This document shows positions 1 to 64,000 of a stretch of 64,000 bases of DNA, piece after piece. A program made the position numbers and the translations under genes. The DNA lies in the NCBI RefSeq assembly GCF_016921195.1, contig NZ_JAFGYF010000001.1, positions 248,001-312,000 on the forward strand, in the 5' to 3' direction. The stretch's first letter is position 1. Every line of letters starts with the position of its first letter. The DNA is from Cellulosimicrobium cellulans. Lineage in GTDB: Bacteria > Actinomycetota > Actinomycetes > Actinomycetales > Cellulomonadaceae. Below the pieces are notes generated by a model, which did not search any database, had not been told where the DNA came from, and saw only the letters and a list, made by a program, of their open reading frames with translations.

Positions 1-396
1 GCGGCGGGCAGCGTCGACGGGCCCGACGCCGTGCGCACGCTCCTCGCCGCAGGGGCGCAGGCGGTGGCCGTGGGGACGCTCCTGCTGCGGACCGACGAGG
101 CCGGGACGTCGCCCACCTACCGGCGCGCGCTCGCCGACCCCGCCTTCACCGAGACGGTCCTCACCCGTGCCTTCACCGGCCGGCCCGCCCGGGCGCTGCG
201 CAACGGCTTCGTCGAGCGTCATCAGCAGAGTGCGCCCACCGCGTACCCCGCGGTGCACCACCTGACCCGCGGGCTGCGGCAGGCCGCCGCGGCGGCGGGC
301 GACGCCGACCGCCTGCACCTGTGGGCCGGGACCGGCTACCGGAACGCGTCCGCCGGGCCCGCGGCCGACGTCGTGCGGGCGCTCGCGGGCGTCTGA
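1..396 (+). CDS. Nitronate monooxygenase, C-terminal part (cut by window start)
   Basis: The reading frame is open from the first base and ends with a stop at 394-396. About 131 residues are visible. The stretch AAGSVDGPDAVRTLLAAGAQAVAVGTLL is, in pieces, the phosphate-binding end of an FMN TIM barrel: Gly-rich strand, then GAxAVxxGT, as in 2-nitropropane dioxygenase / nitronate monooxygenase, followed by the family's C-terminal helical tail with ARALRNGFVE. These enzymes oxidise alkyl nitronates with FMN and O2. The catalytic His and the N-terminal half lie outside the window, so activity cannot be judged. It converges on the argP-like gene with only 22 bp between stops. Confidence 0.85.
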   Translation, partial: AAGSVDGPDAVRTLLAAGAQAVAVGTLLLRTDEAGTSPTYRRALADPAFTETVLTRAFTGRPARALRNGFVERHQQSAPTAYPAVHHLTRGLRQAAAAAGDADRLHLWAGTGYRNASAGPAADVVRALAGV

Positions 397-418
397 GGGA
401 GCGGGCCGCGGCCGGACG

Positions 419-1375
419 TCAGGGAGCGCCGAGCGCGGCACGAGCCGCGCGCGCGACGGCCGCCGCCACGCGGTCGAGCGACGTCGAGTGCAGCCGCCAC
501 TGCTGCCAGTGCTGCGGGACGTCCATCGCTCGGGCGTCGTCGAACCCGACCAGGCGCCCCGCGCGCTCGGCAGGGGCGCTCTGGAGGTCGGGGAGCATGC
601 CCCAGCCCATGCCGAGCTCGATCGCGCGGCGGAACTCGTTCGACGCCGGGACGTAGTGGCGGGGCGGGTCGATCACCGTCCCCGCCGTGCCCACCTCCTG
701 GGTGCGAAGCCGCAGGTAGCGCTCCTGGAGGTCGTCCTTGCGGTCGAACGCGAGGACGGGCGCGCGCGAGAGCGCGGCGGCGGTCGGGCCCTCCGGGAAC
801 CAGCGCGCGGCGAACGCGGGGCTCGCCATGGGCCGGTAGCGCATTTGGCCGAGCAGGGTCGAGCGGCAGCCGGGGACAGCCTCGGCGACCGAGGTCACCG
901 CAGCGACCGCCGTCCCGTCGCGCAGCAGGCCGATGGAGTGCTCCTCGTCCTCGCGCAGCACCTCGAGCCGCGCCCACCCCGACGCCTCGACCAGCGCGGG
1001 CAGCGCCCAGGTCGTCAGGGCGTCGCCGGAGACGACGAGGGTGACCTCGGGCAGCGGCGCGACGCCGCCGGCCTCGGTCGGGTCGAGTGCCGGCCGCTCC
1101 GCGGGCCGGATCCCCAGCTCCGCGAGCACGTCGGCCTGCTGGAGCTCGAGGTGGTGCGCGTGCCGGACGAGCACCTGGCCCGGCGGCGTCAGCTCGGCGG
1201 GCTTCCCGCGGCGTACGAGCACCTGGCCGACGGCCGACTCGAGCGCGCGGACGCGCTGGCTCACCGCCGACGGAGTGACCCCCAGCCGGTGGGCCGCCGC
1301 GTCGAACGTCCCGGCCGCGGCGATGGCGGCGAGCGTGCGGAGCTGGTCGGGCTGGAGGTCCACCATGAAGCGCAT
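419..1375 (-). CDS. argP: LysR-family regulator, ArgP/LysG type
   Basis: 318 aa. An N-terminal winged HTH (about residues 8-65, with AAAHRLGVTPSAVSQRVRAL) is followed by a LysR effector domain, the usual 300-320 aa layout. ArgP/LysG proteins activate an exporter gene when basic amino acids accumulate. The assignment rests on the sequence type and on the divergently adjacent LysE-family exporter 43 bp away, the classic lysG-lysE arrangement. The start ATG at 1373-1375 gives MRFMVDLQ; a second ATG three codons in (MVDLQPDQL) is equally possible. Lysine/arginine as effector is inferred from the pairing only. Confidence 0.85.
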   Translation of the reverse strand: MRFMVDLQPDQLRTLAAIAAAGTFDAAAHRLGVTPSAVSQRVRALESAVGQVLVRRGKPAELTPPGQVLVRHAHHLELQQADVLAELGIRPAERPALDPTEAGGVAPLPEVTLVVSGDALTTWALPALVEASGWARLEVLREDEEHSIGLLRDGTAVAAVTSVAEAVPGCRSTLLGQMRYRPMASPAFAARWFPEGPTAAALSRAPVLAFDRKDDLQERYLRLRTQEVGTAGTVIDPPRHYVPASNEFRRAIELGMGWGMLPDLQSAPAERAGRLVGFDDARAMDVPQHWQQWRLHSTSLDRVAAAVARAARAALGAP

Positions 1376-1384
1376 CTTAGGGAA

Positions 1385-1410
1385 CTGAAGAATCTATCGC
1401 TGTACTTCAG
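1385..1410. promoter_or_regulatory. Putative ArgP operator between argP and lysE
   Basis: The arms CTGAAG (1385-1390) and CTTCAG (1405-1410) form an inverted repeat with a 14-base AT-richer centre, in the 43-bp divergent gap. LysR regulators typically bind such interrupted dyads between divergent genes. The repeat ends only 8 bp before the exporter GTG, which suggests a leaderless or very short lysE leader. Binding is inferred. Confidence 0.5.
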
Positions 1411-1418
1411 ACCGTCCG

Positions 1419-2090
1419 GTGCCTACCGTCGAGGACGTGCTCGCCGCCCTCTCGCCCCTGGCCGCCGGTCTCGCCGCCGGGCTGTCCCTCATCGTCGCGA
1501 TCGGGGCGCAGAACGCGTTCGTGCTGCGCCAGGGCCTGCGCCGCGAGCACGTCCTGCCCGTGGTCCTGGTCTGTGCGCTCTCGGACCTGGTGCTCATCGC
1601 CGCCGGGACGGCGGGGCTCGGCGCGCTCGTGACGGGCGCACCCGTGCTGCTCACCGTGGTGCGCTGGGGCGGCGCCGCGTTCCTCCTCACGCTCGCGGCG
1701 CTCGCCGCCCGGCGCGCCCTGCGGCCCGGCGGGCTCGACCCGGCCTCGGGCGCGGGCGCGACGAGTGCGCGCTCGGCCGTCGGGACGTCGCTCGCCCTCA
1801 CGTGGCTCAACCCGCACGTCTACCTCGACACCGTGCTGCTCCTCGGGTCGCTCGCGGCGGGCTACGCCGCCGCGCACGCAGGGGGCGCCGGTGCCGCGGA
1901 CCCCGACGCCGCGCGGTGGCTCTTCGGGGCGGGCGCGATGGTCGGGAGCGTCCTGTGGTTCACCGCGCTCGGCTTCGGGGCACGCCTGCTCGCGCCCGTG
2001 TTCGCGCGTCCCGGCGCGTGGCGCGTGCTCGACGCGGCGATCGCCGTCGTCATGGCGACGATCGGGGTGTCGCTCCTGCTCGGCGGCTGA
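1419..2090 (+). CDS. lysE: LysE/ArgO-family amino-acid exporter
   Basis: 223 aa integral membrane protein with about six hydrophobic segments. The family hallmark GLSLIVAIGAQNAFVLRQGL appears near residues 20-40 and LTWLNPHVYLDTVLLLGS near residues 125-145, both typical of LysE/ArgO exporters of lysine/arginine. The GTG at 1419 has no Shine-Dalgarno sequence before it and lies just after the putative ArgP operator. It is divergent from argP, so induction by intracellular basic amino acids is likely (inference from the pair). Confidence 0.9.
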   Translation: MPTVEDVLAALSPLAAGLAAGLSLIVAIGAQNAFVLRQGLRREHVLPVVLVCALSDLVLIAAGTAGLGALVTGAPVLLTVVRWGGAAFLLTLAALAARRALRPGGLDPASGAGATSARSAVGTSLALTWLNPHVYLDTVLLLGSLAAGYAAAHAGGAGAADPDAARWLFGAGAMVGSVLWFTALGFGARLLAPVFARPGAWRVLDAAIAVVMATIGVSLLLGG

Positions 2091-2103
2091 CGCGGCGCCG
2101 GCC

Positions 2104-2484
2104 TCAGGACGTCGCCCAGACCCCCAGCTCGTTGCCGCTCGGGTCGAGGAAGTGGAACCGCCGACCGCCGGGGAACTCGTACGGACCCTCCACCACCTGG
2201 CCGCCCGCGCCCTGCACGGCGGCGAGCGTCGCGTCGAGGTCCGCGGAGAACAGCAGGACGAACGGACCGCCTCGCGACACGTCGGCCGCCTCGGCCAGGC
2301 GCAGCCCGCCCGCCTCGTCCTCGCCCGACTCCGCGGCCGTGCGGATGCCCGCGTACCCGGGGCCGTAGGGGACGAACTCCCAGCCGAAGGCCGTGCCGTA
2401 GAACGCCTGCGCCGCCGCGAGGTCGGTCACGGGGAGCTCGACGTAGTCGATCGAGTGGTGGATGCCGTGCACGTGCGTGCTCAT
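2104..2484 (-). CDS. VOC (glyoxalase/bleomycin-resistance fold) protein
   Basis: 126 aa from the ATG at 2482-2484 (MSTHVHGIHHSIDYVELPV). It contains one vicinal-oxygen-chelate unit pair: VTDLAAAQAFYGTAFGWEF at the front and GPYEFPGGRRFHFLDPSGNELGVW at the end, the typical betaalphabetabetabeta signature with a metal-ligand-like Glu in NELGVW. Such short VOC proteins act as lyases, dioxygenases or binding proteins; the substrate cannot be read from the sequence. It converges on lysE with 13 bp between stops. Upstream starts would add an Arg/Asp-rich tail that looks non-native. Confidence 0.8.
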   Translation of the reverse strand: MSTHVHGIHHSIDYVELPVTDLAAAQAFYGTAFGWEFVPYGPGYAGIRTAAESGEDEAGGLRLAEAADVSRGGPFVLLFSADLDATLAAVQGAGGQVVEGPYEFPGGRRFHFLDPSGNELGVWATS

Positions 2485-2592
2485 GCGGTCATCGTCGCGC
2501 GGGCCACCCACGCGCGCGCCCCCGCAGCGCGCTCGTCGTCGCGTGGTGACACGACGCTGAGCCCCACGGGTCCGACGACGGGCCGCGGGGGT

Positions 2593-2913
2593 TCAGGCGA
2601 CCCCTACCTCGACCCGAGGGCGAGGGGTCAGCGAGACCAGGCACTGCACGACGCGGTGGACGTCGTGGCGCTCCGCCCCGGTCACGAACGCCACCGTCGT
2701 CGGAGCAGGAGGGAGCGGCAAGGGCGTGATCGCGTACTCGACGACTGGATCCGCCACGCACGGACCGATGTCCGCGCGCGTCGGCTGCACGGAGAGAAAC
2801 CAGGGGCCGGAGGCCGGGACGTACGGTGCGGCGGCGGGGGAGTGCATGGCCACGAGTGCGAGCGGGAGGGCGGCCGCCGCGACGGCGATCGCGACCCACG
2901 TGCGTCGTCGCAT
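2593..2913 (-). CDS. Small secreted/membrane-anchored hypothetical protein
   Basis: 106 aa. The N-terminus MRRRTWVAIAVAAAALPLALVAM is an uncleaved anchor or signal peptide. The exported part has two Cys (GPCVADP and VVQCLVSL) that could form a disulfide. The ATG at 2911-2913 is preceded by AGGAGAAC at a 5-base spacing, which makes it a convincing translated gene. No family is recognised. It is transcribed toward the VOC gene with about 108 bp between them; function unknown. Confidence 0.65.
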   Translation of the reverse strand: MRRRTWVAIAVAAAALPLALVAMHSPAAAPYVPASGPWFLSVQPTRADIGPCVADPVVEYAITPLPLPPAPTTVAFVTGAERHDVHRVVQCLVSLTPRPRVEVGVA

Positions 2914-2935
2914 CGGTTCTCCTGTCTCGAGGAGC

Positions 2936-2965
2936 GGCGCCCCACCCTCTCCGGCGGTGGGCGCC
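2936..2965 (-). terminator. Stem-loop downstream of the CxxC protein gene
   Basis: GGCGCCCCACC (2936-2946) pairs with GGTGGGCGCC (2956-2965) with one bulged base and a 9-nt loop. It lies 33 bp after the stop of the 2998-3297 gene and before the next minus-strand gene. There is no U-tract, as is common in actinobacteria; termination is inferred. Confidence 0.45.
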
Positions 2966-2997
2966 TCTCGCGCGGCCCTGCGTCCGGCGACCCGCCG

Positions 2998-3297
2998 TCA
3001 CGGCCGCGGGTCGACCCGGCGCCACGGCTTGTCGTCGCGCCGTGCGCCGGTGCCGGCGGCGCACCGGCGGCACACTGACGTGACGGCGTCGGCGTCGCGC
3101 CCGGTCGTGGGCTGGACGTCCGCCCACGTCACGTGGGGGAACCGGACGAGGCCCTGGCGGCTGAGCTGCAGGCGGCACACCGTCGCGTTCGTGCCGCGCT
3201 CCCACGCGTGGACCTCCCCGGCCGGCATGCGCACGCCGTCCGGGTCGACCCACGTCCCGGTCGCCGCGACCGCCGCCCCTGACACGCGTCTGGGCAT
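2998..3297 (-). CDS. Small CxxC (zinc-knuckle-like) hypothetical protein
   Basis: 99 aa. The ATG at 3295-3297 is chosen because GGGAGGTGAG lies 6-7 bases upstream; a longer form starting at 3315 would place that Shine-Dalgarno sequence inside the gene. The protein has a GEVHAWERGTNATVCRLQLS segment, then RFPHVTWADV, then SVCRRCAAG. The pattern of one Cys, a conserved aromatic stretch, then CxxC resembles a common but uncharacterised actinobacterial family of short metal-knuckle proteins (from memory of the family's look). No enzymatic role can be assigned. Confidence 0.65.
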   Translation of the reverse strand: MPRRVSGAAVAATGTWVDPDGVRMPAGEVHAWERGTNATVCRLQLSRQGLVRFPHVTWADVQPTTGRDADAVTSVCRRCAAGTGARRDDKPWRRVDPRP

Positions 3298-3387
3298 CGC
3301 ACTCACCTCCCGCACCCATCCTGCGTCGGGCCGGGGGCCGTCGCAGCCCTGGCTCGGGAGGCCAGCGCGGCCCGGGGAGCGGTCCGG

Positions 3388-4257
3388 TCAGGTGAGGTGG
3401 TCGAAGTCGCCGCGGACCCAGGCGGCGTGCCGCTGCGCGGAGCGGAGCACGACCTCCCGCGCGTCGGCGGGGATCACGCCCTCGAAGTTGTTGTACAGCC
3501 GCTCGAACGGGCGGCGCGCGACGTGCTCGGCGACGCGCAGCACGACGGCGGCGGACAGCGGGATGCGGTTGGGGTAGGACCGCATGAAGCTCACGGACGT
3601 GCGGTCGGGGTTGGCGAAGATCGTGTCTCCGGACAGGAGCACGCCCCGGCCCTCGGCGCCGGCCGCCCAGTGCACGACGGCGCTGCCGGGGAAGTGCCCG
3701 CCCGGCTGCGACAGGACGACGCCGGGCAGCACCTCGCGCTCGCCGGTCCACGTCTCGATCACCGGGTCGGGGCGCGCGACCCAGTGCGCGTCCGCCTCCG
3801 CGACGAGCACGGGCACGCCCCCGAGGGCGCGGCTCCACGCGACCTGGACGCCGAACATGTGGGGGTGGCTCGCCGCGATCGCGACGACCGGGCCGAGCGC
3901 GCGCACCCGCTCGACGGCGTCGTCGTCCACGTAGCCGGGCGGGTCCCAGATCAGGTTGCCCGCCGGGGTGCGCAGGATCTTGGCCTGCTGCCCGATCCCG
4001 ACGCTCGGCTCGCTCGACAGGCCGAACAGGTCCGGCTCGAGCTCCTCCAGCACGAGGCGCTCGCCGGCCGCGGCCAGCTCCGCGAGCGTGGTCCACGCCT
4101 GCCCGCTCGCGGGGACCCACTGACGCTCGTCGGCGCAGATCGCGCACACGTCGGGGCGCTGGGCGTGCTCGACCGCGCACGTCCGGCAGATCCACCACTC
4201 CTCGGGGGAGACAGAGGCGTCGGGGGCGAGGGGCTCGGGGGACGGCGTCGTCGTCAT
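3388..4257 (-). CDS. MBL-fold hydrolase with N-terminal CxxC zinc ribbon
   Basis: 289 aa from the ATG at 4255-4257. Residues about 20-45 carry two CxxC pairs (ICRTC and CAIC), a rubredoxin-like ribbon. A metallo-beta-lactamase fold follows: LIWDPPGYVDD, ASHPHMFG, GGHFPGSAVVHW and SGDTIFANPD. The first metal motif is degenerate: SHPHMFG replaces the canonical HxHxDH, so the Asp-His half is missing while the later His and Asp are kept. The family is common in actinobacteria and uncharacterised; hydrolase activity is assumed, not shown. Divergent from the VanZ-like gene at 4327. Confidence 0.75.
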   Translation of the reverse strand: MTTTPSPEPLAPDASVSPEEWWICRTCAVEHAQRPDVCAICADERQWVPASGQAWTTLAELAAAGERLVLEELEPDLFGLSSEPSVGIGQQAKILRTPAGNLIWDPPGYVDDDAVERVRALGPVVAIAASHPHMFGVQVAWSRALGGVPVLVAEADAHWVARPDPVIETWTGEREVLPGVVLSQPGGHFPGSAVVHWAAGAEGRGVLLSGDTIFANPDRTSVSFMRSYPNRIPLSAAVVLRVAEHVARRPFERLYNNFEGVIPADAREVVLRSAQRHAAWVRGDFDHLT

Positions 4258-4326
4258 GGGCACAGGTCTACCGTGACCTGCCGACACGCGGTAGCCGCAC
4301 CCGTCGACCTGCGAGACTGGCGCCCC

Positions 4327-4845
4327 ATGATCTCCACGGTCCTCGTCGCGCATCCCTGGCTGTCGCCGCTCGCCCTCCTCGTCCTCGCCGTCGCCGGACC
4401 GCTCGTGGGCACCTGGCTGGCAGGCCGCCGACCGCTCGCGTGGGTGCTGTTCGGTGCCTCCCTGCTCCCCGTGCTGCTGCTGACCCTCGTGCCGGTCGAC
4501 CGCGAGCTCTTCGCCGTCTGCACCGTGAGCTGGTCCCTCCCGACGCCGGGGCGCGTCGAGCTGCTGGCGAACGTCGTGCTGTTCGTGCCGCCGGCGCTGC
4601 TCGCCGCGGTCGCGCTGGGCAGGCCGCTCGTCGCGCTCCTCGGCGGCGTCGCCGTCTCCGCGCTCGTCGAGGTCGTCCAGGCGCTGGTCCCGGCGCTCGG
4701 GCGGTCGTGCGACACGAACGACTGGCTCTCCAACTCGATCGGCGCGCTGCTCGGCGCGGGCCTCGCGGTGGTGGCGCTCCGGGTCGCGGACCGCCGGGAC
4801 CGCGCGACGAACCCGGGCCCGGTCCCCACCGCGCGTCGGTCCTGA
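4327..4845 (+). CDS. VanZ-like membrane protein
   Basis: 172 aa with four to five transmembrane segments. The VanZ-type pattern is visible: LTLVPVDRE after helix 2, ELLANVVLFVPPALL for helix 3, SALVEVVQALVPALGRSCDTNDWLSN and then the last helix. The family's conserved acidic Glu and the D-x-x-D/N segment are present. VanZ proteins are linked to teicoplanin resistance, but most homologues have no known role. The ATG at 4327 starts exactly at the first hydrophobic segment; no strong Shine-Dalgarno is seen. Resistance should not be inferred from this gene alone. Confidence 0.75.
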   Translation: MISTVLVAHPWLSPLALLVLAVAGPLVGTWLAGRRPLAWVLFGASLLPVLLLTLVPVDRELFAVCTVSWSLPTPGRVELLANVVLFVPPALLAAVALGRPLVALLGGVAVSALVEVVQALVPALGRSCDTNDWLSNSIGALLGAGLAVVALRVADRRDRATNPGPVPTARRS

Positions 4846-4889
4846 GGAGCGCGCCCGGGCCCGGCGACGAGCCGGGGCCGACACGACCG

Positions 4890-4928
4890 TGGGAACGCTT
4901 CCACGAACGGCCCTCGGCGGGTTAGCGT
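4890..4928 (+). promoter_or_regulatory. LacI-type operator overlapping promoter of the 4982 regulator
   Basis: TGGGAACGCTTCCA at 4890-4903 is a near-perfect dyad around a central CG, close to the CebR-type TGGGAGCGCTCCCA operators of actinobacterial LacI proteins. A -10 box TAGCGT at 4923-4928 lies 18 bp after TTCCAC (4899-4904), so the operator overlaps the -35 region. This predicts autorepression of the LacI gene that follows. Confidence 0.6.
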
Positions 4929-4981
4929 GGTGCTCCGGGCGCCGCCCGTCACCGCCGACAGGACCTGCCCAGGAGATCCCC

Positions 4982-5956
4982 ATGCCGCCCACCACGCTCG
5001 ACGACGTCGCCGCGGCGGCCCGCGTCTCGCGGTCGACCGCCTCGCGCGTCGTGCGGGGCACGGGTCCCGTGTCCGACGCGGCCCGTCGCGCGGTCCTCGC
5101 CGCCGTCGAGGAGCTCGGGTACGTGCCGCACCCGGGTGCGCGGTCGCTCGCGAGCGGGCGGGGCGAGCGCGTCGTGGTCGCGGTCGGGTCGCCGTCCGCG
5201 GACCTGCTGGGCGACCCCTACGTCGCGCGCGTCGTCGCGGCGGCCAGCCGCGCGGCGGACACCCAGGGCGTCGGCGTGGCGCTGCGCTGGCTCGGGCGAG
5301 ACCCGCGCGACGAGCTGGCCCGGCTCGCGCGCGACCCGGGCGTGGGCGGCGTGCTCCTCGTCGACTACTCGGCCGAGGTGCTCGCGAGCGTGCCGCGCAT
5401 GCTGCTCTCCCGCGTGGCGGCGATCGGTCCCGCCGACGACCGCGTCCCCTCGTACGACGTCGACGCCGCCGCGGGCATCACCGCGCTCGTCGAGCACGTG
5501 CTCGCCGATGGGCGGCGCGACGTCGTCATGCTCACGGGGCCCGACTGGCTCCCCGGCGCGCGGCGGGCCGTCGAGGCCTACGACGCCGTGGTGCGCGCCG
5601 CCGGCGTCCCGCACCGCGTCGTGGCCGCCGACCTCACGTCCCCCGCGGGCGCGGAGGCGGCCCGCGAGGCGCGCCGGCGCTGGCCCGGCGTGGACGCCCT
5701 CGTCGCGATGAGCGACACGCTCGCCGTCGGGGCGATGCGGGCCCTCGCGGAGGACGGCGTCCGCGTGCCCGACGACGTCGCCGTCACCGGGTTCGACGAC
5801 CAGCCCTTCGCGGAGCAGGCCGGTCCGGGCCTGACGACCGCGACCCACCCCGTCGAGCGGATCGCGGCCGCGGCCACGGCCGCCCTCCTGGACCGCCGTC
5901 GGCGCGACGACCAGCGCACGTTCCCCTCGGTCGTCGTCCGCCGCACGAGCGCCTGA
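4982..5956 (+). CDS. LacI-family transcriptional regulator
   Basis: 324 aa. The N-terminal HTH (TTLDDVAAAARVSRSTASRVV, residues 4-24) and hinge-helix region (PHPGARSLASGR) are followed by a periplasmic-binding-protein-like sugar domain ending in DDVAVTGFDDQPFAEQAGPGLTT. AGGAG at 4971-4975 lies 6 bases before the ATG. A LacI-type operator sits on its own promoter, so it is probably autoregulated. No sugar transporter or glycosidase is next to it; the following gene is a glutaminase with 98 bp between. Its physiological target is therefore unknown and may lie elsewhere. Confidence 0.9.
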   Translation: MPPTTLDDVAAAARVSRSTASRVVRGTGPVSDAARRAVLAAVEELGYVPHPGARSLASGRGERVVVAVGSPSADLLGDPYVARVVAAASRAADTQGVGVALRWLGRDPRDELARLARDPGVGGVLLVDYSAEVLASVPRMLLSRVAAIGPADDRVPSYDVDAAAGITALVEHVLADGRRDVVMLTGPDWLPGARRAVEAYDAVVRAAGVPHRVVAADLTSPAGAEAAREARRRWPGVDALVAMSDTLAVGAMRALAEDGVRVPDDVAVTGFDDQPFAEQAGPGLTTATHPVERIAAAATAALLDRRRRDDQRTFPSVVVRRTSA

Positions 5957-6054
5957 GCGCCGAGGGCGAGAGCGTGGGGCTTCCGCCTGCGCTCCGGGGC
6001 CGGGCGTGGAAGCATCGCGCTGGGCCGGACGTGCGAGCGAGGGCGGGGGCAGGC

Positions 6055-7092
6055 ATGGAGCTGGGTGTCGGCCGCGTCGAGCAGGAGGTCGCGACGGGGT
6101 CGCTCCCGGGCTGGGGCCGCGTCGAGGAGCGCGTCCGTGCGGCGCACGAGCGCTACCGCGGGAACGACGACGGCGCGGTCGCCGACTACATCCCCGTCCT
6201 CGCGGAGGCCGACCGGTCGCTGTTCGGCGTGTGCGTCGCCGAGTCGGGCGGTGCGGTCCACGCCGTGGGCGACGCCGACGTCGAGTTCTCCGTCCAGTCG
6301 ATCTCCAAGGCGTTCGTCTACGCGCTCGTGTGCGAGGCCTACGGGCACGAGGGTGTGCTCGAACGGGTCGGGGTGGACAACACGGGCCTCGCCTTCAACT
6401 CCGTCATGGCGGTCGAGCTCCACGACGGCCACCCGCGCAACCCCATGGTCAACGCGGGCGCGCTCGCGACGACGGCCCTCATGCCGGGCGCGTCGTTCGC
6501 CGAGCAGTGGGAGAACGTGAGGACCGGGCTGTCCCGGTTCGCCGGTCGGTCGCTCGAGCTCGACGGCGAGGTGTACCGCTCGGAGTCCGCGACGAACATG
6601 CGCAACAAGGCGATCGCGCGGCTCCTGGAGAGCTACGGACGCATCGAGGTCGACCCGCTCGAGGTCGTCGACGTCTACACCAGGCAGTGCGCGCTGCGCG
6701 TGAGCGCGCGCGACCTCGCGGTCATGGGGGCGACGCTCGCGGACGGCGGCGTCAACCCGGTCACGGGCGAGCGCGTGGTCTCGGCGCAGGTGTGCCGCGA
6801 CACGCTCGCGGTGCTCGCCGCGACCGGGATGTACGAGCGCTCGGGGGAGTGGCTGTTCGAGATCGGCCTCCCCGCCAAGTCCGGCGTGGCGGGAGGGATC
6901 GTCGCCGTCGCGCCCGGCAAGGGGGCGATCGGCACGTACTCCCCGCCCCTGGACCCGGCCGGGAACAGCGTGCGCGGGCAGCGTGCGACCGCCTACCTCT
7001 CGCGCACGCTCGGCCTCAACCTGTTCGCGTCGTCCCCCCAGGTCCCCGTGACGCCCACCCGCCCGACCGAGAGAAGGGACCCGGCATCGTGA
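6055..7092 (+). CDS. glsA: Glutaminase
   Basis: 345 aa, a serine-dependent beta-lactamase-fold glutaminase (L-glutamine to glutamate plus ammonia). The catalytic SxxK is in VQSISKAFVYAL (Ser82 and Lys85). Further family motifs are NTGLAFNSV, NPMVNAGAL, RNKAIARLL, YTRQCAL and GLPAKSGVAGGI, in the usual order over the usual 300-345 aa. The start at 6055 (MELGVG) is preceded by GGGGGCAGGC. Its stop overlaps the start of the MFS gene (GTGA, 7089-7092), so the two are translationally coupled. Confidence 0.93.
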   Translation: MELGVGRVEQEVATGSLPGWGRVEERVRAAHERYRGNDDGAVADYIPVLAEADRSLFGVCVAESGGAVHAVGDADVEFSVQSISKAFVYALVCEAYGHEGVLERVGVDNTGLAFNSVMAVELHDGHPRNPMVNAGALATTALMPGASFAEQWENVRTGLSRFAGRSLELDGEVYRSESATNMRNKAIARLLESYGRIEVDPLEVVDVYTRQCALRVSARDLAVMGATLADGGVNPVTGERVVSAQVCRDTLAVLAATGMYERSGEWLFEIGLPAKSGVAGGIVAVAPGKGAIGTYSPPLDPAGNSVRGQRATAYLSRTLGLNLFASSPQVPVTPTRPTERRDPAS

Positions 7093-8721
7093 GCACCCGT
7101 GTCGTCGACAGCAGCACCGCACCGGCGACGGAGGACCGTCGGTCGTGGGTGCCGATGGTCGGCCTGTTCCTCGCGCAGGTCCTCATGTCGTTCAACGTCG
7201 CCGCCCTACCGGTGTCGTTGGGCGGCATGGTGGAGGACTTCGGCGTCCCGCCGACCGTCGCGAGCACGACGATCGTCGTCTACGGCCTCGCGGTCGCCGC
7301 GCTCGTCATGACCGGGGCGAAGCTGGGGCAGCGGATCGGGTGGGTCGCGATCTTCCGCGTCGTCGTGGCGACGTTCGCCGGGTCGGCGCTGCTCATGATC
7401 CTCTCGCCGACCGTCGCGTGGGCCATCACGGGCCAGGCCGTCGCCGGCGCCTCGGCCGCGATCATCGTGCCCGCCCTGGTCGCCCTCATCGCGGAGAACT
7501 ACCGCGGAGCCCAGCAGGCGACGGCGATCGGGTCGCTGGGGTCGGCGCGCGCGGTGTCGGGCATGAGCGCGTTCTTCATCGGCGGCGCGCTCGGGACGCT
7601 CATCGGCTGGCGGCCCACGTTCGCGATCGTCCTGGCGCTCGCCGTCGCCGTCTTCGTCCTCAGCTTCCGGCTCCGACGCCGGCGACCCCGGTATCCGGAT
7701 CGACCTCGTGGCCGCGCTGCTCGTCGGCGCGGCGGTCGTCGCGCTCACCCTCGGCTTCAACAACCTCAACGCGTGGGGTCTGTTCTTCGCCGCGCCGGGG
7801 GCGCCGTTCGACCTCGTCGGGGTCTCGCCCGCGCCCCTGCTCGTGCTGCTCGGCGTCGTGCTCGGGCAGACGTTCTTCTGGTGGACGCGGCGCCGGACCG
7901 CCGCCGGCAAGGTGCCGCTCGTCGACCTGTCCGTCCTCGCGCGCCCGAGCGAGCGGGCGGCGGTGTACGCGATGTTCGTCGTGGTCGCGCTCGAGGCCGC
8001 GCTGAACTTCACCGTGCCGCTGTACATCCAGATCGTGCAGGGCCGCACCCCGTTCGACACCGCGCTCGCGATGATGCCGTTCAACCTCACGGTGTTCGTC
8101 ACCGCGACGCTCGTCGTCCGGTTCTACCGGCGCTACCCGCCGCGCACGATCGGGGTCTTCGGCTTCGCGCTCACCACCGTCGCGCTGCTCTGGCTGTCGC
8201 TCGTCGTGACGAACAACTGGGAGACGCTGCCCACGATCCTCGGCCTCGTCGTCTTCGGGATCGGCCAGGGCGCCCTGGTGACGCTCGTGTTCAACGTGCT
8301 CGTCACCGCGGCGCCCAAGACCCTCGCGGGCGACGTCGGCTCGGTCCGCGGCACGACGCAGAACCTCGCCTCGGCGGTCGGCACCGCGCTCGCGGGGGCG
8401 CTGCTCGTGACGATCCTGTCGTTCAGCGTCGGACGCGCCGTCGTCGAGCACCCCGAGCTGCCGCCGTCGCTCGTCGCCCAGGTGGACCTGGACACCGTCA
8501 ACTTCGTGAGCAACGACGACCTGCGCACGGTCCTCGCGGGAACCGATGCCACGCCGGCGCAGGTGGACGCGGCCGTCGCGCTCAACGAGGAGGCGCGCCT
8601 GGGCACGCTGCGGATCGGGCTGCTCATCCTCGCCGGGGTGAGCGCGACGGCGATCCTCCCCGCGAGCCGCCTTCCGCGCTACCGGCCCGACGAGATCCCG
8701 GACCCGGCGCCCGCCCGGTAG
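7089..8721 (+). pseudogene. MFS transporter (DHA2-like, 14 TM), single-base frameshift
   Basis: The first part (GTG at 7089, MSTRVVDSSTAP) encodes MFS helices 1-6: FLAQVLMSFNVAALPVSLGG, GQRIGWVAIFRV and ALGTLIGWRPTF. At about 7662-7680 the homology jumps to the +1 frame, which continues as GDPGIRIDLVAALLVGAAVV and then the remaining helices to PAPAR at 8721. The span of 1,633 nt is one base too long for an intact frame; removing one base gives about 543 aa, normal for a 14-TM MFS. It is either a real inactivating insertion or a sequencing error. It is coupled to glutaminase by a 4-base overlap, so export or exchange related to glutamine/glutamate is possible but unproven. Confidence 0.8.
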
Positions 8722-8727
8722 GCCGCC

Positions 8728-9894
8728 TTACGCGTCGCACCGGTCGCCGTCGCCCTCCGAGCGCGCCGTCCCTGGGCCGGTCTCGCGGGTCGGGCCACCG
8801 TCCCGGGAGTCGGCGTCGGCGGAGTGCCCCCCGCTCTCGCGCAGCGCACGCGCCTGCTCGACGGCCTCCTCGCGCTTGGCCGCCTTCTTGTCGCTCGCGC
8901 GCGTGTCCCGCGGCGGGAGCTGGAGCCGCTCCTCCGCCTCGAGACCGCCCTGGAGCTCTCGACTGCGCTCGACCTCGGCGTCGAGCTCCGCCCCGAGCAG
9001 GAGCGCGAGGTTCGTCAGCCAGAGCCACAGCAGGAAGATGATGACGCCCGCGAGCGTGCCGTAGGTCGCGCCGTAGCTGCTGAACCCGCTGCCGAGGTAC
9101 AGCCCGAAGCCCGCAGAGGCGACGACCCAGACGAGGATCGCGAGGATCGCGCCGGGGCTCACCCACCGGAACTTGGGCTGCTTGACGTTGGGCGTGAGGT
9201 GGTAGAGCAGCGCGACGAGGATCACCACGAGCAGGAGCGCGACCGGCCACTTGGCGACCTGCCAGACGGCGATCGCGGTGTCGCCGAGGCCCACGAGCTC
9301 GCCCACCTGCCGCGCGATCGGCCCGGAGAGCACGAGGCTCGCGACGACCAGACCCGCGAGGACCACGGTGACCACGGTGACGCCGAGCATCGCGGGACGC
9401 AGCTTCCAGATGGGTCGCCCCTCCTCGACCTCGTAGATGCGGTTCATCGACCGGGCGAACGCGCCGACGTACCCGGACGCGGACCACAGCGCGAGCACGA
9501 CACCGATGACGAGCGCGAACCCGGCCTTGTCGGTGTTCGCGGCCTGCTCGACGAGCGGCTCGATCATGTCGAGCGTCGTGGACGGGACGACGCCCTCGAC
9601 GCTCGTGAGCACCGAGTCCACGGCCTTCTCGCCGTCACCGACGAGGCCCAGCAGCGAGACGAGCGCCAGGAGAGCGGGTGCGGAGGCGAGCACGGCGTAG
9701 TACGTGAGGGCCGCGGCGAGATCGGTGCACTGGTCGTCCATGAACTCGCGGACCGCACCCTTGAGCGCGAACCCCCACGACGGCTTGTGCAGGTCGGTGG
9801 GGGAGTCGGGCTTGCGCTCGGCGTCGGGGGCGGGCATGGCCGCGGCGTCCGCCGTGGTCTCGGACGCGTGACGTCCGCTGCTGCTCTCGGTCAT
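8728..9894 (-). CDS. YihY/BrkB-family inner-membrane protein
   Basis: 388 aa. After a 45-residue polar N-terminus, the YihY/UPF0761 core has about six transmembrane helices: DDQCTDLAAALTYYAVLASAPALLAL, LVIGVVLALWSASGYVGAFARSMNRIYEVEEGR, YHLTPNVKQPKFRWVSPGA, and SSYGATYGTLAGVIIFLLWLW, all typical. A long charged C-terminal tail (about residues 315-388) is rich in Arg/Glu/Asp. GAGGAGG precedes the ATG. It was once called ribonuclease BN in error; the true function is unknown. It converges on the MFS gene with 6 bp between. Confidence 0.88.
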   Translation of the reverse strand: MTESSSGRHASETTADAAAMPAPDAERKPDSPTDLHKPSWGFALKGAVREFMDDQCTDLAAALTYYAVLASAPALLALVSLLGLVGDGEKAVDSVLTSVEGVVPSTTLDMIEPLVEQAANTDKAGFALVIGVVLALWSASGYVGAFARSMNRIYEVEEGRPIWKLRPAMLGVTVVTVVLAGLVVASLVLSGPIARQVGELVGLGDTAIAVWQVAKWPVALLLVVILVALLYHLTPNVKQPKFRWVSPGAILAILVWVVASAGFGLYLGSGFSSYGATYGTLAGVIIFLLWLWLTNLALLLGAELDAEVERSRELQGGLEAEERLQLPPRDTRASDKKAAKREEAVEQARALRESGGHSADADSRDGGPTRETGPGTARSEGDGDRCDA

Positions 9895-10100
9895 GGCGGC
9901 CTCCTCGGTGGGCGTCGCCTCGGCGCACGACGCTCGCGTCGGCGGACCGGCCTCGCGGCCCGTCCCGGACCCTCACCACGCTCGGGGCGGCGGGCTCCAC
10001 CCGCAAGCGGGGACCGGTCAGCGCGACCCGCCCGCGTGCTCGGCGAACGACGCGAGGACCAGGTCCCGACCGCCGTCGTACCGGTCACGGGCAGCCGCGG

Positions 10101-11252
10101 CTACGGCGCGGCCGCGGTCGACCGTCGCTCGACCAGCGCGACGTCGATGCGGGTGACGCCCGTCGGGCCCTCGGCCGGCTCGTCGCGGGTCGCGCCGAGG
10201 GCGGTGCGTCGGGGTCGGGACGCGCCGTCGTCGAGCGCGTCCAGGAGCAGGTCCGCCGCGGTGCGTCCCTTGAGCGCGGTGTCCTGCGCGACCGTCGTGA
10301 GCGGCGGATCGACGTACCGGGCGATCTCGGCGTCGTCGAACCCGACGACGGACACCTCGCCCGGCACGCTGACCCCGGCCTGCGCCAGCCCGCGCGAGAT
10401 CCCCGCGGCGAGGACGTCCGCCGTCGCGAAGACGGCCGTCGCGCCGGGATGGCTGGCCGCGACGCGCGCGGCGGCGTCGAGGCCGTCGTCGTACGTCGTG
10501 TTCGCCGGTACGACGTGCAGCACGACGCCGTCCCCCGCCTCGCCACGGACCACGTCCTGCGCCGCTCCCTCCTCCCGGGTGTGACGGTCGGGCGCGCTCG
10601 GCTCGGCCGCGTCGGCCGGGTCGAGGCCGAGCCCCGCGCGGAAGCCGGCGAGGCGCTCGCGGACGACCTGGCTCGTCGTGCCCACGGGCCCGCACAGCAC
10701 GACCTCGCGGTGACCCAGGGCGCGCAGGTGCGCGCCCGCGAGCCGCCCGCCCTCGAAGTCGTCGGCACGCACGGTCGCGGCACCGGGGGCGTCCACGTAG
10801 GTGTCGACGACCACGGCGGGCACGCCCCGCGGCAGGTCGAGCGTCGCGAGCTCGTCGTCGGTGAACCCCATGACGACGATCCCGTCGAGGTTCCAGCGCT
10901 GCACGGAGTCGAGCACGTCGCGGTGGTGCGTGACGCCCCGCAGCATGAGGTGGTGGTCGCGCTCGCGCAGGCGCGCCTCGACGGCCCCGGCGACGGCGAC
11001 GTCGTGCGGGCTGCCGAGCAGGCTGCCGCCGTCGGCGCGGTCGGGCAGCAGGAGCCCGACGAGACGCGTGCGCCGGGCCGCGAGGCTCTGCGCCGGACCG
11101 TTGGGCACGTAGCCCCGCGCGGCGACGATGCGCTCGACCTCGCGGGCCGTCGCGGGGGAGACGCGGCCGAGGTTGCCGTTCACCACGTTGGAGACGGTCA
11201 TGACGGACACGCCCGCCTCGCGGGCGATGTCCTTGAGCGTGACGCGGGCCAT
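10101..11252 (-). CDS. LacI-family repressor of the alpha-glucan locus
   Basis: 383 aa from the ATG at 11250-11252. HTH: RVTLKDIAREAGVSVMTVSNVVNG; effector domain: LVGLLLPDRADGG to GEVSVVGFDDAEIARYVDPPLTTV. GAAGGAG lies 11 bases upstream of this ATG; a GTG nine bases earlier would sit only 2 bases from it, so the ATG is preferred. It is divergent from a sugar-binding lipoprotein whose promoter carries two abutting 14-bp LacI operators. It very likely represses that gene and possibly the GH87/GH31 genes, with an alpha-gluco-oligosaccharide as inducer (inference from context). Confidence 0.88.
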   Translation of the reverse strand: MARVTLKDIAREAGVSVMTVSNVVNGNLGRVSPATAREVERIVAARGYVPNGPAQSLAARRTRLVGLLLPDRADGGSLLGSPHDVAVAGAVEARLRERDHHLMLRGVTHHRDVLDSVQRWNLDGIVVMGFTDDELATLDLPRGVPAVVVDTYVDAPGAATVRADDFEGGRLAGAHLRALGHREVVLCGPVGTTSQVVRERLAGFRAGLGLDPADAAEPSAPDRHTREEGAAQDVVRGEAGDGVVLHVVPANTTYDDGLDAAARVAASHPGATAVFATADVLAAGISRGLAQAGVSVPGEVSVVGFDDAEIARYVDPPLTTVAQDTALKGRTAADLLLDALDDGASRPRRTALGATRDEPAEGPTGVTRIDVALVERRSTAAAP

Positions 11253-11360
11253 CGTCGGCACGGCTCCTTCGGTCGTGGGCGGGGCGCGGGTCGGCCCGAG
11301 GGTCGACGGTAGCGGCGACGGCGTCCGGGCGCCGTGACCAACTCGTGACCCGTCGGTCGC

Positions 11361-11408
11361 TTGACGCCGATCCTAAGCGCGTTTAGCGTTAAACGTGTAG
11401 CGCTAAAC
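11361..11408 (+). promoter_or_regulatory. Promoter with two abutting LacI operators
   Basis: The -35 TTGACG (11361-11366) and -10 TAGCGT (11384-11389) have a 17-bp spacer. Operator 1 is GTTTAGCGTTAAAC (11381-11394), a dyad with one mismatch pair that contains the -10 box. Operator 2, GTGTAGCGCTAAAC (11395-11408), follows with no gap and would cover the transcription start. Binding of a repressor dimer to each site would block open-complex formation. Confidence 0.75.
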
Positions 11409-11530
11409 CTGCACTGCTCACGGTGGGGACGGCGACCGACGGGACGTACCGGCGGCGTCGAGGGGCAGCGCGTTCCCGACACCCAGCAGACGCGGGCATC
11501 ATGGCCCGGAGTCCTCAGCGAGGAGAGACG

Positions 11531-12904
11531 ATGAAGTCAGCAACCACGGCGGGCGCGGCCGCGCTCACCGGCGCCCTGGTCCTCACCCTGACCGCGTGCA
11601 GCACCGGCGGCGAGGGCGACGGCGCCGCGAGCTCCGGCGCGGTCGAGATCGAGGTCTCGATCGACGCCGGCCTGGACGACGACGCGCGAGCCAAGTTCGA
11701 CGAGCGCGTCGCCCAGTTCGAGGAGGAGCACCCGGACATCACCGTCACGGCGCGCGAGTACACCTGGGAGGGCACGACCTTCGCCACCGAGCTCGCGGGC
11801 GGCACGCTCCCCGACGTCTTCACCATCCCGTTCACCGACGGCCGTGGCCTCATCGAGCGCGAGCAGATCGCCGACATCAGCGACCTCGTCGCCGAGCTCC
11901 CGTACGCGGAGGACTTCAACCCGAACGTCGCGCAGGCCGGCCAGGCCGCCGACGGCTCGATGTGGGCCGTGCCCATCGCCGCCTACAGCCAGGGCCTGCA
12001 CTACAACCGCACGCTGTTCGAGCAGGCCGGGCTCGACCCCGACGACCCGCCGACCACGTGGGAGGAGGTCCGCGAGGACGCGAAGACCATCGCGGACGCC
12101 ACCGGCGTCGCGGGCTACGCGACCATGACGTCGAGCAACACGGGCGGCTGGATCCTCACGACGCTCACCAACGCGTTCGGCGGGTACGTCCAGGAGTTCG
12201 ACGGCGAGACCGCGACGTCGACGATCGACACGCCCGAGCTCACCGAGGTGCTCGAGTACCTGCACGCGCTGCGGTGGGAGGACGACTCGATGGGCGCGAA
12301 CTTCCTCTACGACTGGGGGAGCATCAACCAGGACTTCGCCGCGGGTCAGATCGGGATGTACGTCTCGGGCGGCGGCAACTACGGCAACCTCTTCACGCAG
12401 AACGCGATGAACCCGGACGACTACGGGCTCACCGTCATCCCCCTCGTCGGCGACGGCGGCGTCCTCGGCGGCGGCACGCTCGCCGCGGTGAGCGCGAAGG
12501 CGTCGCCCGAGGAGCAGGCGGCCGGCGTCGAGTGGATCGACTTCTACTACATGGAGAAGCTCACCGACGAGGCGGCGGCGAAGCTCGACGCGGAGACCGC
12601 CGTCGCGAACGACCAGCCGGTCGGCGCCCCGGAGCTCCCGGTCTTCGACGAGCAGACCTACCTCGAGTCGCGCGCCTGGACCGCGGAGTACGTCAACGTG
12701 CCGGTGGACCAGATGAGCTCCTACACCGAGAACATCTTCGACCAGCCGATCGTTCCGGAGCCCGCGCGCTCGACGCAGGAGATCTACGCGCTCCTCGACC
12801 CGGTCGTCCAGGCCGTGCTCACGGACGAGAACGCCGACATCCCGGCACTCGTCGCCCAGGCGCAGAAGGAAGCCCAGGCGCTCCTCGACGCCGCCCAGGG
12901 CTGA
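11531..12904 (+). CDS. ABC-transporter sugar-binding lipoprotein (SBP family 1)
   Basis: 457 aa. Lipoprotein signal MKSATTAGAAALTGALVLTLTACS with the lipobox Cys at residue 24. The mature part is a family-1 solute-binding protein: PDVFTIPFTDGRGLIE, MWAVPIAAYSQGLHYNRTLFEQAGL, PPTTWEEV, FAAGQIGMYVSGGGNYGN and EEQAAGVEWIDFYY. It would capture an oligosaccharide outside the membrane. AGGAGAG lies 5-7 bases before the ATG. Unusually, no permease genes follow: the next genes are a secreted GH87 enzyme and a GH31 glucosidase, so the partner permeases are missing here or encoded elsewhere. Confidence 0.92.
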   Translation: MKSATTAGAAALTGALVLTLTACSTGGEGDGAASSGAVEIEVSIDAGLDDDARAKFDERVAQFEEEHPDITVTAREYTWEGTTFATELAGGTLPDVFTIPFTDGRGLIEREQIADISDLVAELPYAEDFNPNVAQAGQAADGSMWAVPIAAYSQGLHYNRTLFEQAGLDPDDPPTTWEEVREDAKTIADATGVAGYATMTSSNTGGWILTTLTNAFGGYVQEFDGETATSTIDTPELTEVLEYLHALRWEDDSMGANFLYDWGSINQDFAAGQIGMYVSGGGNYGNLFTQNAMNPDDYGLTVIPLVGDGGVLGGGTLAAVSAKASPEEQAAGVEWIDFYYMEKLTDEAAAKLDAETAVANDQPVGAPELPVFDEQTYLESRAWTAEYVNVPVDQMSSYTENIFDQPIVPEPARSTQEIYALLDPVVQAVLTDENADIPALVAQAQKEAQALLDAAQG

Positions 12905-12911
12905 CGCCCAC

Positions 12912-13003
12912 CGCCGAACCCGGGGTTGCTGCACCCCCCGGTGCCGAACCCGCCCGTATCCCCGGGTTCGGCACCGTACCGGCCTACAACCCCGGGTTCG
13001 GCG
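12912..13003. repeat. Nested-hairpin repeat, copy 1
   Basis: A 92-bp element begins 8 bp after the lipoprotein stop. The outer stem is 17 bp and perfect (12912-12928 with 12987-13003, arm CGCCGAACCCGGGGTTG). The inner stem is 13 bp and perfect (12940-12952 with 12963-12975, arm GGTGCCGAACCCG) around a 10-nt loop. The motif GCCGAACCCG occurs twice forward and twice inverted. Copy 2 lies at 16183-16272. It may act as a terminator or mRNA-stabilising structure; its duplicate on the other side of the GH87 gene suggests a dispersed palindromic element. Confidence 0.8.
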
Positions 13004-13065
13004 TCTCGCCCACGCCCCCGCAGACCACCCCCCAGCCGTCCGTCCTGCGGTCGAAGGAGATCGTC

Positions 13066-16000
13066 GTGCACCGAACCTGGCCCACCTCCACCCCCACCCT
13101 TGCTGCGGGCATGAAATGGGCACGTTCGAATCGTTCCGACAGGGCCCATTCCATGCCCGCAGCGGGGGCTGTGGTCGCCGCGCTCGTCGGGGCCGCGCTG
13201 GTCGCCGGGCCCGCGGCGGCGGAGCCCGCCGTCCTGCCCGCCCCGTCGTCCGAGGCCGCGGTGGCCGGGGTGCTGCCGATCGAGCTCGAGGCGGAGCACG
13301 CGGTGCTCGCCGGGGGCGCGGGCGTCAACGACAACCACCTCGGGTTCTCCGGGACCGGGTTCGTCGACGGGTTCGTCATCGACCACACGGGGACCGCGAG
13401 CGTGACGTTCACGCTCGTCGTCCCGGAGGCCGGCGAGTACGGCCTCAACCTCCGGTACGCGAACGGGCTCGGCTCCGACATGACGCTCTCGCAGGTCGTC
13501 GTGCACGACGGCGCGACCGAGGACCGGCAGGTCACGCTGCCCTCCGCCGTGGGCGCCTCGTGGAGCACGTGGTTCGTGCACCAGGAGGTCGTGTCGCTCG
13601 CCGCGGGCGAGCAGACCGTCGTCTACCGCTTCGACGCCGGCGACACGGGCAACGTCAACCTCGACGCGATCGCGCTGACGACGGTCGGCGACCTCTCGAC
13701 GCCTGGCGGCGGTGCGACCGAGCCCGGCACGGAGCCGGGCTCGGGCCCGGACACGCGGTACGACGACGTCGCGGACGTCCTGCGCACGACGACCCCGCGC
13801 ACCGGCCGGCAGTACGAGGCCGAGGACGCGTTCACCGCGAACGGCGCGACCGCCGGGGCGGAGGGCGTCGATCTGGCCTCTCCCCGTGCGCGCCTCGTCG
13901 TCGCGGTGGACGCGGCGAAGGCCGGCGACCAGACCGTGACGTTCCGGTACCGCAACAGCACCGGCGCCGACCAGGACGTGGTCCTCGCGGTGGACGGGCA
14001 GCCCGTCGGGCGTCTCGTGCTGGCCCCGCGCGAGCGCTGGGGCGACGTCGCGGTGACCCTCCCGCTCCGCGCCGGGCTGGGCAGCGTCGAGCTGCGCCGC
14101 ACGGGCGCCGAGGGCGACGCGCCCGACCGGGGTGCGCCGGCGCCGTCGGGCCTGGAGATCGACCGCGTGACGCTGCAGCGCGGCGAACCGTTCGCGGACC
14201 GCGGCGCGTCCACGCCCGCGACGACGTACGAGGCCGAGCACGGCCGCACGACCGGCGAGGTGCTCGCGCCGAGCCGCGCGTTCCGCACGGTCGCGGCCGA
14301 GGCGTCCGGCCGTCAGGCCGTCACGCTCGACCGCACCGGCGAGCACGTCGAGTGGACCCTCACGGAGCCGGCGAACGCGATCGTGCTGCGCGCTTCGGTG
14401 CCGGACTCGACCGACGGGACGGGCCAGGACGGCTCGCTCGGCGTCTACGCGGGCGGGCGCAAGGTCGCCGACGTCGACGTCACCTCGCGCTACTCCCACG
14501 TCTACGGCGGCTATCCGTACGGCAACGACCCCACGCAGGGCGGGGCCCAGCGGTTCTTCGACGAGACGCGCGTGGTGCTCCCGCGCGAGCTGAAGGCCGG
14601 CACGACGCTGCGCCTCCAGCGCGACAGCGCCTCCGCCGACCTCCCGTACACCGTCGACCTCGTGGAGACCGAGGTCGCGCCCGCGCCGCTCACGGCACCT
14701 CCCGGTTTCGTGGACGTGCGCGACCACGGCGCCTCGGACGACTCCTCCACGGACTCGTCCACAGCCACCCCGACCGACGACACCGCCGCGTTCGTCGCTG
14801 CGGTCGCCGCGGCGCGCGAGGCCGGGACGGGCGTGTGGGTCCCGCCCGGCCGTTTCACGCTGACCGACCGCGTGCGCGTGCACGACGTCACGGTCCGCGG
14901 CGCGGGGCCCTGGTACTCCGTGGTCGCGGGCCGCGCCGGCAAGGGCGGCTTCTACGCTCAGGGGTCGGGCGTGACGATCGCGGACCTCATGGTCGACGGC
15001 GACGTCCGGTTCCGCGACGACGCCCGGTTCGACGCGGCGCTCGAGGGCAGCTTCGGGCAGGGCTCGCTCGTGCAGAACGTGTGGGTCAGGCACACGAAGG
15101 TCGGTCTCTGGGCCGACACCGGCACCGACGGCCTGTACGCGCTCGGGCTCCGCGTGCGCGACACGTTCGCCGACGGCGTCCACCTGCACGGCCGGGTCAC
15201 GGACACGCGCGTGGAGCACACGACGGTGCGCAACACCGGCGACGACGCGATGGCGATGTGGTCCTCGGGCGGCGCGGTGACGCGCTCCTCGTTCGTGCGC
15301 AGCACGGTCACGAGCCCGCTGCTGGGCAACGGAGCCGCGATCTACGGCGGCGACTCGAACCGTGTCTCGGGTCTCGTCGTGCGCGACACGCTCACCGCCG
15401 CCGCGGGTGTCGCGGTCAGCACGCGCTTCAACCCGGTGCCGTTCTCGGGAACCACGGTCGTCGAGGACAGCACGCTGATCCGCACCGGTGGGTGGGAACC
15501 CAACTGGAGCACGTCGTTCGGCGGCATCTGGGTGTTCGCGGACACGAGCCACATCACGACGCCCGTCGTGATCCGCGGCACCGAGATCCTCGACTCGACG
15601 TACGAGGGACTGCTCGTGAGCGGCAGCCATTGGGTCAATGACCTGCGGGTCGGCGACACGACGATCGAGCGCACCGGGTCGTACGGCGTCGCCGTGCGCC
15701 TCGGCGGCGACCACCGGTTCTCCGACGTCCGCGTCTCGGGCGTCACCACGCAGCCGGACGGCGACCACCACCTGTGGGGCACCGTCCACGACGAGGGCGG
15801 CAACGACGGCCTCCTCGAGGACGCGCCCGCGACGTGCTCGGTCGAGGCGGGGACGGTCACCGTCGGGGGCACGACGCTCACGACCGTGCGCGTCACCACC
15901 ACCGGCACCGAGCCGTTGGATGGCTGGGAGCTCGCGTGGTACGCGCGGCCGGGCGACGTCGCGGCCGCGGGGATCGGCGCCACCGTCGCGCAGGACGGCA

Positions 16001-16155
16001 CGCGGGTCACGGCGTCGGGCCGGACCGTGCTGCGCCCGGGGCGCAGCACGACGTTCGTCGTGCTCGGCACCACGCACGTCCCCGGCCTCCGCGTCGCCCC
16101 GGCGTTCGACGCCGCCACGCTCGACGGCCTCGCGTGCGGGGTGACCCGCCCGTGA
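13066..16155 (+). CDS. Secreted GH87 alpha-1,3-glucanase / mycodextranase with CBMs
   Basis: 1029 aa. The GTG at 13066 has AAGGAG 6 bases upstream. A long signal peptide ends near GPAAAEP (residue 50). Residues about 70-205 and 247-376 are CBM35/CBM6-like modules (IELEAEHAVL, QYEAEDAF). Residues about 386-900 match GH87: TYEAEHGRTTGEV, YSHVYGGYPYGNDP, VWVPPGRFTL, VRGAGPWYSVV, then a right-handed beta-helix. Candidate catalytic Asp703, Asp726 and Asp727 (FADGVHL, TGDDAMAMW) keep the 23/24-residue spacing known in GH87. The C-terminus (about 915-1028) is CBM2-like. It would cut alpha-1,3-glucan or nigeran of fungal walls. A strong palindrome interrupts the signal-peptide codons. Confidence 0.85.
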   Translation: MHRTWPTSTPTLAAGMKWARSNRSDRAHSMPAAGAVVAALVGAALVAGPAAAEPAVLPAPSSEAAVAGVLPIELEAEHAVLAGGAGVNDNHLGFSGTGFVDGFVIDHTGTASVTFTLVVPEAGEYGLNLRYANGLGSDMTLSQVVVHDGATEDRQVTLPSAVGASWSTWFVHQEVVSLAAGEQTVVYRFDAGDTGNVNLDAIALTTVGDLSTPGGGATEPGTEPGSGPDTRYDDVADVLRTTTPRTGRQYEAEDAFTANGATAGAEGVDLASPRARLVVAVDAAKAGDQTVTFRYRNSTGADQDVVLAVDGQPVGRLVLAPRERWGDVAVTLPLRAGLGSVELRRTGAEGDAPDRGAPAPSGLEIDRVTLQRGEPFADRGASTPATTYEAEHGRTTGEVLAPSRAFRTVAAEASGRQAVTLDRTGEHVEWTLTEPANAIVLRASVPDSTDGTGQDGSLGVYAGGRKVADVDVTSRYSHVYGGYPYGNDPTQGGAQRFFDETRVVLPRELKAGTTLRLQRDSASADLPYTVDLVETEVAPAPLTAPPGFVDVRDHGASDDSSTDSSTATPTDDTAAFVAAVAAAREAGTGVWVPPGRFTLTDRVRVHDVTVRGAGPWYSVVAGRAGKGGFYAQGSGVTIADLMVDGDVRFRDDARFDAALEGSFGQGSLVQNVWVRHTKVGLWADTGTDGLYALGLRVRDTFADGVHLHGRVTDTRVEHTTVRNTGDDAMAMWSSGGAVTRSSFVRSTVTSPLLGNGAAIYGGDSNRVSGLVVRDTLTAAAGVAVSTRFNPVPFSGTTVVEDSTLIRTGGWEPNWSTSFGGIWVFADTSHITTPVVIRGTEILDSTYEGLLVSGSHWVNDLRVGDTTIERTGSYGVAVRLGGDHRFSDVRVSGVTTQPDGDHHLWGTVHDEGGNDGLLEDAPATCSVEAGTVTVGGTTLTTVRVTTTGTEPLDGWELAWYARPGDVAAAGIGATVAQDGTRVTASGRTVLRPGRSTTFVVLGTTHVPGLRVAPAFDAATLDGLACGVTRP
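13102..13163. repeat. 20-bp-arm palindrome inside the GH87 signal-peptide coding region
   Basis: Arms 13102-13121 and 13144-13163 match at 19 of 20 positions as inverted repeats around a 22-nt centre (13122-13143) containing ACGTTCGAATCG. It encodes the n-region AAGMKWARSNRSDRAHSMPAAG of the signal peptide (split here for reading: AAGMKWARSN and RSDRAHSMPAAG). Either a palindromic element has inserted in frame, or the structure controls translation near the start. Confidence 0.75.
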
Positions 16156-16182
16156 CCGTGACGGCCCGGCCCACCCACCGGT

Positions 16183-16272
16183 GCCGAACCCGGGGTTGCA
16201 GCACCCCTGGTTGCCGAACCCGCCGACATCCCCGGGTTCGGCACCGTGTCCGCCCGTAAACCCGGGTTCGGC
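16183..16272. repeat. Nested-hairpin repeat, copy 2
   Basis: This copy lies 28 bp after the GH87 stop and about 57 bp before the GH31 start. The outer arms GCCGAACCCGGG (16183-16194) and CCCGGGTTCGGC (16261-16272) and the inner arms TGCCGAACCCG (16212-16222) and CGGGTTCGGCA (16233-16243) are perfect, with the same 10-nt inner loop as copy 1. The two copies align over about 90 bp in direct orientation at roughly 85% identity by eye, and they bracket the GH87 gene. Confidence 0.8.
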
Positions 16273-16328
16273 GGCCGACCCGGCATCGACCCAGCATCCC
16301 GAGCCAGCACCGATAGGAACCACCGCAC

Positions 16329-18926
16329 ATGACCTTCCCGCCCCGCCTCGCCACCAGCCCCGTCGCCCGTCCCGGGGCGACGATCCGGGGCGACGGGTAC
16401 CGGATCACGGTGCTCGCCGACGGTCTCGTGCGGCTCGAACGCGCGGAGGACGGCGTGTTCGAGGACCGTGCGTCGGCGTTCGCGCTGCACCGCGACCTGC
16501 CGGTGCCGGACTTCCGGGTGACCCGGTCCGGCACCGGTTCCGCGGGCGGGGTCGAGATCGTCACGGACCGGCTGCGCCTGCGGTACGACGGGGGGCCGTT
16601 CAGCGCGAGCGGGCTCAGCGTCGAGGTGCTCGGCGCGCACTCGGCCTACCACGGGGTGTGGCGGTACGGGCAGCGCGGGCCGGGCGTCCCGGCGACGGCC
16701 GTCCCCGTGGAGCCCGACGCCGTCGGGAACGGGCCGGGCAACCTCGGCGGGACGGCGCGCACCCTCGACGAGGCGGACGGCCCGGTCCCGCTGGGCCCCG
16801 GGGTGGTCTCGCGCGACGGCTGGGCCGTGATCGACGACTCGACCAGCCTCGTCCTGGCCGACGACGGCTGGGTCGTCCCGCGCGACGGGTCGCGCCAGGA
16901 CCTGTACGTCTTCGCGTACGGGCACGACTACCGGGCCGCGCTGCGGGCGTTCTACGCGCTGTCCGGCCCGCAGCCGGTGCTGCCCCGCTACGCGCTCGGC
17001 ACGTGGTGGAGCCGCTTCCACCGGTACTCGGCCGACTCGTACGCCGAGCTCGTGCGGCGCTTCCGTCGCGAGGGCGTCCCGTTGTCGGTCGCGGTGCTGG
17101 ACATGGACTGGCACGTGACCGACGTCGACCCGCGCCACGGGAGCGGCTGGACCGGATACTCCTGGAACCGCGACCTGTTCCCCGACCCGGCGGCGTTCCT
17201 GCGGTCCCTGCACGACGACGGCCTGCGCGTCACGCTCAACGTGCACCCCGCGGACGGGGTCCGCGCGTTCGAGGACGCCTACCCGGAGATGGCCACCGCG
17301 CTCGGTCGCGACCCCGAGCACGGCGAGCCGATCCCGTTCGACGTGACGGACCGCGACTTCCTGCGTGCCTACACCGAGGTGCTGCACCGCGGGCTCGAGC
17401 GCGACGGCGTCGACTTCTGGTGGGTCGACTGGCAGCAGGGCGGCGTCTCGCGCGTGCCCGGCGTCGACCCGCTGTGGATGCTCAACCACGTGCACTACCT
17501 CGACAACGCGGGCGAGGAGTCGCGGGCCGCCGCGGGCCGGGCGACGCGAGCCCTGACCTTCTCCCGGTACGCCGGTCCCGGGAGCCATCGCTACCCCGTC
17601 GGGTTCTCGGGCGACTCCGTGATCTCGTGGGAGTCGCTCGACTTCCAGCCCTACTTCACCGCGACCGCGAGCAACATCGGGTACGGGTGGTGGAGCCACG
17701 ACGTGGGCGGCCACATGCACGGCACCAAGGACGACGAGCTCGCGACGCGCTGGGTGCAGTACGGCGTCTTCTCGCCGATCCTGAGGCTGCACTCGGCGGG
17801 GAACCCGTTCACGCGCAAGGAGCCCTGGACGTTCGGCGCCGAGGCCCGCGACGCCCAGGTCGCGGCGCTGCGCCTGCGTCACCGCCTGCTGCCGTACCTG
17901 CACACGATGAACGTCCGGGCCGCGCGCGAGGGCGTCCCGCTCGTCCAGCCGCTCTACCACGAGTGGCCGGAGGCTCCCGAGGCCTATGCGGCCGGCAACC
18001 AGTACCTCTTCGGGTCCGAGCTCGTCGTCGCGCCGATCACGGCACCCGCGGACAGCGCCTCCGGAGCCGCCGCGGTGCGCGCGTGGCTCCCGGAGGGCAC
18101 GTGGGTCGACCTGCTCGGCGGGCTGGTCTACGACGGCGGTCGGGAGGTGTGGCTGCACCGTGACCTCACGGGCATCCCCGTCCTCGCGCGCACCGGCGCG
18201 GTCGTGCCGCTCGACGGCGCGACGGTGCCCGGCAACGGCGTCGCGCACCCCGAGCACGTCGAGGTGCTCGTCGTGGTCGGGTCCGACGGCGCGCTCGACC
18301 TCGTCGAGGACGCGGAGGGCCTCCCCCCGGGCGGCCTCCCCGGCGGGCTGCTCGGCGAGACCCCGGGGGCCGCCCCCCACGAGGCGCGCACACCGGTGAC
18401 GTTCGACCAGGCGACGGGCCGCGCCGCCGTCGGACCCGTCCAGGGGGACGCGCGCGTGGTGCCTCCGGTGCGGCGCTGGACGGTGACGTTCCCGGCGCTC
18501 GGGGTGGCCGGCGGCCGTCCGGTCGACGACGTCGCACCCGTCGTCACCGTCGACGGCACGCCCGCCGACGCCCTCGTCGAGCGCGACGACCGCGGGCTGC
18601 ACGTCACGGTGGAGGCGGTCGCACCGGCGTCCCGCCTCGTCGTCGACCTCGGGCACGACCCCCGCCTCGCGGACAACGACGTCGCCGCCCGCGTGTTCGC
18701 CGCGCTCGACCGTGCTCGCGTCCCCTACGACGACAAGGAGCGCGCCCACCGCGTGCTCACGGCGGACCGGCCCCTGTCGGTGCGCGTGTCGCACCTGCAC
18801 GCGCTCGGACTGCCGCGCGCGCTCGAGTCCGCGCTCACCGAGATCCTCCTGGCCCGTAAGCCAGGCCAGCACGTCACCGGCGGGGACGTCCTCACCGGCC
18901 TGTCGGGAGCCGTCCGACCGGCCTGA
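16329..18926 (+). CDS. GH31 alpha-glucosidase, cytoplasmic
   Basis: 865 aa, no signal peptide. N-terminal beta-sandwich, then the GH31 barrel. The nucleophile Asp367 is in FWWVDWQQG and the acid/base Asp429 in GFSGDSVISW; VLDMDWHVTD, GYSWNRDLFPDP, GYGWWSHDVGGHM and HSAGNPFTRKEPW are further family motifs. The family releases glucose or xylose from alpha-glycosides. Its place after a sugar-binding protein and a secreted GH87 suggests that it finishes degradation of imported alpha-1,3- or mixed alpha-gluco-oligosaccharides. The ATG at 16329 has a weak TAGGAA upstream. It probably belongs to the LacI regulon, although copy 2 of the hairpin repeat lies just before it. Confidence 0.92.
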   Translation: MTFPPRLATSPVARPGATIRGDGYRITVLADGLVRLERAEDGVFEDRASAFALHRDLPVPDFRVTRSGTGSAGGVEIVTDRLRLRYDGGPFSASGLSVEVLGAHSAYHGVWRYGQRGPGVPATAVPVEPDAVGNGPGNLGGTARTLDEADGPVPLGPGVVSRDGWAVIDDSTSLVLADDGWVVPRDGSRQDLYVFAYGHDYRAALRAFYALSGPQPVLPRYALGTWWSRFHRYSADSYAELVRRFRREGVPLSVAVLDMDWHVTDVDPRHGSGWTGYSWNRDLFPDPAAFLRSLHDDGLRVTLNVHPADGVRAFEDAYPEMATALGRDPEHGEPIPFDVTDRDFLRAYTEVLHRGLERDGVDFWWVDWQQGGVSRVPGVDPLWMLNHVHYLDNAGEESRAAAGRATRALTFSRYAGPGSHRYPVGFSGDSVISWESLDFQPYFTATASNIGYGWWSHDVGGHMHGTKDDELATRWVQYGVFSPILRLHSAGNPFTRKEPWTFGAEARDAQVAALRLRHRLLPYLHTMNVRAAREGVPLVQPLYHEWPEAPEAYAAGNQYLFGSELVVAPITAPADSASGAAAVRAWLPEGTWVDLLGGLVYDGGREVWLHRDLTGIPVLARTGAVVPLDGATVPGNGVAHPEHVEVLVVVGSDGALDLVEDAEGLPPGGLPGGLLGETPGAAPHEARTPVTFDQATGRAAVGPVQGDARVVPPVRRWTVTFPALGVAGGRPVDDVAPVVTVDGTPADALVERDDRGLHVTVEAVAPASRLVVDLGHDPRLADNDVAARVFAALDRARVPYDDKERAHRVLTADRPLSVRVSHLHALGLPRALESALTEILLARKPGQHVTGGDVLTGLSGAVRPA

Positions 18927-18936
18927 GCGTCCATCG

Positions 18937-18974
18937 GGGTGCCGCGCCGTTCGTGCTGGGGCGGCGCGGCACCC
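18937..18974 (+). terminator. Terminator hairpin after the GH31 gene
   Basis: A perfect 13-bp stem, GGGTGCCGCGCCG (18937-18949) with CGGCGCGGCACCC (18962-18974), and a 12-nt loop, begins 10 bp after the GH31 stop. There is no U-tract. It ends 30 bp before the first LAL-type box, so it insulates the alpha-glucan locus from the next unit. Confidence 0.75.
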
Positions 18975-19004
18975 GGACGGGCGACCGCCGCGCCGTCGTG
19001 GTCG

Positions 19005-19048
19005 TCACGCGTTCTGCGTGACGACCCCGCGCCGGGCCGTCGGCATGC
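19005..19048 (+). promoter_or_regulatory. LAL-type box 1 and -10 before the CMD-family gene
   Basis: TCACGC-GTTCT-GCGTGA (19005-19021) is a perfect 6-bp inverted repeat with a 5-bp centre. A -10-like CATGCT (19043-19048) starts 21 nt after the box, so the box occupies the -35 region, as for a class II activator site. The same box is found at 21820 and 24386. Confidence 0.65.
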
Positions 19049-19121
19049 TGGTGGAGGGGCGGACGACGGACCCGGGTGGTCAACCCCGGTCGGCGAGGCG
19101 TCGGAAGGGTGGGTGGTCGTC

Positions 19122-19463
19122 GTGGATCACGCAGAGCTGCTCCGGTTGCTCACCGTCAACGACGAGCGCGTCGCTGACCGTGGGGACCTCGGGGAGGACG
19201 CGCTCACCGGGCGGGACCGGGCCCTGGTGCGGATCGCGGCCGCCGTCGCCGTCGGTGCGTCGGTGCCGACGTACGGGGCCGAGATCGACGACGCGGTCGA
19301 GGCGGGTGTCGACCCCGCGGAGGTCGTGGCGGTCCTCGCCGCGGTCGTGCCGGTCGTCGGGCTGCCGACGGTCGTCGCCGCGGCACCGCGGGTCGCGCTC
19401 GCGCTGGGCCTCGAACCCGTCGAAGGCTGGGACGACGCGGAGGAGCCCGGTGGCGTGCCCTGA
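19122..19463 (+). CDS. Carboxymuconolactone decarboxylase (CMD/AhpD-like) family protein
   Basis: 113 aa from GTG 19122 (VDHAELLRLLTVNDERV), chosen because family members start with M-D-H-x-E-L-L; a GTG three codons earlier would crowd the GGAAGGG ribosome site. The all-helical CMD pattern is visible: LTGRDRALVRIAAAVAVGAS, YGAEIDDAVEAGVDPAEVVAVLAAVVPVVG and LALALGL. The AhpD CxxC redox pair is absent, so alkyl-hydroperoxidase activity is unlikely. It lies between the GH31 terminator and the LuxR gene, behind a LAL-type box that also precedes the arylsulfatase and gad operons. Confidence 0.75.
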   Translation: MDHAELLRLLTVNDERVADRGDLGEDALTGRDRALVRIAAAVAVGASVPTYGAEIDDAVEAGVDPAEVVAVLAAVVPVVGLPTVVAAAPRVALALGLEPVEGWDDAEEPGGVP

Positions 19464-19517
19464 GGCCCCGCTCCGGGCCGCCGTCGCGGCGCTCCCGGGT
19501 GATTTCACCCGCTCCTG

Positions 19518-19546
19518 TTGAGGGGTCCGTAGGCCGCTCCTAGGCT
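19518..19546 (+). promoter_or_regulatory. Promoter of the LAL regulator gene (leaderless)
   Basis: TTGAGG (19518-19523) and TAGGCT (19541-19546) are separated by 17 bp. The GTG start at 19553 lies 7 bases after the -10, where transcription would begin, and no Shine-Dalgarno is present. A leaderless mRNA is predicted. No LAL-type box is seen here, so the regulator appears not to be autoregulated by that motif. Confidence 0.6.
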
Positions 19547-19552
19547 GCTGGA

Positions 19553-21787
19553 GTGTCCCACGGGAGCCGCCAGGCGGTCACGGCACGACCGGATCTCAGC
19601 ACGGCGCTGCTCGCGGGCAAGGTCCGGCCACCGGCGCCTCGTCAGGGTGCGGTCTCGCGGCGCGGGCTCGTCGACCGTGCGCGGCGCGACGGCGCTCGGG
19701 TCGTCGTCGTGTCGGCCCCGCCGGGCTACGGCAAGACGACGATGCTCGCCGAGTGGGCGAGCATGGAGGACCGGGCGGTCGCGTGGGCCAGCCTCGACCG
19801 GCTCGACGACGACCCCGGGGCGCTCCTGACCCTCCTCGCGCTCGCGTGCGCGCCCGTCTCGCCGGAGGTCGCCGCGGTGTCCGCGGAGATGCGCGGCACC
19901 GGGGCGGCGATGCTGGGACGGTCCGCGCCGCTGCTCGCGGCGGCGCTCGCGCGCACCGCGACGCCGTTCGTGCTGTTCGTCGACGACCTCCACGAGGCGG
20001 GCTCCGTAGCGTGCCAGGACGTGCTCGAGGTCGTGCTCGGCGGCGTGCCCCCGGGGTCGCAGGTCGTCGTCGCGAGCCGTCGCACACCGGGGCACGGCGC
20101 GCGGCGGCGCGTGGAGGGAGACCTCGTCGAGATCGGGCCGGACGACCTGCGGGTCGACGCCGACGGCGCGCGCGCGATCTTCCGGGCCGCGGGCGCCGCT
20201 CCGGACGACGGCATCGACGCCGTCGTCGAGCGGTGCGAGGGCTGGCCGACGGGCGTCTTCCTCTGCGCGCTGCTCGTGCGCGACGGCGAGGACCCCGCGT
20301 CGCTCACGGGGACCGACCGGTTCGTCGCGGACTACCTGTACCGCGAGTGCATGACCACGCTCTCCGCGCCGACCCAGCACTTCCTGCGCGCCACGGCCGT
20401 GCTCGACCAGCTCTCGGCGGCGACGTGCGACGCCGTGCTCGAGACCACGGACGCCGCAGCGCGCCTGCGCGAGATCGAGGACGCGAACCTGTTCCTCGTC
20501 CCGCTCGACCACCACCGTGGCTGGTTCCGCTACCACCCGCTCTTCCGCGAGTTCCTGCTCGCGGAGCTCGAGCGCGTGGAGCCCGACGCCCTCGCACCGC
20601 TCCACCGGCGCGCCGCCGCGTGGCACGTCGACGAGGGGCTCGAGGCCCGGGCGGTCGAGCACCTCCTCGCGGCGGGCGACGTCGAGGAGGCGGCCGTCCT
20701 CGTCGGGCGCCTCGCGCTGCCGACGTACCAGGACGGTGGGGTCGCCGTCGTGACACGGTGGCTGGAGACCCTCGGCGACGCCGTCGTCGAGGCGTTCCCG
20801 GAGCTCACCGTCGTCGCCGCGTGGCGCGCGCTGCTGCTCGGGGAGTCCGCGACAGCCGAGCGGTGGGCCGCGGTGCTGGAGGGCTTCGACGCGGACCTCC
20901 TCCCCGACGAGGACCGCGTCGCCCTCGAGTCCGCCCGGTGCCAGGTGAGGGCGGCGATGTGCGTCGAGGGCCCGGAGGCGTCGCTCGCGTGTGCGAGCTA
21001 CGCCGTCGAGCACGAGCCCGCCTGGAGTCCGTGGCGGGACCAGGCGCTCCACCTGCTCGGCTCGGCCCACCTGCTCGTGGGGGACCGGGAGGCGGCGCGG
21101 GACGCGTTCGTCGAGGCCGCGGCTCGCGGGACCGAGGCGGGGAACCCGGACTCGGTGCTCCTCAGCGAGGCGGAGCTGGCGATCCTCGCGATGGACGAGG
21201 GACGGTGGGACGACGCCGAGCGGCATGCTCGCGCCGCCGTCGAGACGGTCGACGCGCACCACATGGAGGGCTACTCCACCACCGCGATCGCCCTCGCCGC
21301 GCGCGCCCGCGTGGCCGCCCACCGTGGCGAGCGCACGGCGGCGGAGCGGTTCGTCGCGCGCGGGATGCGCGCACGGGTCCCCTGCACGTACGTCATGCCG
21401 TACCTCGCGCTGCGCGTCCGGCTCCAGCTCGGCTACGCGTGCCTCGCCCTCGGGGACCGCACGACGGCGTCGCACCTCGCCGCCGAGGCTGCGGAGGTGC
21501 TGCGCCGCCGTCCCCGTGTCGGCCTCCTGGCGGGCGAGGTGGCCGCGTTCCGGGAACGGCTCGAGACGGTCGCCGCGACCCACGGCGCTCCGCCGCTCAC
21601 CCCGGCCGAGCTCCGGCTGCTGCCGTACCTCCAGACCCACCTCACCATGGCGGAGATCGGGCGTCGGCTCTTCGTCTCCCGCAACACGGTGAGCACCCAG
21701 GTCGGCGCGATCTATCGCAAGCTCGGCGCGACGACGCGCGGCGCCGCGGTCGAGCGCGCCGTGGCGCTCGGTCTGCTCGGGAGCTGA
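19553..21787 (+). CDS. MalT/LAL-type LuxR-family regulator
   Basis: 744 aa, a STAND ATPase regulator. The Walker A motif is VSAPPGYGKTTMLAEW (Lys61), Walker B is FVLFVDDLHEA, the winged-helix part includes GWFRYHPLFREFLLAEL, and a helical TPR-like sensor fills residues about 380-680. The C-terminal LuxR HTH is LTPAELRLLPYLQTHLTMAEIGRRLFVSRNTVSTQVGAIYRKLG, given here in two parts: LTPAELRLLPYLQTHLTMAE and IGRRLFVSRNTVSTQVGAIY. Such proteins bind ATP and an inducer, oligomerise, and activate promoters. It sits amid three identical promoter boxes and is their most likely activator (inference). The signal sensed is unknown. Confidence 0.9.
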   Translation: MSHGSRQAVTARPDLSTALLAGKVRPPAPRQGAVSRRGLVDRARRDGARVVVVSAPPGYGKTTMLAEWASMEDRAVAWASLDRLDDDPGALLTLLALACAPVSPEVAAVSAEMRGTGAAMLGRSAPLLAAALARTATPFVLFVDDLHEAGSVACQDVLEVVLGGVPPGSQVVVASRRTPGHGARRRVEGDLVEIGPDDLRVDADGARAIFRAAGAAPDDGIDAVVERCEGWPTGVFLCALLVRDGEDPASLTGTDRFVADYLYRECMTTLSAPTQHFLRATAVLDQLSAATCDAVLETTDAAARLREIEDANLFLVPLDHHRGWFRYHPLFREFLLAELERVEPDALAPLHRRAAAWHVDEGLEARAVEHLLAAGDVEEAAVLVGRLALPTYQDGGVAVVTRWLETLGDAVVEAFPELTVVAAWRALLLGESATAERWAAVLEGFDADLLPDEDRVALESARCQVRAAMCVEGPEASLACASYAVEHEPAWSPWRDQALHLLGSAHLLVGDREAARDAFVEAAARGTEAGNPDSVLLSEAELAILAMDEGRWDDAERHARAAVETVDAHHMEGYSTTAIALAARARVAAHRGERTAAERFVARGMRARVPCTYVMPYLALRVRLQLGYACLALGDRTTASHLAAEAAEVLRRRPRVGLLAGEVAAFRERLETVAATHGAPPLTPAELRLLPYLQTHLTMAEIGRRLFVSRNTVSTQVGAIYRKLGATTRGAAVERAVALGLLGS

Positions 21788-21819
21788 GCGGCCGCTGCCG
21801 CGGGGCGCCGCGCCGTCGA

Positions 21820-21865
21820 TCGCGCGATCTGCGTGATGCCCTCCCGGTGGCGGTGGACCTACGGT
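21820..21865 (+). promoter_or_regulatory. LAL-type box 2 and -10 before the arylsulfatase gene
   Basis: TCGCGC-GATCT-GCGTGA (21820-21836) differs from box 1 at two positions and keeps the right half exactly. The -10 TACGGT (21860-21865) starts 23 nt after the box end. The arylsulfatase ATG is 113 bp further down. Confidence 0.6.
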
Positions 21866-21978
21866 CGACGCGTCGTCGGGCCGCCGGGCGCTCCCCACCT
21901 GCACGACGGTCCGGCGACCTGAGCCGGTCCGGCCGGCGCCGCCGGTCCGTGAGGTCGTGGACAGACAGGAGAGACACG

Positions 21979-24351
21979 ATGAGTGACGAGCCCCGCCGGA
22001 CGGTCGTCGGACGGCCGCTCCCCGCCGAGCGATCCCTGCCGTTCCCGCCCCGCCGGTCGGGGAGCGTCGCCGGCCGGACGATCCAGGAGTCCACCTACTC
22101 GCCGCGCCCGCCGGAACGGCACCTGCCCCCGGACGCGCCGAACGTCGTCGTCATCCTCATCGACGACGCGGGGCCCGCGCTCCCGACGACGCTCGGCGGC
22201 GCGGTGCGCACCCCGACGCTCGACCGGGTCCGCGCGAACGGCATCGGCTACAACCGGTTCCACACGACCGCGATGTGCTCCCCGACCCGTGCGTCGCTGC
22301 TCACCGGGCGCAACCACCACCGCGTCGGCAACGGCCAGATCGCGGAGCTCGCGAACGACTGGGACGGGTACTCGGGGCACATCCCCAAGAGCAGCGCGAC
22401 GATCGCCGAGGTGCTGCGCCAGTACGGGTACGCGACCGGCGCGTGGGGCAAGTGGCACAACACGCCGGCGGAGGAGACGACGGCGGCCGGCCCGTTCGAC
22501 CGCTGGCCCACCGGGTACGGGTTCGAGTACTTCTACGGCTTCCTCGCGGGCGAGGCGTCGCAGTACGAGCCGCACCTGGTGCGGAACACGACCCCGACGC
22601 TGCCGCCGAAGACCCCGGAGGAGGGGTACCACCTCAGCGAGGACATCGCCGACGACGCGATGCGCTGGCTGCGCGACCACAAGGCGAACGCGCCGGACAA
22701 GCCGTTCTTCGTGTACTGGGCCACCGGCGCGCTGCACGGGCCGCACCACATCATGAAGGAGTGGGCGGACAAGTACGCCGGAGCGTTCGACGACGGCTGG
22801 GACGTCTACCGGGAGCGTGCGCTCGCGGGCGCGAAGGCGGCGGGCTGGGTGCCCGAGGACGCCGAGCTGACGCCGCGCCCCGAGAGCCTCGCCGGGTGGG
22901 ACGACATCCCGGACGACCAGAAGGCGTTCCAGGCGCGGCTCATGGAGGTCGCCGCGGGGTTCGGCGAGCACGCGGACGTGCAGGCCGGGCGTCTGCTCGA
23001 CGAGGTCGAGCGGCTGGGCTACGCCGACAACACGATCGTCGTCTACATCTGGGGCGACAACGGCTCGTCGGGCGAGGGGCAGAACGGGACGATCAGCGAG
23101 CTGCTCGCGCAGAACGGCATCCCGTCGACCGTCGAGCAGCACATCGCCGCGCTCGAGGAGCTCGGCGGGCTCGACGCCCTCGGCACTCCGGCGACGGACA
23201 ACCAGTACCACGCCGCGTGGGCGTGGGCCGGGTCGTCGCCGTACCAGGGCATGAAGCTCCTCGCGTCCCACCTGGGCGGCACGCGGAACCCGATGTTCGT
23301 GAGCTGGCCCGGGCACATCGAGCCGGACCCCGTGCCGCGCACGCAGTTCCACCACGTCGTCGACCTCGCACCGACGATCTACGAGATCCTCGGCATCTCC
23401 CACCCCGAGACGGTGAACGGCATCCCGCAGGACCCGATCGACGGGACGAGCTTCGCGTACTCGATCGACGACGCCGGCGCCGAGGGTCGCCGTCGGACGC
23501 AGTACTTCGAGATCATGGGCAGCCGGTCGATCTACGCCGACGGCTGGATGGCCTCGGCGACCGGTCCCCGCCTGCCGTGGGTCCAGGGGATGCCCGCCGG
23601 GATCCAGACCTGGACCCCGGACCAGGACCGGTGGGAGCTGTACCACCTCGACGAGGACTGGAGCCAGGCGCACGACCTCGCCGCGGAGCACCCCGAGAAG
23701 CTCGCGGAGCTCAAGGAGCTCTTCGCCATCGAGGCGGCGCGCAACGACGCCCTCCCGGTGGGCGGCGGCCTGTGGGTGCCGGTCATGCACCCCGAGGACC
23801 GGATCAGCCCGCCGTACACCGCGTGGGACCTCTCGGGCGACACGGTGCGCATCCCGGAGTTCTGCGCGCCCGCGCTGGGCAACCGGCCGAACCACGTGAC
23901 GATCCGGCTGTCCGTCCCCGACGCCGCGAATGGCGTGCTCTACAAGCTCGGGGGAGCGGGCGGCGGGCTCACGTGCTTCCTGCTCGACGGGGTGCTCACG
24001 TACGAGTACAACCTCTTCCTCATCCAGCGGACCGTGGTCCGGTCGAGCGCGCCGCTCGCGGCCGGCGACCACACCGTGGAGGTCGTGACGACATACGTGG
24101 AGCCGCGTCCGGGGGGTCCGCTCGAGGTGGTGCTGCGGGTCGACGGCGACGACGTGGGCTCGGGAACCGTGCCCGTGAGCGCTCCGCTGCTGTTCTCCGC
24201 GAACGACTGCCTCGACGTCGGGCGCGCGTACGGCGGTGCGGTCTCCCGCGCGTACGCCGACCGCATGCCGTTCGCTCTCGACGGGCGCATCGACGCCATG
24301 CACGTGGAGTACCTGCTGCCCGTGAACGAGGCACCCCGCCACGGCGGGTGA
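21979..24351 (+). CDS. Type I arylsulfatase, cytoplasmic-type, about 790 aa
   Basis: 790 aa. NVVVILIDDAGPALPTT supplies the metal Asp residues. The CxPxR motif CSPTRASLLTGR places the formylglycine Cys at residue 100; a formylglycine-generating enzyme would be needed and is not in the window. GAWGKWH and YIWGDNGSSGEGQNG are further sulfatase motifs. The C-terminal 150 residues form a beta-rich module. No signal peptide is visible. It resembles the long arylsulfatases (AtsA/AtsB/AtsD-like) of mycobacteria and streptomycetes. AGGAGAGACACG precedes the ATG. It is preceded by LAL-type box 2, so co-regulation with the gad operon is likely. Its substrate is unknown. Confidence 0.9.
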   Translation: MSDEPRRTVVGRPLPAERSLPFPPRRSGSVAGRTIQESTYSPRPPERHLPPDAPNVVVILIDDAGPALPTTLGGAVRTPTLDRVRANGIGYNRFHTTAMCSPTRASLLTGRNHHRVGNGQIAELANDWDGYSGHIPKSSATIAEVLRQYGYATGAWGKWHNTPAEETTAAGPFDRWPTGYGFEYFYGFLAGEASQYEPHLVRNTTPTLPPKTPEEGYHLSEDIADDAMRWLRDHKANAPDKPFFVYWATGALHGPHHIMKEWADKYAGAFDDGWDVYRERALAGAKAAGWVPEDAELTPRPESLAGWDDIPDDQKAFQARLMEVAAGFGEHADVQAGRLLDEVERLGYADNTIVVYIWGDNGSSGEGQNGTISELLAQNGIPSTVEQHIAALEELGGLDALGTPATDNQYHAAWAWAGSSPYQGMKLLASHLGGTRNPMFVSWPGHIEPDPVPRTQFHHVVDLAPTIYEILGISHPETVNGIPQDPIDGTSFAYSIDDAGAEGRRRTQYFEIMGSRSIYADGWMASATGPRLPWVQGMPAGIQTWTPDQDRWELYHLDEDWSQAHDLAAEHPEKLAELKELFAIEAARNDALPVGGGLWVPVMHPEDRISPPYTAWDLSGDTVRIPEFCAPALGNRPNHVTIRLSVPDAANGVLYKLGGAGGGLTCFLLDGVLTYEYNLFLIQRTVVRSSAPLAAGDHTVEVVTTYVEPRPGGPLEVVLRVDGDDVGSGTVPVSAPLLFSANDCLDVGRAYGGAVSRAYADRMPFALDGRIDAMHVEYLLPVNEAPRHGG

Positions 24352-24385
24352 GCGGTCGCGACGACGTCCCGCCCCCGGAGCCACT

Positions 24386-24430
24386 TCACGTGTTCTGCGT
24401 GAGGACGTGACCGGCGGCGGGCGCAAACCT
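24386..24430 (+). promoter_or_regulatory. LAL-type box 3 and -10 before the DUF6325-gad operon
   Basis: TCACGT-GTTCT-GCGTGA (24386-24402) has one mismatch to box 1. A weak -10 candidate AAACCT (24425-24430) starts 22 nt after the box end, the same spacing as at boxes 1 and 2. The first gene starts at 24479. Confidence 0.6.
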
Positions 24431-24478
24431 GAGGACAGGCCCGCGCGCCGCGCGGGACGGATGCGGAGAGGACGGACC

Positions 24479-24955
24479 ATGACGCAGGAACTCAGCGACC
24501 GGCTCGGTGACGAGCTCGGCGACCTCCGGGAGAGCGGGCCGATCGACTTCCTGGTCATCGAGCTCCCGACCGACCGTGCGACGGGCGACGCGGCCTTCCC
24601 GCACCTCGTCGACCTCGTGGACCGCGGCATCATCCGGGTGCTCGACCTCGTGGTCGTGCGCCGGGAGGACGACGGCAGCGTCATCGGCCTCGGGCTCGAG
24701 GAGCTCGACGACGGGTCGACGAACCTCGCGGTGTTCGAGGGCTCGCGGTCCGGCCTGCTCGGCGACGACGACCTCGACGAGGCCGCGAGCGCCGTCGACC
24801 CCGGCATGACGGCGGTCGTGCTGGTCTACGAGAACGTCTGGGCGGCGCCCTTCGCGACCGCCCTGCGCCGCAACGGCGCCCAGCTCGTCGCGAGCGGGCG
24901 CATCCCGGTCCAGGCGCTCCTCGCGTCGCTGGACGCCACCGAGCCGGACGCCTGA
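24479..24955 (+). CDS. DUF6325-family protein
   Basis: 158 aa. The start of the folded region, GPIDFLVIELP, then HLVDLVDRGIIRVLDLVVVRR, VLVYENVWAAPFA and LRRNGAQLVASGRIP match a small actinobacterial family annotated as DUF6325/DUF1269-like. The family is often encoded with SHOCT-domain proteins and is thought to be membrane-associated or stress-related; no activity is established. AGAGGACGG lies before the ATG. It is the first gene of a five-gene run (spacings of 23, 32, 58 and 5 bp) ending with glutamate decarboxylase and a YrhK-like protein. Confidence 0.75.
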   Translation: MTQELSDRLGDELGDLRESGPIDFLVIELPTDRATGDAAFPHLVDLVDRGIIRVLDLVVVRREDDGSVIGLGLEELDDGSTNLAVFEGSRSGLLGDDDLDEAASAVDPGMTAVVLVYENVWAAPFATALRRNGAQLVASGRIPVQALLASLDATEPDA

Positions 24956-24978
24956 TCCGGCCCCCGAAGGAGGATCCC

Positions 24979-25299
24979 GTGCCAGGACTGCTCCGCGGTG
25001 TCGCGCGCACCGCCGTCATCGCCGGGACGGCGACCGCCGTCTCCAACCGCGTCTCCCGCCGTCAGGCGGGCCGATGGGCGGCCCAGGAGGCCGCGCAGGA
25101 GCCGCAGTACGCCCCGCCGCCGCAGCAGTACGCGCCGGCGCCGGCCGCGTACGCGCCGCCCGCCGCACCCGCCCCGGCCGCGCCGTCCGGGATGGACGCC
25201 CGGATCGAACAGCTCACCCAGCTCGGCGCGCTCCGCGACCAGGGGGTGCTCAGCCCCGAGGAGTTCGAGGCGCAGAAGGCCAGGATCCTCGCCGACTGA
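24979..25299 (+). CDS. SHOCT-domain protein
   Basis: 106 aa, GTG start with a strong AAGGAGGAT. The N-terminal 25 residues (LLRGVARTAVIAGTATAVSNRV) could be a short amphipathic or membrane helix. The middle is Pro/Ala/Gln/Tyr-rich with repeated YAPP/YAPA units. The last 35 residues are a SHOCT domain: RIEQLTQLGALRDQGVLSPEEFEAQKARIL. SHOCT domains occur in small oligomerising proteins of unknown role. The next gene also ends in a SHOCT-like segment, which suggests that the two proteins interact (inference). Confidence 0.85.
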   Translation: MPGLLRGVARTAVIAGTATAVSNRVSRRQAGRWAAQEAAQEPQYAPPPQQYAPAPAAYAPPAAPAPAAPSGMDARIEQLTQLGALRDQGVLSPEEFEAQKARILAD

Positions 25300-25331
25300 G
25301 CGAGGACGCCCCCGACACGAAAGGCATGGAC

Positions 25332-25709
25332 ATGGACACCTTCTGGGACTGGTTCTGGCTCATGGTGTGGTGGTTCTTCTTCGTCATGTATCTGGTGGTC
25401 CTCTTCCAGATCGTCGCGGACCTGTTCCGCGACCGGCACCTCAGCGGGTGGTGGAAGGCGGTGTGGGTCATCGCGCTGATCGTCGTGCCGTTCCTCTCGG
25501 CGCTGATCTACCTCATCGCGCGCGGCAAGGGCATGGGTGAGCGCCACGCGCAGAGCGTCGCGAGCGCCCAGGCGGCGACCGACGCGTACATCCGCAGCGC
25601 GGCGGGCGCGTCCCCGTCCTCGCAGATCGCGGACGCCAAGGCGCTGCTCGACGCGGGCGCGATCGACCAGCAGGAGTTCGCCGCTCTCAAGGCCAAGGCC
25701 CTCGCCTGA
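25332..25709 (+). CDS. PLDc_N-type two-TM protein with C-terminal SHOCT segment
   Basis: 125 aa from the ATG at 25332; GAAAGG lies 7 bases before it, whereas the ATG at 25326 would be only 1 base away. Two transmembrane helices (WDWFWLMVWWFFFVMYLVVLF and WKAVWVIALIVVPFLSALIYLIARG) with RDRHLSGWWKAVW between them match the phospholipase-D N-terminal membrane domain, but no PLD catalytic HKD motif is present. The C-terminus SSQIADAKALLDAGAIDQQEFAALKAKALA is SHOCT-like. It is probably a membrane scaffold within this operon (inference). Confidence 0.82.
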   Translation: MDTFWDWFWLMVWWFFFVMYLVVLFQIVADLFRDRHLSGWWKAVWVIALIVVPFLSALIYLIARGKGMGERHAQSVASAQAATDAYIRSAAGASPSSQIADAKALLDAGAIDQQEFAALKAKALA

Positions 25710-25767
25710 CGCGACGCCGTCGGGACCATCGAACGAGCCGGAACCCGGCGTGTCGGAAGGAACCAGC

Positions 25768-27138
25768 ATGACCGACGAGCAGCACGTCCTGCGCCCGACC
25801 TACACGCGAGCGGGCGTGCGGGCGGTCGCGCCACGGTTCACCCTGCCGGACGCCGAGATGGAGCCGACGTCCGCCTACCAGGTCGTCCACGACGAGGTGA
25901 TGCTCGACGGCAACTCGCGCCTCAACCTCGCGACGTTCGTCGCGACGTGGATGGGCGACGAGGCGGACCGGCTCTACGCCGAGGTCTACGACAAGAACAT
26001 GGTCGACAAGGACGAGTACCCGCGCACCGCGGCGGTCGAGGAGAACTGCTGGCGCATCCTCGGCTCGCTGTGGAACGTGCCCGACGTCCAGGACTGCATC
26101 GGCACGTCGACCATCGGCTCGTCCGAGGCGTGCATGCTCGGGGGCCTGGCGCTCAAGCGGCGGTGGCAGCTCGCGCGCCGGGCGGCGGGCGAGCCGGCGG
26201 ACCGGCCGAACCTCGTCATGAGCTCGGCGGTCCAGGTGTGCTGGGAGAAGTTCTGCAACTACTTCGAGGTCGAGGCGCGGTACGTCCCGATCTCGGAGGA
26301 GCACCCGTGCCTGGACGGCAGCGACCTCGAGAAGTACGTCGACGAGAACACGATCGGGGTCGTCGCGATCATGGGCGTGACCTACACGGGCATGTACGAG
26401 CCGGTGAAGGAGATCGCGGCGGCGCTCGACGCGCTCCAGGAGCGCACCGGTCTCGACGTCCCGATCCACGTCGACGGGGCGTCGGGCGCCATGATCGCGC
26501 CGTTCCTCCAGCCGGAGATCGAGTGGGACTTCCGTCTGGAGCGCGTGCACTCGATCAGCACCTCGGGCCACAAGTACGGCCTCGTGTACCCCGGGGTCGG
26601 CTGGGTCGTGTGGCGCACGCTCGACGCGCTGCCCGAGGAGCTGATCTTCCGGGTGAGCTACCTCGGCGGGAACATGCCGACGCTCGCGCTCAACTTCTCG
26701 CGGCCGGGCGCCCAGGTGCTGCTCCAGTACTTCCAGTTCCTGCGCCTCGGCCGGGAGGGCTACACGGCGATCCAGCAGGAGTGCCAGGACGTCGCCAGGT
26801 ACCTCGCGCACGGCATCGCGGAGATCGGCGCGTTCGACCTGTGGAACGACGGGTCGGACATCCCGGTGTTCGCGTGGCGGCTCAAGCCGGGCCACACCGA
26901 GAACTGGGATCTCTACCACCTCTCGGACCGGCTGCGGATGAAGGGTTGGCTGGTCCCGGCCTACCCCATGCCCGACGACCTCGCGGACCTCACCGTCCAG
27001 CGGATCGTCGTGCGCAACGGCGTGAGCCGAGACCTCGCCGACGACCTCCTGGAGGACATCCGGGTCGAGACCGAGTGGCTCGACGGGCTCACGTCGCCGA
27101 TGCCCGCCGAGGGTCGGCGCTCGGGCTTCCACCACTGA
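25768..27138 (+). CDS. gadB: Glutamate decarboxylase
   Basis: 456 aa PLP enzyme (glutamate to GABA plus CO2, consuming a proton). The PLP lysine is Lys269 in STSGHKYGLVYPGVGW; IGSSEACMLGGLALKRRW, HVDGASGAMIAPF and YFQFLRLGREGYTAI are further GadB motifs. The extreme C-terminus ends in two His residues (GFHH), recalling the C-terminal His that closes the active site of E. coli GadB at neutral pH. GGAAGGAACC precedes the ATG. No GABA antiporter gene is present. It is the fourth gene of the operon behind LAL-type box 3, so an acid- or envelope-stress role is likely. Confidence 0.95.
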   Translation: MTDEQHVLRPTYTRAGVRAVAPRFTLPDAEMEPTSAYQVVHDEVMLDGNSRLNLATFVATWMGDEADRLYAEVYDKNMVDKDEYPRTAAVEENCWRILGSLWNVPDVQDCIGTSTIGSSEACMLGGLALKRRWQLARRAAGEPADRPNLVMSSAVQVCWEKFCNYFEVEARYVPISEEHPCLDGSDLEKYVDENTIGVVAIMGVTYTGMYEPVKEIAAALDALQERTGLDVPIHVDGASGAMIAPFLQPEIEWDFRLERVHSISTSGHKYGLVYPGVGWVVWRTLDALPEELIFRVSYLGGNMPTLALNFSRPGAQVLLQYFQFLRLGREGYTAIQQECQDVARYLAHGIAEIGAFDLWNDGSDIPVFAWRLKPGHTENWDLYHLSDRLRMKGWLVPAYPMPDDLADLTVQRIVVRNGVSRDLADDLLEDIRVETEWLDGLTSPMPAEGRRSGFHH

Positions 27139-27143
27139 CGGTC

Positions 27144-27797
27144 GTGGAGGGGCGGCGGCGTCGTCTGCGGCGCGAGGCGTGGGGTTTCGCGGTCGGGTCG
27201 CTGTGCTTCCTCGTCGGGGCGCTCCCGCCCTACGCCGACGCCGTCGGCGCGGTCACCACGAACGTCACGTTCGTCGTCGGCGCGGTGTTCTTCACCGCCG
27301 CGGCGTTCGTGCAGCTCGGCCTCAGCGGGCGGCGCCCGCCGCGCGCGGGGACGCACCCGGCCGACCGGTGGGACTGGTGGGCGGCGGCCGTCCAGCTCGT
27401 CGGGACGCTGTGCTTCAACGTGAGCACGACGGCGGCGCTCGTGGCGGCGGTCGCCGACCCGACCCGGCTCGGGGCGGGCTGGAGACCCGACGCCTACGGG
27501 TCCGTCGCGTTCCTCGTGTCCTCCGCGTTCGCCGTCGTCGCGACGCGCGACCGCGGGCACCTGTGGGACACGGACGCCCGCACGTGGCACGGCACGTGGC
27601 TCAACCTGGTCGGCTCCGTCGCGTTCGGCGCGTCGGCGGTCGGGGCCTACGTCTCGCCGGCCACGGGCACCTACGTGAGCGAGTGGTGGGACGACGCCGG
27701 CACGCTCGTCGGGGCGGTGTGCTTCCTCGTCGCGGCGCTGCTCTCGCGCCGCGCCGTGGACGCTCCCGCACCGGGCGCCGCCCTCCCGGCCGGGTGA
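27144..27797 (+). CDS. YrhK-like multi-TM membrane protein
   Basis: 217 aa with about six hydrophobic segments in three pairs: GFAVGSLCFLVGALPPYADAV, TFVVGAVFFTAAAFVQLGL, WWAAAVQLVGTLCFNVSTTAALVAAV, YGSVAFLVSSAFAVVAT, TWLNLVGSVAFGASAVGAYV and DDAGTLVGAVCFLVAALLSRR. The pattern G-S-x-x-F-x-x-G followed by W-x-x-x-G-S repeats as in YrhK-domain proteins. The GTG at 27144 lies 5 bp after the gad stop, without a clear Shine-Dalgarno, so it is probably translated by coupling. The role is unknown; it is the last gene before a bidirectional terminator. Confidence 0.72.
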   Translation: MEGRRRRLRREAWGFAVGSLCFLVGALPPYADAVGAVTTNVTFVVGAVFFTAAAFVQLGLSGRRPPRAGTHPADRWDWWAAAVQLVGTLCFNVSTTAALVAAVADPTRLGAGWRPDAYGSVAFLVSSAFAVVATRDRGHLWDTDARTWHGTWLNLVGSVAFGASAVGAYVSPATGTYVSEWWDDAGTLVGAVCFLVAALLSRRAVDAPAPGAALPAG

Positions 27798-27814
27798 GGC
27801 ACCTCGGGTGCCTC
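27796..27814. terminator. Bidirectional terminator between the gad operon and the sialidase gene
   Basis: GAGGCACC (27796-27803) and GGTGCCTC (27807-27814) form a perfect 8-bp stem with a 3-nt loop. It starts next to the stop of the YrhK-like gene and lies 29 bp from the stop of the convergent sialidase gene. Confidence 0.7.
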
Positions 27815-27842
27815 GCCCGCCGCGAGGGCGGCGCCGGGGCGG

Positions 27843-30056
27843 TCAGGCGCAGGTCGCGGCCGTGTAGCCGGCGTCGACCGACCCCGACCCGGTCGTGGCG
27901 GTCGCGGTCCCCGCGTCGACCGCCGCCGTGCGGACCGCGAACGACTGGTACGCCGAGCTGCCCGGCGCCACGTCGGCGACGGTGCGCTCACCGAACGGCG
28001 TGCGCAGCGTGACGTCGGCCGGGACGTCGCCGGTGTTGCGCGCGGTGACCGCGACGTAGGCCCGGCCGGCGAGGCAGCGGCTCGCCGCCTGCACGTCGAG
28101 GGAGACCTCGCTCCCGAGCTCGACCGTCGGACCGTCGAGCTCGACGACGGTCACGCTCGATCCCGACGTGGAGGTCCACGTGGTGTCCGGCGTGAACGAC
28201 CCGCGGTCCAGGTCGGCCTGGGTCACCACGTGGTGCGCGAACGTGCACGTGTACGACCCCTCGGCCGGCAGGGTGCGGTAGCGGCAGTTCTGGGCTGCGT
28301 TCGCGGGGTCGAGGCCCGCGAGGTTCCCGGTCGGGACCACCGAGGCCGCCGCCGTCGACAGGTTGCGGACCGTGTACGTGAAGCGCAGGACGTCGCCGAC
28401 GGCGTACGTCTCCCGGGGGTTGGCGTGGGCTGCCCGCACGGAGATGTTGCCCGGCGCTCCGAAGTACACACCCGGCCCCTCGTGCTCGACCGTCGTGACG
28501 GTCGTGCCGGACGTCGAGGTCCACGTGGTGGTCGGTGCGAAGAACCCGGCGTCGAGGTCGGCCTGCGTGACCGTGTGCCGCGCGGACGTGCACGTGTAGG
28601 CGGCACGCGGTGCGAGGTCACGGAAGCGGCAGTTCGGCGCGCCCTGGGCGGGGTCGAACCGCTCGAGGTTCCCGGTCGGGGAGACCGTCGTGACGGCGTC
28701 AGACAGGTTCGTCACGGTGAACGAGTACGTGACGACGTCGCCGACGGTGTAGCCGCCCGCGGGGGCCGTGCTCGTCACGCTCGCGGAGGTGACCTCGATG
28801 TCGCCCGGCGTGCTGCTCGGCGCGGCGAGGAGCCAGTCGTGGTCGAGCTTGGCGAACCGGATGCCGCCGCCCCCACCGTCGGGCTCGTAGAGCAGGCCGA
28901 CCGTGCCGTCGGGGAGCGTCGCGAGGGTCGAGTACGCCATGCCTCCCGGCTGGAAGACGCGCGCGACGGGCCACGTCTCACCGTCGTCGTAGCTGACGCG
29001 GACCGTGCCGTTGACGCGGCCCGACTGCGACGCCGCGTTCGAGAAGAGGAGCACCTTGGCCTCGTCGGAGCCTTGCGGGGCGTTCGGGTACGCGCGCACG
29101 ATCGCGGCGTTGTTCGTCGGGTCGGGCAGCTCGCGGTCGAGGGTCACCGGGCCGTACGTGACGCCGCCGTCGGTCGAGTAGGCCACCTTGCGGAAGCCCG
29201 AGCGCGCGGAGTCGCGCGAGTTGAGCATGACGCGCCCGTCGGAGAGCTCGACGGTCTTGTTCTCGTCCATGCCGGTGCCGACCGGGGTCCCGACCTGCCA
29301 CGTCTCGCCGTGGTCGTCGGAGTACACGGACACGGCCTGGAACTGCCCCGAGCCGTTGATGATCGTGTACTGCTGCAGCAGGCGCCCCGCGTGCTCGCCG
29401 TAGCGGAGCTGGATGCCCTGGCCCGAGGCGGCGAAGCGCGACCGCCAGCCCAGGTCGGCCGTGACGTCCGCGGTGATGGTGCGGTGCGTCCACGTGCGCC
29501 CGTTGTCGGTCGAGGTGGAGACGTTCGCGTGGATGACGTTGCGCGCGGCCGGGTCGACACCGGGCTGGGAGCCCCCGAAGCCCTGGTCGTACGACTTCAC
29601 GTGGAAGTTGAAGACGGTGCCCGTCTCGCGGTCGACGACGTAGCTCGGGTCCGAGTACCCCTCGATCGGTGCGGTGGTCCTCCCGGCCGCGACGACCTCC
29701 TGCGGACCCCACGTGGCGCCCGAGTCGGTGGAGCGGCGCTGAAGGATCGAGTTCGGCCCGGGGGAGTCGGCCGCGGTGGGCCGGCCGTCGTAGGACGCGA
29801 GGACGTCGCCGTTGGGGGCGACGGTGAGCGCCGGGATGCGGTAGTTGGGGAAGCCGCCCTGGCCGTTGGTCGCGAGCTGCTGCTCGGTGTACGTGCCCGG
29901 CCCGCCGGTCGCGGGAGCGAGGTCGTGGTCGGGCGCGAGGGTCGTGTGGTGCGCGGCCGCCGTCGTGACGGGGACGACGGCACCGCCCACCCCGAGCGCG
30001 AGCGCGGTGGCGAGGGTCAGCGCGCGTCGCGCGGGTCTGCGGAGGTGTCCGATCAT
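27843..30056 (-). CDS. Secreted exo-sialidase with two tandem C-terminal repeats
   Basis: 737 aa. Signal peptide MIGHLRRPARRALTLATALALGVGG to about TTAAAHH. The six-bladed GH33 propeller (about 45-405) has the FRIP-type YRIPAL and five Asp boxes: STDSGATW, STDNGRTW, SDDHGETW, STDGGVTY and SYDDGETW. Two similar repeats of about 110 aa follow (about 418-528 and 532-642), each with YTVGDVV/YAVGDVL, PTGNL, NCRFRDL/NCRYRTL, HTVTQADLD and TTWTSTSG, then a last beta module. It releases sialic acid from glycans. GGAAGGAAC precedes the ATG. An operator like that of the transporter operon lies 79 bp upstream. No sortase motif is seen. Confidence 0.93.
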   Translation of the reverse strand: MIGHLRRPARRALTLATALALGVGGAVVPVTTAAAHHTTLAPDHDLAPATGGPGTYTEQQLATNGQGGFPNYRIPALTVAPNGDVLASYDGRPTAADSPGPNSILQRRSTDSGATWGPQEVVAAGRTTAPIEGYSDPSYVVDRETGTVFNFHVKSYDQGFGGSQPGVDPAARNVIHANVSTSTDNGRTWTHRTITADVTADLGWRSRFAASGQGIQLRYGEHAGRLLQQYTIINGSGQFQAVSVYSDDHGETWQVGTPVGTGMDENKTVELSDGRVMLNSRDSARSGFRKVAYSTDGGVTYGPVTLDRELPDPTNNAAIVRAYPNAPQGSDEAKVLLFSNAASQSGRVNGTVRVSYDDGETWPVARVFQPGGMAYSTLATLPDGTVGLLYEPDGGGGGIRFAKLDHDWLLAAPSSTPGDIEVTSASVTSTAPAGGYTVGDVVTYSFTVTNLSDAVTTVSPTGNLERFDPAQGAPNCRFRDLAPRAAYTCTSARHTVTQADLDAGFFAPTTTWTSTSGTTVTTVEHEGPGVYFGAPGNISVRAAHANPRETYAVGDVLRFTYTVRNLSTAAASVVPTGNLAGLDPANAAQNCRYRTLPAEGSYTCTFAHHVVTQADLDRGSFTPDTTWTSTSGSSVTVVELDGPTVELGSEVSLDVQAASRCLAGRAYVAVTARNTGDVPADVTLRTPFGERTVADVAPGSSAYQSFAVRTAAVDAGTATATTGSGSVDAGYTAATCA

Positions 30057-30134
30057 GCCGTTCCTTCCGGTCGGTGCTCGGCGCGGCGGTGGTACGGCGG
30101 GGAACGGCGACGCTGCCGAGGACACTTGAACAGA

Positions 30135-30156
30135 TGACGTCAGATGTCTGACGTCA
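30135..30156. promoter_or_regulatory. GntR-type operator upstream of the sialidase gene
   Basis: A 22-bp dyad: arms TGACGTCAGA (30135-30144) and TCTGACGTCA (30147-30156) with a 2-bp centre, perfect apart from the centre. A related sequence lies at 35004-35022 on the sialic-acid transporter promoter. It is the likely target of the FadR-type GntR protein encoded at 34207-34962. Confidence 0.65.
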
Positions 30157-30274
30157 GGACGGTAGCCCGGCGGGGCAGGCGGGTCAAGAGGGGCGGCCGT
30201 GACGCAGCACGACGCCCGCCGGCCGCAGGGTCTGCGGGCGACGGGCGTCGAGAGGCGGTGGTGCGGAGGGCGGG

Positions 30275-30949
30275 TCAGCTCCGGCGCGCGCGACGGGACA
30301 GGAGCACGACGGCGGTGCCCACGGCGGCGAGACCGGCGGCGAGTGCCGCGTACAGGCCGACCGTCGCACCGGTCTCCGCCAGACTCGGGTTCTGCGCGGA
30401 CGCGCTCGCCTCGTGCGACACGGGAACGGCACCGGCCGGGTCGTCCTCCCCGGGCGGGTTCGTCGCGCAGTCGGGCGACGAGGGCGGGTAGACCGTGGTC
30501 ACGAGCACGTGCGGGTTGACCTCGAAGCTCACGTCGACGGCGGGGCGCACCCAGTCGTACTCGTCGCCCTCGACCCACTCGCCGTCCTCGAACCGCCACC
30601 CGGGCCAGTCGATGCCCTGGCCCTGCTCGTCGACGACCGCTCCCGGCCACAGCAGCCGGCCCTGGAGCGGCAGCCCGGGGCGGACGACGCTCTCGCCGTC
30701 GGGGTTGATCCAGGTGACCGTCACGGTGTCGTGCTCGGTGCCCTCGACCTCGATCGCGTAGTCGAGGTAGGCGGCGTCCTGCTCGCACGCCGACACGAGC
30801 GTGGTGAGGCGCATCGACGGCTGGGACGGCACGTACGTGTCACCCTCGACGGCGTGCGCGGCCGGGGCGGCGAGGAGCGCGGCGGAGGCGCCGAGGGCGG
30901 CAGCGGTGGTGGCCCGCACGAGGGTGCGGCGTCCGGTCGAGGTGCTCAT
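30275..30949 (-). CDS. LAxTG cell-wall-anchored surface protein
   Basis: 224 aa. Signal peptide RRTLVRATTAAALGASAALLAAPAAHAVEG; an extracellular domain of about 150 aa with two Cys (SACEQDA and SPDCATN) and an Ig-like pattern (TVTVTWINPDGE). The sorting signal is LAETG (190-194), then GLYAALAAGLAAVGTAVVLL and the basic tail SRRARRS. LAxTG is recognised by class E sortases of high-GC actinobacteria; no sortase is in the window. It lies upstream of the sialidase on the same strand, but the sialidase has its own operator. The role is unknown; a surface adhesin or glycan-binding function is possible. Confidence 0.8.
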   Translation of the reverse strand: MSTSTGRRTLVRATTAAALGASAALLAAPAAHAVEGDTYVPSQPSMRLTTLVSACEQDAAYLDYAIEVEGTEHDTVTVTWINPDGESVVRPGLPLQGRLLWPGAVVDEQGQGIDWPGWRFEDGEWVEGDEYDWVRPAVDVSFEVNPHVLVTTVYPPSSPDCATNPPGEDDPAGAVPVSHEASASAQNPSLAETGATVGLYAALAAGLAAVGTAVVLLSRRARRS

Positions 30950-31139
30950 GGTCGTTCCCGTCGGGTCGTGGTCGGTCGAGCACGACGTGTACCGTCCTGG
31001 GGCGCGACCGCGCCACCGCCGCCGGCGGGAGGTTCGGGCAGCAGGGGCGCGGGCGTGTCGGACGCGTGGGGCGGCACCGCCGTGATCGCCGGTGCCCGCA
31101 CTGGCAGGGGGCTGAGCGTGCGGGCACCGGCTGGGCTCC

Positions 31140-31172
31140 ACGCTAGACAGCCAACTGGACGGACGTCCAGTT
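31140..31172 (-). promoter_or_regulatory. Promoter and palindrome of the LAxTG protein gene
   Basis: On the minus strand the -10 TAGCGT (31145-31140) and a -35-like TGGACG (31169-31164) have an 18-bp spacer. A dyad AACTGGAC (31153-31160) with GTCCAGTT (31165-31172) covers the -35, as expected for a repressor operator. The remainder of the 338-bp gap 30950-31287 (about 190 bp of leader to the gene, and 115 bp toward nagB) shows nothing recognisable. Confidence 0.5.
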
Positions 31173-31287
31173 CCATCCCGGGTGAATGTCGGCCCCGAGA
31201 ACGACACTGCTGTCGGTATCGGGGCGAAAGCGACAGCAACGTCGTGCTCGACGGCGACCGGGGTCGTCCTCGGCGCCCGACGACGGT

Positions 31288-32070
31288 CTAGAGGCCTTGC
31301 CAGTCGGGCTTGGACGCGTACGTCTGGCGGTAGTAGTCCCCGAGCTGCAGGCGCGAGGCCGCCGCGTCGTCGACCAGCACGGTGGCGTGCGGGTGCATCT
31401 GCATGATCGTCGCGGGCCACAACGCGCTGATCGGGCCCTCCACGAGCTGGTGCACCGCCTCCGCCTTGCCCTTGCCCGTGGCCAGCAGCACCAGGTGCCG
31501 CGCCGACATGATCGTCGCCAAACCCTGCGTCAGGCAGTGCCGCGGCACCTGGTCCACGTCGTCGTCGAAGAACCGCGCGTTGTCCTCGCGCGTCTGCGCC
31601 GTCAACGTCTTGATCCGCGTGCGCGACGCCAGCGACGACCCCGGCTCGTTGAACGCGATGTGCCCGTCCGTCCCGATCCCCAGGATCTGCAGGTCCACGC
31701 CCCCCGCCGCCGCGATCGCCTCCTCGTACGCCGCGCACGCCGCCACCAGGTCCGCCGCGTTGCCGTCCGGGCCCTGGACCGCACCCGGGGCGAAGTCGAC
31801 GCGCGAGGCGAACTCGGTCTCGATCACGTTCCGATACCGCTCGGGGTGCTCGGCGGGCAGACCCACGTACTCGTCCAGCATGAACGCCCGCACCCGGGCG
31901 AACGACAACCCGTCCTCGCGGTGGCGGCGCGCCAGCTCGTCGTAGACCTTCAGCGGTGACGACCCCGTCGCCAGACCCAGGACCGCCTCCGGCCGCGACC
32001 GCACCACGCTCTCGATCGCGTCCGCGGCCAGCACCGCCAACCGCTCCGCAGGAGCGATCACGACCTCCAT
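31288..32070 (-). CDS. nagB: Glucosamine-6-phosphate deaminase
   Basis: 260 aa. VLGLATGSSPLKVYDEL, AFMLDEYVGLPAEHPERY, LQILGIGTDGHIAFNEPGSSL and HLVLLATGKGKAEAVHQLVEGP are the NagB signatures; the catalytic Asp of DEY and the GHIAFNEPG loop are present. It converts GlcN-6-P to fructose-6-P and ammonia, the last step of sialic-acid catabolism. Its ATG overlaps the stop of the preceding oxidoreductase (ATGA), so it is the fourth gene of a coupled operon started by the GntR regulator. NagA, the deacetylase expected before it, is absent from the window. Confidence 0.95.
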   Translation of the reverse strand: MEVVIAPAERLAVLAADAIESVVRSRPEAVLGLATGSSPLKVYDELARRHREDGLSFARVRAFMLDEYVGLPAEHPERYRNVIETEFASRVDFAPGAVQGPDGNAADLVAACAAYEEAIAAAGGVDLQILGIGTDGHIAFNEPGSSLASRTRIKTLTAQTREDNARFFDDDVDQVPRHCLTQGLATIMSARHLVLLATGKGKAEAVHQLVEGPISALWPATIMQMHPHATVLVDDAAASRLQLGDYYRQTYASKPDWQGL

Positions 32071-33152
32071 CAGACCCTCGTCTCCTTGTGCACCGACCGG
32101 TGCTCCACCGCGACGACGTCGCCCGCCTCGACCGAGCGGTACGCCGCGTCGATCACGGCGAGCGTCGCGCGCGCCTCCTCGATGCCGTAGTCCGGCCGCT
32201 CGCCGGCGAGGACCGCCCCGACCACGTGCCGTAGGTACGCCTCGGCGGCGACCTGCCCGGCGTCGGCGGCGATCGTCGTGCGCCCGTCGGGGCCGAACCG
32301 TGCGACGGCGGGTGCGTCGTCGTCGGCGACGGCGTGCCCGTGCGAGCCGAGCAGCCGCACGGACGACGTGGTCGGCGTCCCGCCCGGTGCGAACGGGACG
32401 CGGCCGAGGGTGACCGTCGCCGTCACACCTCGCTCCAGCCCGAGCGTGACGACGGCCGTGTCCTCGACACCGGCCTCGCGGTGCGGGTCGAGGAAGAGCG
32501 AGCCGGTGAAGGCGTGCACCTCGACCGTCCGCAGCCCGGTGAGGTGGTGGGCCGCGTCGGCGCAGTAGCCGAGGAAGTTGAGCAGCTCGCCGCCGCCGGA
32601 CAGCGCGCGGTCCACGACGAGGCCCGGCCGCTCGACCGACGTCGCGAAGTGCGCTCCGGAGGCGAAGAGCTCGAGGTCCAGGTGCCGCGGCAGCCCCACG
32701 TGCCCCGCGTCGACCCACGTGCGCAGGCGCCGCAGGGCGGGCGCGTGCGTGCGGTTCACGACGGCGCACGTCCGGCCCGTGCGCGCGGCCACCTCGGCGA
32801 GGCGGTCGGCGTCGGCGAGCGTCGTCGCGACCGGTTTGTCGACGAGCACGTCGAGGCCCGCCTCCAGCAGCGCCGCCGCGAGGCGCGCGTGCCGGGTCGG
32901 CTCGGCGCACACGACCACGAGGTCGACCCCGCTCCCGAGGGCGTCCGCGACCGCCGCCGCGTCGGCGACCTCGGCGTACGGCACGCCGGCGCGCTCGGCG
33001 ACGGCGCGCGAGTCGTCGCGCACCCAGGCGGGCGCCGACGCCTCCTCGACGACGCCGACGAGCTCGACACGCTCGTCGGCACCGAGGATCCGGAGGTAGT
33101 CGGCCGCGTGGCGCACCGCCGACGCGAACGCGACGCGCAGGATCGCGCTCAT
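32070..33152 (-). CDS. Gfo/Idh/MocA-family oxidoreductase (second copy)
   Basis: 360 aa. The N-terminal Rossmann region (LRVAFASAVRHAADYLRIL) lacks the classical GxGxxG; VVVCAEPTRHARLAAALLEAGLDVLVDKPVATTLADADRL contains the family's EKP-like motif as DKPVA. The C-terminal alpha/beta domain includes GGGELLNFLGYCADAAHHLTG. Such enzymes oxidise or reduce sugars and cyclitols with NAD(P). It overlaps its neighbours by 4 bp on both sides within the GntR-Gfo-Gfo-nagB operon. In this setting it could act on a modified sialic acid or amino sugar (inference). Confidence 0.85.
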   Translation of the reverse strand: MSAILRVAFASAVRHAADYLRILGADERVELVGVVEEASAPAWVRDDSRAVAERAGVPYAEVADAAAVADALGSGVDLVVVCAEPTRHARLAAALLEAGLDVLVDKPVATTLADADRLAEVAARTGRTCAVVNRTHAPALRRLRTWVDAGHVGLPRHLDLELFASGAHFATSVERPGLVVDRALSGGGELLNFLGYCADAAHHLTGLRTVEVHAFTGSLFLDPHREAGVEDTAVVTLGLERGVTATVTLGRVPFAPGGTPTTSSVRLLGSHGHAVADDDAPAVARFGPDGRTTIAADAGQVAAEAYLRHVVGAVLAGERPDYGIEEARATLAVIDAAYRSVEAGDVVAVEHRSVHKETRV

Positions 33153-34210
33153 GCGACCACCTCGACCGGGGCGTACCCGAGCACGTCGGCGACGCGTTCC
33201 CGGCGACCGGAGACCAGCGAGCGTTGTGCCGCGAGGGCCGTCGCGAGCGCGGCCCGCACCTGCGGAGTGGTCACGACCGGCGCCGCAGCACCGCGCACGA
33301 CGTCGAGCCAGTGCGCGAGCTGGAGGCCCAGCGCCCCCTCGACGGACACGGGCGGGGCGGTCGTCGCGTCGGAGTGCAGGCCGTCCTCCTCCGCGGTCGA
33401 GTGCGCGAGCGTGCCCTCCGTGCCGACGAGCACGACGCGCCGCAGGAGCTCCCCACGGCGCCGCAGCGCGTAGCAGAGCTCGAGCGTCGCGAGCGCGCCG
33501 GACGCGGTCCGGAGCTGCACGTGGAACGAGTCGGGCGACTCCATCTCGGGCGAGAACGTGCGGAACCCGCGCGCGAAGACCTCGACCGGCTCGTCGTCGA
33601 GCAGCCACGTCGCGGCGTCCATGATGTGCGTGCCGTTGTGCACGGGGTGCCCGCCCGAGAGCTCGGGGTCGAGCTGCCAGCCGCGCCACCCGGCGGGCCA
33701 CGCGTGGCCCGTGTACCAGGAGACGTGCGCGAGCCGCGGGGTGCCGATGTCGCCGCGCCGGGCGGCCGCGGCGAGCGCCGTCACCGCGGGCTGGAACCGC
33801 ACGGTCTGCCCGACGACGAGCGTGGTGCCCCGGCCTTCGGTCGCCGCGACCATCGCGTCGAGCTGGGCGAGCGACAGCGCGGCCGGCTTCTCGACCTGCA
33901 CGTGCTTGCCCGCCTCGCCCGCGGCGATCGTGTCGCGCGCGTGCGTGGGCGTGGCGGTCACGATGTCCACGGCGTGCACGCCGTGGTCGGCGAGGGCGTC
34001 GTCGAGGGTGGTGGTCGCCCGGGCGCCGGGCACGAGCGCGGCGAGCGCCCGGGTCCGGGCGAGGTCGTGCCCGACGACCCACCGCACCTCCGCACCGGGC
34101 AGCCCGGCGAGTGCGAGGAGGTGCTCGCGCGCGAACGCGCCGATGCCGACGACGGCGATCCCGACGGGCGTCGGGGCGCTCGGTGGGCCGGAGGGCAGGG
34201 CGGGCTTCAC
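33149..34210 (-). CDS. Gfo/Idh/MocA-family oxidoreductase (first copy)
   Basis: 353 aa, GTG start overlapping the GntR stop (GTGA). The Rossmann motif is GIAVVGIGAFAREHLLAL; the EKP motif is HVQVEKPAALSLAQL; GGHPVHNGTHIMDAATWLL is the family's GG-x6-H-x3-D segment with a catalytic-type His. Together with the next gene and the nan cluster this recalls NanOx/YjhC, the Gfo/Idh/MocA oxidoreductases that convert 2,7-anhydro-Neu5Ac to Neu5Ac in gut bacteria. That role is an inference from context and fold. Confidence 0.87.
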   Translation of the reverse strand: MKPALPSGPPSAPTPVGIAVVGIGAFAREHLLALAGLPGAEVRWVVGHDLARTRALAALVPGARATTTLDDALADHGVHAVDIVTATPTHARDTIAAGEAGKHVQVEKPAALSLAQLDAMVAATEGRGTTLVVGQTVRFQPAVTALAAAARRGDIGTPRLAHVSWYTGHAWPAGWRGWQLDPELSGGHPVHNGTHIMDAATWLLDDEPVEVFARGFRTFSPEMESPDSFHVQLRTASGALATLELCYALRRRGELLRRVVLVGTEGTLAHSTAEEDGLHSDATTAPPVSVEGALGLQLAHWLDVVRGAAAPVVTTPQVRAALATALAAQRSLVSGRRERVADVLGYAPVEVVA

Positions 34211-34962
34211 GCGGTGGTCACCCCGAGGGCGCGGTCGATCGGCTCGTAGTGCGAGACGACGGCGGCGCGGAACGCCTCGACGTCGCCGGCCTCCGCGGCG
34301 TCGAGCATCTCGCCGTGCGCGCGGGCGGTCTGGTCGAGGTCGGCCGCGACGGAGATGCCGAGCTTGGGGACGACCGCGGTGTGCACGTCCCAGAACGCGG
34401 CGACGAGCTGGCCGACGAGCGAGTTGTCGAGGCGCGCGAGCAGGCCGGTGTGGAACGCGCGGTCCTGCTTGGGGAAGCTGAGCCCCTCGGCCGCGGCGGC
34501 CACCATCTCCTCCACGAGGGCGTGCAGCTCGGGGTTCGAGGTCCCGGCCAGGCTCGCGACGATGACGTCCGCCATGGCGAGGTCGAGCGCCTGGCGGACC
34601 TCGACGACGTCGCGCAGCGCCCGCAGGTCGTCGCCGGGGGAGAGCACGCCGCGGAACACGAGCGCCTCGACGAGAGCGTCCAGCGACATGTTGCCGACGA
34701 ACGTGCCGTGCCCGTGGCGCACCTCGACGATGTCGAGGGTCGACAGGGTGCGGATCGCCTCGCGCACGCTCGACCGGGAGACGCCCAGGTGCTCGCACAG
34801 CTCGGCCTCGGTGGGCAGCGGGTCGCCGGGGCGCAGCCCTTCGCCGAGGATGAAGTCCTTGATCCGGTCGGCGGTGGTGGTGCGCCGGGGAGCGGTCGCG
34901 CCGGGTCCGCCGTCGCGGGACGCGTCGAGCGTGCTGAAGCTCCTGCGCCGTGGTGTCGCCAT
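34207..34962 (-). CDS. FadR-subfamily GntR regulator of sialic-acid genes
   Basis: 251 aa from the ATG at 34960-34962, preceded by AAGGGG at 6 bases. The winged HTH is RIKDFILGEGLRPGDPLPTEAELCEHLGVSRSSVREAIRTL (two parts: DPLPTEAELCEHLGVSRSSV and REAIRTL). A helical FCD effector domain follows (VVEVRQALDLAMADVI, DRAFHTGLLARL, HGEMLDAAEAGD). FCD proteins bind metal and small acids; NanR of E. coli belongs to this subfamily. Divergent from the transporter operon with an operator-like dyad between, it most likely represses both nan operons and the sialidase gene. Confidence 0.88.
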   Translation of the reverse strand: MATPRRRSFSTLDASRDGGPGATAPRRTTTADRIKDFILGEGLRPGDPLPTEAELCEHLGVSRSSVREAIRTLSTLDIVEVRHGHGTFVGNMSLDALVEALVFRGVLSPGDDLRALRDVVEVRQALDLAMADVIVASLAGTSNPELHALVEEMVAAAAEGLSFPKQDRAFHTGLLARLDNSLVGQLVAAFWDVHTAVVPKLGISVAADLDQTARAHGEMLDAAEAGDVEAFRAAVVSHYEPIDRALGVTTA

Positions 34963-35003
34963 CTTGACCCCTTCGGTTTCTGGTCCTAATGTCATGCTAC
35001 ACA

Positions 35004-35022
35004 ACGTCAGACATCAGACATC
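35004..35022. promoter_or_regulatory. GntR-type operator in the divergent nan promoter
   Basis: ACGTCAGACATCAGACATC (35004-35022) matches the sialidase operator at 15 of 19 positions and contains two head-to-tail TCAGACAT units. It lies in the 99-bp gap between the GntR gene and the binding-protein gene (start 35062), 39 bp before the ATG. Confidence 0.6.
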
Positions 35023-35061
35023 TTCTCTCTGGACGATGTCGGTCTCATGTCAGGAGAACCA

Positions 35062-36663
35062 ATGAAGCTTCACGTCAGCTCACCTCCCCGCAGGGGAGTC
35101 GCTGCGGTCGCCGCGGGCGTCGTGCTCGCGCTCGGCCTCGCGGCGTGCTCCGGCGGCGGTGCTGCGCAGGACGACCCGACCGAGGGCAGCGCCGCCCAGG
35201 GCGAGATCGACCCGGACGCCGTGATCGAGGCGGGCATCTCGTACTCCCTCTCCGGTGGCTTCGACCCGATGATCACCACCGGTGCCGTGACAGTAGCGGC
35301 CAACTGGCACGTGTTCGAGGGACTCACCGAGCTCGACCCCGCGACGCGCGAGGTCTACCCCGCGCTCGGCACCGAGCTCCCGGCACAGGTCGACGACACG
35401 CACTACGAGGTGGACCTCCGTGAGGGCGCGGTCTTCCACGACGGCACGCCCGTCACCGTGGACGACGTCGTCTACAGCTTCGACCGCGTGCTCGACCCGG
35501 CGAACGAGTCGCTCTACGCCGGCTTCATCGACTTCCTCGAGTCCGTCACCCCCGTCGACGACGACACGGTCTCGATCAACCTCAAGTACCCGTTCAGCCT
35601 CGTGCCCGAGCGGCTCTCGGTCGTCAAGATCGTGCCGAAGGCCCTCGTCGAGTCCGACTACGAGGCGTTCAACGCGCTGCCCGTCGGCACCGGCCCGTTC
35701 AAGATGACCCAGGCCACCCCGGACGACAAGATCACGTTCGAACGCTTCGACGACTACACGGGCACCCGCCCCGCGCTCGCCGCGGGCCTCGTGTGGAACC
35801 TGCTCTCCGACCCGGCCGCGCGCGTCACCGCGATGAGCTCCGGCACGGTCAGCGCGATCGAGGACGTCCCCTACATCGACGTCCCGACCCTCGAGGGCAC
35901 CGTGGACGTCGAGTCCGTCCAGTCGTTCGGCACGCTGTTCATGATGTTCAACACGGACCTGCCGCCGTTCGACGACGTCCGCGTGCGCCAGGCGTTCTTC
36001 TACGCGCTCGACATGGACAAGATCATCGACAACGGCCTGCTCGGCAACGGCGCGGCGGCCACGAGCTTCCTCCCGCAGAGCCACCCGAACTACCACGAGG
36101 CGTCCACGGTCTACTCCTACGACCCGGAGAAGGCGAAGGACCTGCTCGCGGAGGCCGGCGTGAGCGACCTGTCGATCACGCTCATGACGACCGACACCGG
36201 CTGGGTCGCGGACATCGCGCCGCTCATCAAGGAGAACCTCGACGCGATCGGCGTCGACACGACGCTCGACATCGGCCAGTCCGGCGGCCAGTACACCAAG
36301 GTCGACAACGGCGACCTGCAGGTCATGGTCGCACCGGGCGACCCGTCGGTCTTCGGCAACGACCCCGACCTCCTCATGCGCTGGTGGTACGGCGACAACG
36401 TGTGGTCGCAGTCGCGCTACCGCTGGAACGACGACCCGAAGTTCGCCGAGCTCCAGACGATCCTCGACGCCGCCGTGCGCACGTCCGGCGACGAGCAGCA
36501 GGAGCTGTGGAACCAGGCGTTCGACCTGGTCTCCGACGAGGTGCCGCTCTACCCCCTGCTGCACCGCCAGCTCCCGACCGCGTGGGACGGCTCCACGCTC
36601 TCCGGGTTCTCGCCCCTGCCGATCACCGGCCTGTCGTTCCTCGACGCCGGCCTCGTCAAGTAG
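35062..36663 (+). CDS. ABC-transporter binding lipoprotein, SBP family 5 (sialic-acid type)
   Basis: 533 aa. Lipoprotein signal ending ALGLAACSGGG; then a family-5 (oligopeptide/nickel-type) binding protein: VFEGLTELDPATREVYPALG, VDLREGAVFHDGTPVTVDDVVYSFDRV, VGTGPFKMTQ, VRQAFFYALDMDKII and a WNQAFDLVSDEVPLYPLLHR tail. AGGAGAACC precedes the ATG at 35062; the ATG at 35047 lies before that ribosome site. SBP5 systems such as SatABCD of Haemophilus ducreyi and the corynebacterial Sia transporter import sialic acid, which fits the nan genes downstream. Confidence 0.9.
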   Translation: MKLHVSSPPRRGVAAVAAGVVLALGLAACSGGGAAQDDPTEGSAAQGEIDPDAVIEAGISYSLSGGFDPMITTGAVTVAANWHVFEGLTELDPATREVYPALGTELPAQVDDTHYEVDLREGAVFHDGTPVTVDDVVYSFDRVLDPANESLYAGFIDFLESVTPVDDDTVSINLKYPFSLVPERLSVVKIVPKALVESDYEAFNALPVGTGPFKMTQATPDDKITFERFDDYTGTRPALAAGLVWNLLSDPAARVTAMSSGTVSAIEDVPYIDVPTLEGTVDVESVQSFGTLFMMFNTDLPPFDDVRVRQAFFYALDMDKIIDNGLLGNGAAATSFLPQSHPNYHEASTVYSYDPEKAKDLLAEAGVSDLSITLMTTDTGWVADIAPLIKENLDAIGVDTTLDIGQSGGQYTKVDNGDLQVMVAPGDPSVFGNDPDLLMRWWYGDNVWSQSRYRWNDDPKFAELQTILDAAVRTSGDEQQELWNQAFDLVSDEVPLYPLLHRQLPTAWDGSTLSGFSPLPITGLSFLDAGLVK

Positions 36664-36712
36664 CCGCGGCTCGTAGCCCTCGGCGCCGACCGGCTCCGGC
36701 CGTCTCGCCGGT

Positions 36713-36741
36713 CCCCTCGCCCGTCCCCCTCGGGCGAGGGG
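36713..36741 (+). terminator. Intercistronic stem-loop after the binding-protein gene
   Basis: CCCCTCGCCCG (36713-36723) and CGGGCGAGGGG (36731-36741) form a perfect 11-bp stem with a 7-nt loop. It lies in the 148-bp gap between the binding-protein and permease genes, the only long gap in the transporter part of the operon. It probably stabilises the upstream mRNA or causes partial termination, giving more binding protein than permease. Confidence 0.6.
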
Positions 36742-36811
36742 CCCGGTACCCGCCCGGCACCCAGAACGGACAGACCATGCACCGCACCCCCGACGCACCG
36801 GGAGGCCGACC

Positions 36812-37768
36812 GTGAGCGCACTGCTGCGACTCGTCGGTCGCCGCCTCCTGCAGCTGCCGATCATGATCCTCGGCATCACGTTCCTCGTGTTCCTCGTGAT
36901 GTCGTTCTCGCAGGTCGACCCGGCGATCCAGGCCCTCGGCGAGGGCGCGTCCGTCGAGGCGCGCGAGGCCTACCGTGAGGCCAACGGCCTGAACGACCCG
37001 CTCCTCGTCCGGTACGTCGCGTTCCTCGGCGGCCTGCTGCACGGCGACCTCGGTACGTTCAGCGCGCGCCAGGTGCCCGTCGCGGACGAGGTCGCGCGCG
37101 CCCTGCCCATCACGCTCCAGCTCACGCTCATGGGCCTCGTCATCGCCGTCGTGCTGGCCCTCGTCATGGGGATCCTCGCGGCGCTCTACCGCGACCGCTG
37201 GCCCGACAAGGCCATCCGCGTGGTGTCCGTCGCGTCGCTCGCGACACCGTCGTTCTGGCTCGCCGTGCTGCTCATCCAGGTCGTCACCCTCGGTGCGGGC
37301 TGGCTCCCCGCGAGCGGGCCGCTGCCCGACCCGTCCGAGGACCTCGGCGGCTACCTCGCCCGCATGGCGCTGCCCGCGATCGCGCTCGCGATCCCCGTGG
37401 TCGGCCAGCTCACGCGCGTCGTGCGCACGTCCGTCGTCGAGGAGCTCGACAAGGACTACGTCCGCACCGCGATCGGCGCGGGCATCCCGCGCCACGTCGT
37501 CGTCGGGCGCAACGTGCTGCGCAACGCGCTCATCACCCCGATCACGGTCCTCGGCCTGCGCGTCGGCTACCTCATCGGCGGCGCCGTCGTCATCGAGATC
37601 ATCTTCGCGCTGCCCGGCATGGGCACGCTCATCCTCAACGGCGTCACCAACAACGAGCCCAACCTCGTGCAGGGCGTGACCCTCACCGTGGCGCTCGCCT
37701 TCGTGCTCATCAACATCGTGGTCGACATGCTCTACGTGCTCGTCAACCCGCGGATCAGGACGGTGTGA
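36812..37768 (+). CDS. ABC-transporter permease (DppB-like)
   Basis: 318 aa with six transmembrane helices. It starts RLVGRRLLQLPIMILGITFLVFLVMSF, the DppB/OppB N-terminus. The cytoplasmic EAA loop is near KDYVRTAIGAGIPRHVVVGRNVLRNALI, and the C-terminus ends VDMLYVLVNPRIRTV. GGGAGGCCGACC precedes the GTG. Its stop is followed after 1 bp by the start of the fused permease-ATPase gene, so it is the second gene of the sialic-acid transporter. Confidence 0.92.
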   Translation: MSALLRLVGRRLLQLPIMILGITFLVFLVMSFSQVDPAIQALGEGASVEAREAYREANGLNDPLLVRYVAFLGGLLHGDLGTFSARQVPVADEVARALPITLQLTLMGLVIAVVLALVMGILAALYRDRWPDKAIRVVSVASLATPSFWLAVLLIQVVTLGAGWLPASGPLPDPSEDLGGYLARMALPAIALAIPVVGQLTRVVRTSVVEELDKDYVRTAIGAGIPRHVVVGRNVLRNALITPITVLGLRVGYLIGGAVVIEIIFALPGMGTLILNGVTNNEPNLVQGVTLTVALAFVLINIVVDMLYVLVNPRIRTV

Positions 37769-37769
37769 C

Positions 37770-39865
37770 GTGCGCCGACAGCTCACCGAACGACTCTCGG
37801 CCCCCGGGCTGCGCCTGCGCGCGCTGCCCCTCGGGTCCACGATCTCCCTCGCGTTCGTGCTCCTCGTGGCGCTCGCGGCGATCCTCGCGCCGCTCGTCGC
37901 GAGCCACGACCCCCTCGCCACCGGCACGCCGGTCCAGCCGCCGAGCGCGGAGAACTGGTTCGGCACCGACCGCCAGGGGCGCGACATCTTCTCCCGCGTC
38001 GTCCACGGCGCGCGGTACTCGCTCGTCATCGGTCTCGGGGCGACGGCGATCGCGCTCGCCGCCGCGGCCGTGCTCGGCGCCGTCGCGGCGACCGCGCGCA
38101 AGAGCGTCTCCGAGACCCTCATGCGCGTCCTCGACATCATCATGTCCTTCCCCGGCATCGCGCTCGCCGCCGTGTTCGTCTCCGTCTTCGGCCGGTCGCT
38201 GCCCGTGCTCGTGCTGACGATCGCGTTCCTGTACACACCGCAGCTCACGCGCGTCGTGCGGGCCAACATCCTCGACCAGTACGGCGAGGACTACGTCGCC
38301 GCGACCCGCGTCATGGGGGCGCGCACGGCCTGGATCCTCGCGAAGCACGTCGCGCGCAACTGCGCGGCACCCGTGCTCGTGTTCACCACCGTGCTCGTGG
38401 CCGACGCGATCGTCTTCGAGGCGTCGCTGTCCTTCATCCAGGCGGGTGTCCCCGACCCCGAGCCCTCGTGGGGCAACATCATCGCCGCGGGCCGCGACCT
38501 CGTCATGGGCGGCTACTGGTGGGCGACGTTCTTCCCGGGCCTGGCCATCATGCTCACCGTCCTGTGCCTCAACATCCTCTCCGAGGGCATGACGGACGCC
38601 ATGGTCGCCGCCCCGCGGGCGACGCGCGCCACCCCGGCGAAGGCCGTCGCGACCGACTCCGACGACGCGGCCGTCGCCGCCGAGCTCACCGCGATGGACG
38701 CCGACGAGCCGGTCGAGACGGCGGACGAGGCCCGCCTCGCCGAGTCCGAGCCGGTCGTGCCCGACGTCGAGCCGGACGTCCCGCACGTCGGGCGCGCCGT
38801 GCCCCTCGTCTCGCGCCTCGCCACGCTGCGCGCCGCCGAGTCGGCCCGCACGGACCGGCCCGTGTACGACGGCGACGCCGAGCCGCTGCTCGAGGTGCGC
38901 AACCTGTCCATCCGGTTCCCGCGCCACGGGGACGTCGCGGTCGTGGACGACGTGTCGTTCTCCGTGCGGCCCGGCGAGACGATGGCGCTGGTCGGCGAGT
39001 CCGGGTGCGGCAAGTCGATCACGTCGCTCGCCGTCATGGGCCTGCTGGACCCCGCGGCGCAGATCAGCGGCGAGATCCGCTACGGCGGCAAGGACCTGCT
39101 CGCCATGGGCAACCGGGAGCGCGCGGCGCTGCGCGGCACCGAGATCGCGATGATCTACCAGGACGCGCTGAGCTCGCTCAACCCGTCGATGCTCATCCGG
39201 TCGCAGATGAAGCAGCTCACGCGCCGCGGCGGCACGCGGACGGCCGAGGAGCTGCTCGAGCTCGTGGGCCTCGACCCGCAGCGCACGCTCAAGAGCTACC
39301 CGCACGAGCTGTCCGGCGGGCAGCGCCAGCGCGTGATCATCGCCATGGCGCTCACGCGCGACCCGAAGCTGGTCATCGCGGACGAGCCGACGACGGCGCT
39401 CGACGTCACCGTCCAGGCCCAGGTGGTCGCGCTGCTCGACGAGCTGCGCGTCAAGCTCGGCTTCGCGATGGTGTTCGTCAGCCACGACCTCGCGCTCGTC
39501 GCGCAGATCGCGCACCGCATCACGGTCATGTACGCGGGCCAGGTCGTCGAGCAGGCGCCGACGAGCGAGCTGCTCACCGACCCCCGCCACGAGTACACGC
39601 AGGGCCTGCTCGGCGCGGTGCTCTCGATCGAGCAGCGCTCCACGCGCCTGCACCAGATCCCCGGCACCGTCCCGTCACCGCGCGACTTCCCGACGGGCGA
39701 CCGGTTCGCGCCGCGCTCCTCGCGCCCCGACCGCGGCCTCGACGTGCGGCCCGTGCTGCGCGCCGTGGACGCCGACGGGCAGCACCTCGTCGCGATGCCG
39801 CCGGACGAGCCGGTCGGCGCCGTCGCGGGCGGTAGCCACGCCCCGATCACCACCGGAGGGACGCG

Positions 39866-39869
<4 letters not shown>
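37770..39869 (+). CDS. ABC-transporter permease-ATPase fusion (DppC-DppD-like)
   Basis: 699 aa. Residues 1-278 are a DppC-type permease (AENWFGTDRQGRDIFSRVVHGARYS, EAA loop EDYVAATRVMGARTAWILAKH, PSWGNIIAAG). A linker of about 90 residues (about 279-369), Ala/Glu/Asp-rich, leads to a DppD-type ATPase: Walker A GESGCGKS (about 409), YQDALSSLNPSM Q-loop, signature LSGGQRQR (about 513), VIADEPTTALDVT and SHDLALVAQIAHR. One polypeptide thus carries membrane and ATP-binding parts, usually separate genes. The next gene encodes the second ATPase, with a 4-bp overlap. Confidence 0.92.
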
Positions 39870-40708
<839 letters not shown>

Positions 40709-40734
40709 GCGGGGGGCCGCGCGCGGCCCCCCGC
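40709..40734. terminator. Perfect 26-bp palindrome between transporter and catabolic genes
   Basis: GCGGGGGGCCGCG (40709-40721) is followed immediately by its exact reverse complement (40722-40734). As RNA this gives a very stable hairpin with a minimal loop, starting at the first base after the ATPase stop. It may terminate part of the transcripts or protect mRNA ends. The next gene, nanA, starts 39 bp further. Confidence 0.65.
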
Positions 40735-40772
40735 CCGACCGAACCATCGCTGAACCAGAACCGGAGCTCCTC

Positions 40773-41699
40773 GTGACCACCCCCTCCTTCCACGGGATCG
40801 TCCCGCCCGTCCTCACCCCGCTCACGACCGAGGGTGAGGTCGACATCGCATCGCTCGAGCGTCTCGTGGACCACCTCGTCACGGAGGGCGTGCACGGCCT
40901 GTTCGTGCTCGGGTCGACCGGCGAGGTCGCCTACCTCACCGACGCGCAGCGCGACGTCGTCGTGCGGTCCGTGGTGCGCGCGGCTGCGGGCCGCGTGCCC
41001 GTCATGGGCGGCGCCATCGACCTCACGACGGCGCGCGTCGTCGAGCAGGCGAAGGCGCTCGTGGCGGGAGGGGTGGACGCGGTCGTCGCGACGGCCCCCG
41101 TCTACGCGCTCAACGACCTCGACGAGATCGAGCGCCACCTGCGCGCCGTCGCGGCGGCCGTGGACGTGCCGCTCTTCGCGTACGACATCCCGGTGCGGGT
41201 CCGCACCAAGCTGCCCGTGGACCTCCTCGTCCGGCTCGGCACCGAGGGCGTGCTCGCGGGCGTCAAGGACTCGTCGGGCGACGACGTCGCGTTCCGCCGC
41301 CTCGTCGCCGCCAACGCGGCGGCCGGCTCACCCCTCGTGCTCTTCACGGGGCACGAGGTCGTGGTCGACGGGATGCTGCTGCTCGGCGCCGACGGCGTCG
41401 TGCCGGGCCTCGCGAACGTCGACGCCGGCGGCTACGTGCGCCTGTGGGACCTCGCGCAGGCGGGGAAGTGGGACGATGCCCGGGTGGAGCAGGACCGTAT
41501 CGCCGCACTGTTCGAGATCGTGTTCCAGGCGCGAGGCCGCTCGGGCGACGCCGCGGGCGTCGGCGCGTTCAAGGTCGCCGCGCAGCGCCAGGGCCTCATC
41601 GACACCGCGACCATGGCGTTCCCCGTCGAGGCGCTCGACGGTGACGTCGCCGACCGCATCGAGGAGATCACGCGCGCCGCGGGGCTCCTGCGTGGCTGA
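40773..41699 (+). CDS. nanA: N-acetylneuraminate lyase (DHDPS/NAL superfamily)
   Basis: 308 aa TIM-barrel class I aldolase. The carboxylate-binding motif is GSTGEVAYL; the Schiff-base lysine is Lys165 in AGVKDSSGDD and the catalytic tyrosine Tyr137 in LFAYDIP, the same numbers as in E. coli NanA. It splits Neu5Ac into ManNAc and pyruvate. The genes after it encode the kinase and epimerase that act next, which decides NAL over dihydrodipicolinate synthase. GGAGCTCCTC lies before the GTG at 40773. The last 8 bp overlap the kinase gene. Confidence 0.88.
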   Translation: MTTPSFHGIVPPVLTPLTTEGEVDIASLERLVDHLVTEGVHGLFVLGSTGEVAYLTDAQRDVVVRSVVRAAAGRVPVMGGAIDLTTARVVEQAKALVAGGVDAVVATAPVYALNDLDEIERHLRAVAAAVDVPLFAYDIPVRVRTKLPVDLLVRLGTEGVLAGVKDSSGDDVAFRRLVAANAAAGSPLVLFTGHEVVVDGMLLLGADGVVPGLANVDAGGYVRLWDLAQAGKWDDARVEQDRIAALFEIVFQARGRSGDAAGVGAFKVAAQRQGLIDTATMAFPVEALDGDVADRIEEITRAAGLLRG

Positions 41700-42765
41700 C
41701 GCCTCACCGGACGCCGGGGCACCGTCGGTCGTCGTCGGGGTCGACCTCGGGGGGACCAAGACCGCTGCGGCGACCGTCGCGGCCGACGGGGTCCTCGGAC
41801 CCGTGCGCGCCGTGCCGACCCCGGCCGCGGGCGGCCCCGACGCGGTGCTCGACGCCGTCGCGGGGCTCGTGCGCGAGGTCGTCGCCGCCTTGCCGGGCGG
41901 GGTACGGCTGCGCGCGCTCGGCGTGGGCACGGCCGGGGTGGTCGACGTCGGTCGCGGCGTGATCGTCTCGGCCACCGACACCCTGCCCGGCTGGCCCGGG
42001 ACCGACGTCGCGGGCGGGCTGCGCCGTCGGCTCGTCGACCTCGCCGTGCTCGCACCCGAGGGGTCGTCCGGCGACGCGCCCGCGCTGCCCGTGTCCGTCG
42101 AGAACGACGTCGACGCGCACGCCGCGGGCGAGGTCTGGCTCGGCGCGGCCGCCGGGGCGCGCAGCGCGCTGCTCGTCGCGGTCGGGACGGGCGTGGGTGC
42201 GGCCGTCGTGCTCGACGGCCGTCCGCTGCGGGGCGCGCACCACGTCGCCGGGGAGCTGGGCCACATGCCGGTCCCCGGGGCGGAGCTCCTGCGCTGCCCG
42301 TGCGGCCGCACCGGTCACCTCGAGGCGATCGGCGCGGGACCGGCGATCCACCGCCGCTACCTCGCGCTCGGCGGCGACGCGGCGAGCCCGGACACGCGCG
42401 ACGTCGTCGCGCGCGCCGCGGCCGGCGACGAGCTCGCGGCGTCGGCCGTGCGGGACGCGGCGCAGGCCGTGGGCCGCGGGGTCGCGGGGGTCGTGACCGT
42501 GCTCGACCCGGAGGTCGTCGTGGTCGGCGGGGGTCTCGCAGGAGCGGGAGACCTGTGGTGGTCGGCGCTGGAGGACGCGCTCCGCGCTGAGGTCGTCGAC
42601 GTGCTCGCCGACCTGCCGCTGCGCCGTGCTGCGCTCGGCAACGAGGCGGCGATCGTCGGGGCCGCGCGCGGAGCGTGGGGCCTCGTCGGCCTGGCCGGTG
42701 ACGAACCCGGGGCGAGACCCGGCGGACTGGGCGAGGAGACCCATCGAGAGAGGACGACGGCATGA
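41692..42765 (+). CDS. nanK: ROK-family ManNAc kinase (probable NanK)
   Basis: 357 aa. The ATP-binding start is VVVGVDLGGTKTAAATV; the catalytic Asp is in SVENDVDAHAAGE; the ROK signature includes GTGVGAAVVLDG and GELGHM. The usual zinc motif CxCGxxGCxE is changed to CPCGRTGHLE: two Cys are kept, the third is His. An extended C-terminus of about 25 residues follows the fold. It would phosphorylate ManNAc to ManNAc-6-P between NanA and NanE, whose genes overlap it on both sides (8 and 4 bp). The substrate is inferred from the operon. Confidence 0.87.
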   Translation: MADASPDAGAPSVVVGVDLGGTKTAAATVAADGVLGPVRAVPTPAAGGPDAVLDAVAGLVREVVAALPGGVRLRALGVGTAGVVDVGRGVIVSATDTLPGWPGTDVAGGLRRRLVDLAVLAPEGSSGDAPALPVSVENDVDAHAAGEVWLGAAAGARSALLVAVGTGVGAAVVLDGRPLRGAHHVAGELGHMPVPGAELLRCPCGRTGHLEAIGAGPAIHRRYLALGGDAASPDTRDVVARAAAGDELAASAVRDAAQAVGRGVAGVVTVLDPEVVVVGGGLAGAGDLWWSALEDALRAEVVDVLADLPLRRAALGNEAAIVGAARGAWGLVGLAGDEPGARPGGLGEETHRERTTA

Positions 42766-43478
42766 CCGGACCGCAGGAGACGCGGACGACCTGGACGCGC
42801 GAGCGCGTGCTCGACGCGATGCGCGGTCGGCTCACCGTGTCGTGCCAGGCCTATCCGGGCGAGCCGCTGCGCGACCCGCGCACGACCGCGCAGATGGCGC
42901 GCGCCGTCGTCGCCGGGGGAGCGGCCGCGGTGCGCGCGCAGGGTCTGGACGACGTCGCGGCGGTCGTCGCCGCGGTGGACGTCCCGGTCGTCGGGCTGTG
43001 GAAGGACGGCGACGGCGGGGTCTTCATCACGCCGACGCTGCGGCACGCGCGCGCCGTCGCCGACGCGGGCGCGCACGTCGTCGCGCTCGACGGCACGCGC
43101 CGCCCCCGACCCGACGGGCTCACGCTGGCCGAGACCGTGGCGCGCCTGCGCGAGACGACGGACGTGCTCGTGATGGCGGACTGCGGGTCGCTCGACGACG
43201 CGCTCGCCGCGCAGGACGCGGGCGTCGACCTGCTCGGCACGACGCTCGCCGGGTACACGGGCGAGCGGCCGAAGACGTCGGGGCCGGACCTCGGGCTCGT
43301 CGACGAGGTGGTCGCGGCGTGCTCGCTGCCCGTCGTCGTCGAGGGGCGCGTGCACACGCCCGCGCAGGCGGCCGAGGCGATGGCGCGGGGTGCGTTCAGC
43401 GTGTGCGTCGGCACGGCGATCACCCACCCCACGACCCTCACGTCATGGTTCGTGGAGGCGTTCCCGACGCGCCAGTGA
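42762..43478 (+). CDS. nanE: N-acylglucosamine-6-phosphate 2-epimerase
   Basis: 238 aa TIM barrel. RLTVSCQAYPGEPLRDP, GGAAAVRAQGLDDVAAV, VVGLWK, FITPTLRHARAVADAGAHVVALDGTRRPRPDG, VMADCGSLDDALAAQDAGVD, GTTLAGYT and VVEGRVHTPAQAAEAMARGAFSVCVGTAITHP are NanE motifs in order. It converts ManNAc-6-P to GlcNAc-6-P. ATGA overlap with the kinase gene. The usual catalytic-region IIKR segment reads GLWK here, so the first Lys is shifted but kept. Last gene of the operon. Confidence 0.93.
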   Translation: MTGPQETRTTWTRERVLDAMRGRLTVSCQAYPGEPLRDPRTTAQMARAVVAGGAAAVRAQGLDDVAAVVAAVDVPVVGLWKDGDGGVFITPTLRHARAVADAGAHVVALDGTRRPRPDGLTLAETVARLRETTDVLVMADCGSLDDALAAQDAGVDLLGTTLAGYTGERPKTSGPDLGLVDEVVAACSLPVVVEGRVHTPAQAAEAMARGAFSVCVGTAITHPTTLTSWFVEAFPTRQ

Positions 43479-43513
43479 GTCGTCCGCATGTTGCCCGACT
43501 TCCGTGGACCACG

Positions 43514-44029
43514 TCAGGCGCGACCGGTGCGCTCGAGGACGCCACGCAGATAGGCGGCCTGGCCCGCGTGCTGGAGGCTGTCCACCGCGATGCTCACGAG
43601 CCGGACGCCGAGCGTGACCGGCGGGTCCCAGGCCTCGTCGACGACGCGGTCGAGGTCGTCGTCGGTCAGCGCGGCGAGCACGTCGTGGGACTCGACCTGG
43701 ACGGCGTGCACGTAGCCGAGCAGGAGGTCGTCGCTCGCACGCACCCGACCGACGTCGGCGGCGGACTGCCCGTAGCCCGTCGCCTCGTCGTCGAACGGCA
43801 GGTCGAACCGGCGTGCCCAGCCGTCGCGCGTCCACACCTGCTCCCGCCCGACGGCGGCGGCGACCTGTGCGTCCTGGCCCCGGGCGAGGTGCCACGCGAG
43901 CCAGGCGATCGTGTTGGCACGCGGGTCGAGGCGCGCGGTCAGGGCGTCCTCCCTGAGCCCGTCGACGGCGCGCGTCGCCGTCGGTCCGATCCGGCCGAAC
44001 AGGTCCTCCAGCACCGTGCAGGCGTCCAC
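43514..44029 (-). CDS. DinB-superfamily (DUF664-like) protein
   Basis: 171 aa from the GTG at 44027-44029, with AGGGAGAG upstream. The four-helix DinB pattern is present: the first His in TIAWLAWHLARGQD, then SHDVLAALTDDDLDRVV, and the last His in SIAVDSLQHAGQAAYLRGVLER. These His residues form the metal site of mycothiol-dependent DinB/DUF664 enzymes. The specific substrate is unknown. It converges on nanE with 35 bp between stops. Confidence 0.8.
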   Translation of the reverse strand: MDACTVLEDLFGRIGPTATRAVDGLREDALTARLDPRANTIAWLAWHLARGQDAQVAAAVGREQVWTRDGWARRFDLPFDDEATGYGQSAADVGRVRASDDLLLGYVHAVQVESHDVLAALTDDDLDRVVDEAWDPPVTLGVRLVSIAVDSLQHAGQAAYLRGVLERTGRA

Positions 44030-44122
44030 GTCTCTCCCTCTCGTCGTCGACCACCGTCCTGTGCAGCCTCCGACGAGCCGCGCGCGGTCGCGACCCGAAC
44101 GGCGCCTTCTCCGGCGACGGTG

Positions 44123-44320
44123 TCAGAGCACGAGGCCCGGCTCGTCGGCTCCGACGACGAGCCGGACCCGGTCACAGCAGCCCGTCATGCGCAGGGACTC
44201 CGCGACGCGCGACGCGACTGTCGTCTCGGAGACGGACAGCTCCGCCCCGATCTCGGCAGCGGACAGCCCGCGCGCGACCGCGAGCACGACCTCCCGCTCG
44301 CGCGCCGTGAGGTCGTCAAC
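44123..44320 (-). pseudogene. LuxR-type HTH fragment without N-terminal domain or start codon
   Basis: The minus strand encodes VDDLTAREREVVLAVARG, LSAAEIGAELSVSETTVASR, VAESLRMTGCCDRVRLVVGA and DEPGLVL, then TGA (44125-44123). This is a clear GerE/LuxR HTH (LTxREREV, EIxxxLxVSExTV) with the last helix. Upstream in the same frame are only about 15 non-matching codons and no ATG, GTG or TTG start. It is the tail of a response regulator or LAL protein whose rest is missing. It lies between DinB and antiporter genes and is probably untranslated. Confidence 0.7.
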
Positions 44321-44505
44321 GCCGGGCGACGAGCGCGCCCCCGACCACGCACAGGTTGGGCAGCGGGAGGAGCGAGCCCGGGTTCGGCGCGGTCGGGTGA
44401 ACCGGAGCCCGGGCTCGGCGCGCGGCCCGACGACGGTCCGGGCGGTTAGCGTGGACCCGTCCCCGCGCGCCGAGCCGCGCGCTGCCGCGGCCGCCGGAGG
44501 TGCCG

Positions 44506-46362
44506 ATGGAGTTCCCGTTCAGCCTCACCGAGGAGCAGATCCTCTCGCTCATCGTCGTGGGGACGCTCGCGGTCGTCGCGATCGTCGGCGTGAACGTCCT
44601 CGCGCCCAAGGCGGGCGTCGCCGCGCCGCTGGTCCTCGTCGCCGTCGGCGTCGCGGTGAGCTTCGTCCCCGCGGTGCCGGAGATCGAGTTCGAGCCCGAG
44701 TGGATCCTCGCGGGCATCCTGCCGCCGCTCCTGTACTCGGCCGCGGTGGGCCTGCCGACGATGGACTTCCGGCGCGACTTCACCGCGATCAGCGGGCTCT
44801 CGGTCGTGCTCGTGCTGCTCAGCACGGTGCTGCTCGGGTACCTCTTCACGTGGCTGATCCCCGGCATCCCGCTCGCGGCGGGCTTCGCGCTCGGCGCGAT
44901 CGTCAGCCCGACGGACGCCGTCGCGACGTCGATCGTCAAACGGCTCGGGGCGTCGCCACGCGTCGTCACGCTGCTGGAGGGCGAGAGCCTGCTCAACGAC
45001 GCCTCGGCGCTCGTCCTGCTGCGCTCGGCGATCGCGGCCATCGCGGTCACGGTCGCGAGCGGCGGCGCCGCGGCATCGGTGTCGGTCTGGGCCGTCGCGG
45101 GCGACTTCGTGTACGCGGTCGTCGTCGCCGTGCTCGTGGGATTCCTCGTCGGGTTCCTCGGGCTGACCGTGCGGCGACGCCTCGCCAACCCGGCGCTGAG
45201 CACCGCCGTCTCGTTCGTCGTGCCGTTCATCGCGTACCTGCCCTCGGAGGAGCTCGGCGCGTCCGGCCTTGTCGCGGTCGTGACGGCCGGTCTCGTCACG
45301 GGCAACGGCGCCGCCAAGTACCTGCGCCCCCAGCACCGGCTCGCCGAGGAGTCGAACTGGCGCACGGTCGAGCTGCTCCTCGAGGGCGGCGTCTTCCTCC
45401 TCATGGGCCTCGAGCTGTTCGCGCTCGTCACCGACGTGCGGGAGGCGCACGGGAGCCTGTGGGAAGCCGCCGGCATCGCGGCGCTCGCGGCGGTCGTCAT
45501 CCTCGTCGTGCGGTCGGCGTACGTCGCGACGCTCCTGCGGTCGCTCGCGCGTCGAGCGCGCCGCGGCGAGTCGATGCGCGACGTGATCCAGGGCATGCAG
45601 GAGAAGATCGACGCGCGGTTCGGCCCGGCCGAGGCGCCGCTCGAGACGTACGAGCCCTCGGGGCGTCACCGCGACGCGCCCCGGACGGGCGGGCCCAAGG
45701 AGGTCCCGCTGGCACGCGTCGGGCGCATCCGCACGTCGCTGCGCCGTCGCGCGGCCGACATCGACTACCTCACGGCGGAGCCGCTGGGGTGGCGTGAGGG
45801 CGCGCCCCTCGTCTGGGCCGGCATGCGCGGCGTCGTGACGCTGGCGGCGGCGCAGACCCTGCCCACCGACACGCCGCAGCGGTCGTTCCTCGTGCTCGTC
45901 GCGTTCGGCGTGGCCGCGGGCACGCTCGTGGTCCAGGGCGGCACGTTGCCGTGGGTCGTCCGCCGCCTGGGCCTGGTCGGTGGGTCGTCCCGGGCCGACG
46001 AGGACCGCGGCGCGGTCCGCGTCGAGCTCGACGCCGCCGCCGTCGCCGTCATCGACGCGCCCGACCTGCGCCGTCCCGACGGGAGCACGTACGACGGCGA
46101 CGTCGTCGCCCGCGTGCGGCGCGACGTCGTGCGCGAGCTGGAGAACCGCGACACCGACGCCGCGACGTCGGCCGAGCTGTTCGCCCAGTACAAGGAGCTG
46201 CGCCTGCGCGCGATCGCCGCGCAGCGTGTCGCGCTGCTCGCCGCGCGGACCTCCGGCGCGTACAGCTCGCAGGCCCTGCGGCACGCGCTCGACCTGCTGG
46301 ACGCCGAGCAGATCGACCTCGAGCTGCGCCGCGGCCCGTACGTGCCGGGCGACGACGACTGA
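44506..46362 (+). CDS. CPA1-family Na+/H+ antiporter
   Basis: 618 aa. About 12 transmembrane helices in the first 440 residues, with the CPA1 ion-site motif GAIVSPTDAVATSIVKRLG, then LLEGESLLNDASALVLL, and GMRGVVTLAAAQTLP late. An Arg-rich cytoplasmic insert (about 345-415) and a helical cytosolic tail (VRRDVVRELENRDTD, AQYKELRLRAIAAQR) resemble YjcE/NhaP-like antiporters. GGAGG lies 5 bases before the ATG at 44506; a GTG two codons earlier is possible. A -10 TAGCGT is at 44447-44452. It is not obviously in an operon. Confidence 0.9.
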   Translation: MEFPFSLTEEQILSLIVVGTLAVVAIVGVNVLAPKAGVAAPLVLVAVGVAVSFVPAVPEIEFEPEWILAGILPPLLYSAAVGLPTMDFRRDFTAISGLSVVLVLLSTVLLGYLFTWLIPGIPLAAGFALGAIVSPTDAVATSIVKRLGASPRVVTLLEGESLLNDASALVLLRSAIAAIAVTVASGGAAASVSVWAVAGDFVYAVVVAVLVGFLVGFLGLTVRRRLANPALSTAVSFVVPFIAYLPSEELGASGLVAVVTAGLVTGNGAAKYLRPQHRLAEESNWRTVELLLEGGVFLLMGLELFALVTDVREAHGSLWEAAGIAALAAVVILVVRSAYVATLLRSLARRARRGESMRDVIQGMQEKIDARFGPAEAPLETYEPSGRHRDAPRTGGPKEVPLARVGRIRTSLRRRAADIDYLTAEPLGWREGAPLVWAGMRGVVTLAAAQTLPTDTPQRSFLVLVAFGVAAGTLVVQGGTLPWVVRRLGLVGGSSRADEDRGAVRVELDAAAVAVIDAPDLRRPDGSTYDGDVVARVRRDVVRELENRDTDAATSAELFAQYKELRLRAIAAQRVALLAARTSGAYSSQALRHALDLLDAEQIDLELRRGPYVPGDDD

Positions 46363-46388
46363 CCGGTCGGGCCGCGGGCGCCCGACGC

Positions 46389-46419
46389 TTGCGCCTTCCC
46401 CTGGGGGAGGATCTAGCGT
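46389..46419 (+). promoter_or_regulatory. MerR-type promoter with 19-bp spacer
   Basis: -35 TTGCGC (46389-46394) and -10 TAGCGT (46414-46419) are 19 bp apart. The spacer contains a dyad, CCTTCCCC against GGGGAGG (one mismatch), centred between the elements. MerR regulators activate such over-long-spacer promoters by DNA distortion. Transcription should start at about 46426, next to the ATG at 46427, so the mRNA is leaderless. Confidence 0.7.
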
Positions 46420-46426
46420 CGCGGCC

Positions 46427-47227
46427 ATGGACGAGCGCACGACGGGACAGGTGGCCCGCGCGACGGGGCTGAGCGAGAAGGCGGTCCGCCTGTACGCGGA
46501 CCGGGGGCTGCTCAGCGCCCGGCGGGACACGGACGACGGGCCGCGTCTGTTCGACGACGGCCAGGTGGCGGCGGCCCGGCTGGTGCGGCTCCTGCGGGGC
46601 GTCGACCTGTCGCTCGCGGAGGTCGGGGAGGTGCTCGGCGCACCGGACGCCGTCGCGGCCTTCGACGCGCTGTGGGGGGAGCGGCGGTCCGCCGTCCCCG
46701 AGTCGCTCGCGGCCGGGGAGTACGTCCGGTCCGTCCTCGCCGGGGCGCCGCGCCTCGACGTCGAGGTGCGGCGACGCGCGGTGGCGGAACGGCTCGTGCT
46801 CGGCACCGTGCGCCGCGCGACGCTCGAGGAGCTCCCGCGCGTGCTCCCGGAGGCCACCGCCGCGGCGTTCGACGTCCTGCGCACGGCCGACGTGCCGCTC
46901 GCCGGGTACCCGTACGTCGAGTACCACGAGCGCGCGACCGAGGGTTTCGCGGCGCGTGTCACCGTGCAGGTCCCCGTGGCCGACGCCGTGCGGCCACCCC
47001 GGGGGTTCGTCCTCGCCACGGACGGCCCGCACGACGAGGCGTACGTCGGCCTGACCGCCGCGGAGGCGGGCGACCAGGCCCACCTCGTGCTCGTCCACGA
47101 CCACCTGTCGTCGGGGCACGCCCTCGCCGACGGCGCACCCGCGGGCGACAACCGCGAGATCTACCTGCCCACGTGGGCGACGCGCGGCCCCGGCCCGGTC
47201 GTCGAGGTCGCAGTCCCGGTGGCCTGA
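46427..47227 (+). CDS. MerR-family regulator with GyrI-like effector domain
   Basis: 266 aa. The winged HTH is TTGQVARATGLSEKAVRLYADRGLL, followed by the MerR second helix pair AARLVRLLRGVDLSLAEVGEVLG. The C-terminal half (VPLAGYPYVEYHERATEGFAARVTVQVPVAD to YLPTWATRGPGPVVEVAVPVA) has the GyrI/BmrR-like drug-binding pattern with an acidic YxEYH segment. Its own promoter carries the MerR 19-bp-spacer architecture, so autoactivation is likely. No efflux pump lies directly next to it; its wider targets are unknown. Confidence 0.85.
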   Translation: MDERTTGQVARATGLSEKAVRLYADRGLLSARRDTDDGPRLFDDGQVAAARLVRLLRGVDLSLAEVGEVLGAPDAVAAFDALWGERRSAVPESLAAGEYVRSVLAGAPRLDVEVRRRAVAERLVLGTVRRATLEELPRVLPEATAAAFDVLRTADVPLAGYPYVEYHERATEGFAARVTVQVPVADAVRPPRGFVLATDGPHDEAYVGLTAAEAGDQAHLVLVHDHLSSGHALADGAPAGDNREIYLPTWATRGPGPVVEVAVPVA

Positions 47228-47245
47228 CGCGCGGTCGGCGGCGGC

Positions 47246-47977
47246 TCAGACGTCGGCGGCCGCGAGCGCGCCGTCGACCCCCACGACCCCGAGCTCGAGG
47301 CGCGCGATCCCGTCGACCGGGACGGCGGACGACGCGCCGAGCCCGTCGGAGCTTCCCGCCTCCGTGGACGACCACGTGGCCACGACCTCCCGGGTGCCGA
47401 CGTCGTCGACGAGGACGAGCTCGTACGTCGCGCCGTCCTCCCACGCCCCGACGGGGTACGAGCACGACCAGTCGAGGCGCGTGCCCCACGCCGCCGGGGT
47501 GAGCGTGAGCTCGGCGCGCACGTCCGCGGTCCCGACCGGCTCGAGCGCGACCTCGGTCGTGCCGGCCGCGACCGGGCGCGGGACGTCGTCGGGCCGCGTG
47601 ACCGCCGCGCCACCCACGCCGCCCGCCACGACCAGCCCGACGGCGGCCGCCGAGAGCAGCGCGCGGCGTCGGACCTGACGGCGCCGCGCTCCGGCCGCGA
47701 CGACCGCGAGCGGGACGACGACGCCGTCGTCGGACGTGCCGTGCGCGTCGCGTCGGGCGCCCGCGTCGCCCGCGCCGTCCACGAGCGCGTCGGCGTGCTC
47801 CGCGGTGAGCATGCCGAGGATCCCGGGCATGCCGGCGAGCTCGCCGACCGCCTCGCGGCACGCGGGGCACGCGGCCAGGTGCTGCTCGAACGCGCGCCGG
47901 TCGCGCGGGCTCAGCGCGCCCAGCACGTAGGCCGCGTCCCACTCGCGGTACGGGTCCGGGGGAGGGGTGGCGGTCAT
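47246..47977 (-). CDS. Anti-sigma factor with zinc-finger (ZAS) domain
   Basis: 243 aa. Residues about 10-60 contain the anti-sigma zinc motif HLAACPACREAV (HxxxCxxC) after AAYVLGALSPRDRRAF. A transmembrane helix (ALLSAAAVGLVVAGGVGGAAV) follows near residue 110, then an RskA-type extracellular domain (TTEVALEPVG to VDGALAAADV). It should hold the ECF sigma factor encoded just upstream until a signal releases it. The ATG overlaps the sigma stop (ATGA), which ensures stoichiometric synthesis. Convergent with the MerR gene. Confidence 0.9.
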   Translation of the reverse strand: MTATPPPDPYREWDAAYVLGALSPRDRRAFEQHLAACPACREAVGELAGMPGILGMLTAEHADALVDGAGDAGARRDAHGTSDDGVVVPLAVVAAGARRRQVRRRALLSAAAVGLVVAGGVGGAAVTRPDDVPRPVAAGTTEVALEPVGTADVRAELTLTPAAWGTRLDWSCSYPVGAWEDGATYELVLVDDVGTREVVATWSSTEAGSSDGLGASSAVPVDGIARLELGVVGVDGALAAADV

Positions 47978-48504
47978 GACGAGACTCCCTTCTCCTGCAG
48001 CGCGAGCCTCAGCGCCCGGAGCGCGTAGTGCATGCGGGACTTCACCGTCCCGGGCGGGACGCCGTGCGCCGACGCCATCTCGGCCACGGAGCGCCCGTGG
48101 TAGTACGCGTCGACGACGACGGCCCGGTGCTCGGGCGAGAGCGACACGAGCGCGTCCGCGACGAGCCACGCGTCGAGGACGGCTTGCGTCGCGTCCGCCT
48201 CGCCGTGGTCGGGCACGTCGGCGCTCGCGAGCTCGCGCCGGTGGTGCGCGCTGCGCAGCTCGTCGACGACGAGGTTGCGCGCGACCGTGAAGAGCCACGC
48301 GCGCACCGAGCCCTCCGGCCGTTCCAGCACCTCGGGATGCCGCCACGCGCGCAGCAGCGTCTCCTGGACCACGTCCTGCGCCTGCGCGGGGTCGTCGGTG
48401 AGGCGCGCGACGTAGCGCTCCAGCGCCGGACCGTGCGCGGCGTGGACCGCCCGCAGCAGGTCGTCGGCGTCGGCGCGCACGCGCGGCACCTCCCCGTCCG
48501 TCAC
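47974..48504 (-). CDS. ECF sigma-70 factor (SigK/SigL-like)
   Basis: 176 aa. Region 2: YVARLTDDPAQAQDVVQETLLRAWRHPEVL and SVRAWLFTVARNLVVDELRS; region 4: LVSLSPEHRAVVVDAYYHGRSVAEMASAHGVPPGTVKSRMHYALRAL. The GTG start overlaps the YceI stop (GTGA). The downstream membrane ZAS/RskA-type anti-sigma factor places it with the mycobacterial SigK/SigL type. Two divergent TGAACC-N16-CGTC promoters at 49231-49306 are probably its own targets, including this operon. Confidence 0.92.
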   Translation of the reverse strand: MTDGEVPRVRADADDLLRAVHAAHGPALERYVARLTDDPAQAQDVVQETLLRAWRHPEVLERPEGSVRAWLFTVARNLVVDELRSAHHRRELASADVPDHGEADATQAVLDAWLVADALVSLSPEHRAVVVDAYYHGRSVAEMASAHGVPPGTVKSRMHYALRALRLALQEKGVSS

Positions 48505-49187
48505 GACCCCGACGCCGGCACGAGGTCGAGGCCGAACTCGACGCTGCCCGTGTCGTCGACCGTGACGAACCCGAGGCTCGGCGCCTCGACGTCGAAGTCG
48601 GAGAACGTGATCGGCACGCTACCGACCACCTGGACGCCGTCGGCGGTCGGACCGACCTGCGCCTCGACCGTGACGGCCTGCGTCACGCCGTGGATCGTCA
48701 GGTCGCCCGCGAGCTCGACGTCCGCCGAACCGGTGGGGAGCTCGACGGGCGACGTGAGCGCGAACGTGGCGGTCGGGTAGGTCCCGACCTCCAGCGCGTC
48801 GCCGCGGAAGTACGCGTCGCGCGGCGGCTCGTCGGTCGCGACGCTCGCCATGTCGACCTCGACCGTCGCCTCCGTGAGCGCGCCGTCGGCGACGGTGAAC
48901 GACCCCGTGACCTCGTCCGTCCGGCCGGTGACGGTGACGTCCTCGCCCTGCAGCACCTCGTGCACGCGGTACCCGGCGTACGAGCCGTCGGCGACCGTCC
49001 AGTCGCCCGCGAGGCTCGCCGGGTCGAGCGCGCCGGCGCCGCCCGACGACGCGTCGAGGGTCGGCTCCTCGGCTGCCGCACGGTTGGACCAGTCCGCGTA
49101 CAGGCCCGGGCCGAACGCGACGGCAGCACCGCCGAGCACCACGACACCGACCCCGACCCCCACGAGCACCTTCGTCCTCCTGCGCAC
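48501..49187 (-). CDS. YceI-family exported protein
   Basis: 228 aa. The N-terminal anchor is KVLVGVGVGVVVLGGAAVAFGPGLYADW. The YceI lipocalin-like fold follows: LAGDWTVADGSYAGYRVHEVL, VTGRTDEVTGSFTV, ATVEVDMASVATDEPPRDAYFRGDALEVGTYPTATF, GDLTIHGVTQAVTVEAQV and PITFSDFDVEAPS, which are the standard motifs. YceI proteins bind polyisoprenoids. GGGAGGGGCGG lies before the GTG. It is the first gene of the YceI-sigma-anti-sigma operon behind a TGAACC/CGTC promoter, so it is an envelope-stress target. Confidence 0.9.
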   Translation of the reverse strand: MRRRTKVLVGVGVGVVVLGGAAVAFGPGLYADWSNRAAAEEPTLDASSGGAGALDPASLAGDWTVADGSYAGYRVHEVLQGEDVTVTGRTDEVTGSFTVADGALTEATVEVDMASVATDEPPRDAYFRGDALEVGTYPTATFALTSPVELPTGSADVELAGDLTIHGVTQAVTVEAQVGPTADGVQVVGSVPITFSDFDVEAPSLGFVTVDDTGSVEFGLDLVPASGS

Positions 49188-49230
49188 GTCCGCCCCTCCC
49201 GATCATCCTCTGCGACTCCGTCACCAGGGA

Positions 49231-49256
49231 GACGAGGCAGCGGCCCGATCGGTTCA
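49231..49256 (-). promoter_or_regulatory. ECF-type promoter of the yceI-sigma-anti-sigma operon
   Basis: On the minus strand, TGAACC (49256-49251), a 16-nt spacer (49250-49235), then CGTC (49234-49231), 44 bp before the GTG start. It matches the mycobacterial SigL-type TGAACC...CGT pattern and predicts autoregulation. Confidence 0.7.
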
Positions 49257-49280
49257 GCCGAGTCTCACCGTGCGATCCGG

Positions 49281-49306
49281 TGAACCGTCCGGCGAGCCGC
49301 GCCGTC
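49281..49306 (+). promoter_or_regulatory. ECF-type promoter of the PF03640-type lipoprotein gene
   Basis: TGAACC (49281-49286), a 16-nt spacer, then CGTC (49303-49306), on the plus strand. It is identical in elements and spacing to the divergent promoter 25 bp away, so both are likely read by the sigma factor encoded at 47974-48504. Confidence 0.7.
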
Positions 49307-49358
49307 GTGAGAGTAGGGGCCGTGCTCGCGACCCTGACCGTCCTTCCGAGGAGTCGAC

Positions 49359-49940
49359 ATGCGAGGCACCCTGATCACCACCGCCCCGGCCCGGTCCGTC
49401 CGCGCCGCCCCCGCCGTCGTGCTCGTCGGCGTGCTGGTCGGCGTCCTCGGCGGCTGCTCCGGCGGGGGAGGCGGCGGACTGTACGGCGACGACAGCCCCA
49501 CCCCGTCCGGGTCGACGTCGACGGGCGACGACTCGACCGGCGACGGAGCGTCGGGCGCCGGTCCGGTGCTCGGCACGGCCGACTCCTCGCTCGGCACCGT
49601 CGTGGTCGACGGCGAGGGCATGACCGTCTACTACTACGACGAGGACACCAAGGGCTCCGGGACGAGCGCCTGCGAGGGGGAGTGCGCCGCCGCGTGGCCG
49701 GCGGTCCACGCGGAGAGCGCGGAACCCGAGGTCGAGGGCGTCACGGCCGAGGTCGGCACGATCACCGGCGTCGACGGCGAGCTCCAGGTCACCGTCGACG
49801 GCCGCCCGGTCTACACGTACGCGGGCGACCAGGCCCCGGGGGACGTGTCCGGGCAGGGCGTGAACGACGTCTGGTGGGTCGTCGCGCCCGACGGCACCGA
49901 GATCACGGACGCCGCTCCTGCCGCCGGGCCGGGTTACTGA
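49359..49940 (+). CDS. Secreted-repeat lipoprotein (PF03640 type)
   Basis: 193 aa. Lipoprotein signal VVLVGVLVGVLGGCSGGG with the Cys at about residue 33; a Ser/Thr/Gly/Asp-rich linker; then two units of the 'secreted repeat of unknown function': LGTVVVDGEGMTVYYYDEDTKGSGTSACEGECAAAWPAV and the shorter VDGRPVYTYAGDQAPGDVSGQGVNDVWWVVAPDG. The family often lies near sigma/anti-sigma and YceI genes and may be redox- or heme-related. GAGGAGTCGAC precedes the ATG. Its promoter matches that of the sigma operon, so it belongs to the same regulon. Confidence 0.87.
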   Translation: MRGTLITTAPARSVRAAPAVVLVGVLVGVLGGCSGGGGGGLYGDDSPTPSGSTSTGDDSTGDGASGAGPVLGTADSSLGTVVVDGEGMTVYYYDEDTKGSGTSACEGECAAAWPAVHAESAEPEVEGVTAEVGTITGVDGELQVTVDGRPVYTYAGDQAPGDVSGQGVNDVWWVVAPDGTEITDAAPAAGPGY

Positions 49941-50013
49941 CCGGTGCCCCGTGACCCTCGCCCCCCTGGCGGGCGGAACACGGCGCGGCCTCGTTCGGAG
50001 GGACCGCTGCTGG

Positions 50014-50310
50014 TCAGCGGCCCGGTGCACCGTCCGACCGCGCCACGAGCGACCCGTCCACGTAGGCAAGGACGGGCTGGGGACGGAACCCGGCGAAGAA
50101 CACCTCGCGGTGCTTCTCGATGCGGACGTGGTGCCGTTCACCCGTGCCGACCCAGAACTCGTACACCTTGACCCTGGACAGAGAGAAGATCCGCACGGTG
50201 TCGACGACGCTCCGGCCGTCGACCGTGATCGTCAGGCGTCCCCAGAACTGGTCCCACGAGAAGACCACCACGTGGGGCTCGAACTGACCGACCGTGAAGG
50301 TGAGCTGCAT
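50014..50310 (-). CDS. Small conserved hypothetical protein
   Basis: 98 aa from the ATG at 50308-50310 (MQLTFTVGQFEPHVVVFSWDQFWGRL). The pattern FSWDQFWGRLTITVDG, RIFSLSRVKVYEFWVGTGERHHVRIEKHRE and FAGFRPQPVLAYVDG is all-beta and looks like a conserved family of unknown function. No Shine-Dalgarno is present, but TATCGT (50324-50319) lies 8 bases upstream of the ATG on the minus strand and could be a -10, implying a leaderless mRNA. It converges on the lipoprotein gene. Confidence 0.7.
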   Translation of the reverse strand: MQLTFTVGQFEPHVVVFSWDQFWGRLTITVDGRSVVDTVRIFSLSRVKVYEFWVGTGERHHVRIEKHREVFFAGFRPQPVLAYVDGSLVARSDGAPGR

Positions 50311-50520
50311 ATCGCCGGACGATACCGAGCACAGCGCCCGCACGGCTCACCGCCCGAGCGGCGAGAGGACCATCCCGCCGTGCGCGGGACTCGCCACCAC
50401 CCACAGAGCGCTCGGGCAAGGGGCCTCGGGACGGAGTCCGCGCCGGACACCTTTGCGTCTCCTCGACCCGAGCGGCAACGAGCCGGCTCGGGCGCGCCCG
50501 ACAGGCGGCGGCTAGGGTTC

Positions 50521-51534
50521 GTGGTCGAGGTCGCTGCCGAGATCCGCAAGTACGAGCGCGAGCTCGTCGCGCTGGTCTACGACCCCGACACGGGCTATCG
50601 GCCCGCGACCGAGCGCGAGCAGGCACGGCGCCGACGTCGCCTCGAGCCGGCGATCGCCGAGGCCTGCGACAACCTCGCGCACTGGGAGGGCGTGCGCGCC
50701 CAGCGGGGCTGGTCGCGGTCGAACCTGCTGTACATGCGCCGTGCGGCGGAGGCGTGGCCGACGGAGGACGAGTTCGTCCAACGACCCGTTGGACGATTGC
50801 CGTGGGGGCACGTCACCGTCCTGCTTGACCGGCTCACGACCCGCGAGGAACGGGACTGGTACGCCGCGAGTGCCGCGGAGTGCGGCTGGTCGCGCGCGGT
50901 GCTCGAGCACCAGATCAAGGCCGATCTGCGTCGTGCCGTCGGTGCTGCGCCGACGAACTTCACCGAGGCGCTTGAGGCGCCGGACTCTGAGCTTGCGCAG
51001 CAGCTGGTCAAGGACCCGTACGTGTTCGAGCACCTCGCGATGGTCGAGCGGGTGGCCGAGCGGGACGTCGAGCAGGCGCTGATGGACCGGTTGCAGGACA
51101 CGATGCTCGAGCTCGGGCGCGGGATGGCGTTCGTCGGGCGTCAGGTGCGTCTGACCGTGCCGGACGATGCGAGCGACCGGGTGGACGAGTTCTACGTCGA
51201 CCTGCTCTTCTTCCACGTCGAGCAGCTGCGCTATGTGGTGGTTGAGCTCAAGATCGGGCCGTTCGAGCCGGCCCACGTCGGCCAGCTCGGCACGTACGTC
51301 GCGATCGTCGACGACCAGTTCCGTCGGCCCGAGATCCACGCCCCGACGATCGGGATCCTGCTGTGCACGGGCAAGACCGGCCCGACGGTGCGGTACGCGC
51401 TGGCCGGCACCCGGGTGCCGATCGCCGTCGCGGACTACCAGGGTCTGCCCGAGGACGCCCGCGGCGTGCTGCCGTCCGCCGCCGAGCTCGAGGCGGTCAT
51501 CGAGGACGAGCTCGACCACCGGGCCGAGGGCTGA
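50521..51534 (+). CDS. DUF1016/YhcG-type PD-(D/E)xK nuclease, atypical N-terminus
   Basis: 337 aa. From residue 60 the family is clear: RGWSRSNLLYMRRAAEAWP, QRPVGRLPWGHVTVLLDRL, REERDWYAASAAECGWSR, LAQQLVKDPYVFEHL, ELGRGMAFVGRQVRLTV. The nuclease motif is FYVDLLFFH (Asp227) with VVVELKIG (Glu242, Lys244). The normal DUF1016 N-terminus (LYWxIGxxI...) is missing; instead 55 residues rich in Arg/Glu (RPATEREQARRRRRLEPAI) precede. A -10-like TAGGGT is at 50513-50518 and no Shine-Dalgarno is seen. The family is implicated in mobile-element or defence functions. It marks the left edge of an accessory region. Confidence 0.82.
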   Translation: MVEVAAEIRKYERELVALVYDPDTGYRPATEREQARRRRRLEPAIAEACDNLAHWEGVRAQRGWSRSNLLYMRRAAEAWPTEDEFVQRPVGRLPWGHVTVLLDRLTTREERDWYAASAAECGWSRAVLEHQIKADLRRAVGAAPTNFTEALEAPDSELAQQLVKDPYVFEHLAMVERVAERDVEQALMDRLQDTMLELGRGMAFVGRQVRLTVPDDASDRVDEFYVDLLFFHVEQLRYVVVELKIGPFEPAHVGQLGTYVAIVDDQFRRPEIHAPTIGILLCTGKTGPTVRYALAGTRVPIAVADYQGLPEDARGVLPSAAELEAVIEDELDHRAEG

Positions 51535-51566
51535 GAGACCCCTTCTGACCAGCGCAGACGCCGTGC

Positions 51567-51579
51567 CGATAAGTTATCG
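51567..51579. repeat. AT-rich palindrome next to the recombinase remnant
   Basis: CGATAA (51567-51572) and TTATCG (51574-51579) surround one base. The AT-rich stretch 51565-51593 stands out from the 74% GC surroundings and lies between the nuclease gene and the recombinase remnant. It could be a recombination core or an old element end (inference). Confidence 0.4.
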
Positions 51580-51601
51580 TAATGTCACATTAAGCAGTGC
51601 G

Positions 51602-51817
51602 TATCGCATCTACCCGAACTACCTCATGGGCAACCTCCGCGACGCCGGCATCGACCTCCGCGGCGCACGCAACGCACCCCTACGACAACTCGTCCTCGAC
51701 ATGCCACCAGCCATCGCCGCCGACACCCTCGGCTACGCCTACACCACCACCGAACGCCACGCCCGCAACGCCGGCACCACCTGGGTCGGCTACCCCTCAG
51801 CACGGCAATCCTTGTGA
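51602..51817 (+). pseudogene. Tyrosine-recombinase C-terminal remnant
   Basis: The frame reads NYLMGNLRDAGIDLRGARNA, then PLRQLVLDMPPAIAADTLGY, then AYTTTERHARNAGTTWVGYPSARQSL and stop at 51815-51817. LRxARNAxLRQLVL...P..IAADxLGY....TTxR......GTTW is the C-terminal pattern of integrase-like proteins of actinobacterial mobile elements; the catalytic R-H-R region is absent. Codon use (CCA, CAC, ACC-rich) differs from the neighbours. No complete recombinase is nearby. Confidence 0.6.
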
Positions 51818-51920
51818 CGACGATCACGTTCGCGATTACCGCAGGCCACGAGCGTGCGGCGCTGCCATGGTCGTGGCGGGCCGACCCGCAGGGGGTCGGT
51901 TCCTGAATGAAGGAGTCGAC

Positions 51921-52778
51921 ATGCAGTTCATGCACAGCACGAGATCCCATCGACGAGGCGCTGCCACAGTTGCGGCGGCGGTCACGGGTGGTCTCGTGGT
52001 TGTTCTGGCCTCGACCACAGCAGCAGTGGCCACGACCGACGATGTCGCTGCTCCCGCCGAGGGGATCGAGTACGTGATGTCGTCGGAGGACACGCTCGGC
52101 GACGTCATCGAGCGCGCCGCTCAGGAGTACGGCAACGACGTCATCGCTGCCGACCTCCAGGCGACCGCGCAGATCGCCGAGCAGGGGCTGGACACCGGGG
52201 TGCCAGGTCTCGCAGACGCCAACCCCGCGCAGGCCGCGAACGTGCTGGGCGACTTCGTTACCTCGCTTGAGGCGGGAGCCGAGCTTCCCGATATTGCCGA
52301 CATCCCGCTCGCCGAGGTCGAGGCGGCCCCCGAGGAGCCGGTCATCACTGCCTTCGGTGCGATCAACGACAAGCGCTCCTGGCGCGACACCTACTTTCTG
52401 CAGGTGAAGGTCTCGCAAGGTCTCGGCTGGAAGATCACCGATCGTATCGACGGCACCGTGACCGTCGACCCTGGTGCGGCCTCAAGCCGGATCGGTTACA
52501 AGGTCACCTACTTCCCTAGCGCAAAGAAGTTCAGCAACATCAGCATCTACACGCGCGCCGAGGACCGCAACCAGGCCTACCGCGGTCAGACCGAAGCGAC
52601 GTTCACGATCGCAGGCGGGAGCAAGACCCACACCATCACCAACACCGCCCTGATGCGCGACAAGCAGCTGCGCCACGGCTCCGAGCTGCGCGCGACGCTC
52701 GGCGGGAAGCGCTACACCGACTACCGCGCCACCGGTTGGGCGACCTGCAACAAGAACGACAATGTCTGCAAGTACTGA
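51921..52778 (+). CDS. Orphan secreted protein
   Basis: 285 aa. AAGGAGTCGAC precedes the ATG. Signal peptide RGAATVAAAVTGGLVVVLASTTAAVATTDD. The mature N-terminal part is acidic and helical (LGDVIERAAQEYGNDVIAADLQATAQIAEQ); the C-terminal 130 residues look beta-rich (DTYFLQVKVSQGLGWKITDRIDGTVTVDPGAASSRIGYKVTYF) and end with a Cys pair in ATGWATCNKNDNVCKY. No family is recognised. Lower GC and non-neighbour codon use suggest transfer. The next gene overlaps it by 17 bp, so the two are probably a functional pair. Confidence 0.72.
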   Translation: MQFMHSTRSHRRGAATVAAAVTGGLVVVLASTTAAVATTDDVAAPAEGIEYVMSSEDTLGDVIERAAQEYGNDVIAADLQATAQIAEQGLDTGVPGLADANPAQAANVLGDFVTSLEAGAELPDIADIPLAEVEAAPEEPVITAFGAINDKRSWRDTYFLQVKVSQGLGWKITDRIDGTVTVDPGAASSRIGYKVTYFPSAKKFSNISIYTRAEDRNQAYRGQTEATFTIAGGSKTHTITNTALMRDKQLRHGSELRATLGGKRYTDYRATGWATCNKNDNVCKY

Positions 52779-53199
52779 CGACCGTTCTGACGGCGGCACC
52801 TGGCAGATCGTTCGTCACGGCGATCTCGGCCAACGCGCCCGACTCGCCGCCGACGAGTCGGGGAACGTGCCGCGCGACGTCCTGCTCGCACTCATCAACG
52901 ATCCCGAGCCCGCGGTCTGGGGAGCGATCGCTAGCAACCTCGCGGCCTCCGCCGATGTGCTCGATGCTCTCGCTCGGTCCCATCCCGAGATCTTGCCCAC
53001 TATCGAGACCCACCCCCACTTGGGACAGGACCGCATGCTCGCGCTTCGCTGCGACGCGCTTACCGGAGCCCAGCAAGACACGTTCTTCAACCGGTTCCAA
53101 GCCACCGAGGAAGAACGCCAGCAGTTCAACACCCTGATCGATATCCACGCACCGTGGAAGACGGTCGGACAAATCTGGGCCATCGTCCGACCGGTCTGA
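52762..53199 (+). CDS. Small LRV/HEAT-like repeat protein
   Basis: 145 aa, starting inside the last codons of the secreted protein gene (17-bp overlap). No signal peptide. The core VPRDVLLALINDPEPAVWGAIASNLAASADVLDALARSHPEIL resembles leucine-rich-variant (LRV) or HEAT-type helical repeats (LxxLxxDPxxxVxxxxAxN). These usually bind proteins. A cytoplasmic partner of an exported protein in an overlapping pair suggests a regulatory or immunity-type role, but nothing in the sequence proves it. A terminator hairpin follows at 53212. Confidence 0.7.
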   Translation: MSASTDDRSDGGTWQIVRHGDLGQRARLAADESGNVPRDVLLALINDPEPAVWGAIASNLAASADVLDALARSHPEILPTIETHPHLGQDRMLALRCDALTGAQQDTFFNRFQATEEERQQFNTLIDIHAPWKTVGQIWAIVRPV

Positions 53200-53211
53200 G
53201 TACACCAAGCG

Positions 53212-53236
53212 GGTGGCGGCGGCCGAAGCCGCCACC
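53212..53236 (+). terminator. Terminator hairpin after the LRV-like gene
   Basis: GGTGGCGGC (53212-53220) and GCCGCCACC (53228-53236) form a perfect 9-bp stem with a 7-nt loop, 13 bp after the stop. The rest of 53237-53408 shows no gene. Confidence 0.65.
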
Positions 53237-53408
53237 ACCCCGGCGCTGATGCCCATTCGCACTACCTCAATACGCACCGTTACCTGTAGCGTCCGGTTCG
53301 TGCCGTTCGCCTCCGCGCGGCTCCCGCCCCTCGCCCTGCGGCAGCAAGTTCGTTGGAGATCCGGGCTGCGGGCGCGTAGCGGGCGGCGGTCGCGCTACTA
53401 CGAGGGGC

Positions 53409-53957
53409 CTATGCCAATCGCTCGTCGGAGCGGACGAAAGGAAAGACCTTCTTGTTCAAGATCGTCGAGATCTTCCGCAACTGCGGTTGCGTGATCTCGT
53501 CCTTCTTGCGCTTGCTGAACATCGTCAACAAGAACTGACAATCGTTGCCTCCGTCGTTGCCATTCCACCGGTCCGGCGGAAACGCTCCTTGCTCGTGCAA
53601 GTAGACGAGCACGGCGCGTGAGAAGTGCTCGCTCGTGAGGTCCACTCGCTGGTGTGTGTCAAGCGCTTCCCGAAGGCGGAGGAGTCGAGGCAGAACATCA
53701 ACATCGCGGTCGAGGTCGGCGCGTCCAAACTGGTTGGTGCACTTGCTGCCGATCGGAAACAACCGGGCGTCGCTGTGCTGGTTCCTAATGGTGAACAGTT
53801 GGACAAGGCCGGTCTGACCGCACACGCAGACCCCACCGGCATCCGGATCTTGTTCAACGCCGACGATCTACCACTCCAAGACCGCTGGTGCCCATCGGGA
53901 CGCCACTGATGCTCCGACAACAGCGGTCGCGAGTGCGTCGAAACTTCCTGTCGTCAT
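53409..53957 (-). pseudogene. Zinc-ribbon-type hypothetical gene interrupted by an amber codon
   Basis: An ATG at 53957-53955 has GGGAGGT 5 bases upstream and opens MTTGSFDALATAVVGASVAS, RWAPAVLEW, then TAG at 53870-53868. The same frame continues at once as IVGVEQDPDAGGVCVCGQTG, LVQLFTIRNQHSDARLFPIG, SKCTNQFGRADL and on to the stop at 53409. The CVCG...IGSKC pair pattern is a plausible zinc ribbon. A single C-to-T change (CAG to TAG) would explain the stop. As written, only a GTG at 53825 could start the second part (138 aa). GC is lower than in the neighbours; it probably arrived by transfer. No function is known. Confidence 0.7.
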
Positions 53958-53996
53958 GGTGACCTCCCGGGAAGGAACTCTAGCGTGACCCGTGAT

Positions 53997-54248
53997 TCAC
54001 CCCACCAGGGAAAGCGGGGCGCGCGGCGTCGTCGGCGCCGCTGCCCTGGCGCGTCCCTCGATCGGGTCGATCAGGAGGCCGCCTAGTGTCGACAGCGTCA
54101 GCATCCATCGGTCCGTGATACCGAGGGCGGTGCGGGCCAAGTCGAGTTCGCGGCACCGGAGGTGTGCACCGCCGGCACCGGGATCGACCCAGCGGTGGGC
54201 AACGGCGTCGAGCCGCACCGCGGCCTGCTCCCACTCCCCCACGCCCAC
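53997..54248 (-). CDS. Possible small protein or gene remnant
   Basis: 83 codons from a GTG at 54248 (VGVGEWEQAAVRLDAVAHRWVDPGAGG, RCRELDLARTALGITDRWML, TLSTLGGLLIDPIEGRARA). The frame is open a further 30 codons upstream (ARLTTSERRRLHSRARERGAGR) with no start codon and no Shine-Dalgarno. The composition looks protein-like, but the lack of a start suggests a 5'-truncated remnant. No family is recognised. Confidence 0.35.
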   Translation of the reverse strand: MGVGEWEQAAVRLDAVAHRWVDPGAGGAHLRCRELDLARTALGITDRWMLTLSTLGGLLIDPIEGRARAAAPTTPRAPLSLVG

Positions 54249-54374
54249 GCGCCCGGCGCCGCGCTCACGCGCCCGGCTGTGCAGCCGACGCCGCTCGGAC
54301 GTCGTGAGCCGAGCGTCCGCCCCCGACGACGACGTACGTCACGCCGCTTCAAGCGCGCCCAATACCATGTGCGG

Positions 54375-54611
54375 GTGACGTCGGACACCTGGCTCCCTGT
54401 TGTCGCCGCTGCACTTGGAGCCGGCGGAGCGATCGCCGCTCAGGTGGTAGCGGCGACGTTTACAGCCCGTCGAGAGGCCCGACGCTTGCGCTGGGATCAG
54501 GATCGCCACGAGGAGGAGAGCCGGCGCGCTCGGGCGCAACAGTTTGCGGCAGACAAGCGTGAGTTGTACAGCCGCTACCTGCAGATTCGCGCCCAGGGCC
54601 TTCGATCCTGA
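54375..54611 (+). CDS. Truncated single-TM membrane protein
   Basis: 78 aa from GTG 54375: VTSDTWLPVVAAALGAGGAIAAQVVAATFTARREARRLRWDQ, then a coiled, charged stretch RHEEESRRARAQQFAADKRELYSRYLQIRAQGLRS. One N-terminal helix plus an Arg/Glu coil is typical of small membrane proteins of about 130-170 aa in actinobacteria. The frame stops right after the RELYSRYLQ segment, where homologues normally continue with a long helix, so it is probably truncated. No Shine-Dalgarno is evident. Role unknown. Confidence 0.45.
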   Translation: MTSDTWLPVVAAALGAGGAIAAQVVAATFTARREARRLRWDQDRHEEESRRARAQQFAADKRELYSRYLQIRAQGLRS

Positions 54612-54705
54612 CAGTTTGTTTCGCGGGGTTGCGCAATAGCCTGCCGACCCCTACGTTGAGCACCACTGTTCGATGTTCGATGACGAAGATTGAGGGGAAG
54701 CAGTG

Positions 54706-55049
54706 ATGCGCAAGGGAACGAAGGGGCCTCTGCGCTCCTTGCGGTGGTGGTCTCGGTGGGGCTGATGGTGTCGACGGCGGCGCCCGCTTCAGCGGGGACC
54801 GCGTCACGGACGTGCAGCACGGGCGCCATGGTCTACGGGGCGTCGAACTCCACCACAGTGCAATCTGTCGCAGCCGGAAACTGCGGCACTGTGGGCGTGC
54901 GGGGCTACTACACGCACGTCGGTGGGGCCTCTTGGACCATGTGGACCACGAAGACCGGATCCGACGTCACCGCCCGACGCACCGGCACCAACTTTACGCA
55001 GGCACAGCATTACGGGCAGGGCACCGGCACTTTCACGATGAACGTGTGA
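54706..55049 (+). pseudogene. Small secreted two-Cys peptide gene with frameshift in a G run
   Basis: GAGGGGAAG lies 5 bases before ATG 54706, but that frame stops after 19 codons (MRKGTKGPLRSLRWWSRWG). One added G in the run at 54723-54726 restores MRKGTKGASALLAVVVSVGL and MVSTAAPASAG, a perfect Sec signal, followed by TASRTCSTGAMVYGASNSTT and about 60 more residues to FTMNV (stop 55047-55049). The mature peptide is about 85 aa, Thr/Gly-rich, with two Cys. The next gene starts in the stop (TGATG). It heads an operon with a lipoprotein, a PG-binding protein and an ABC transporter. Confidence 0.65.
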
Positions 55050-55588
55050 TGAAACGTCTGTCACGCCGCCGCGGGATACTCCTCGGGGTCTCGCTGGCGG
55101 CGCTGCTCGTGGCAGGGTGCTCGGGCGGGGGTGCGGGCTCGAGCGCGGACGGGCTTCCGCACTTCGACGCGATCAACGACGACGAGGACCTCTCTCTTGC
55201 TGGTCCGGAGCAGCGCGAGGCGCTGTCGGACGGTGAGGTGACCCAGGGCGAGTACATGGCAGGGTTCGAGCGGTTTCGAGCGTGTCTGCGCGCTGAGGGC
55301 TACGAGCTGCGGGACGTCGAACTCGTCGGGGTGGTGTGGCAGGGGGGCATCCCCGCGGAGGCTGTCGACTCCGGCGTCGAGAAGACCTGCTACGACCGCG
55401 ACTTCAAGTTCGTCGACGTCGTCTGGCAGACCTCGAACCAGGACGAGTCGTCGTTGCTGGACGCGCTGAGGTACTGCCTGCAGGAGCGTGGGCTGGGCGT
55501 CCCGTCGACGCTCGCGGAGGCGCAGCGCGCCGTGGCCGGCGCCGGGCTGGACGAGGCGTCGTGCGTCGCGGAGTACGACGCCCTGTGA
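55049..55588 (+). CDS. Small lipoprotein in the secreted-peptide/ABC operon
   Basis: 179 aa. MKRLSRRRGILLGVSLAALLVAGCSGG is a lipoprotein signal (Cys 24). The mature part is acidic with four Cys (RACLRAEG, KTCYDRD, RYCLQERG, ASCVAEYD) that could form two disulfides. It has a helical repeat-like pattern (YMAGFERFRACLRAEGYEL, SSLLDALRYCLQERGLGVP). Its ATG overlaps the preceding stop (TGATG) and its stop overlaps the next GTG (GTGA), so translation is coupled throughout. No family is recognised; a receptor or immunity role for the secreted peptide is possible. Confidence 0.75.
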   Translation: MKRLSRRRGILLGVSLAALLVAGCSGGGAGSSADGLPHFDAINDDEDLSLAGPEQREALSDGEVTQGEYMAGFERFRACLRAEGYELRDVELVGVVWQGGIPAEAVDSGVEKTCYDRDFKFVDVVWQTSNQDESSLLDALRYCLQERGLGVPSTLAEAQRAVAGAGLDEASCVAEYDAL

Positions 55589-56682
55589 GGAGCGACCGGG
55601 CCCGTGGCTGGGTGCGCCTGGTGCCGTTGGTGGCGCTGTGGGCCGTGCCCGTGGTCGCGGTCGCCGTGGCGTTCCCGCTCGTCGACGCGGCGGAGGAGCG
55701 GAGCGTCGCGGTGCCGGCGCCGACGGTCGTCGAGGTCGGTGCCCGTTCCGACGACGGACGGACCGCGGTCGAGGTCGCGACGGTGCGCGCCGTGGCTCCC
55801 GAGGTCCGCGCTCCCGCGGGGGGAGTCGTCACCGCGCTCACCGAGGCGGGTCCCGTCGTGGCCGGGCAGGCGCTGTTCGCCGTCGACGGCGTCGACGTGC
55901 TCGCGTACCGCGGCGACCCGCTGTGGCGCGACCTGCGCCCCGGTGACCGTGGTGCGGACGTGCGCGCGCTCGGGGGCTACCTCGTGTCGCTCGGGTACCT
56001 GGACGCGGACGGCGTCGACGACCGGTTCGGCCCGGCGACGCGCGAGGCGGTCCGGGCGCTCCAGGAGCGCCTCGGGGTTCCCCGGGACGGGGAGTTCCGC
56101 CTCTCGTACGTCGTGCGGGTCGACGACGCCGTGCCGGCGGTCACCGGTCCCCTCGTCGGCCTGGGAGACCGGATCGAGGCGGGCGACGCGGTGCTGGAGG
56201 GCTCGCAGCCCGTGGAGGCGCTGACCGTCGCCCCGATCGCCGAGGGCGGCGGCCTCGGCCGGCTCGCCCGAGAGCCGGTCGTGCTGCGCCTGGGCGAGGT
56301 CGAGGTACCGATGTCGAGCGCGGCGCCCCAGGGCGCCGAGCTGGTCGGCGTCGTGGCGGCGCTCGAGGAGGCCGTGGCCGCGGGCACTCTCGAGCGGATC
56401 GCCGACGAGGCGACGTCGACGGTGCGCTACCGGGGGGCGATCCTCGCGCTCCGGGACCCGGCGGAGCGCGGTGCCGTCCCCTCGACGGCTGTGCGCGTGG
56501 ACCACGACGGCACGACGTGCGTCCTGCTGAGCGACGGCTCTACGGCCACGGCACAGCCCCGCCGGCTCGAGGTCGCGGAACCCGGGAACGAGCTCGCCAC
56601 GGTGCTCGTCGACGCCGACCTCGTCGGCTCTCGCGTGCTCCGCGACGCGACGCAGGCCACCGGCACGGCAGGGTGCGGGTAG
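55585..56682 (+). CDS. Membrane protein with peptidoglycan-binding domain (HlyD-like adaptor)
   Basis: 365 aa. One N-terminal helix (LVPLVALWAVPVVAVAVAFPLV), then a biotinyl-lipoyl/HlyD-like half-motif (APEVRAPAGGVVTALTEAGPVVAGQALFAVDGVDV), then a PG_binding_1 domain (RPGDRGADVRALGGYLVSLGYLDADGVDDRFGPATREAVRALQERLGV), then a second barrel-sandwich half (GPLVGLGDRIEAGDAVLEGS). This combination is the periplasmic-adaptor equivalent found with MacB/FtsX-type ABC transporters in Gram-positive bacteria. GTGA overlap with the lipoprotein; 4 bp to the ATPase gene. Confidence 0.85.
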   Translation: MRSDRARGWVRLVPLVALWAVPVVAVAVAFPLVDAAEERSVAVPAPTVVEVGARSDDGRTAVEVATVRAVAPEVRAPAGGVVTALTEAGPVVAGQALFAVDGVDVLAYRGDPLWRDLRPGDRGADVRALGGYLVSLGYLDADGVDDRFGPATREAVRALQERLGVPRDGEFRLSYVVRVDDAVPAVTGPLVGLGDRIEAGDAVLEGSQPVEALTVAPIAEGGGLGRLAREPVVLRLGEVEVPMSSAAPQGAELVGVVAALEEAVAAGTLERIADEATSTVRYRGAILALRDPAERGAVPSTAVRVDHDGTTCVLLSDGSTATAQPRRLEVAEPGNELATVLVDADLVGSRVLRDATQATGTAGCG

Positions 56683-56686
56683 CGGC

Positions 56687-57322
56687 GTGCGCGTGGACGT
56701 GATCGACGCCGCCATCGCATTCGGGCCCGTCCCGGTGTTCGCCGGGCTGACCGCGACGTTCGAGCCCGCACGCGTCACCGCGCTCGTCGGACCGTCGGGG
56801 AGCGGCAAGTCGTCGCTCCTCGCCGCCGTCGCGGGGTACCAGCCGCTCGCGACCGGACGGATCGAGCTCCACGGGAACGACGGAGCGCCCCGACCACCCT
56901 CGCCCGGCGTCGTCGCCTGGGTCCCCCAGGGGTCCAACGCGCTGGGGCGCCGCTCCGTCCTCGACAACGTGCTCGTCGCACCGCTCGCGGCGGGCCGCCC
57001 CGGACGAGAGGCCAGGGAGACCGCGCGCGCCGCGCTCGACCAGGTCGGGCTCGCGGACCGGGCCGACGAGCAGGCCCGGCGCCTGTCCGGCGGCGAGCTC
57101 CAGCGGGTCGCGCTCGCGCGCGCCCTCGCGTCGGGCAAGGAGCTCATCCTCGCCGACGAGCCGTCGGCCAACCTGGACGCCGCCAACACCGAGCTCGTCG
57201 CCCGGATCCTCGCGGGGCTCGTGTCGCACGCGACGATCGTCGTCGCGACCCACGACCCCGTGCTCGTCGCCGCCGCCGACGCGACCGTCCCGCTCCGGCG
57301 CGAGGCGGTCGTCCGTGCGTGA
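56687..57322 (+). CDS. ABC-transporter ATPase (LolD/MacB type)
   Basis: 211 aa. Walker A LVGPSGSGKSSLLAAVAGY, Q-loop WVPQGSNALG, signature RRLSGGELQRVALARALA, Walker B LILADEPSANLDAAN and H-loop VVATHDP. The size and DEPSANLD spacing are those of MacB/LolD-type mechanotransmission ATPases. Its C-terminus overlaps the permease gene by 8 bp. It is one of four coupled genes after the secreted-peptide gene. Confidence 0.9.
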   Translation: MRVDVIDAAIAFGPVPVFAGLTATFEPARVTALVGPSGSGKSSLLAAVAGYQPLATGRIELHGNDGAPRPPSPGVVAWVPQGSNALGRRSVLDNVLVAPLAAGRPGREARETARAALDQVGLADRADEQARRLSGGELQRVALARALASGKELILADEPSANLDAANTELVARILAGLVSHATIVVATHDPVLVAAADATVPLRREAVVRA

Positions 57323-58352
57323 CGGCTGGCGCGTCGCCGACCTCGCGCGCGAGGCCCTGCGCAACACCCTCGGTCGCTCGGCACGGCTGCTTCCCGCGGT
57401 CGCGCTCGCCGTCGTCCTCGGGTCGGGCACCGCGGCGTTCGTCGCGCTCGAGACCGTGTCGCTCCAGGACGAGCTGGACGACCTCGCCGGGCGCGGGCGG
57501 GGCGTCGTGAGCTACATGCAGGCCAATCCCGACCAGCCTGCCCTCGTCTCGCGCGCGTCGTGCGAGGCGCTCACCGGAGCACCGGGGGTCGAGGCCGCGG
57601 GCGCCGTCGTGCCGGGCGGCAGCGCGGAGGTCGTACCGGTCGGCCCGGACGTCCCCGTGCAACGTGCGTCGACCACCCTCGTCCCCGGCCTCGCCGGCGT
57701 CGACGCGCTCGTCGACGCCGGCCTGCTCGACCGCGCCGGACCCTCGGACCAGCGCGTGCTCGTCGGCGCCGAGGCGCTCGGCTCCGCGCGGACCCCGGAC
57801 CTGCGCGAGGGTGTCGGGGCGGGTCGTTCTCTGACGGTGCCGCTCCGACCCGACGACGCCCTGGTCGAGCGCTGCGTCGTCGTGCTCGATCCCCTGGTGG
57901 CCGTCGACGACGTCGCCGCTACCCAGATCGCCTCGCTGCACGTGAGCGGCAACGCCGTGGTCGGCACCGAGGCACTGCGGGCGACGACCGACCCGGTGCA
58001 GGCGTTCCTCGACCGTCCGAGCCGCTTCCTGCCCGTCCTCCTAGGGCTCCTGGGCGCCGTCACCACCGCCGTCACGTACCGGCTGCGCGCGAGCGAGCTC
58101 GCGGTCTACCGGCTCTCGGGCACGTCCGCGCGCTCGCTGCTCGTCCTCGTCGCGCTCGAGACCCTCCTCGTCGCGGGCGTCGCCGCGACGGCGGCGACGC
58201 TGGCCGCCGTCGCGCTCCGTGCCCGGTACCTCGATCCGACGACGCCCGTCCTGTGGGGGCTGGTCCTCGCCGGGACCTGGGCCGTCGTCACCCTCGCCGC
58301 GACCGCTGACCTCGCGCTCCGGCGCCCGACGGACCTCGCGAAGGACCGCTGA
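57315..58352 (+). CDS. FtsX/MacB-type ABC-transporter permease
   Basis: 345 aa, GTG start inside the ATPase gene. One N-terminal helix (SARLLPAVALAVVLGSGTAAFVAL), a large extracellular domain (about 45-235), and three C-terminal helices (FLPVLLGLLGAVTTAVTYRL, RSLLVLVALETLLVAGVAATAATLAAVAL, LWGLVLAGTWAVVTLAATADLAL): the 1+3 MacB/FtsX topology. SELAVYRLSGTSARSLLVLVALE is the typical cytoplasmic loop. It probably extracts or releases a substrate at the outer face together with the PG-binding adaptor. Confidence 0.88.
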   Translation: MRDGWRVADLAREALRNTLGRSARLLPAVALAVVLGSGTAAFVALETVSLQDELDDLAGRGRGVVSYMQANPDQPALVSRASCEALTGAPGVEAAGAVVPGGSAEVVPVGPDVPVQRASTTLVPGLAGVDALVDAGLLDRAGPSDQRVLVGAEALGSARTPDLREGVGAGRSLTVPLRPDDALVERCVVVLDPLVAVDDVAATQIASLHVSGNAVVGTEALRATTDPVQAFLDRPSRFLPVLLGLLGAVTTAVTYRLRASELAVYRLSGTSARSLLVLVALETLLVAGVAATAATLAAVALRARYLDPTTPVLWGLVLAGTWAVVTLAATADLALRRPTDLAKDR

Positions 58353-58375
58353 GCCGGATCGGCAGCACCTCGCCC

Positions 58376-58597
58376 TCAGTCGAGGAGGAGGGCCTGGGGC
58401 TGGGGGAAGAGGGTCTGGTCGAGCACGAGGCAGGCCGCGCCGACGGCGCCGACGTCCTCGCCGAGGTGCGTGCTGACGACGCGGATGTCGTGCATCTTGT
58501 CGACGAACGGCGAGCTGGAGATCATCGGCTCGACCGTCGCGAAGAACCGGCGTGAGAGCAGCGGCCAGTTGGGCCCGCCGAACACGACGAGCTCCGG
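58376..58597 (-). pseudogene. C-terminal fragment of a ROK-family protein
   Basis: The frame reads PELVVFGGPNWPLLSRRFFATVEPMISSSPF, VDKMHDIRVVSTHLGEDVGAVGAACLVLDQTLFPQP to the stop at 58376. PxxVVxGGP...L......V and GEDVGAVGAACLVLD are the C-terminal end of ROK regulators/kinases. Homology begins abruptly at 58597, where the sequence changes; the N-terminal 300 residues are absent. The gene was cut by the event that brought in the DNA upstream (58598-58746 holds nothing recognisable). Confidence 0.72.
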
Positions 58598-58746
58598 TAC
58601 TCGGTGCGAAGCGTCGACCCGTCCGCGTCGACGGCCCACGGCTGCGCGATGGTCGCGAGACTGACCGAATCCCCCCGCTCTCGACGTCGCAGACGTTCTG
58701 ACCCTGGCACGCCCTTCCCACAGGCGAAGACGTGCCAGGCGACGGG

Positions 58747-59442
58747 TCAGGGAGTGGCCGGCAGAGCAAGCGGGGCGCGGCGGAGCACGTCGTCGACCCG
58801 AGACTGCTTGTCGAGCCAGCCCCGCATCCCGGGGTCGAGGTCACTCGTCACCCTGCACATCGCCGCGTACGCGCTGTTCGCGTGGCCCGTGCCGAAAATG
58901 GGCTCGAGGTGCGCCACGCGATTGCGGAACCGATGGACCTTGTCGAGGTCGTCGACGAGCTCGCCGTGCGGACGTCCGAGGTGGGGGAAGGCGTTCTTCA
59001 GTCCGGCGTTCCACAGCGCCGCTTTGGACGGGGACTTCCGGAGGTTCCTGGCCGGGAGGAGGTACCGCCACGTACCGAGGGTGAGTTGAGCGACGACGTC
59101 GTCGTGGCACAGGCTTGCAGTGGGACGGCCGGCGCGCTTGACCGCCTTCTTCGCGCGCTCAAGCGCGGTGGGAAGGTCTCGCGCCGGGAGCTGTCCGAGA
59201 GAGTGATGCGGATCGAGGAGCCAATCCTCGCCGTGAGACTGCCCGTTGCGGTCGACGTGGGCGGCGTTCCACGTGCGAAGCTCAGCGTCCATCGCGTTGC
59301 GCAAGCCGACCTCGACCAGATGGAGCGCCTCGTACGAGGCTGCTGAGAGCGCCATGTTCCACCGGTAGAGATTGAACGCGTCCGCGGTCTTCCCGCCGGT
59401 CGCCCGAAGGTAGGGCTGGAAGCGCGGTTCCGAGAGCGGCAC
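58747..59442 (-). CDS. Abi-like protein (abortive-infection family)
   Basis: 231 aa from the GTG at 59440-59442. YLRATGGKTADAFNLYRWNMALSAASYEALHLVEVGLRNAMDAELRTW is the front of the Abi_2/Abi-like family (LYxWNxxxSxAxxExLxxxEVxLRNxxxxxL); the C-terminal HRFRNRVAHLEPIF segment carries the family's RNxxxH (HEPN-like) RNase motif. Such proteins are linked to phage abortive infection or toxin activity. No antitoxin gene overlaps it. It sits beside a truncated ROK gene, which suggests insertion. Lower GC than the flanks. Confidence 0.8.
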   Translation of the reverse strand: MPLSEPRFQPYLRATGGKTADAFNLYRWNMALSAASYEALHLVEVGLRNAMDAELRTWNAAHVDRNGQSHGEDWLLDPHHSLGQLPARDLPTALERAKKAVKRAGRPTASLCHDDVVAQLTLGTWRYLLPARNLRKSPSKAALWNAGLKNAFPHLGRPHGELVDDLDKVHRFRNRVAHLEPIFGTGHANSAYAAMCRVTSDLDPGMRGWLDKQSRVDDVLRRAPLALPATP

Positions 59443-59494
59443 GGCGAGCGGCTAAGGCGAAAGGCGCGGCCTCTGCTGCATCCGCGGTCAGCGT

Positions 59495-59538
59495 GGGGAC
59501 CGGTCCCCATCGAAGCGGGTCGGGTCCCCGGATAGCCT
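59495..59538 (+). promoter_or_regulatory. Palindrome and -10 upstream of the 59596 gene
   Basis: GGGGACCGGTCCCC (59495-59508) is a perfect 14-bp palindrome in the 153-bp divergent gap. A -10 TAGCCT (59533-59538) lies 17 bp after a weak -35 position (59510-59515). A repressor site just upstream of the promoter is plausible. Confidence 0.45.
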
Positions 59539-59595
59539 CGTTCCGCTGGTCACGTCCGATCTCGAGATGGCGCCGTCGCGGAGGAGCAGAGCCTG

Positions 59596-60579
59596 GTGAG
59601 CACTGCCGAGCCCCGGGCACGCGTGCACGTCCTCATTCGTGCTCTCGGCGTCGTCGCCACGCTCGGCATCTGCGCCTGGGTCTTCACCGCGTGCAACGCG
59701 ATGGCGATCGCCTCGTGGCGCGCAGCGCCGGCGCTCTCCGCCGTGGTCGGCGACCGCGGCGACTGGTGGGTGAGCACCGACGAGGCGAACGTCAACGTGT
59801 CGCCCAGATGCGAGTTCCACGTCGAGCTGGGTGACGTCGAGCCGGCCGCGATCGCCGAGGTCCTCGAGGGTGTGGGCCCAGCGATGGACGGCTCGGACTG
59901 TGCGGTGCTCGACGTGCGGGTGCCGTCGGGGTCGCGCGTCGCTGCCGACGACTGGCGGGCCCTCACGCCGCAGGCGCGCTCGGTGATCGCTGAGCGGCTC
60001 CTCGCCGTGCCCGGCCTCCAGCTGTCGTTCTCCGACGACGCGTCACCCGTCGCGGCGGTCTTCGAGCGGCAGGGCGGCCTCACCGACGCCGTCATGCTGC
60101 TACGGACGATGGTCGGCGACGGCGCGCTCGAACGTGCGCTCGGCGACACCCGGTGGAGATTCACCTGGTCACCCGAGGACGCGCCGCCGTACCACGGCAT
60201 CAGCCTCGAGCTCGATGGCGCCCCGGACCCCGAGCTGCTGTCGGCGCTCGACCGGGTCGCGGACCTCGATCCGTCCTTGATCGATGGAGCGCCCGACGCG
60301 GACGATCTCGCGGGGGCGAACGACGCGGTCCGGGGCGTCCAGGTGACCGTCGAATCCGAGGCGAACGGGCTCCGCACGCGCGTCGACCTGATCGTCGACG
60401 ACTGGAACCCCGCTCGGATGGCCGGACAGGAGACGTCGATGACCGAGGAGAGCGTCGCAGCGGACGCCGCGCGTGCCATCCTCCTGGCGTTCGCCGACGC
60501 CGGTGTGTCGGGAGAGGTCGTCGTGGTCGCGAACGACGGCCTCAGCTGGACCGGCGGCACGAGCCCGACGAACGGATGA
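59596..60579 (+). CDS. Membrane-anchored hypothetical protein
   Basis: 327 aa from GTG 59596. An N-terminal helix, HVLIRALGVVATLGICAWVFTAC, leads to a polar exported region of about 290 residues with a mixed alpha/beta pattern (VEPAAIAEVLEGVGPAM, RVAADDWRALTPQARSVIAERLLAVPGL, AVFERQGGLTDAVMLLRTMVG, DDWNPARMAGQETSMTEESVAADAARAILLAFADAG). The Cys in FTACNAM could be a weak lipobox. No family is recognised. AGGAGCAGAGCC lies about 10 bases before the GTG. Confidence 0.7.
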   Translation: MSTAEPRARVHVLIRALGVVATLGICAWVFTACNAMAIASWRAAPALSAVVGDRGDWWVSTDEANVNVSPRCEFHVELGDVEPAAIAEVLEGVGPAMDGSDCAVLDVRVPSGSRVAADDWRALTPQARSVIAERLLAVPGLQLSFSDDASPVAAVFERQGGLTDAVMLLRTMVGDGALERALGDTRWRFTWSPEDAPPYHGISLELDGAPDPELLSALDRVADLDPSLIDGAPDADDLAGANDAVRGVQVTVESEANGLRTRVDLIVDDWNPARMAGQETSMTEESVAADAARAILLAFADAGVSGEVVVVANDGLSWTGGTSPTNG

Positions 60580-60620
60580 GCTCGTCGTCCTTGCCGGGCT
60601 GACGTGCCTCGTCGTCGGCC

Positions 60621-61403
60621 TCAGCCGAGCTGCCCGCGGAGCCACGCGACGTCGGCGGGGACGTCCGCGTGCGTCTCGCACACCACCGACGTCCCGGCCG
60701 CCCGGACGACGCCGAGCAGGAGCTCCGGGTCGATCGTGCCCGCGGTGAGGCCCGCGTGGCGGTCCGCGCCCGAGCCGGCGGTGTCGCGGCTGTTGTTGAG
60801 GTGCACGAGGTCGACGCGGCCCGTGATCCCGCGGACCTGCTCGACCGCCGTCGTGAGGTCGATGCCGCCCGCCCACGCGTGGCACGTGTCGAGGCAGAAC
60901 CCGACGTTGTCGGCGCCGTCGGCCTGCTGGATCGCGGCCCACAGGCCCTCGATGCGCTCGAGCCGGCGCGCCATGGAGAAGTCACCGCCTGCGGTGTTCT
61001 CGACGTAGACGGTCACGTCCGTCTGGAGCGCGTCGATCGCCTTGCGCCAGTTGTCGAAGCCCTTCGCCGGGTCCTCCTTCGCGGTGACGTGCCCGCCGTG
61101 GACCACGACGCCCGTCGCGCCGACCGCCGCCGCGCCGTCGACGATCTGCTGGAGCAGCTTGCGGCTCGGGATGCGGATGCGATTGTTGGGGCTCGCGACG
61201 TTGATGACGTACGGCGCGTGCACGACGAGCTCGAGGTCCGCCGCCGCGGCGGCGTCCTTCAGGGCCTCCGCCCCGCCCGGGAACGTGAACTCCGGTCCCT
61301 TCCAGGACTGAGGGTCCCCGAGGAAGATCTGGGCAACGTCCGCGCCGATGCTCGCGGCCTGCGCGACGACGTCCGACTGGTCGAGGTGGGCTCCGATCCG
61401 CAT
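60621..61403 (-). CDS. nfo: Endonuclease IV (deoxyribonuclease IV)
   Basis: 260 aa. MRIGAHLD, DVAQIFLGDPQSWKGPEF, ELVVHAPYVINVASPNNRIR, GVVVHGGHV, VYVENTAGGDFSMARRLERI, VGFCLDTCHAWAGGIDL, RVDLVHLNNSRDTAGSGADRH and VVCETHAD give the zinc ligands (three His in HAP, HGG, TCH; Glu in VEN; DxxH of GADRH; Glu of CETHAD) in the EndoIV order. It cleaves abasic sites in base-excision repair. The ATG is at 61401-61403. Convergent with the hypothetical gene upstream on the plus strand. Confidence 0.94.
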   Translation of the reverse strand: MRIGAHLDQSDVVAQAASIGADVAQIFLGDPQSWKGPEFTFPGGAEALKDAAAAADLELVVHAPYVINVASPNNRIRIPSRKLLQQIVDGAAAVGATGVVVHGGHVTAKEDPAKGFDNWRKAIDALQTDVTVYVENTAGGDFSMARRLERIEGLWAAIQQADGADNVGFCLDTCHAWAGGIDLTTAVEQVRGITGRVDLVHLNNSRDTAGSGADRHAGLTAGTIDPELLLGVVRAAGTSVVCETHADVPADVAWLRGQLG

Positions 61404-61457
61404 GGGGACCAACCTACGCGGCGGCGCCCACGACGCGCCGCTCGGCGTCCCGCGAGG

Positions 61458-61730
61458 TCACCACCCGTTGGCGCTGCGACGGATGACGTCGCGCCGCAGG
61501 TCGAGCAGCGCCGCTCGGGCGCGACGACGGCGGTCGGCGGGGTCCACGGTGAGCTCGTCGCCGGGGTTGGCGCGACGCTGCGGCTCCTCACGGGGGTGCA
61601 GGTCCCGGGTCACGCCGTGGTCGGCGGGTCGGTGGGCGGTGGTCCGGGTGGCGCGGGCCGGTCCCGCGGGCGGCGCGTCGACGGGGCCGGGGGACGACGG
61701 GGCGGAGAAGAGCGGGCGGTTGTCCGGCAC
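61458..61730 (-). CDS. Small basic hypothetical protein
   Basis: 90 aa from the GTG at 61728-61730, chosen for GAGGAGG at 5 bases. Pro/Ala/Arg-rich and probably disordered at the front (PLFSAPSSPGPVDAPPAGPA); the C-terminus DPADRRRRARAALLDLRRDVIRRSANGW is a basic helix. No family is recognised. It is 54 bp upstream of nfo on the same strand and may be co-transcribed. The 304 bp between it and the RDD gene (61731-62034) holds no gene; a 9-bp inverted repeat CACGACATG/CATGTCGTG (about 61912 and 61953) is its only feature. Confidence 0.6.
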   Translation of the reverse strand: MPDNRPLFSAPSSPGPVDAPPAGPARATRTTAHRPADHGVTRDLHPREEPQRRANPGDELTVDPADRRRRARAALLDLRRDVIRRSANGW

Positions 61731-62034
61731 GGTGGCCTCCTCGGGTGCGGTCGCCGGGGCGGCCGCTGGTCGGGACGGATGCTGGTGCGCCGGGCTCGTG
61801 GCCCGGCGCACCCCCATCGTGCGACCGCGACGTTTCCCCCGGTCGTCCGAGGCGTTTCGGTCGTGTTGCCGCCGAACAGCCGCTCCGTGAGACGGCCGCC
61901 ACCGCGCCGAGCACGACATGACGGTCGTTGTCGGACGGACGACGACGACCCCCATGTCGTGTTCGGCAGCGGGTGAAGGTCGTCCTCGGTGCACGTCTCC
62001 GGCCGGGCGGAGGCGTCGCCCGGGAGGGCAGCGG

Positions 62035-63168
62035 TCAGGAGGTGCCGCGGCCTCCGCACGAAGCCACCGTCTCGCCCTCGACGACGACCGAGGCATCCCA
62101 GCTCCACGCCGCCGGGAGCGCGGCGACGGTCGCCGCCGGGACGTGGACCGCGTCGAGCCCCGAGCCGTCGGGCGTGGGCGGGACGACTTCCCAGTCGCTG
62201 CCGCCGTCGGCGCGCTGGTCGACCCGGAACGGCGACTCGAACGTGGCGAGGTCGTCGCCCTCCCACGTCTCGAGGCGCAGGACGAGCGCGGCGTCGAGCG
62301 GCTGGTCGAGCGTGGCGTCCAGGTCCACGTCGACGGCGAACGACGCGTCGAGGCCCGTCTGGTCCCCGGCCTCGTCGGGGAGCGGGCTCGTCCGGGTCAC
62401 GCCCCACCGGCTCTCGGTGCCCGGCGTCGACCAGCTGACGACCTCCACGTCCCCGACGGTCAGCGGTGACTCGTCCGACACCTTCGGTGTGCACGTCGCC
62501 GTCCACACGTCGCCGCCGGTGTACGTGGCCGGGCCGAGGGCGAAGACGGCGCTCCCCACCGAGAGGACGGTCGCCGCGACGGTGACGGTGCGCGACGGCG
62601 TCGGGCCGCCCATGCCGGTGCCGGGGCCGAGGAACGGCACGGGCGGGCGGACGCGCCGCAGCACGACCGTGCTGCACAGGGAGTCGGCGAACGTCCGGCG
62701 CTGCGCGTGCCACAGCGGGCGGAGGAAGCCGATGTACAGGATGGCGTCGAGGAGATGGGCCAGGTGGCGCAGGACGGTGCGGATCAGCCCGGCGGGTCGC
62801 CCGGTGGTGTCGTGCACGACGACGATGCCCACCGCCCGCTTGCCGGGCGTCGCCCCGGTCCAGCCCTGGAAGGCGAAGAGCGCGGCCGAGGTGCCGAGAG
62901 CCCACCAGGTGCCGCCGGGGACCACGGTGTCCGCGGTCACGCCGAAGCTGATCCCCGGGAGCCAGGCCACCTCGTAGGCGGGCCCGACCGCGAGGAACAG
63001 CACCGTCGCGACGATCGCCGTGTCGAGCAGCGACGCGACGACGCGGCGGGACCAGCTCGCGTACTCCTCGCGCGCCGGCTCCGGAGAGAGCCCGGGAAGG
63101 GCGGGCTCGAGGTCTCCGGCTCCGACGGCGTGCGTCGGCCCCCTGCCGGTCGGGGCGTCGATGGCCAC
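62035..63168 (-). CDS. RDD-family membrane protein with exported C-terminal domain
   Basis: 377 aa from GTG 63168. The RDD core (about 38-165) has SWSRRVVASLLDTAIVATVLFLAVG, WTGATPGKRAVGIVVVHDTTGRPAG and LAHLLDAILYIGFLRPLWHAQRRTFADSLCSTVVLRR: the Arg-Asp-Asp pattern as R..D...D plus the PGK loop. A fourth helix (VTVAATVLSVGSAVFALGPAT) is followed by an exported beta-rich domain of about 165 residues (TATCTPKVSDESPLTV ... SCGGRGTS) with Cys at both ends that could bond. RDD proteins may be transporters; the function here is unknown. Confidence 0.82.
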   Translation of the reverse strand: MAIDAPTGRGPTHAVGAGDLEPALPGLSPEPAREEYASWSRRVVASLLDTAIVATVLFLAVGPAYEVAWLPGISFGVTADTVVPGGTWWALGTSAALFAFQGWTGATPGKRAVGIVVVHDTTGRPAGLIRTVLRHLAHLLDAILYIGFLRPLWHAQRRTFADSLCSTVVLRRVRPPVPFLGPGTGMGGPTPSRTVTVAATVLSVGSAVFALGPATYTGGDVWTATCTPKVSDESPLTVGDVEVVSWSTPGTESRWGVTRTSPLPDEAGDQTGLDASFAVDVDLDATLDQPLDAALVLRLETWEGDDLATFESPFRVDQRADGGSDWEVVPPTPDGSGLDAVHVPAATVAALPAAWSWDASVVVEGETVASCGGRGTS

Positions 63169-63236
63169 GCGCCGATCCTGGCAGAGACCCCGGCCGGCGG
63201 GAAGCGCGGCCGGCTATGTCCGAGCGGCGGAGCGGT

Positions 63237-64000
63237 TCAGCGGAAGGAGTGCCGCCGACCCAGGGCGACGGTCGCGAGCACCGGGACCATGAGGGCGAGC
63301 GAGACCCACGGGAGGCCGCCGGGGCCCGCGACGGCGAGAACCGCTCCGCCGACGGCTCCGCCGAGCGCGACGGACGTGTTCCACACCGTGACGAGCGCCG
63401 ACTGCGCGACGTCGGCGCCGTCGCCCGCGGCCCGGGCAGCGGCGGTCGTGTAGAGCGTCCCGGCGCCGCCGAACGCGGCACCCCAGGCGGCGACGGCGAC
63501 CACGACGACGACCGTCGACGTCGGCGCGAGGCCGAGCACGAGCATCGCGAGGGCGAAGACGACGACCGACCCGAGCGTGAGGGCACGCAGGCGGCGGTCG
63601 ATGAGCGAACCGAGGAGCACGAGCGCCCCCGCGGACGCCGCGCCGAGGACGAGCAGCAGCGCGCTGGTGCGTGAGCCCTGGCCGAGGTGCGCGAGGTGGA
63701 CCGCGACGTACGTGTAGAGCGACGTGTTGGCGAGCACGTTGAGTCCAGTCACGAGCAGCACGGGCCGCAGGCCCGGGCGGGGGAGGACCGCGGTGATCGC
63801 GAGCTGCGCGCCCCGCGGGGTGCCCGCGGCGGCGGGGGCACCGAACCGGACCCCGGCGAGCAGGCCGAGGCCGACGAGCGAGAGGACGCCGAACGTCCAC
63901 CGCCACCCGACGGCGGCGCCCAGCACCGCGCCCGCGGGCACGCCGAGCGTGAGGGCGAGCGGACCGCCCGCCATGGCGATCGTCATGGCGCGGCCGAGGC
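63237..64000 (-). CDS. MFS transporter, C-terminal part (cut by window end)
   Basis: About 254 residues are visible; the N-terminus lies beyond the window. The visible part starts RAMTIAMAGGPLALTLGVPAGAVLGAAVGWRWTF, the helix 4-5/motif C region of DHA1-type drug-efflux MFS proteins (GxxLGxxxGxxLG...WRxxF), and continues with helices 6-12 (VLLVTGLNVLANTSLYTYVAVHL, LLLVLGAASAGALVLLGSLIDRRLR, VVVVVAVAAWGAAFGGAGTLY, VWNTSVALGGAVGGAVLAVAG). The size fits a 12-TM protein. The substrate is unknown. It ends 68 bp before the RDD gene, same strand. Confidence 0.87.
   Translation of the reverse strand, partial: LGRAMTIAMAGGPLALTLGVPAGAVLGAAVGWRWTFGVLSLVGLGLLAGVRFGAPAAAGTPRGAQLAITAVLPRPGLRPVLLVTGLNVLANTSLYTYVAVHLAHLGQGSRTSALLLVLGAASAGALVLLGSLIDRRLRALTLGSVVVFALAMLVLGLAPTSTVVVVVAVAAWGAAFGGAGTLYTTAAARAAGDGADVAQSALVTVWNTSVALGGAVGGAVLAVAGPGGLPWVSLALMVPVLATVALGRRHSFR

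Follow-up and report, generated by a model that had tools for sequence, protein, structure and literature searches.

Three closely related palindromic boxes in the window, the 64,000-nt stretch of DNA analysed here, stand each before its own transcription unit around the gene of LuxR1, a STAND LuxR-family regulator, and it is highly likely that LuxR1 is a MalT-like activator of the boxed genes, which in this family of soil bacteria seem to comprise envelope genes and part of a glutamate-based acid defence. To our knowledge, STAND-LuxR regulators are common in Actinobacteria, though the binding site or the targets are known for only a few of them. Our computations established the boxes, their conservation, their co-segregation with LuxR1, their target set and their promoter spacing. 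Judged from sequence, the boxes are very probably docking sites of LuxR1.

Results

Box 1 (TCACGCGTTCTGCGTGA, 19005..19021, forward strand, as are all features below) matches TCACGC-N5-GCGTGA exactly and precedes the CMD gene. Box 2 (TCGCGCGATCTGCGTGA, 21820..21836), which is conserved in relatives, precedes the sulfatase gene, and box 3 (TCACGTGTTCTGCGTGA, 24386..24402) the DUF6325 operon. The sequence-only reading had placed all three correctly but called them identical, which is too strong because boxes 2 and 3 each carry one mismatch. Its claim that each box precedes a separate transcription unit held, the units being CMD (19122-19463), sulfatase (21979-24351) and DUF6325-SHOCT-SHOCT-GAD-YrhK (24479-27797). 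No other window site matches TCACGC-N5-GCGTGA with at most one mismatch; with up to two mismatches, 10 matches were found against 12.1 expected, that is, no enrichment. The shared core TCRCGYGWTCTGCGTGA, a pattern derived from the three sites themselves, occurs exactly three times in the 4.58-Mb genome, always at this locus, and no site with one mismatch was found in the whole genome. Box 1 reads TCATGCGTTCTGYGTGA in seven close relatives, with a mean identity of 0.97 in the box compared with 0.51 over the preceding 30 nt. A chance origin of the boxes is rejected by the genome-wide, conservation and co-segregation tests.

Several other sites were set aside. Among loose palindrome matches of the same genome, the intergenic C1:503487 was not accepted as a regulon site, nor were C1:527512 and C19:60077, one lying within a gene and one touching a start codon. 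C1:404852, found with the extended pattern (L285), has no gene called downstream. TCACATGGTCGGCATGAGG, a site that recurs in 8 genomes, most of them Oerskovia, was dropped because both of the copies read (2/8) lay in coding sequence.

The boxes share a promoter geometry. Candidate -10 elements are CATGCT (19044..19049), 22 nt after box 1, and TACGGT (21860..21865), 23 nt after box 2; box 3 is followed at 22 nt by a weak candidate, AAACCT, which is not of the [TC]ANNNT form, so that a -10 at 21-23 nt, formerly proposed for every box, stands for two and is weak for the third. Among 65 hand-oriented promoters, [TC]ANNNT begins 22 or 23 nt after the box in 35 and is missing there in 30, with at most two at any other offset; the 3' end of the box would thus lie about 35 nt from the predicted transcription start. 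The box is asymmetric: 63 of the 64 unique promoters have a G two bases beyond its 3' end. In a crude promoter scan, the region yielded no sigma-70-type consensus. The LuxR1 gene itself has a predicted promoter, TTGAGG-N17-TAGGCT (19518..19546), with the start codon 6 nt later, and its transcript is probably leaderless; this promoter reads CTAGGCTGC in 10 of the 13 rows of the alignment, counting that of the own genome.

LuxR1 (744 aa, 19553..21787) has a P-loop (APPGYGKT, residue 55) and a Walker B motif (VLFVDD, residue 140), a putative MalT-like TPR region and a C-terminal GerE HTH. In Pfam, PF13191 (AAA_16) scores 34.2 bits, over its cut-off of 32.6, and the GerE HTH (PF00196, residues 681-734) 30.2 bits, over 23.5; the MalT-like TPR model PF17874 scores 43.8, just below 45. 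The NCBIfam MalT equivalog model gives 230.8 bits, below its cut-off of 537, so by this model LuxR1 is not MalT proper. LuxR1 is the sole gene family kept in 27/27 regulator loci; when the 16 most widespread families listed for them were inspected by eye, no other DNA-binding one was seen. Together with its co-segregation with the box, described next, this supports the proposal of a regulon centred on a MalT/LAL-type regulator. Loci L103 and L104, whose LuxR proteins are more remote relatives (37%), show no such box nearby.

In the 27 loci encoding a LuxR1 orthologue, boxes recur before the same genes, and 70 of 74 box sites are intergenic, where intergenic sequence makes up 9.9% of bases; boxes are thus neither lacking at orthologous loci nor scattered through coding regions. 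Several genera keep the sequence of the box, its position and its spacing before at least three different genes. The exact pattern occurs in 21/26 LuxR1-positive versus 1/124 LuxR1-negative family genomes, and the extended pattern in 26/26 (88 matches) versus 10/26 (17 matches); in Cellulosimicrobium, the pattern built from LuxR1 loci occurs in 11/11 genomes with the gene versus 0/6 without. These LuxR1-positive counts are partly circular because the patterns and the weight matrix came from LuxR1 loci, and the Fisher tests ignore the kinship of the genomes compared. The LuxR1-negative exception is G012: no gene was called near its single exact box, and its bestrophin and GAD genes have none. 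A Propionibacteriaceae MAG locus (L123) has a high-scoring box and no LuxR1 in the DNA fetched. Where DUF6325-SHOCT has been lost (L089), the box stands before GAD, and in four loci before a PLDc_N-like SHOCT gene; boxes thus stay with their unit through gene loss and relocation.

The first unit encodes a CMD-family protein (19122..19463, with GTG 19122 taken as start codon; PF02627, 31.1 bits versus cut-off 23), present in 26/27 regulator loci; it contains no cysteine and is therefore not a standard AhpD-type enzyme. The second is a 790-aa sulfatase (21979..24351; PF00884, 190.7 bits) with a CSPTR formylglycine motif at residue 100. The third opens with a 158-aa DUF6325 protein (24479..24955; PF19850, 52.4 bits), whose structure model, of moderate confidence (pLDDT 69), had no PDB match at E <= 0.001 and gave no functional hint; our literature search found no paper containing 'DUF6325'. 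After it come a 106-aa SHOCT protein (24979..25299; PF09851, 37.3 bits) and a 127-aa membrane SHOCT protein (25326..25709; PF09851, 28.7 bits) with an N-terminus that is PLDc_N-like by paralogue similarity. As for the PLDc_N label given earlier to the latter, Pfam at E <= 0.001 returns SHOCT only, and a paralogue in another genome (L220) reaches 22.0, just below the PLDc_N cut-off of 23.3. The run ends with a 456-aa glutamate decarboxylase (GAD, 25768..27138; TIGR01788, 626.9 bits versus cut-off 380.4; PLP lysine motif SGHK at residue 266) and a 217-aa YrhK-like membrane protein (27144..27797; PF14145, 41.2 bits), the gaps within it being 23, 26, 58 and 5 nt. Passages of PMC11237479 on phage-shock proteins and SHOCT-like domains give general support for SHOCT at membranes and, in themselves, contain nothing on the DUF6325-SHOCT-GAD gene set.

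We further found predicted targets outside the locus, which contradict the earlier view of a purely local regulon. A bestrophin-like gene on another contig has its own box in this genome and seven relatives, and the gene of the glutamate/GABA antiporter GadC is boxed, off-locus, in 7/7 genomes of the main Oerskovia genus. In 5/7 loci of that genus and in Cellulomonas humilata, a bestrophin-like gene lies inside the DUF6325 gene run without its own box. No genus other than the main Oerskovia one showed a boxed GadC; the GadC orthologues of four other LuxR1-positive genomes lack the box, as do the GAD genes of Oerskovia. GAD lies within the boxed run in 11/11 LuxR1-positive Cellulosimicrobium genomes, although draft G014 has it in pieces. 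The target identities GAD and GadC support the suggested acid- or envelope-stress module, but the acid-defence link is only suggestive because the own genome has no clear GadC (none at E <= 1e-60).

A second STAND-LuxR of about 900 aa, LuxR2, co-segregates with TCACCC-N5-GGGTGA (14/14 genomes with it versus 0/3 without). The two regulator/box pairs doubly dissociate across 17 Cellulosimicrobium genomes, and their recognition helices differ. In G002 and G010, which have LuxR2 and no LuxR1, the sulfatase and DUF6325 sites carry LuxR2-like TCRCMC-N5-GGGTGA arms.

Discussion

We propose that an inducer and ATP would switch LuxR1 on, and that it would then bind, as a GerE-domain dimer, to a 17-bp palindrome, TCAYGC-N5-GCRTGA (consensus TCRYGCGNTCTGCRTGA followed by N-G). 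The box would abut the -35 region in place of a -35 element, its centre near -43, and bound LuxR1 may recruit RNA polymerase at promoters with a -10 22-23 nt downstream, an activating role suggested by analogy with the Actinoplanes MalT-like regulator. LuxR1 would drive CMD, the sulfatase, the DUF6325-SHOCT-SHOCT-GAD-YrhK operon and the bestrophin-like membrane protein on the other contig; in Oerskovia its orthologue would also drive GadC, and the lack of a clear GadC in the own genome weakens an acid-resistance reading. An envelope and acid/ion-balance response is the likeliest role of the regulon, a tentative suggestion with slightly less than even prospects.

The boxes might instead be operators at which a repressor, LuxR1 or another, shuts the same promoters. 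They do cover the place where a -35 would be, and LuxR-family repressors exist, such as the LAL protein SCO6993 described in the excerpts of PMC9628970; yet the fixed spacing across genes and genera wherever a -10 is recognisable, the asymmetry of the box and the lack of a sigma-70-type consensus in the crude scan all fit an activator, and the nearest analogue to have been characterised activates transcription and has this same spacing (PMC7567727), which makes repression quite unlikely. We consider it very unlikely that an unlinked transcription factor binds the boxes while LuxR1 co-segregates as a member of the same gene group: the L123 box, with no LuxR1 in the DNA fetched, would suit such a factor, but LuxR1 is the one family common to all regulator loci and the one DNA binder among those listed, the G012 targets lose their box with LuxR1 absent, and G002 and G010 carry LuxR2-type arms. 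Box 1, with five further complementary pairs extending its arms, forms an 11-bp perfect inverted repeat with a 5-nt loop and could be taken for a terminator hairpin of the GH31 gene, with the likeness of the other boxes due to chance; we ruled this out, since no terminator-like site was found in 18900-28000 and the boxes are conserved across genera.

With LuxR1 as activator of the boxed promoters, a further question is the signal. Instead of acid or envelope stress, carbohydrate supply (maltodextrin or sulfated glycan) or growth phase is a possible though doubtful answer. It would suit the putative MalT-like TPR region, sub-threshold as its score is, the sulfatase as a main target, the induction of the Actinoplanes MalT-like regulon on maltose (PMC7567727), and a GH31 glycosidase gene that lies ahead of CMD at several loci of Cellulosimicrobium, its family being present in 6/27 loci. 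However, no box was found before GH31; GAD, GadC, YrhK, DUF7144 and the bestrophin-like and SHOCT membrane proteins are not obviously connected with glycans; and the Actinoplanes regulon itself lacks maltose genes and includes the arginine deiminase pathway (PMC7567727).

Collectively, our results link site, promoter geometry, regulator and target list across genera, and the natural double dissociation of two regulator/box pairs within one genus, taken with this link, makes a specificity code for the STAND-LuxR family directly testable. DUF6325 and SHOCT proteins gain context from the regulon, and a MalT-like regulator is tied to a glutamate/GABA system. It is conceivable, at a little under even chances, that Actinobacteria hold at least three STAND-LuxR/box pairs with one promoter geometry, different recognition helices and different middle arm letters (YGC here, CCC with LuxR2, TCC in Actinoplanes). 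These would draw on a shared pool of SHOCT membrane proteins, DUF6325, DUF7144, bestrophin-like proteins, sulfatases and amino-acid-based acid-consuming pathways, and arm changes would rewire promoters between regulators, as seems so in the two LuxR1-negative genomes with LuxR2-like arms. If true, this would amount to an envelope and acid/ion-balance response that is widespread yet undescribed and whose DNA specificity follows a readable code.

Comparison with known systems

GadE of E. coli is small and is not known to have a STAND part. Excerpts of PMC4393010 and PMC6128205 describe it as a LuxR-related activator of glutamate decarboxylase and GadC, with a 20-bp gad box 63 bp upstream of the start; unlike that box, the LuxR1 box abuts the -35, and in each of the two genera a box was found at only one half of the GAD system. 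SCO6993 of Streptomyces coelicolor, as presented in the excerpts of PMC9628970, is likewise a large ATP-binding LuxR protein that binds palindromes, but it acts as a repressor. The sites footprinted in two promoters have, according to the paper, no homology to one another, and no site shown there resembles the LuxR1 box. E. coli MalT, as generally understood and as outlined in part in PMC7567727, shares the STAND ATPase, the GerE output domain, a site adjoining the -35 and, putatively, the TPR-type sensor; its boxes are GGGGA(T/G)GAGG repeats rather than this palindrome, and no maltose genes are among the LuxR1 targets found.

The closest counterpart is the MalT-like ACSP50_3915 of Actinoplanes sp. 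SE50/110, an activator by deletion and overexpression, whose box TCATCC-5nt-GGATGA overlaps the -35, its 3' end and the start site being 34.4 +/- 1.0 nt apart (PMC7567727). The motif class and -35 overlap had thus already been described for this regulator. The sequence-only reading knew of no described system combining sulfatase, GAD, DUF6325 and SHOCT proteins, and our literature search on this gene set found none. Arms and target set differ: YGC/GCR here versus TCC/GGA there, with TCC/GGA in 0 of 5 exact own-genome TCAYSC-N5-GSRTGA sites, and no SHOCT, glutamate decarboxylase or sulfatase in the main text of PMC7567727. There are also many fewer promoters per genome here, and expression there is linked to maltose. 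In both systems, a MalT-like LuxR regulator is encoded amid its own targets (predicted ones here), which include an amino-acid-based pathway, and the palindromes are of equal length and spacing, with a predicted -35 overlap here. The window boxes fit the Actinoplanes-type TCAnnC-N5-GnnTGA before several units, boxes 2 and 3 each being one letter off, and the -10 start 22-23 nt after the box, where visible, fits the ACSP50_3915 promoter geometry (PMC7567727).

Results

The sequence-only reading had proposed three identical promoter boxes in the window, and the observation as a whole was confirmed with small corrections. Its positions (19005, 21820 and 24386) stood and the identity did not: box 1 is exactly TCACGC-N5-GCGTGA, boxes 2 and 3 carry one mismatch each, and the centre G[TA]TCT is common to all three. 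A search of the window with up to two mismatches gave 10 matches against 12.1 expected, and was thus uninformative. The degenerate core TCRCGYGWTCTGCGTGA, derived from boxes 1-3 themselves, had three exact matches in the whole 4,580,223-base genome, namely these boxes, and none was found with one mismatch. Pfam and NCBIfam models gave the gene order CMD, STAND LuxR, sulfatase, DUF6325, SHOCT, SHOCT, glutamate decarboxylase (GAD; 626.9 bits, cut-off 380.4) and YrhK. Farther upstream, three copies of the repeat AACCCCGGGTTCGGC (12913-12927, minus strand; 12988-13002, plus; 16183-16197, minus) surround carbohydrate-enzyme genes; chance alone would give the pattern used 0.07 times.

A DUF6325-like protein was encoded in 28 of 59 related genomes, and one region from each of 20 of these 28 was compared. 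Orthologous loci do carry the boxes, which were found again ahead of the CMD, sulfatase and DUF6325 genes. In rows hand-selected from box-bearing loci only, mean pairwise identity of the box was 0.97 for CMD (7 sequences), 0.97 for sulfatase (8) and 0.87 for DUF6325 (9), whereas the 30 nt before it gave 0.51, 0.42 and 0.46; positions 5-30 nt past the box, including the putative -10, were also fairly conserved (0.89, 0.77 and 0.60, respectively). The boxes travel with their transcription units when genes are lost or moved. One locus without the DUF6325-SHOCT genes (L089) has the box ahead of GAD, four without DUF6325 (L097, L100-L102) have it ahead of a PLDc_N-like SHOCT gene, and in Oerskovia and others it sits between divergent CMD and DUF6325 genes. 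Nor were the boxes scattered at random through coding regions: 27 non-redundant loci of LuxR1, the STAND LuxR protein of the window (26 from a search of 150 genomes, plus L121), held 74 sites with at least 11/12 letters of TCAYSC-N5-GSRTGA, and by a home-made gene caller 70 of them were intergenic, against only 43,543 of the 438,347 bases.

LuxR1 orthologues (at least 46% identity) occurred in 26 of the 150 family genomes; the next-best matches were 37% identical over full length, plus one partial match at 41%. Two patterns were used whose figures for LuxR1-positive genomes are partly circular, since LuxR1 loci had served to build them. Exact TCRYGCGNTCTGCRTGA occurred in 22 of 150 genomes, 21 from the 26 that encode LuxR1 and one from the 124 that do not (Fisher p 6e-20, genome kinship ignored), and 29 of its 32 places lay at the LuxR1 locus; the extended pattern TCRYNYGNTYNGSRTGANG was present in 26/26 LuxR1-positive genomes (88 hits) against 10 of 26 LuxR1-negative genomes hand-picked from the 124 (17 hits), with reversed-pattern controls giving 1 and 1. 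A weight matrix trained on 38 boxes scored at least 14 at 46 places in 15 LuxR1-positive loci (291 kb) versus 15 in 74 other loci (1.37 Mb). Among 80 DUF6325 loci (the best 80 of 443, from named genomes), scored by the best site in the 250 nt before the gene or its first 40 nt, LuxR1 lay near 15, where the site matched 12/12 in 11 and 11/12 in 4; the other 65 gave 12/12 in one (L146, with CCC/GGG arms), 11/12 in six and at most 10/12 in 58. LuxR1 was the only gene family present in 27/27 loci and, judged by eye, the only DNA-binding family among 16 listed, beside CMD (26), DUF6325 (22), sulfatase (21), membrane SHOCT (19), SHOCT1 (14), GAD (11) and YrhK (11). Where the regulator is a 37%-identical relative, as at L103 and L104, no such box was found near it. 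The co-segregation of box and LuxR1 supports the interpretation that the boxes are likely regulon sites of the STAND LuxR protein. In a Propionibacteriaceae MAG (L123:9424), whose fetched locus lacks LuxR1, a box scoring 27.2 stands ahead of a PLDc_N-like SHOCT gene.

At some loci, TCACCC-N5-GGGTGA (the CCC box) adjoined a different STAND-LuxR, LuxR2, which has about 900 aa and shares about 30% identity with LuxR1. Among 17 Cellulosimicrobium genomes, LuxR1 was present in 11, and those same 11 alone had the extended LuxR1-type pattern; LuxR2 was present in 14 and exact TCACCCNNNNNGGGTGANG in exactly the same 14. The window's genome has LuxR1 only, without the CCC box; G002, G009, G010 and G012 have LuxR2 only, with CCC boxes and no extended LuxR1-type site; G003 and G015 have neither pair. 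G012 holds one exact TCGCGCGCTCTGCGTGA, lacking the G at +2 demanded by the extended pattern, with no gene called nearby. At the level of genome content, the two regulators and their boxes form a natural double dissociation. The recognition helix of LuxR1 is mostly S/T-RNT(V/A)S..(V/I/E), then GSIYRKLG, and that of LuxR2 differs, being mostly SVNTVKTHLKSVYRKLG. The promoters of the sulfatase and DUF6325 genes in G002 and G010 have the arms TCGCCC-N5-GGGTGA and TCACAC-N5-GGGTGA, as if they had been rewired to LuxR2. In a Streptomyces locus (L178:3738-4150), two CCC-type boxes lie between a divergent sulfatase gene and a radical-SAM-type gene that by eye resembles a sulfatase maturase. Just upstream of the window's LuxR promoter, CGGGTGATTTCACCCG (19496-19511) comprises CCC-type half-sites as an inverted repeat in reverse arrangement, only GGGTGATTTC of which is retained in the seven closest relatives; autoregulation of LuxR1 through it is possible.

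The regulon had been claimed to be local, which held for the boxes at the locus and not for its limits, since boxes also occur off-locus ahead of a bestrophin-like gene and of GadC, the glutamate/GABA antiporter. In LuxR1-positive genomes the extended pattern had 36 hits outside the locus, assigned to genes by hand reading with 3 left out, some family names resting on likeness to a scanned copy. Eight preceded a bestrophin-like gene, 6 GadC, 2 a second CMD gene and 2 an unlinked sulfatase gene; a DUF7144 gene, a DUF998-like gene (28.7 bits, below the cut-off of 30) and a second PLDc_N-like SHOCT gene were preceded by one each. Two more hits were coding and 2 intergenic without a near gene. Another 8 were one recurrent sequence, both examined copies of which fall in coding DNA, and were rejected.

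In the own-genome copy of the bestrophin-like gene (PF14023, 109.6 bits; contig C22, outside the window), TCACGCGTTTCGCGTGA precedes the gene by 87 nt. Ahead of this gene the box was 12/12 in 8/8 LuxR1-positive Cellulosimicrobium genomes with a copy at least 91% identical, own included, 11/12 in G013, 8/12 in LuxR1-negative G012, and 10/12 in G040, a genome outside the LuxR1 search; LuxR1-positive G007 and G014 had no such gene at E <= 1e-20. In 5/7 main-Oerskovia loci and Cellulomonas humilata, an orthologue (66-74%) ends the DUF6325 gene run with no box of its own. GadC (NF053662, 695 bits, cut-off 640) was boxed in 7/7 genomes of the main Oerskovia genus (g44), with matrix scores of 17.9-26.2 against 20.7-34.7 for training boxes; 1280 random 310-bp windows, a set that included LuxR1-positive locus L148, had a 99th percentile of 9.1 and a maximum of 28.3. 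Against a GadC link, a genome named Oerskovia flava (G026, in another genus here, g11) had no GadC at the same cut-off, and no box was found at four GadC orthologues (84-89%) in other LuxR1-positive genomes or at the Oerskovia GAD genes. The window's genome had no GadC at E <= 1e-60 and has a second, unboxed GAD gene (G000:C1:188314-189663, outside the window; 67% identical).

Among 65 promoters, oriented by hand and a few of them doubtful, [TC]ANNNT began 22 nt past the box in 20 cases and 23 nt past it in 15, and at any other offset up to 45 nt at most twice; 30 had none at 22-23 nt. The second base past the box was G in 63 of 64 unique sequences. The usual distance from -10 to start is 6-7 nt, so that the box would end about 35 nt ahead of the transcription start, with its predicted centre near -43. 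The promoter of LuxR1 itself, TTGAGG-N17-TAGGCT followed by GTG, appears canonical and leaderless, which suggests that LuxR1 is probably made independently of the box and switched by a ligand. At some distant loci, boxes lie between the regulator gene and a divergent gene.

Discussion

The target set consists mainly of small membrane or SHOCT proteins, together with a bestrophin-like protein and a sulfatase, and in two genera includes one half of the glutamate/GABA system. In Actinoplanes, the region governed by a MalT-like regulator contains amino acid permeases and an arginine deiminase pathway (PMC7567727). We prefer, tentatively and at slightly less than even chances, an envelope plus acid/ion-balance response as the role of the regulon. 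The main rival is nutrient control.

Among the literature matches listed, which cover few subscription papers, no account was found of these arms, this set of targets or the co-segregation of the two pairs. In a Blastococcus MAG (L176:2880-4606), TCATCC-N5-GGATGA and mixed-arm boxes stand before genes for a membrane protein, a DUF7144-like protein and a PLDc_N-like SHOCT protein (families mostly by eye), so that the box of the Actinoplanes type meets the target families of LuxR1. PMC7567727 describes the Actinoplanes motif as TCATCC-5nt-GGATGA overlapping the -35, with its end 34.4 +/- 1.0 nt away from the start at 17 promoters, a spacing matched by the roughly 35 nt predicted here; the paper also reports lower expression of 42 of the region's 51 genes in the deletion mutant (40 activated, according to the abstract). 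From the box geometry together with this deletion result, we conclude by analogy that LuxR1 is the putative activator of its boxed promoters. A MalT-like activator with TCAnnC-N5-GnnTGA boxes is of a kind already known from Actinoplanes.
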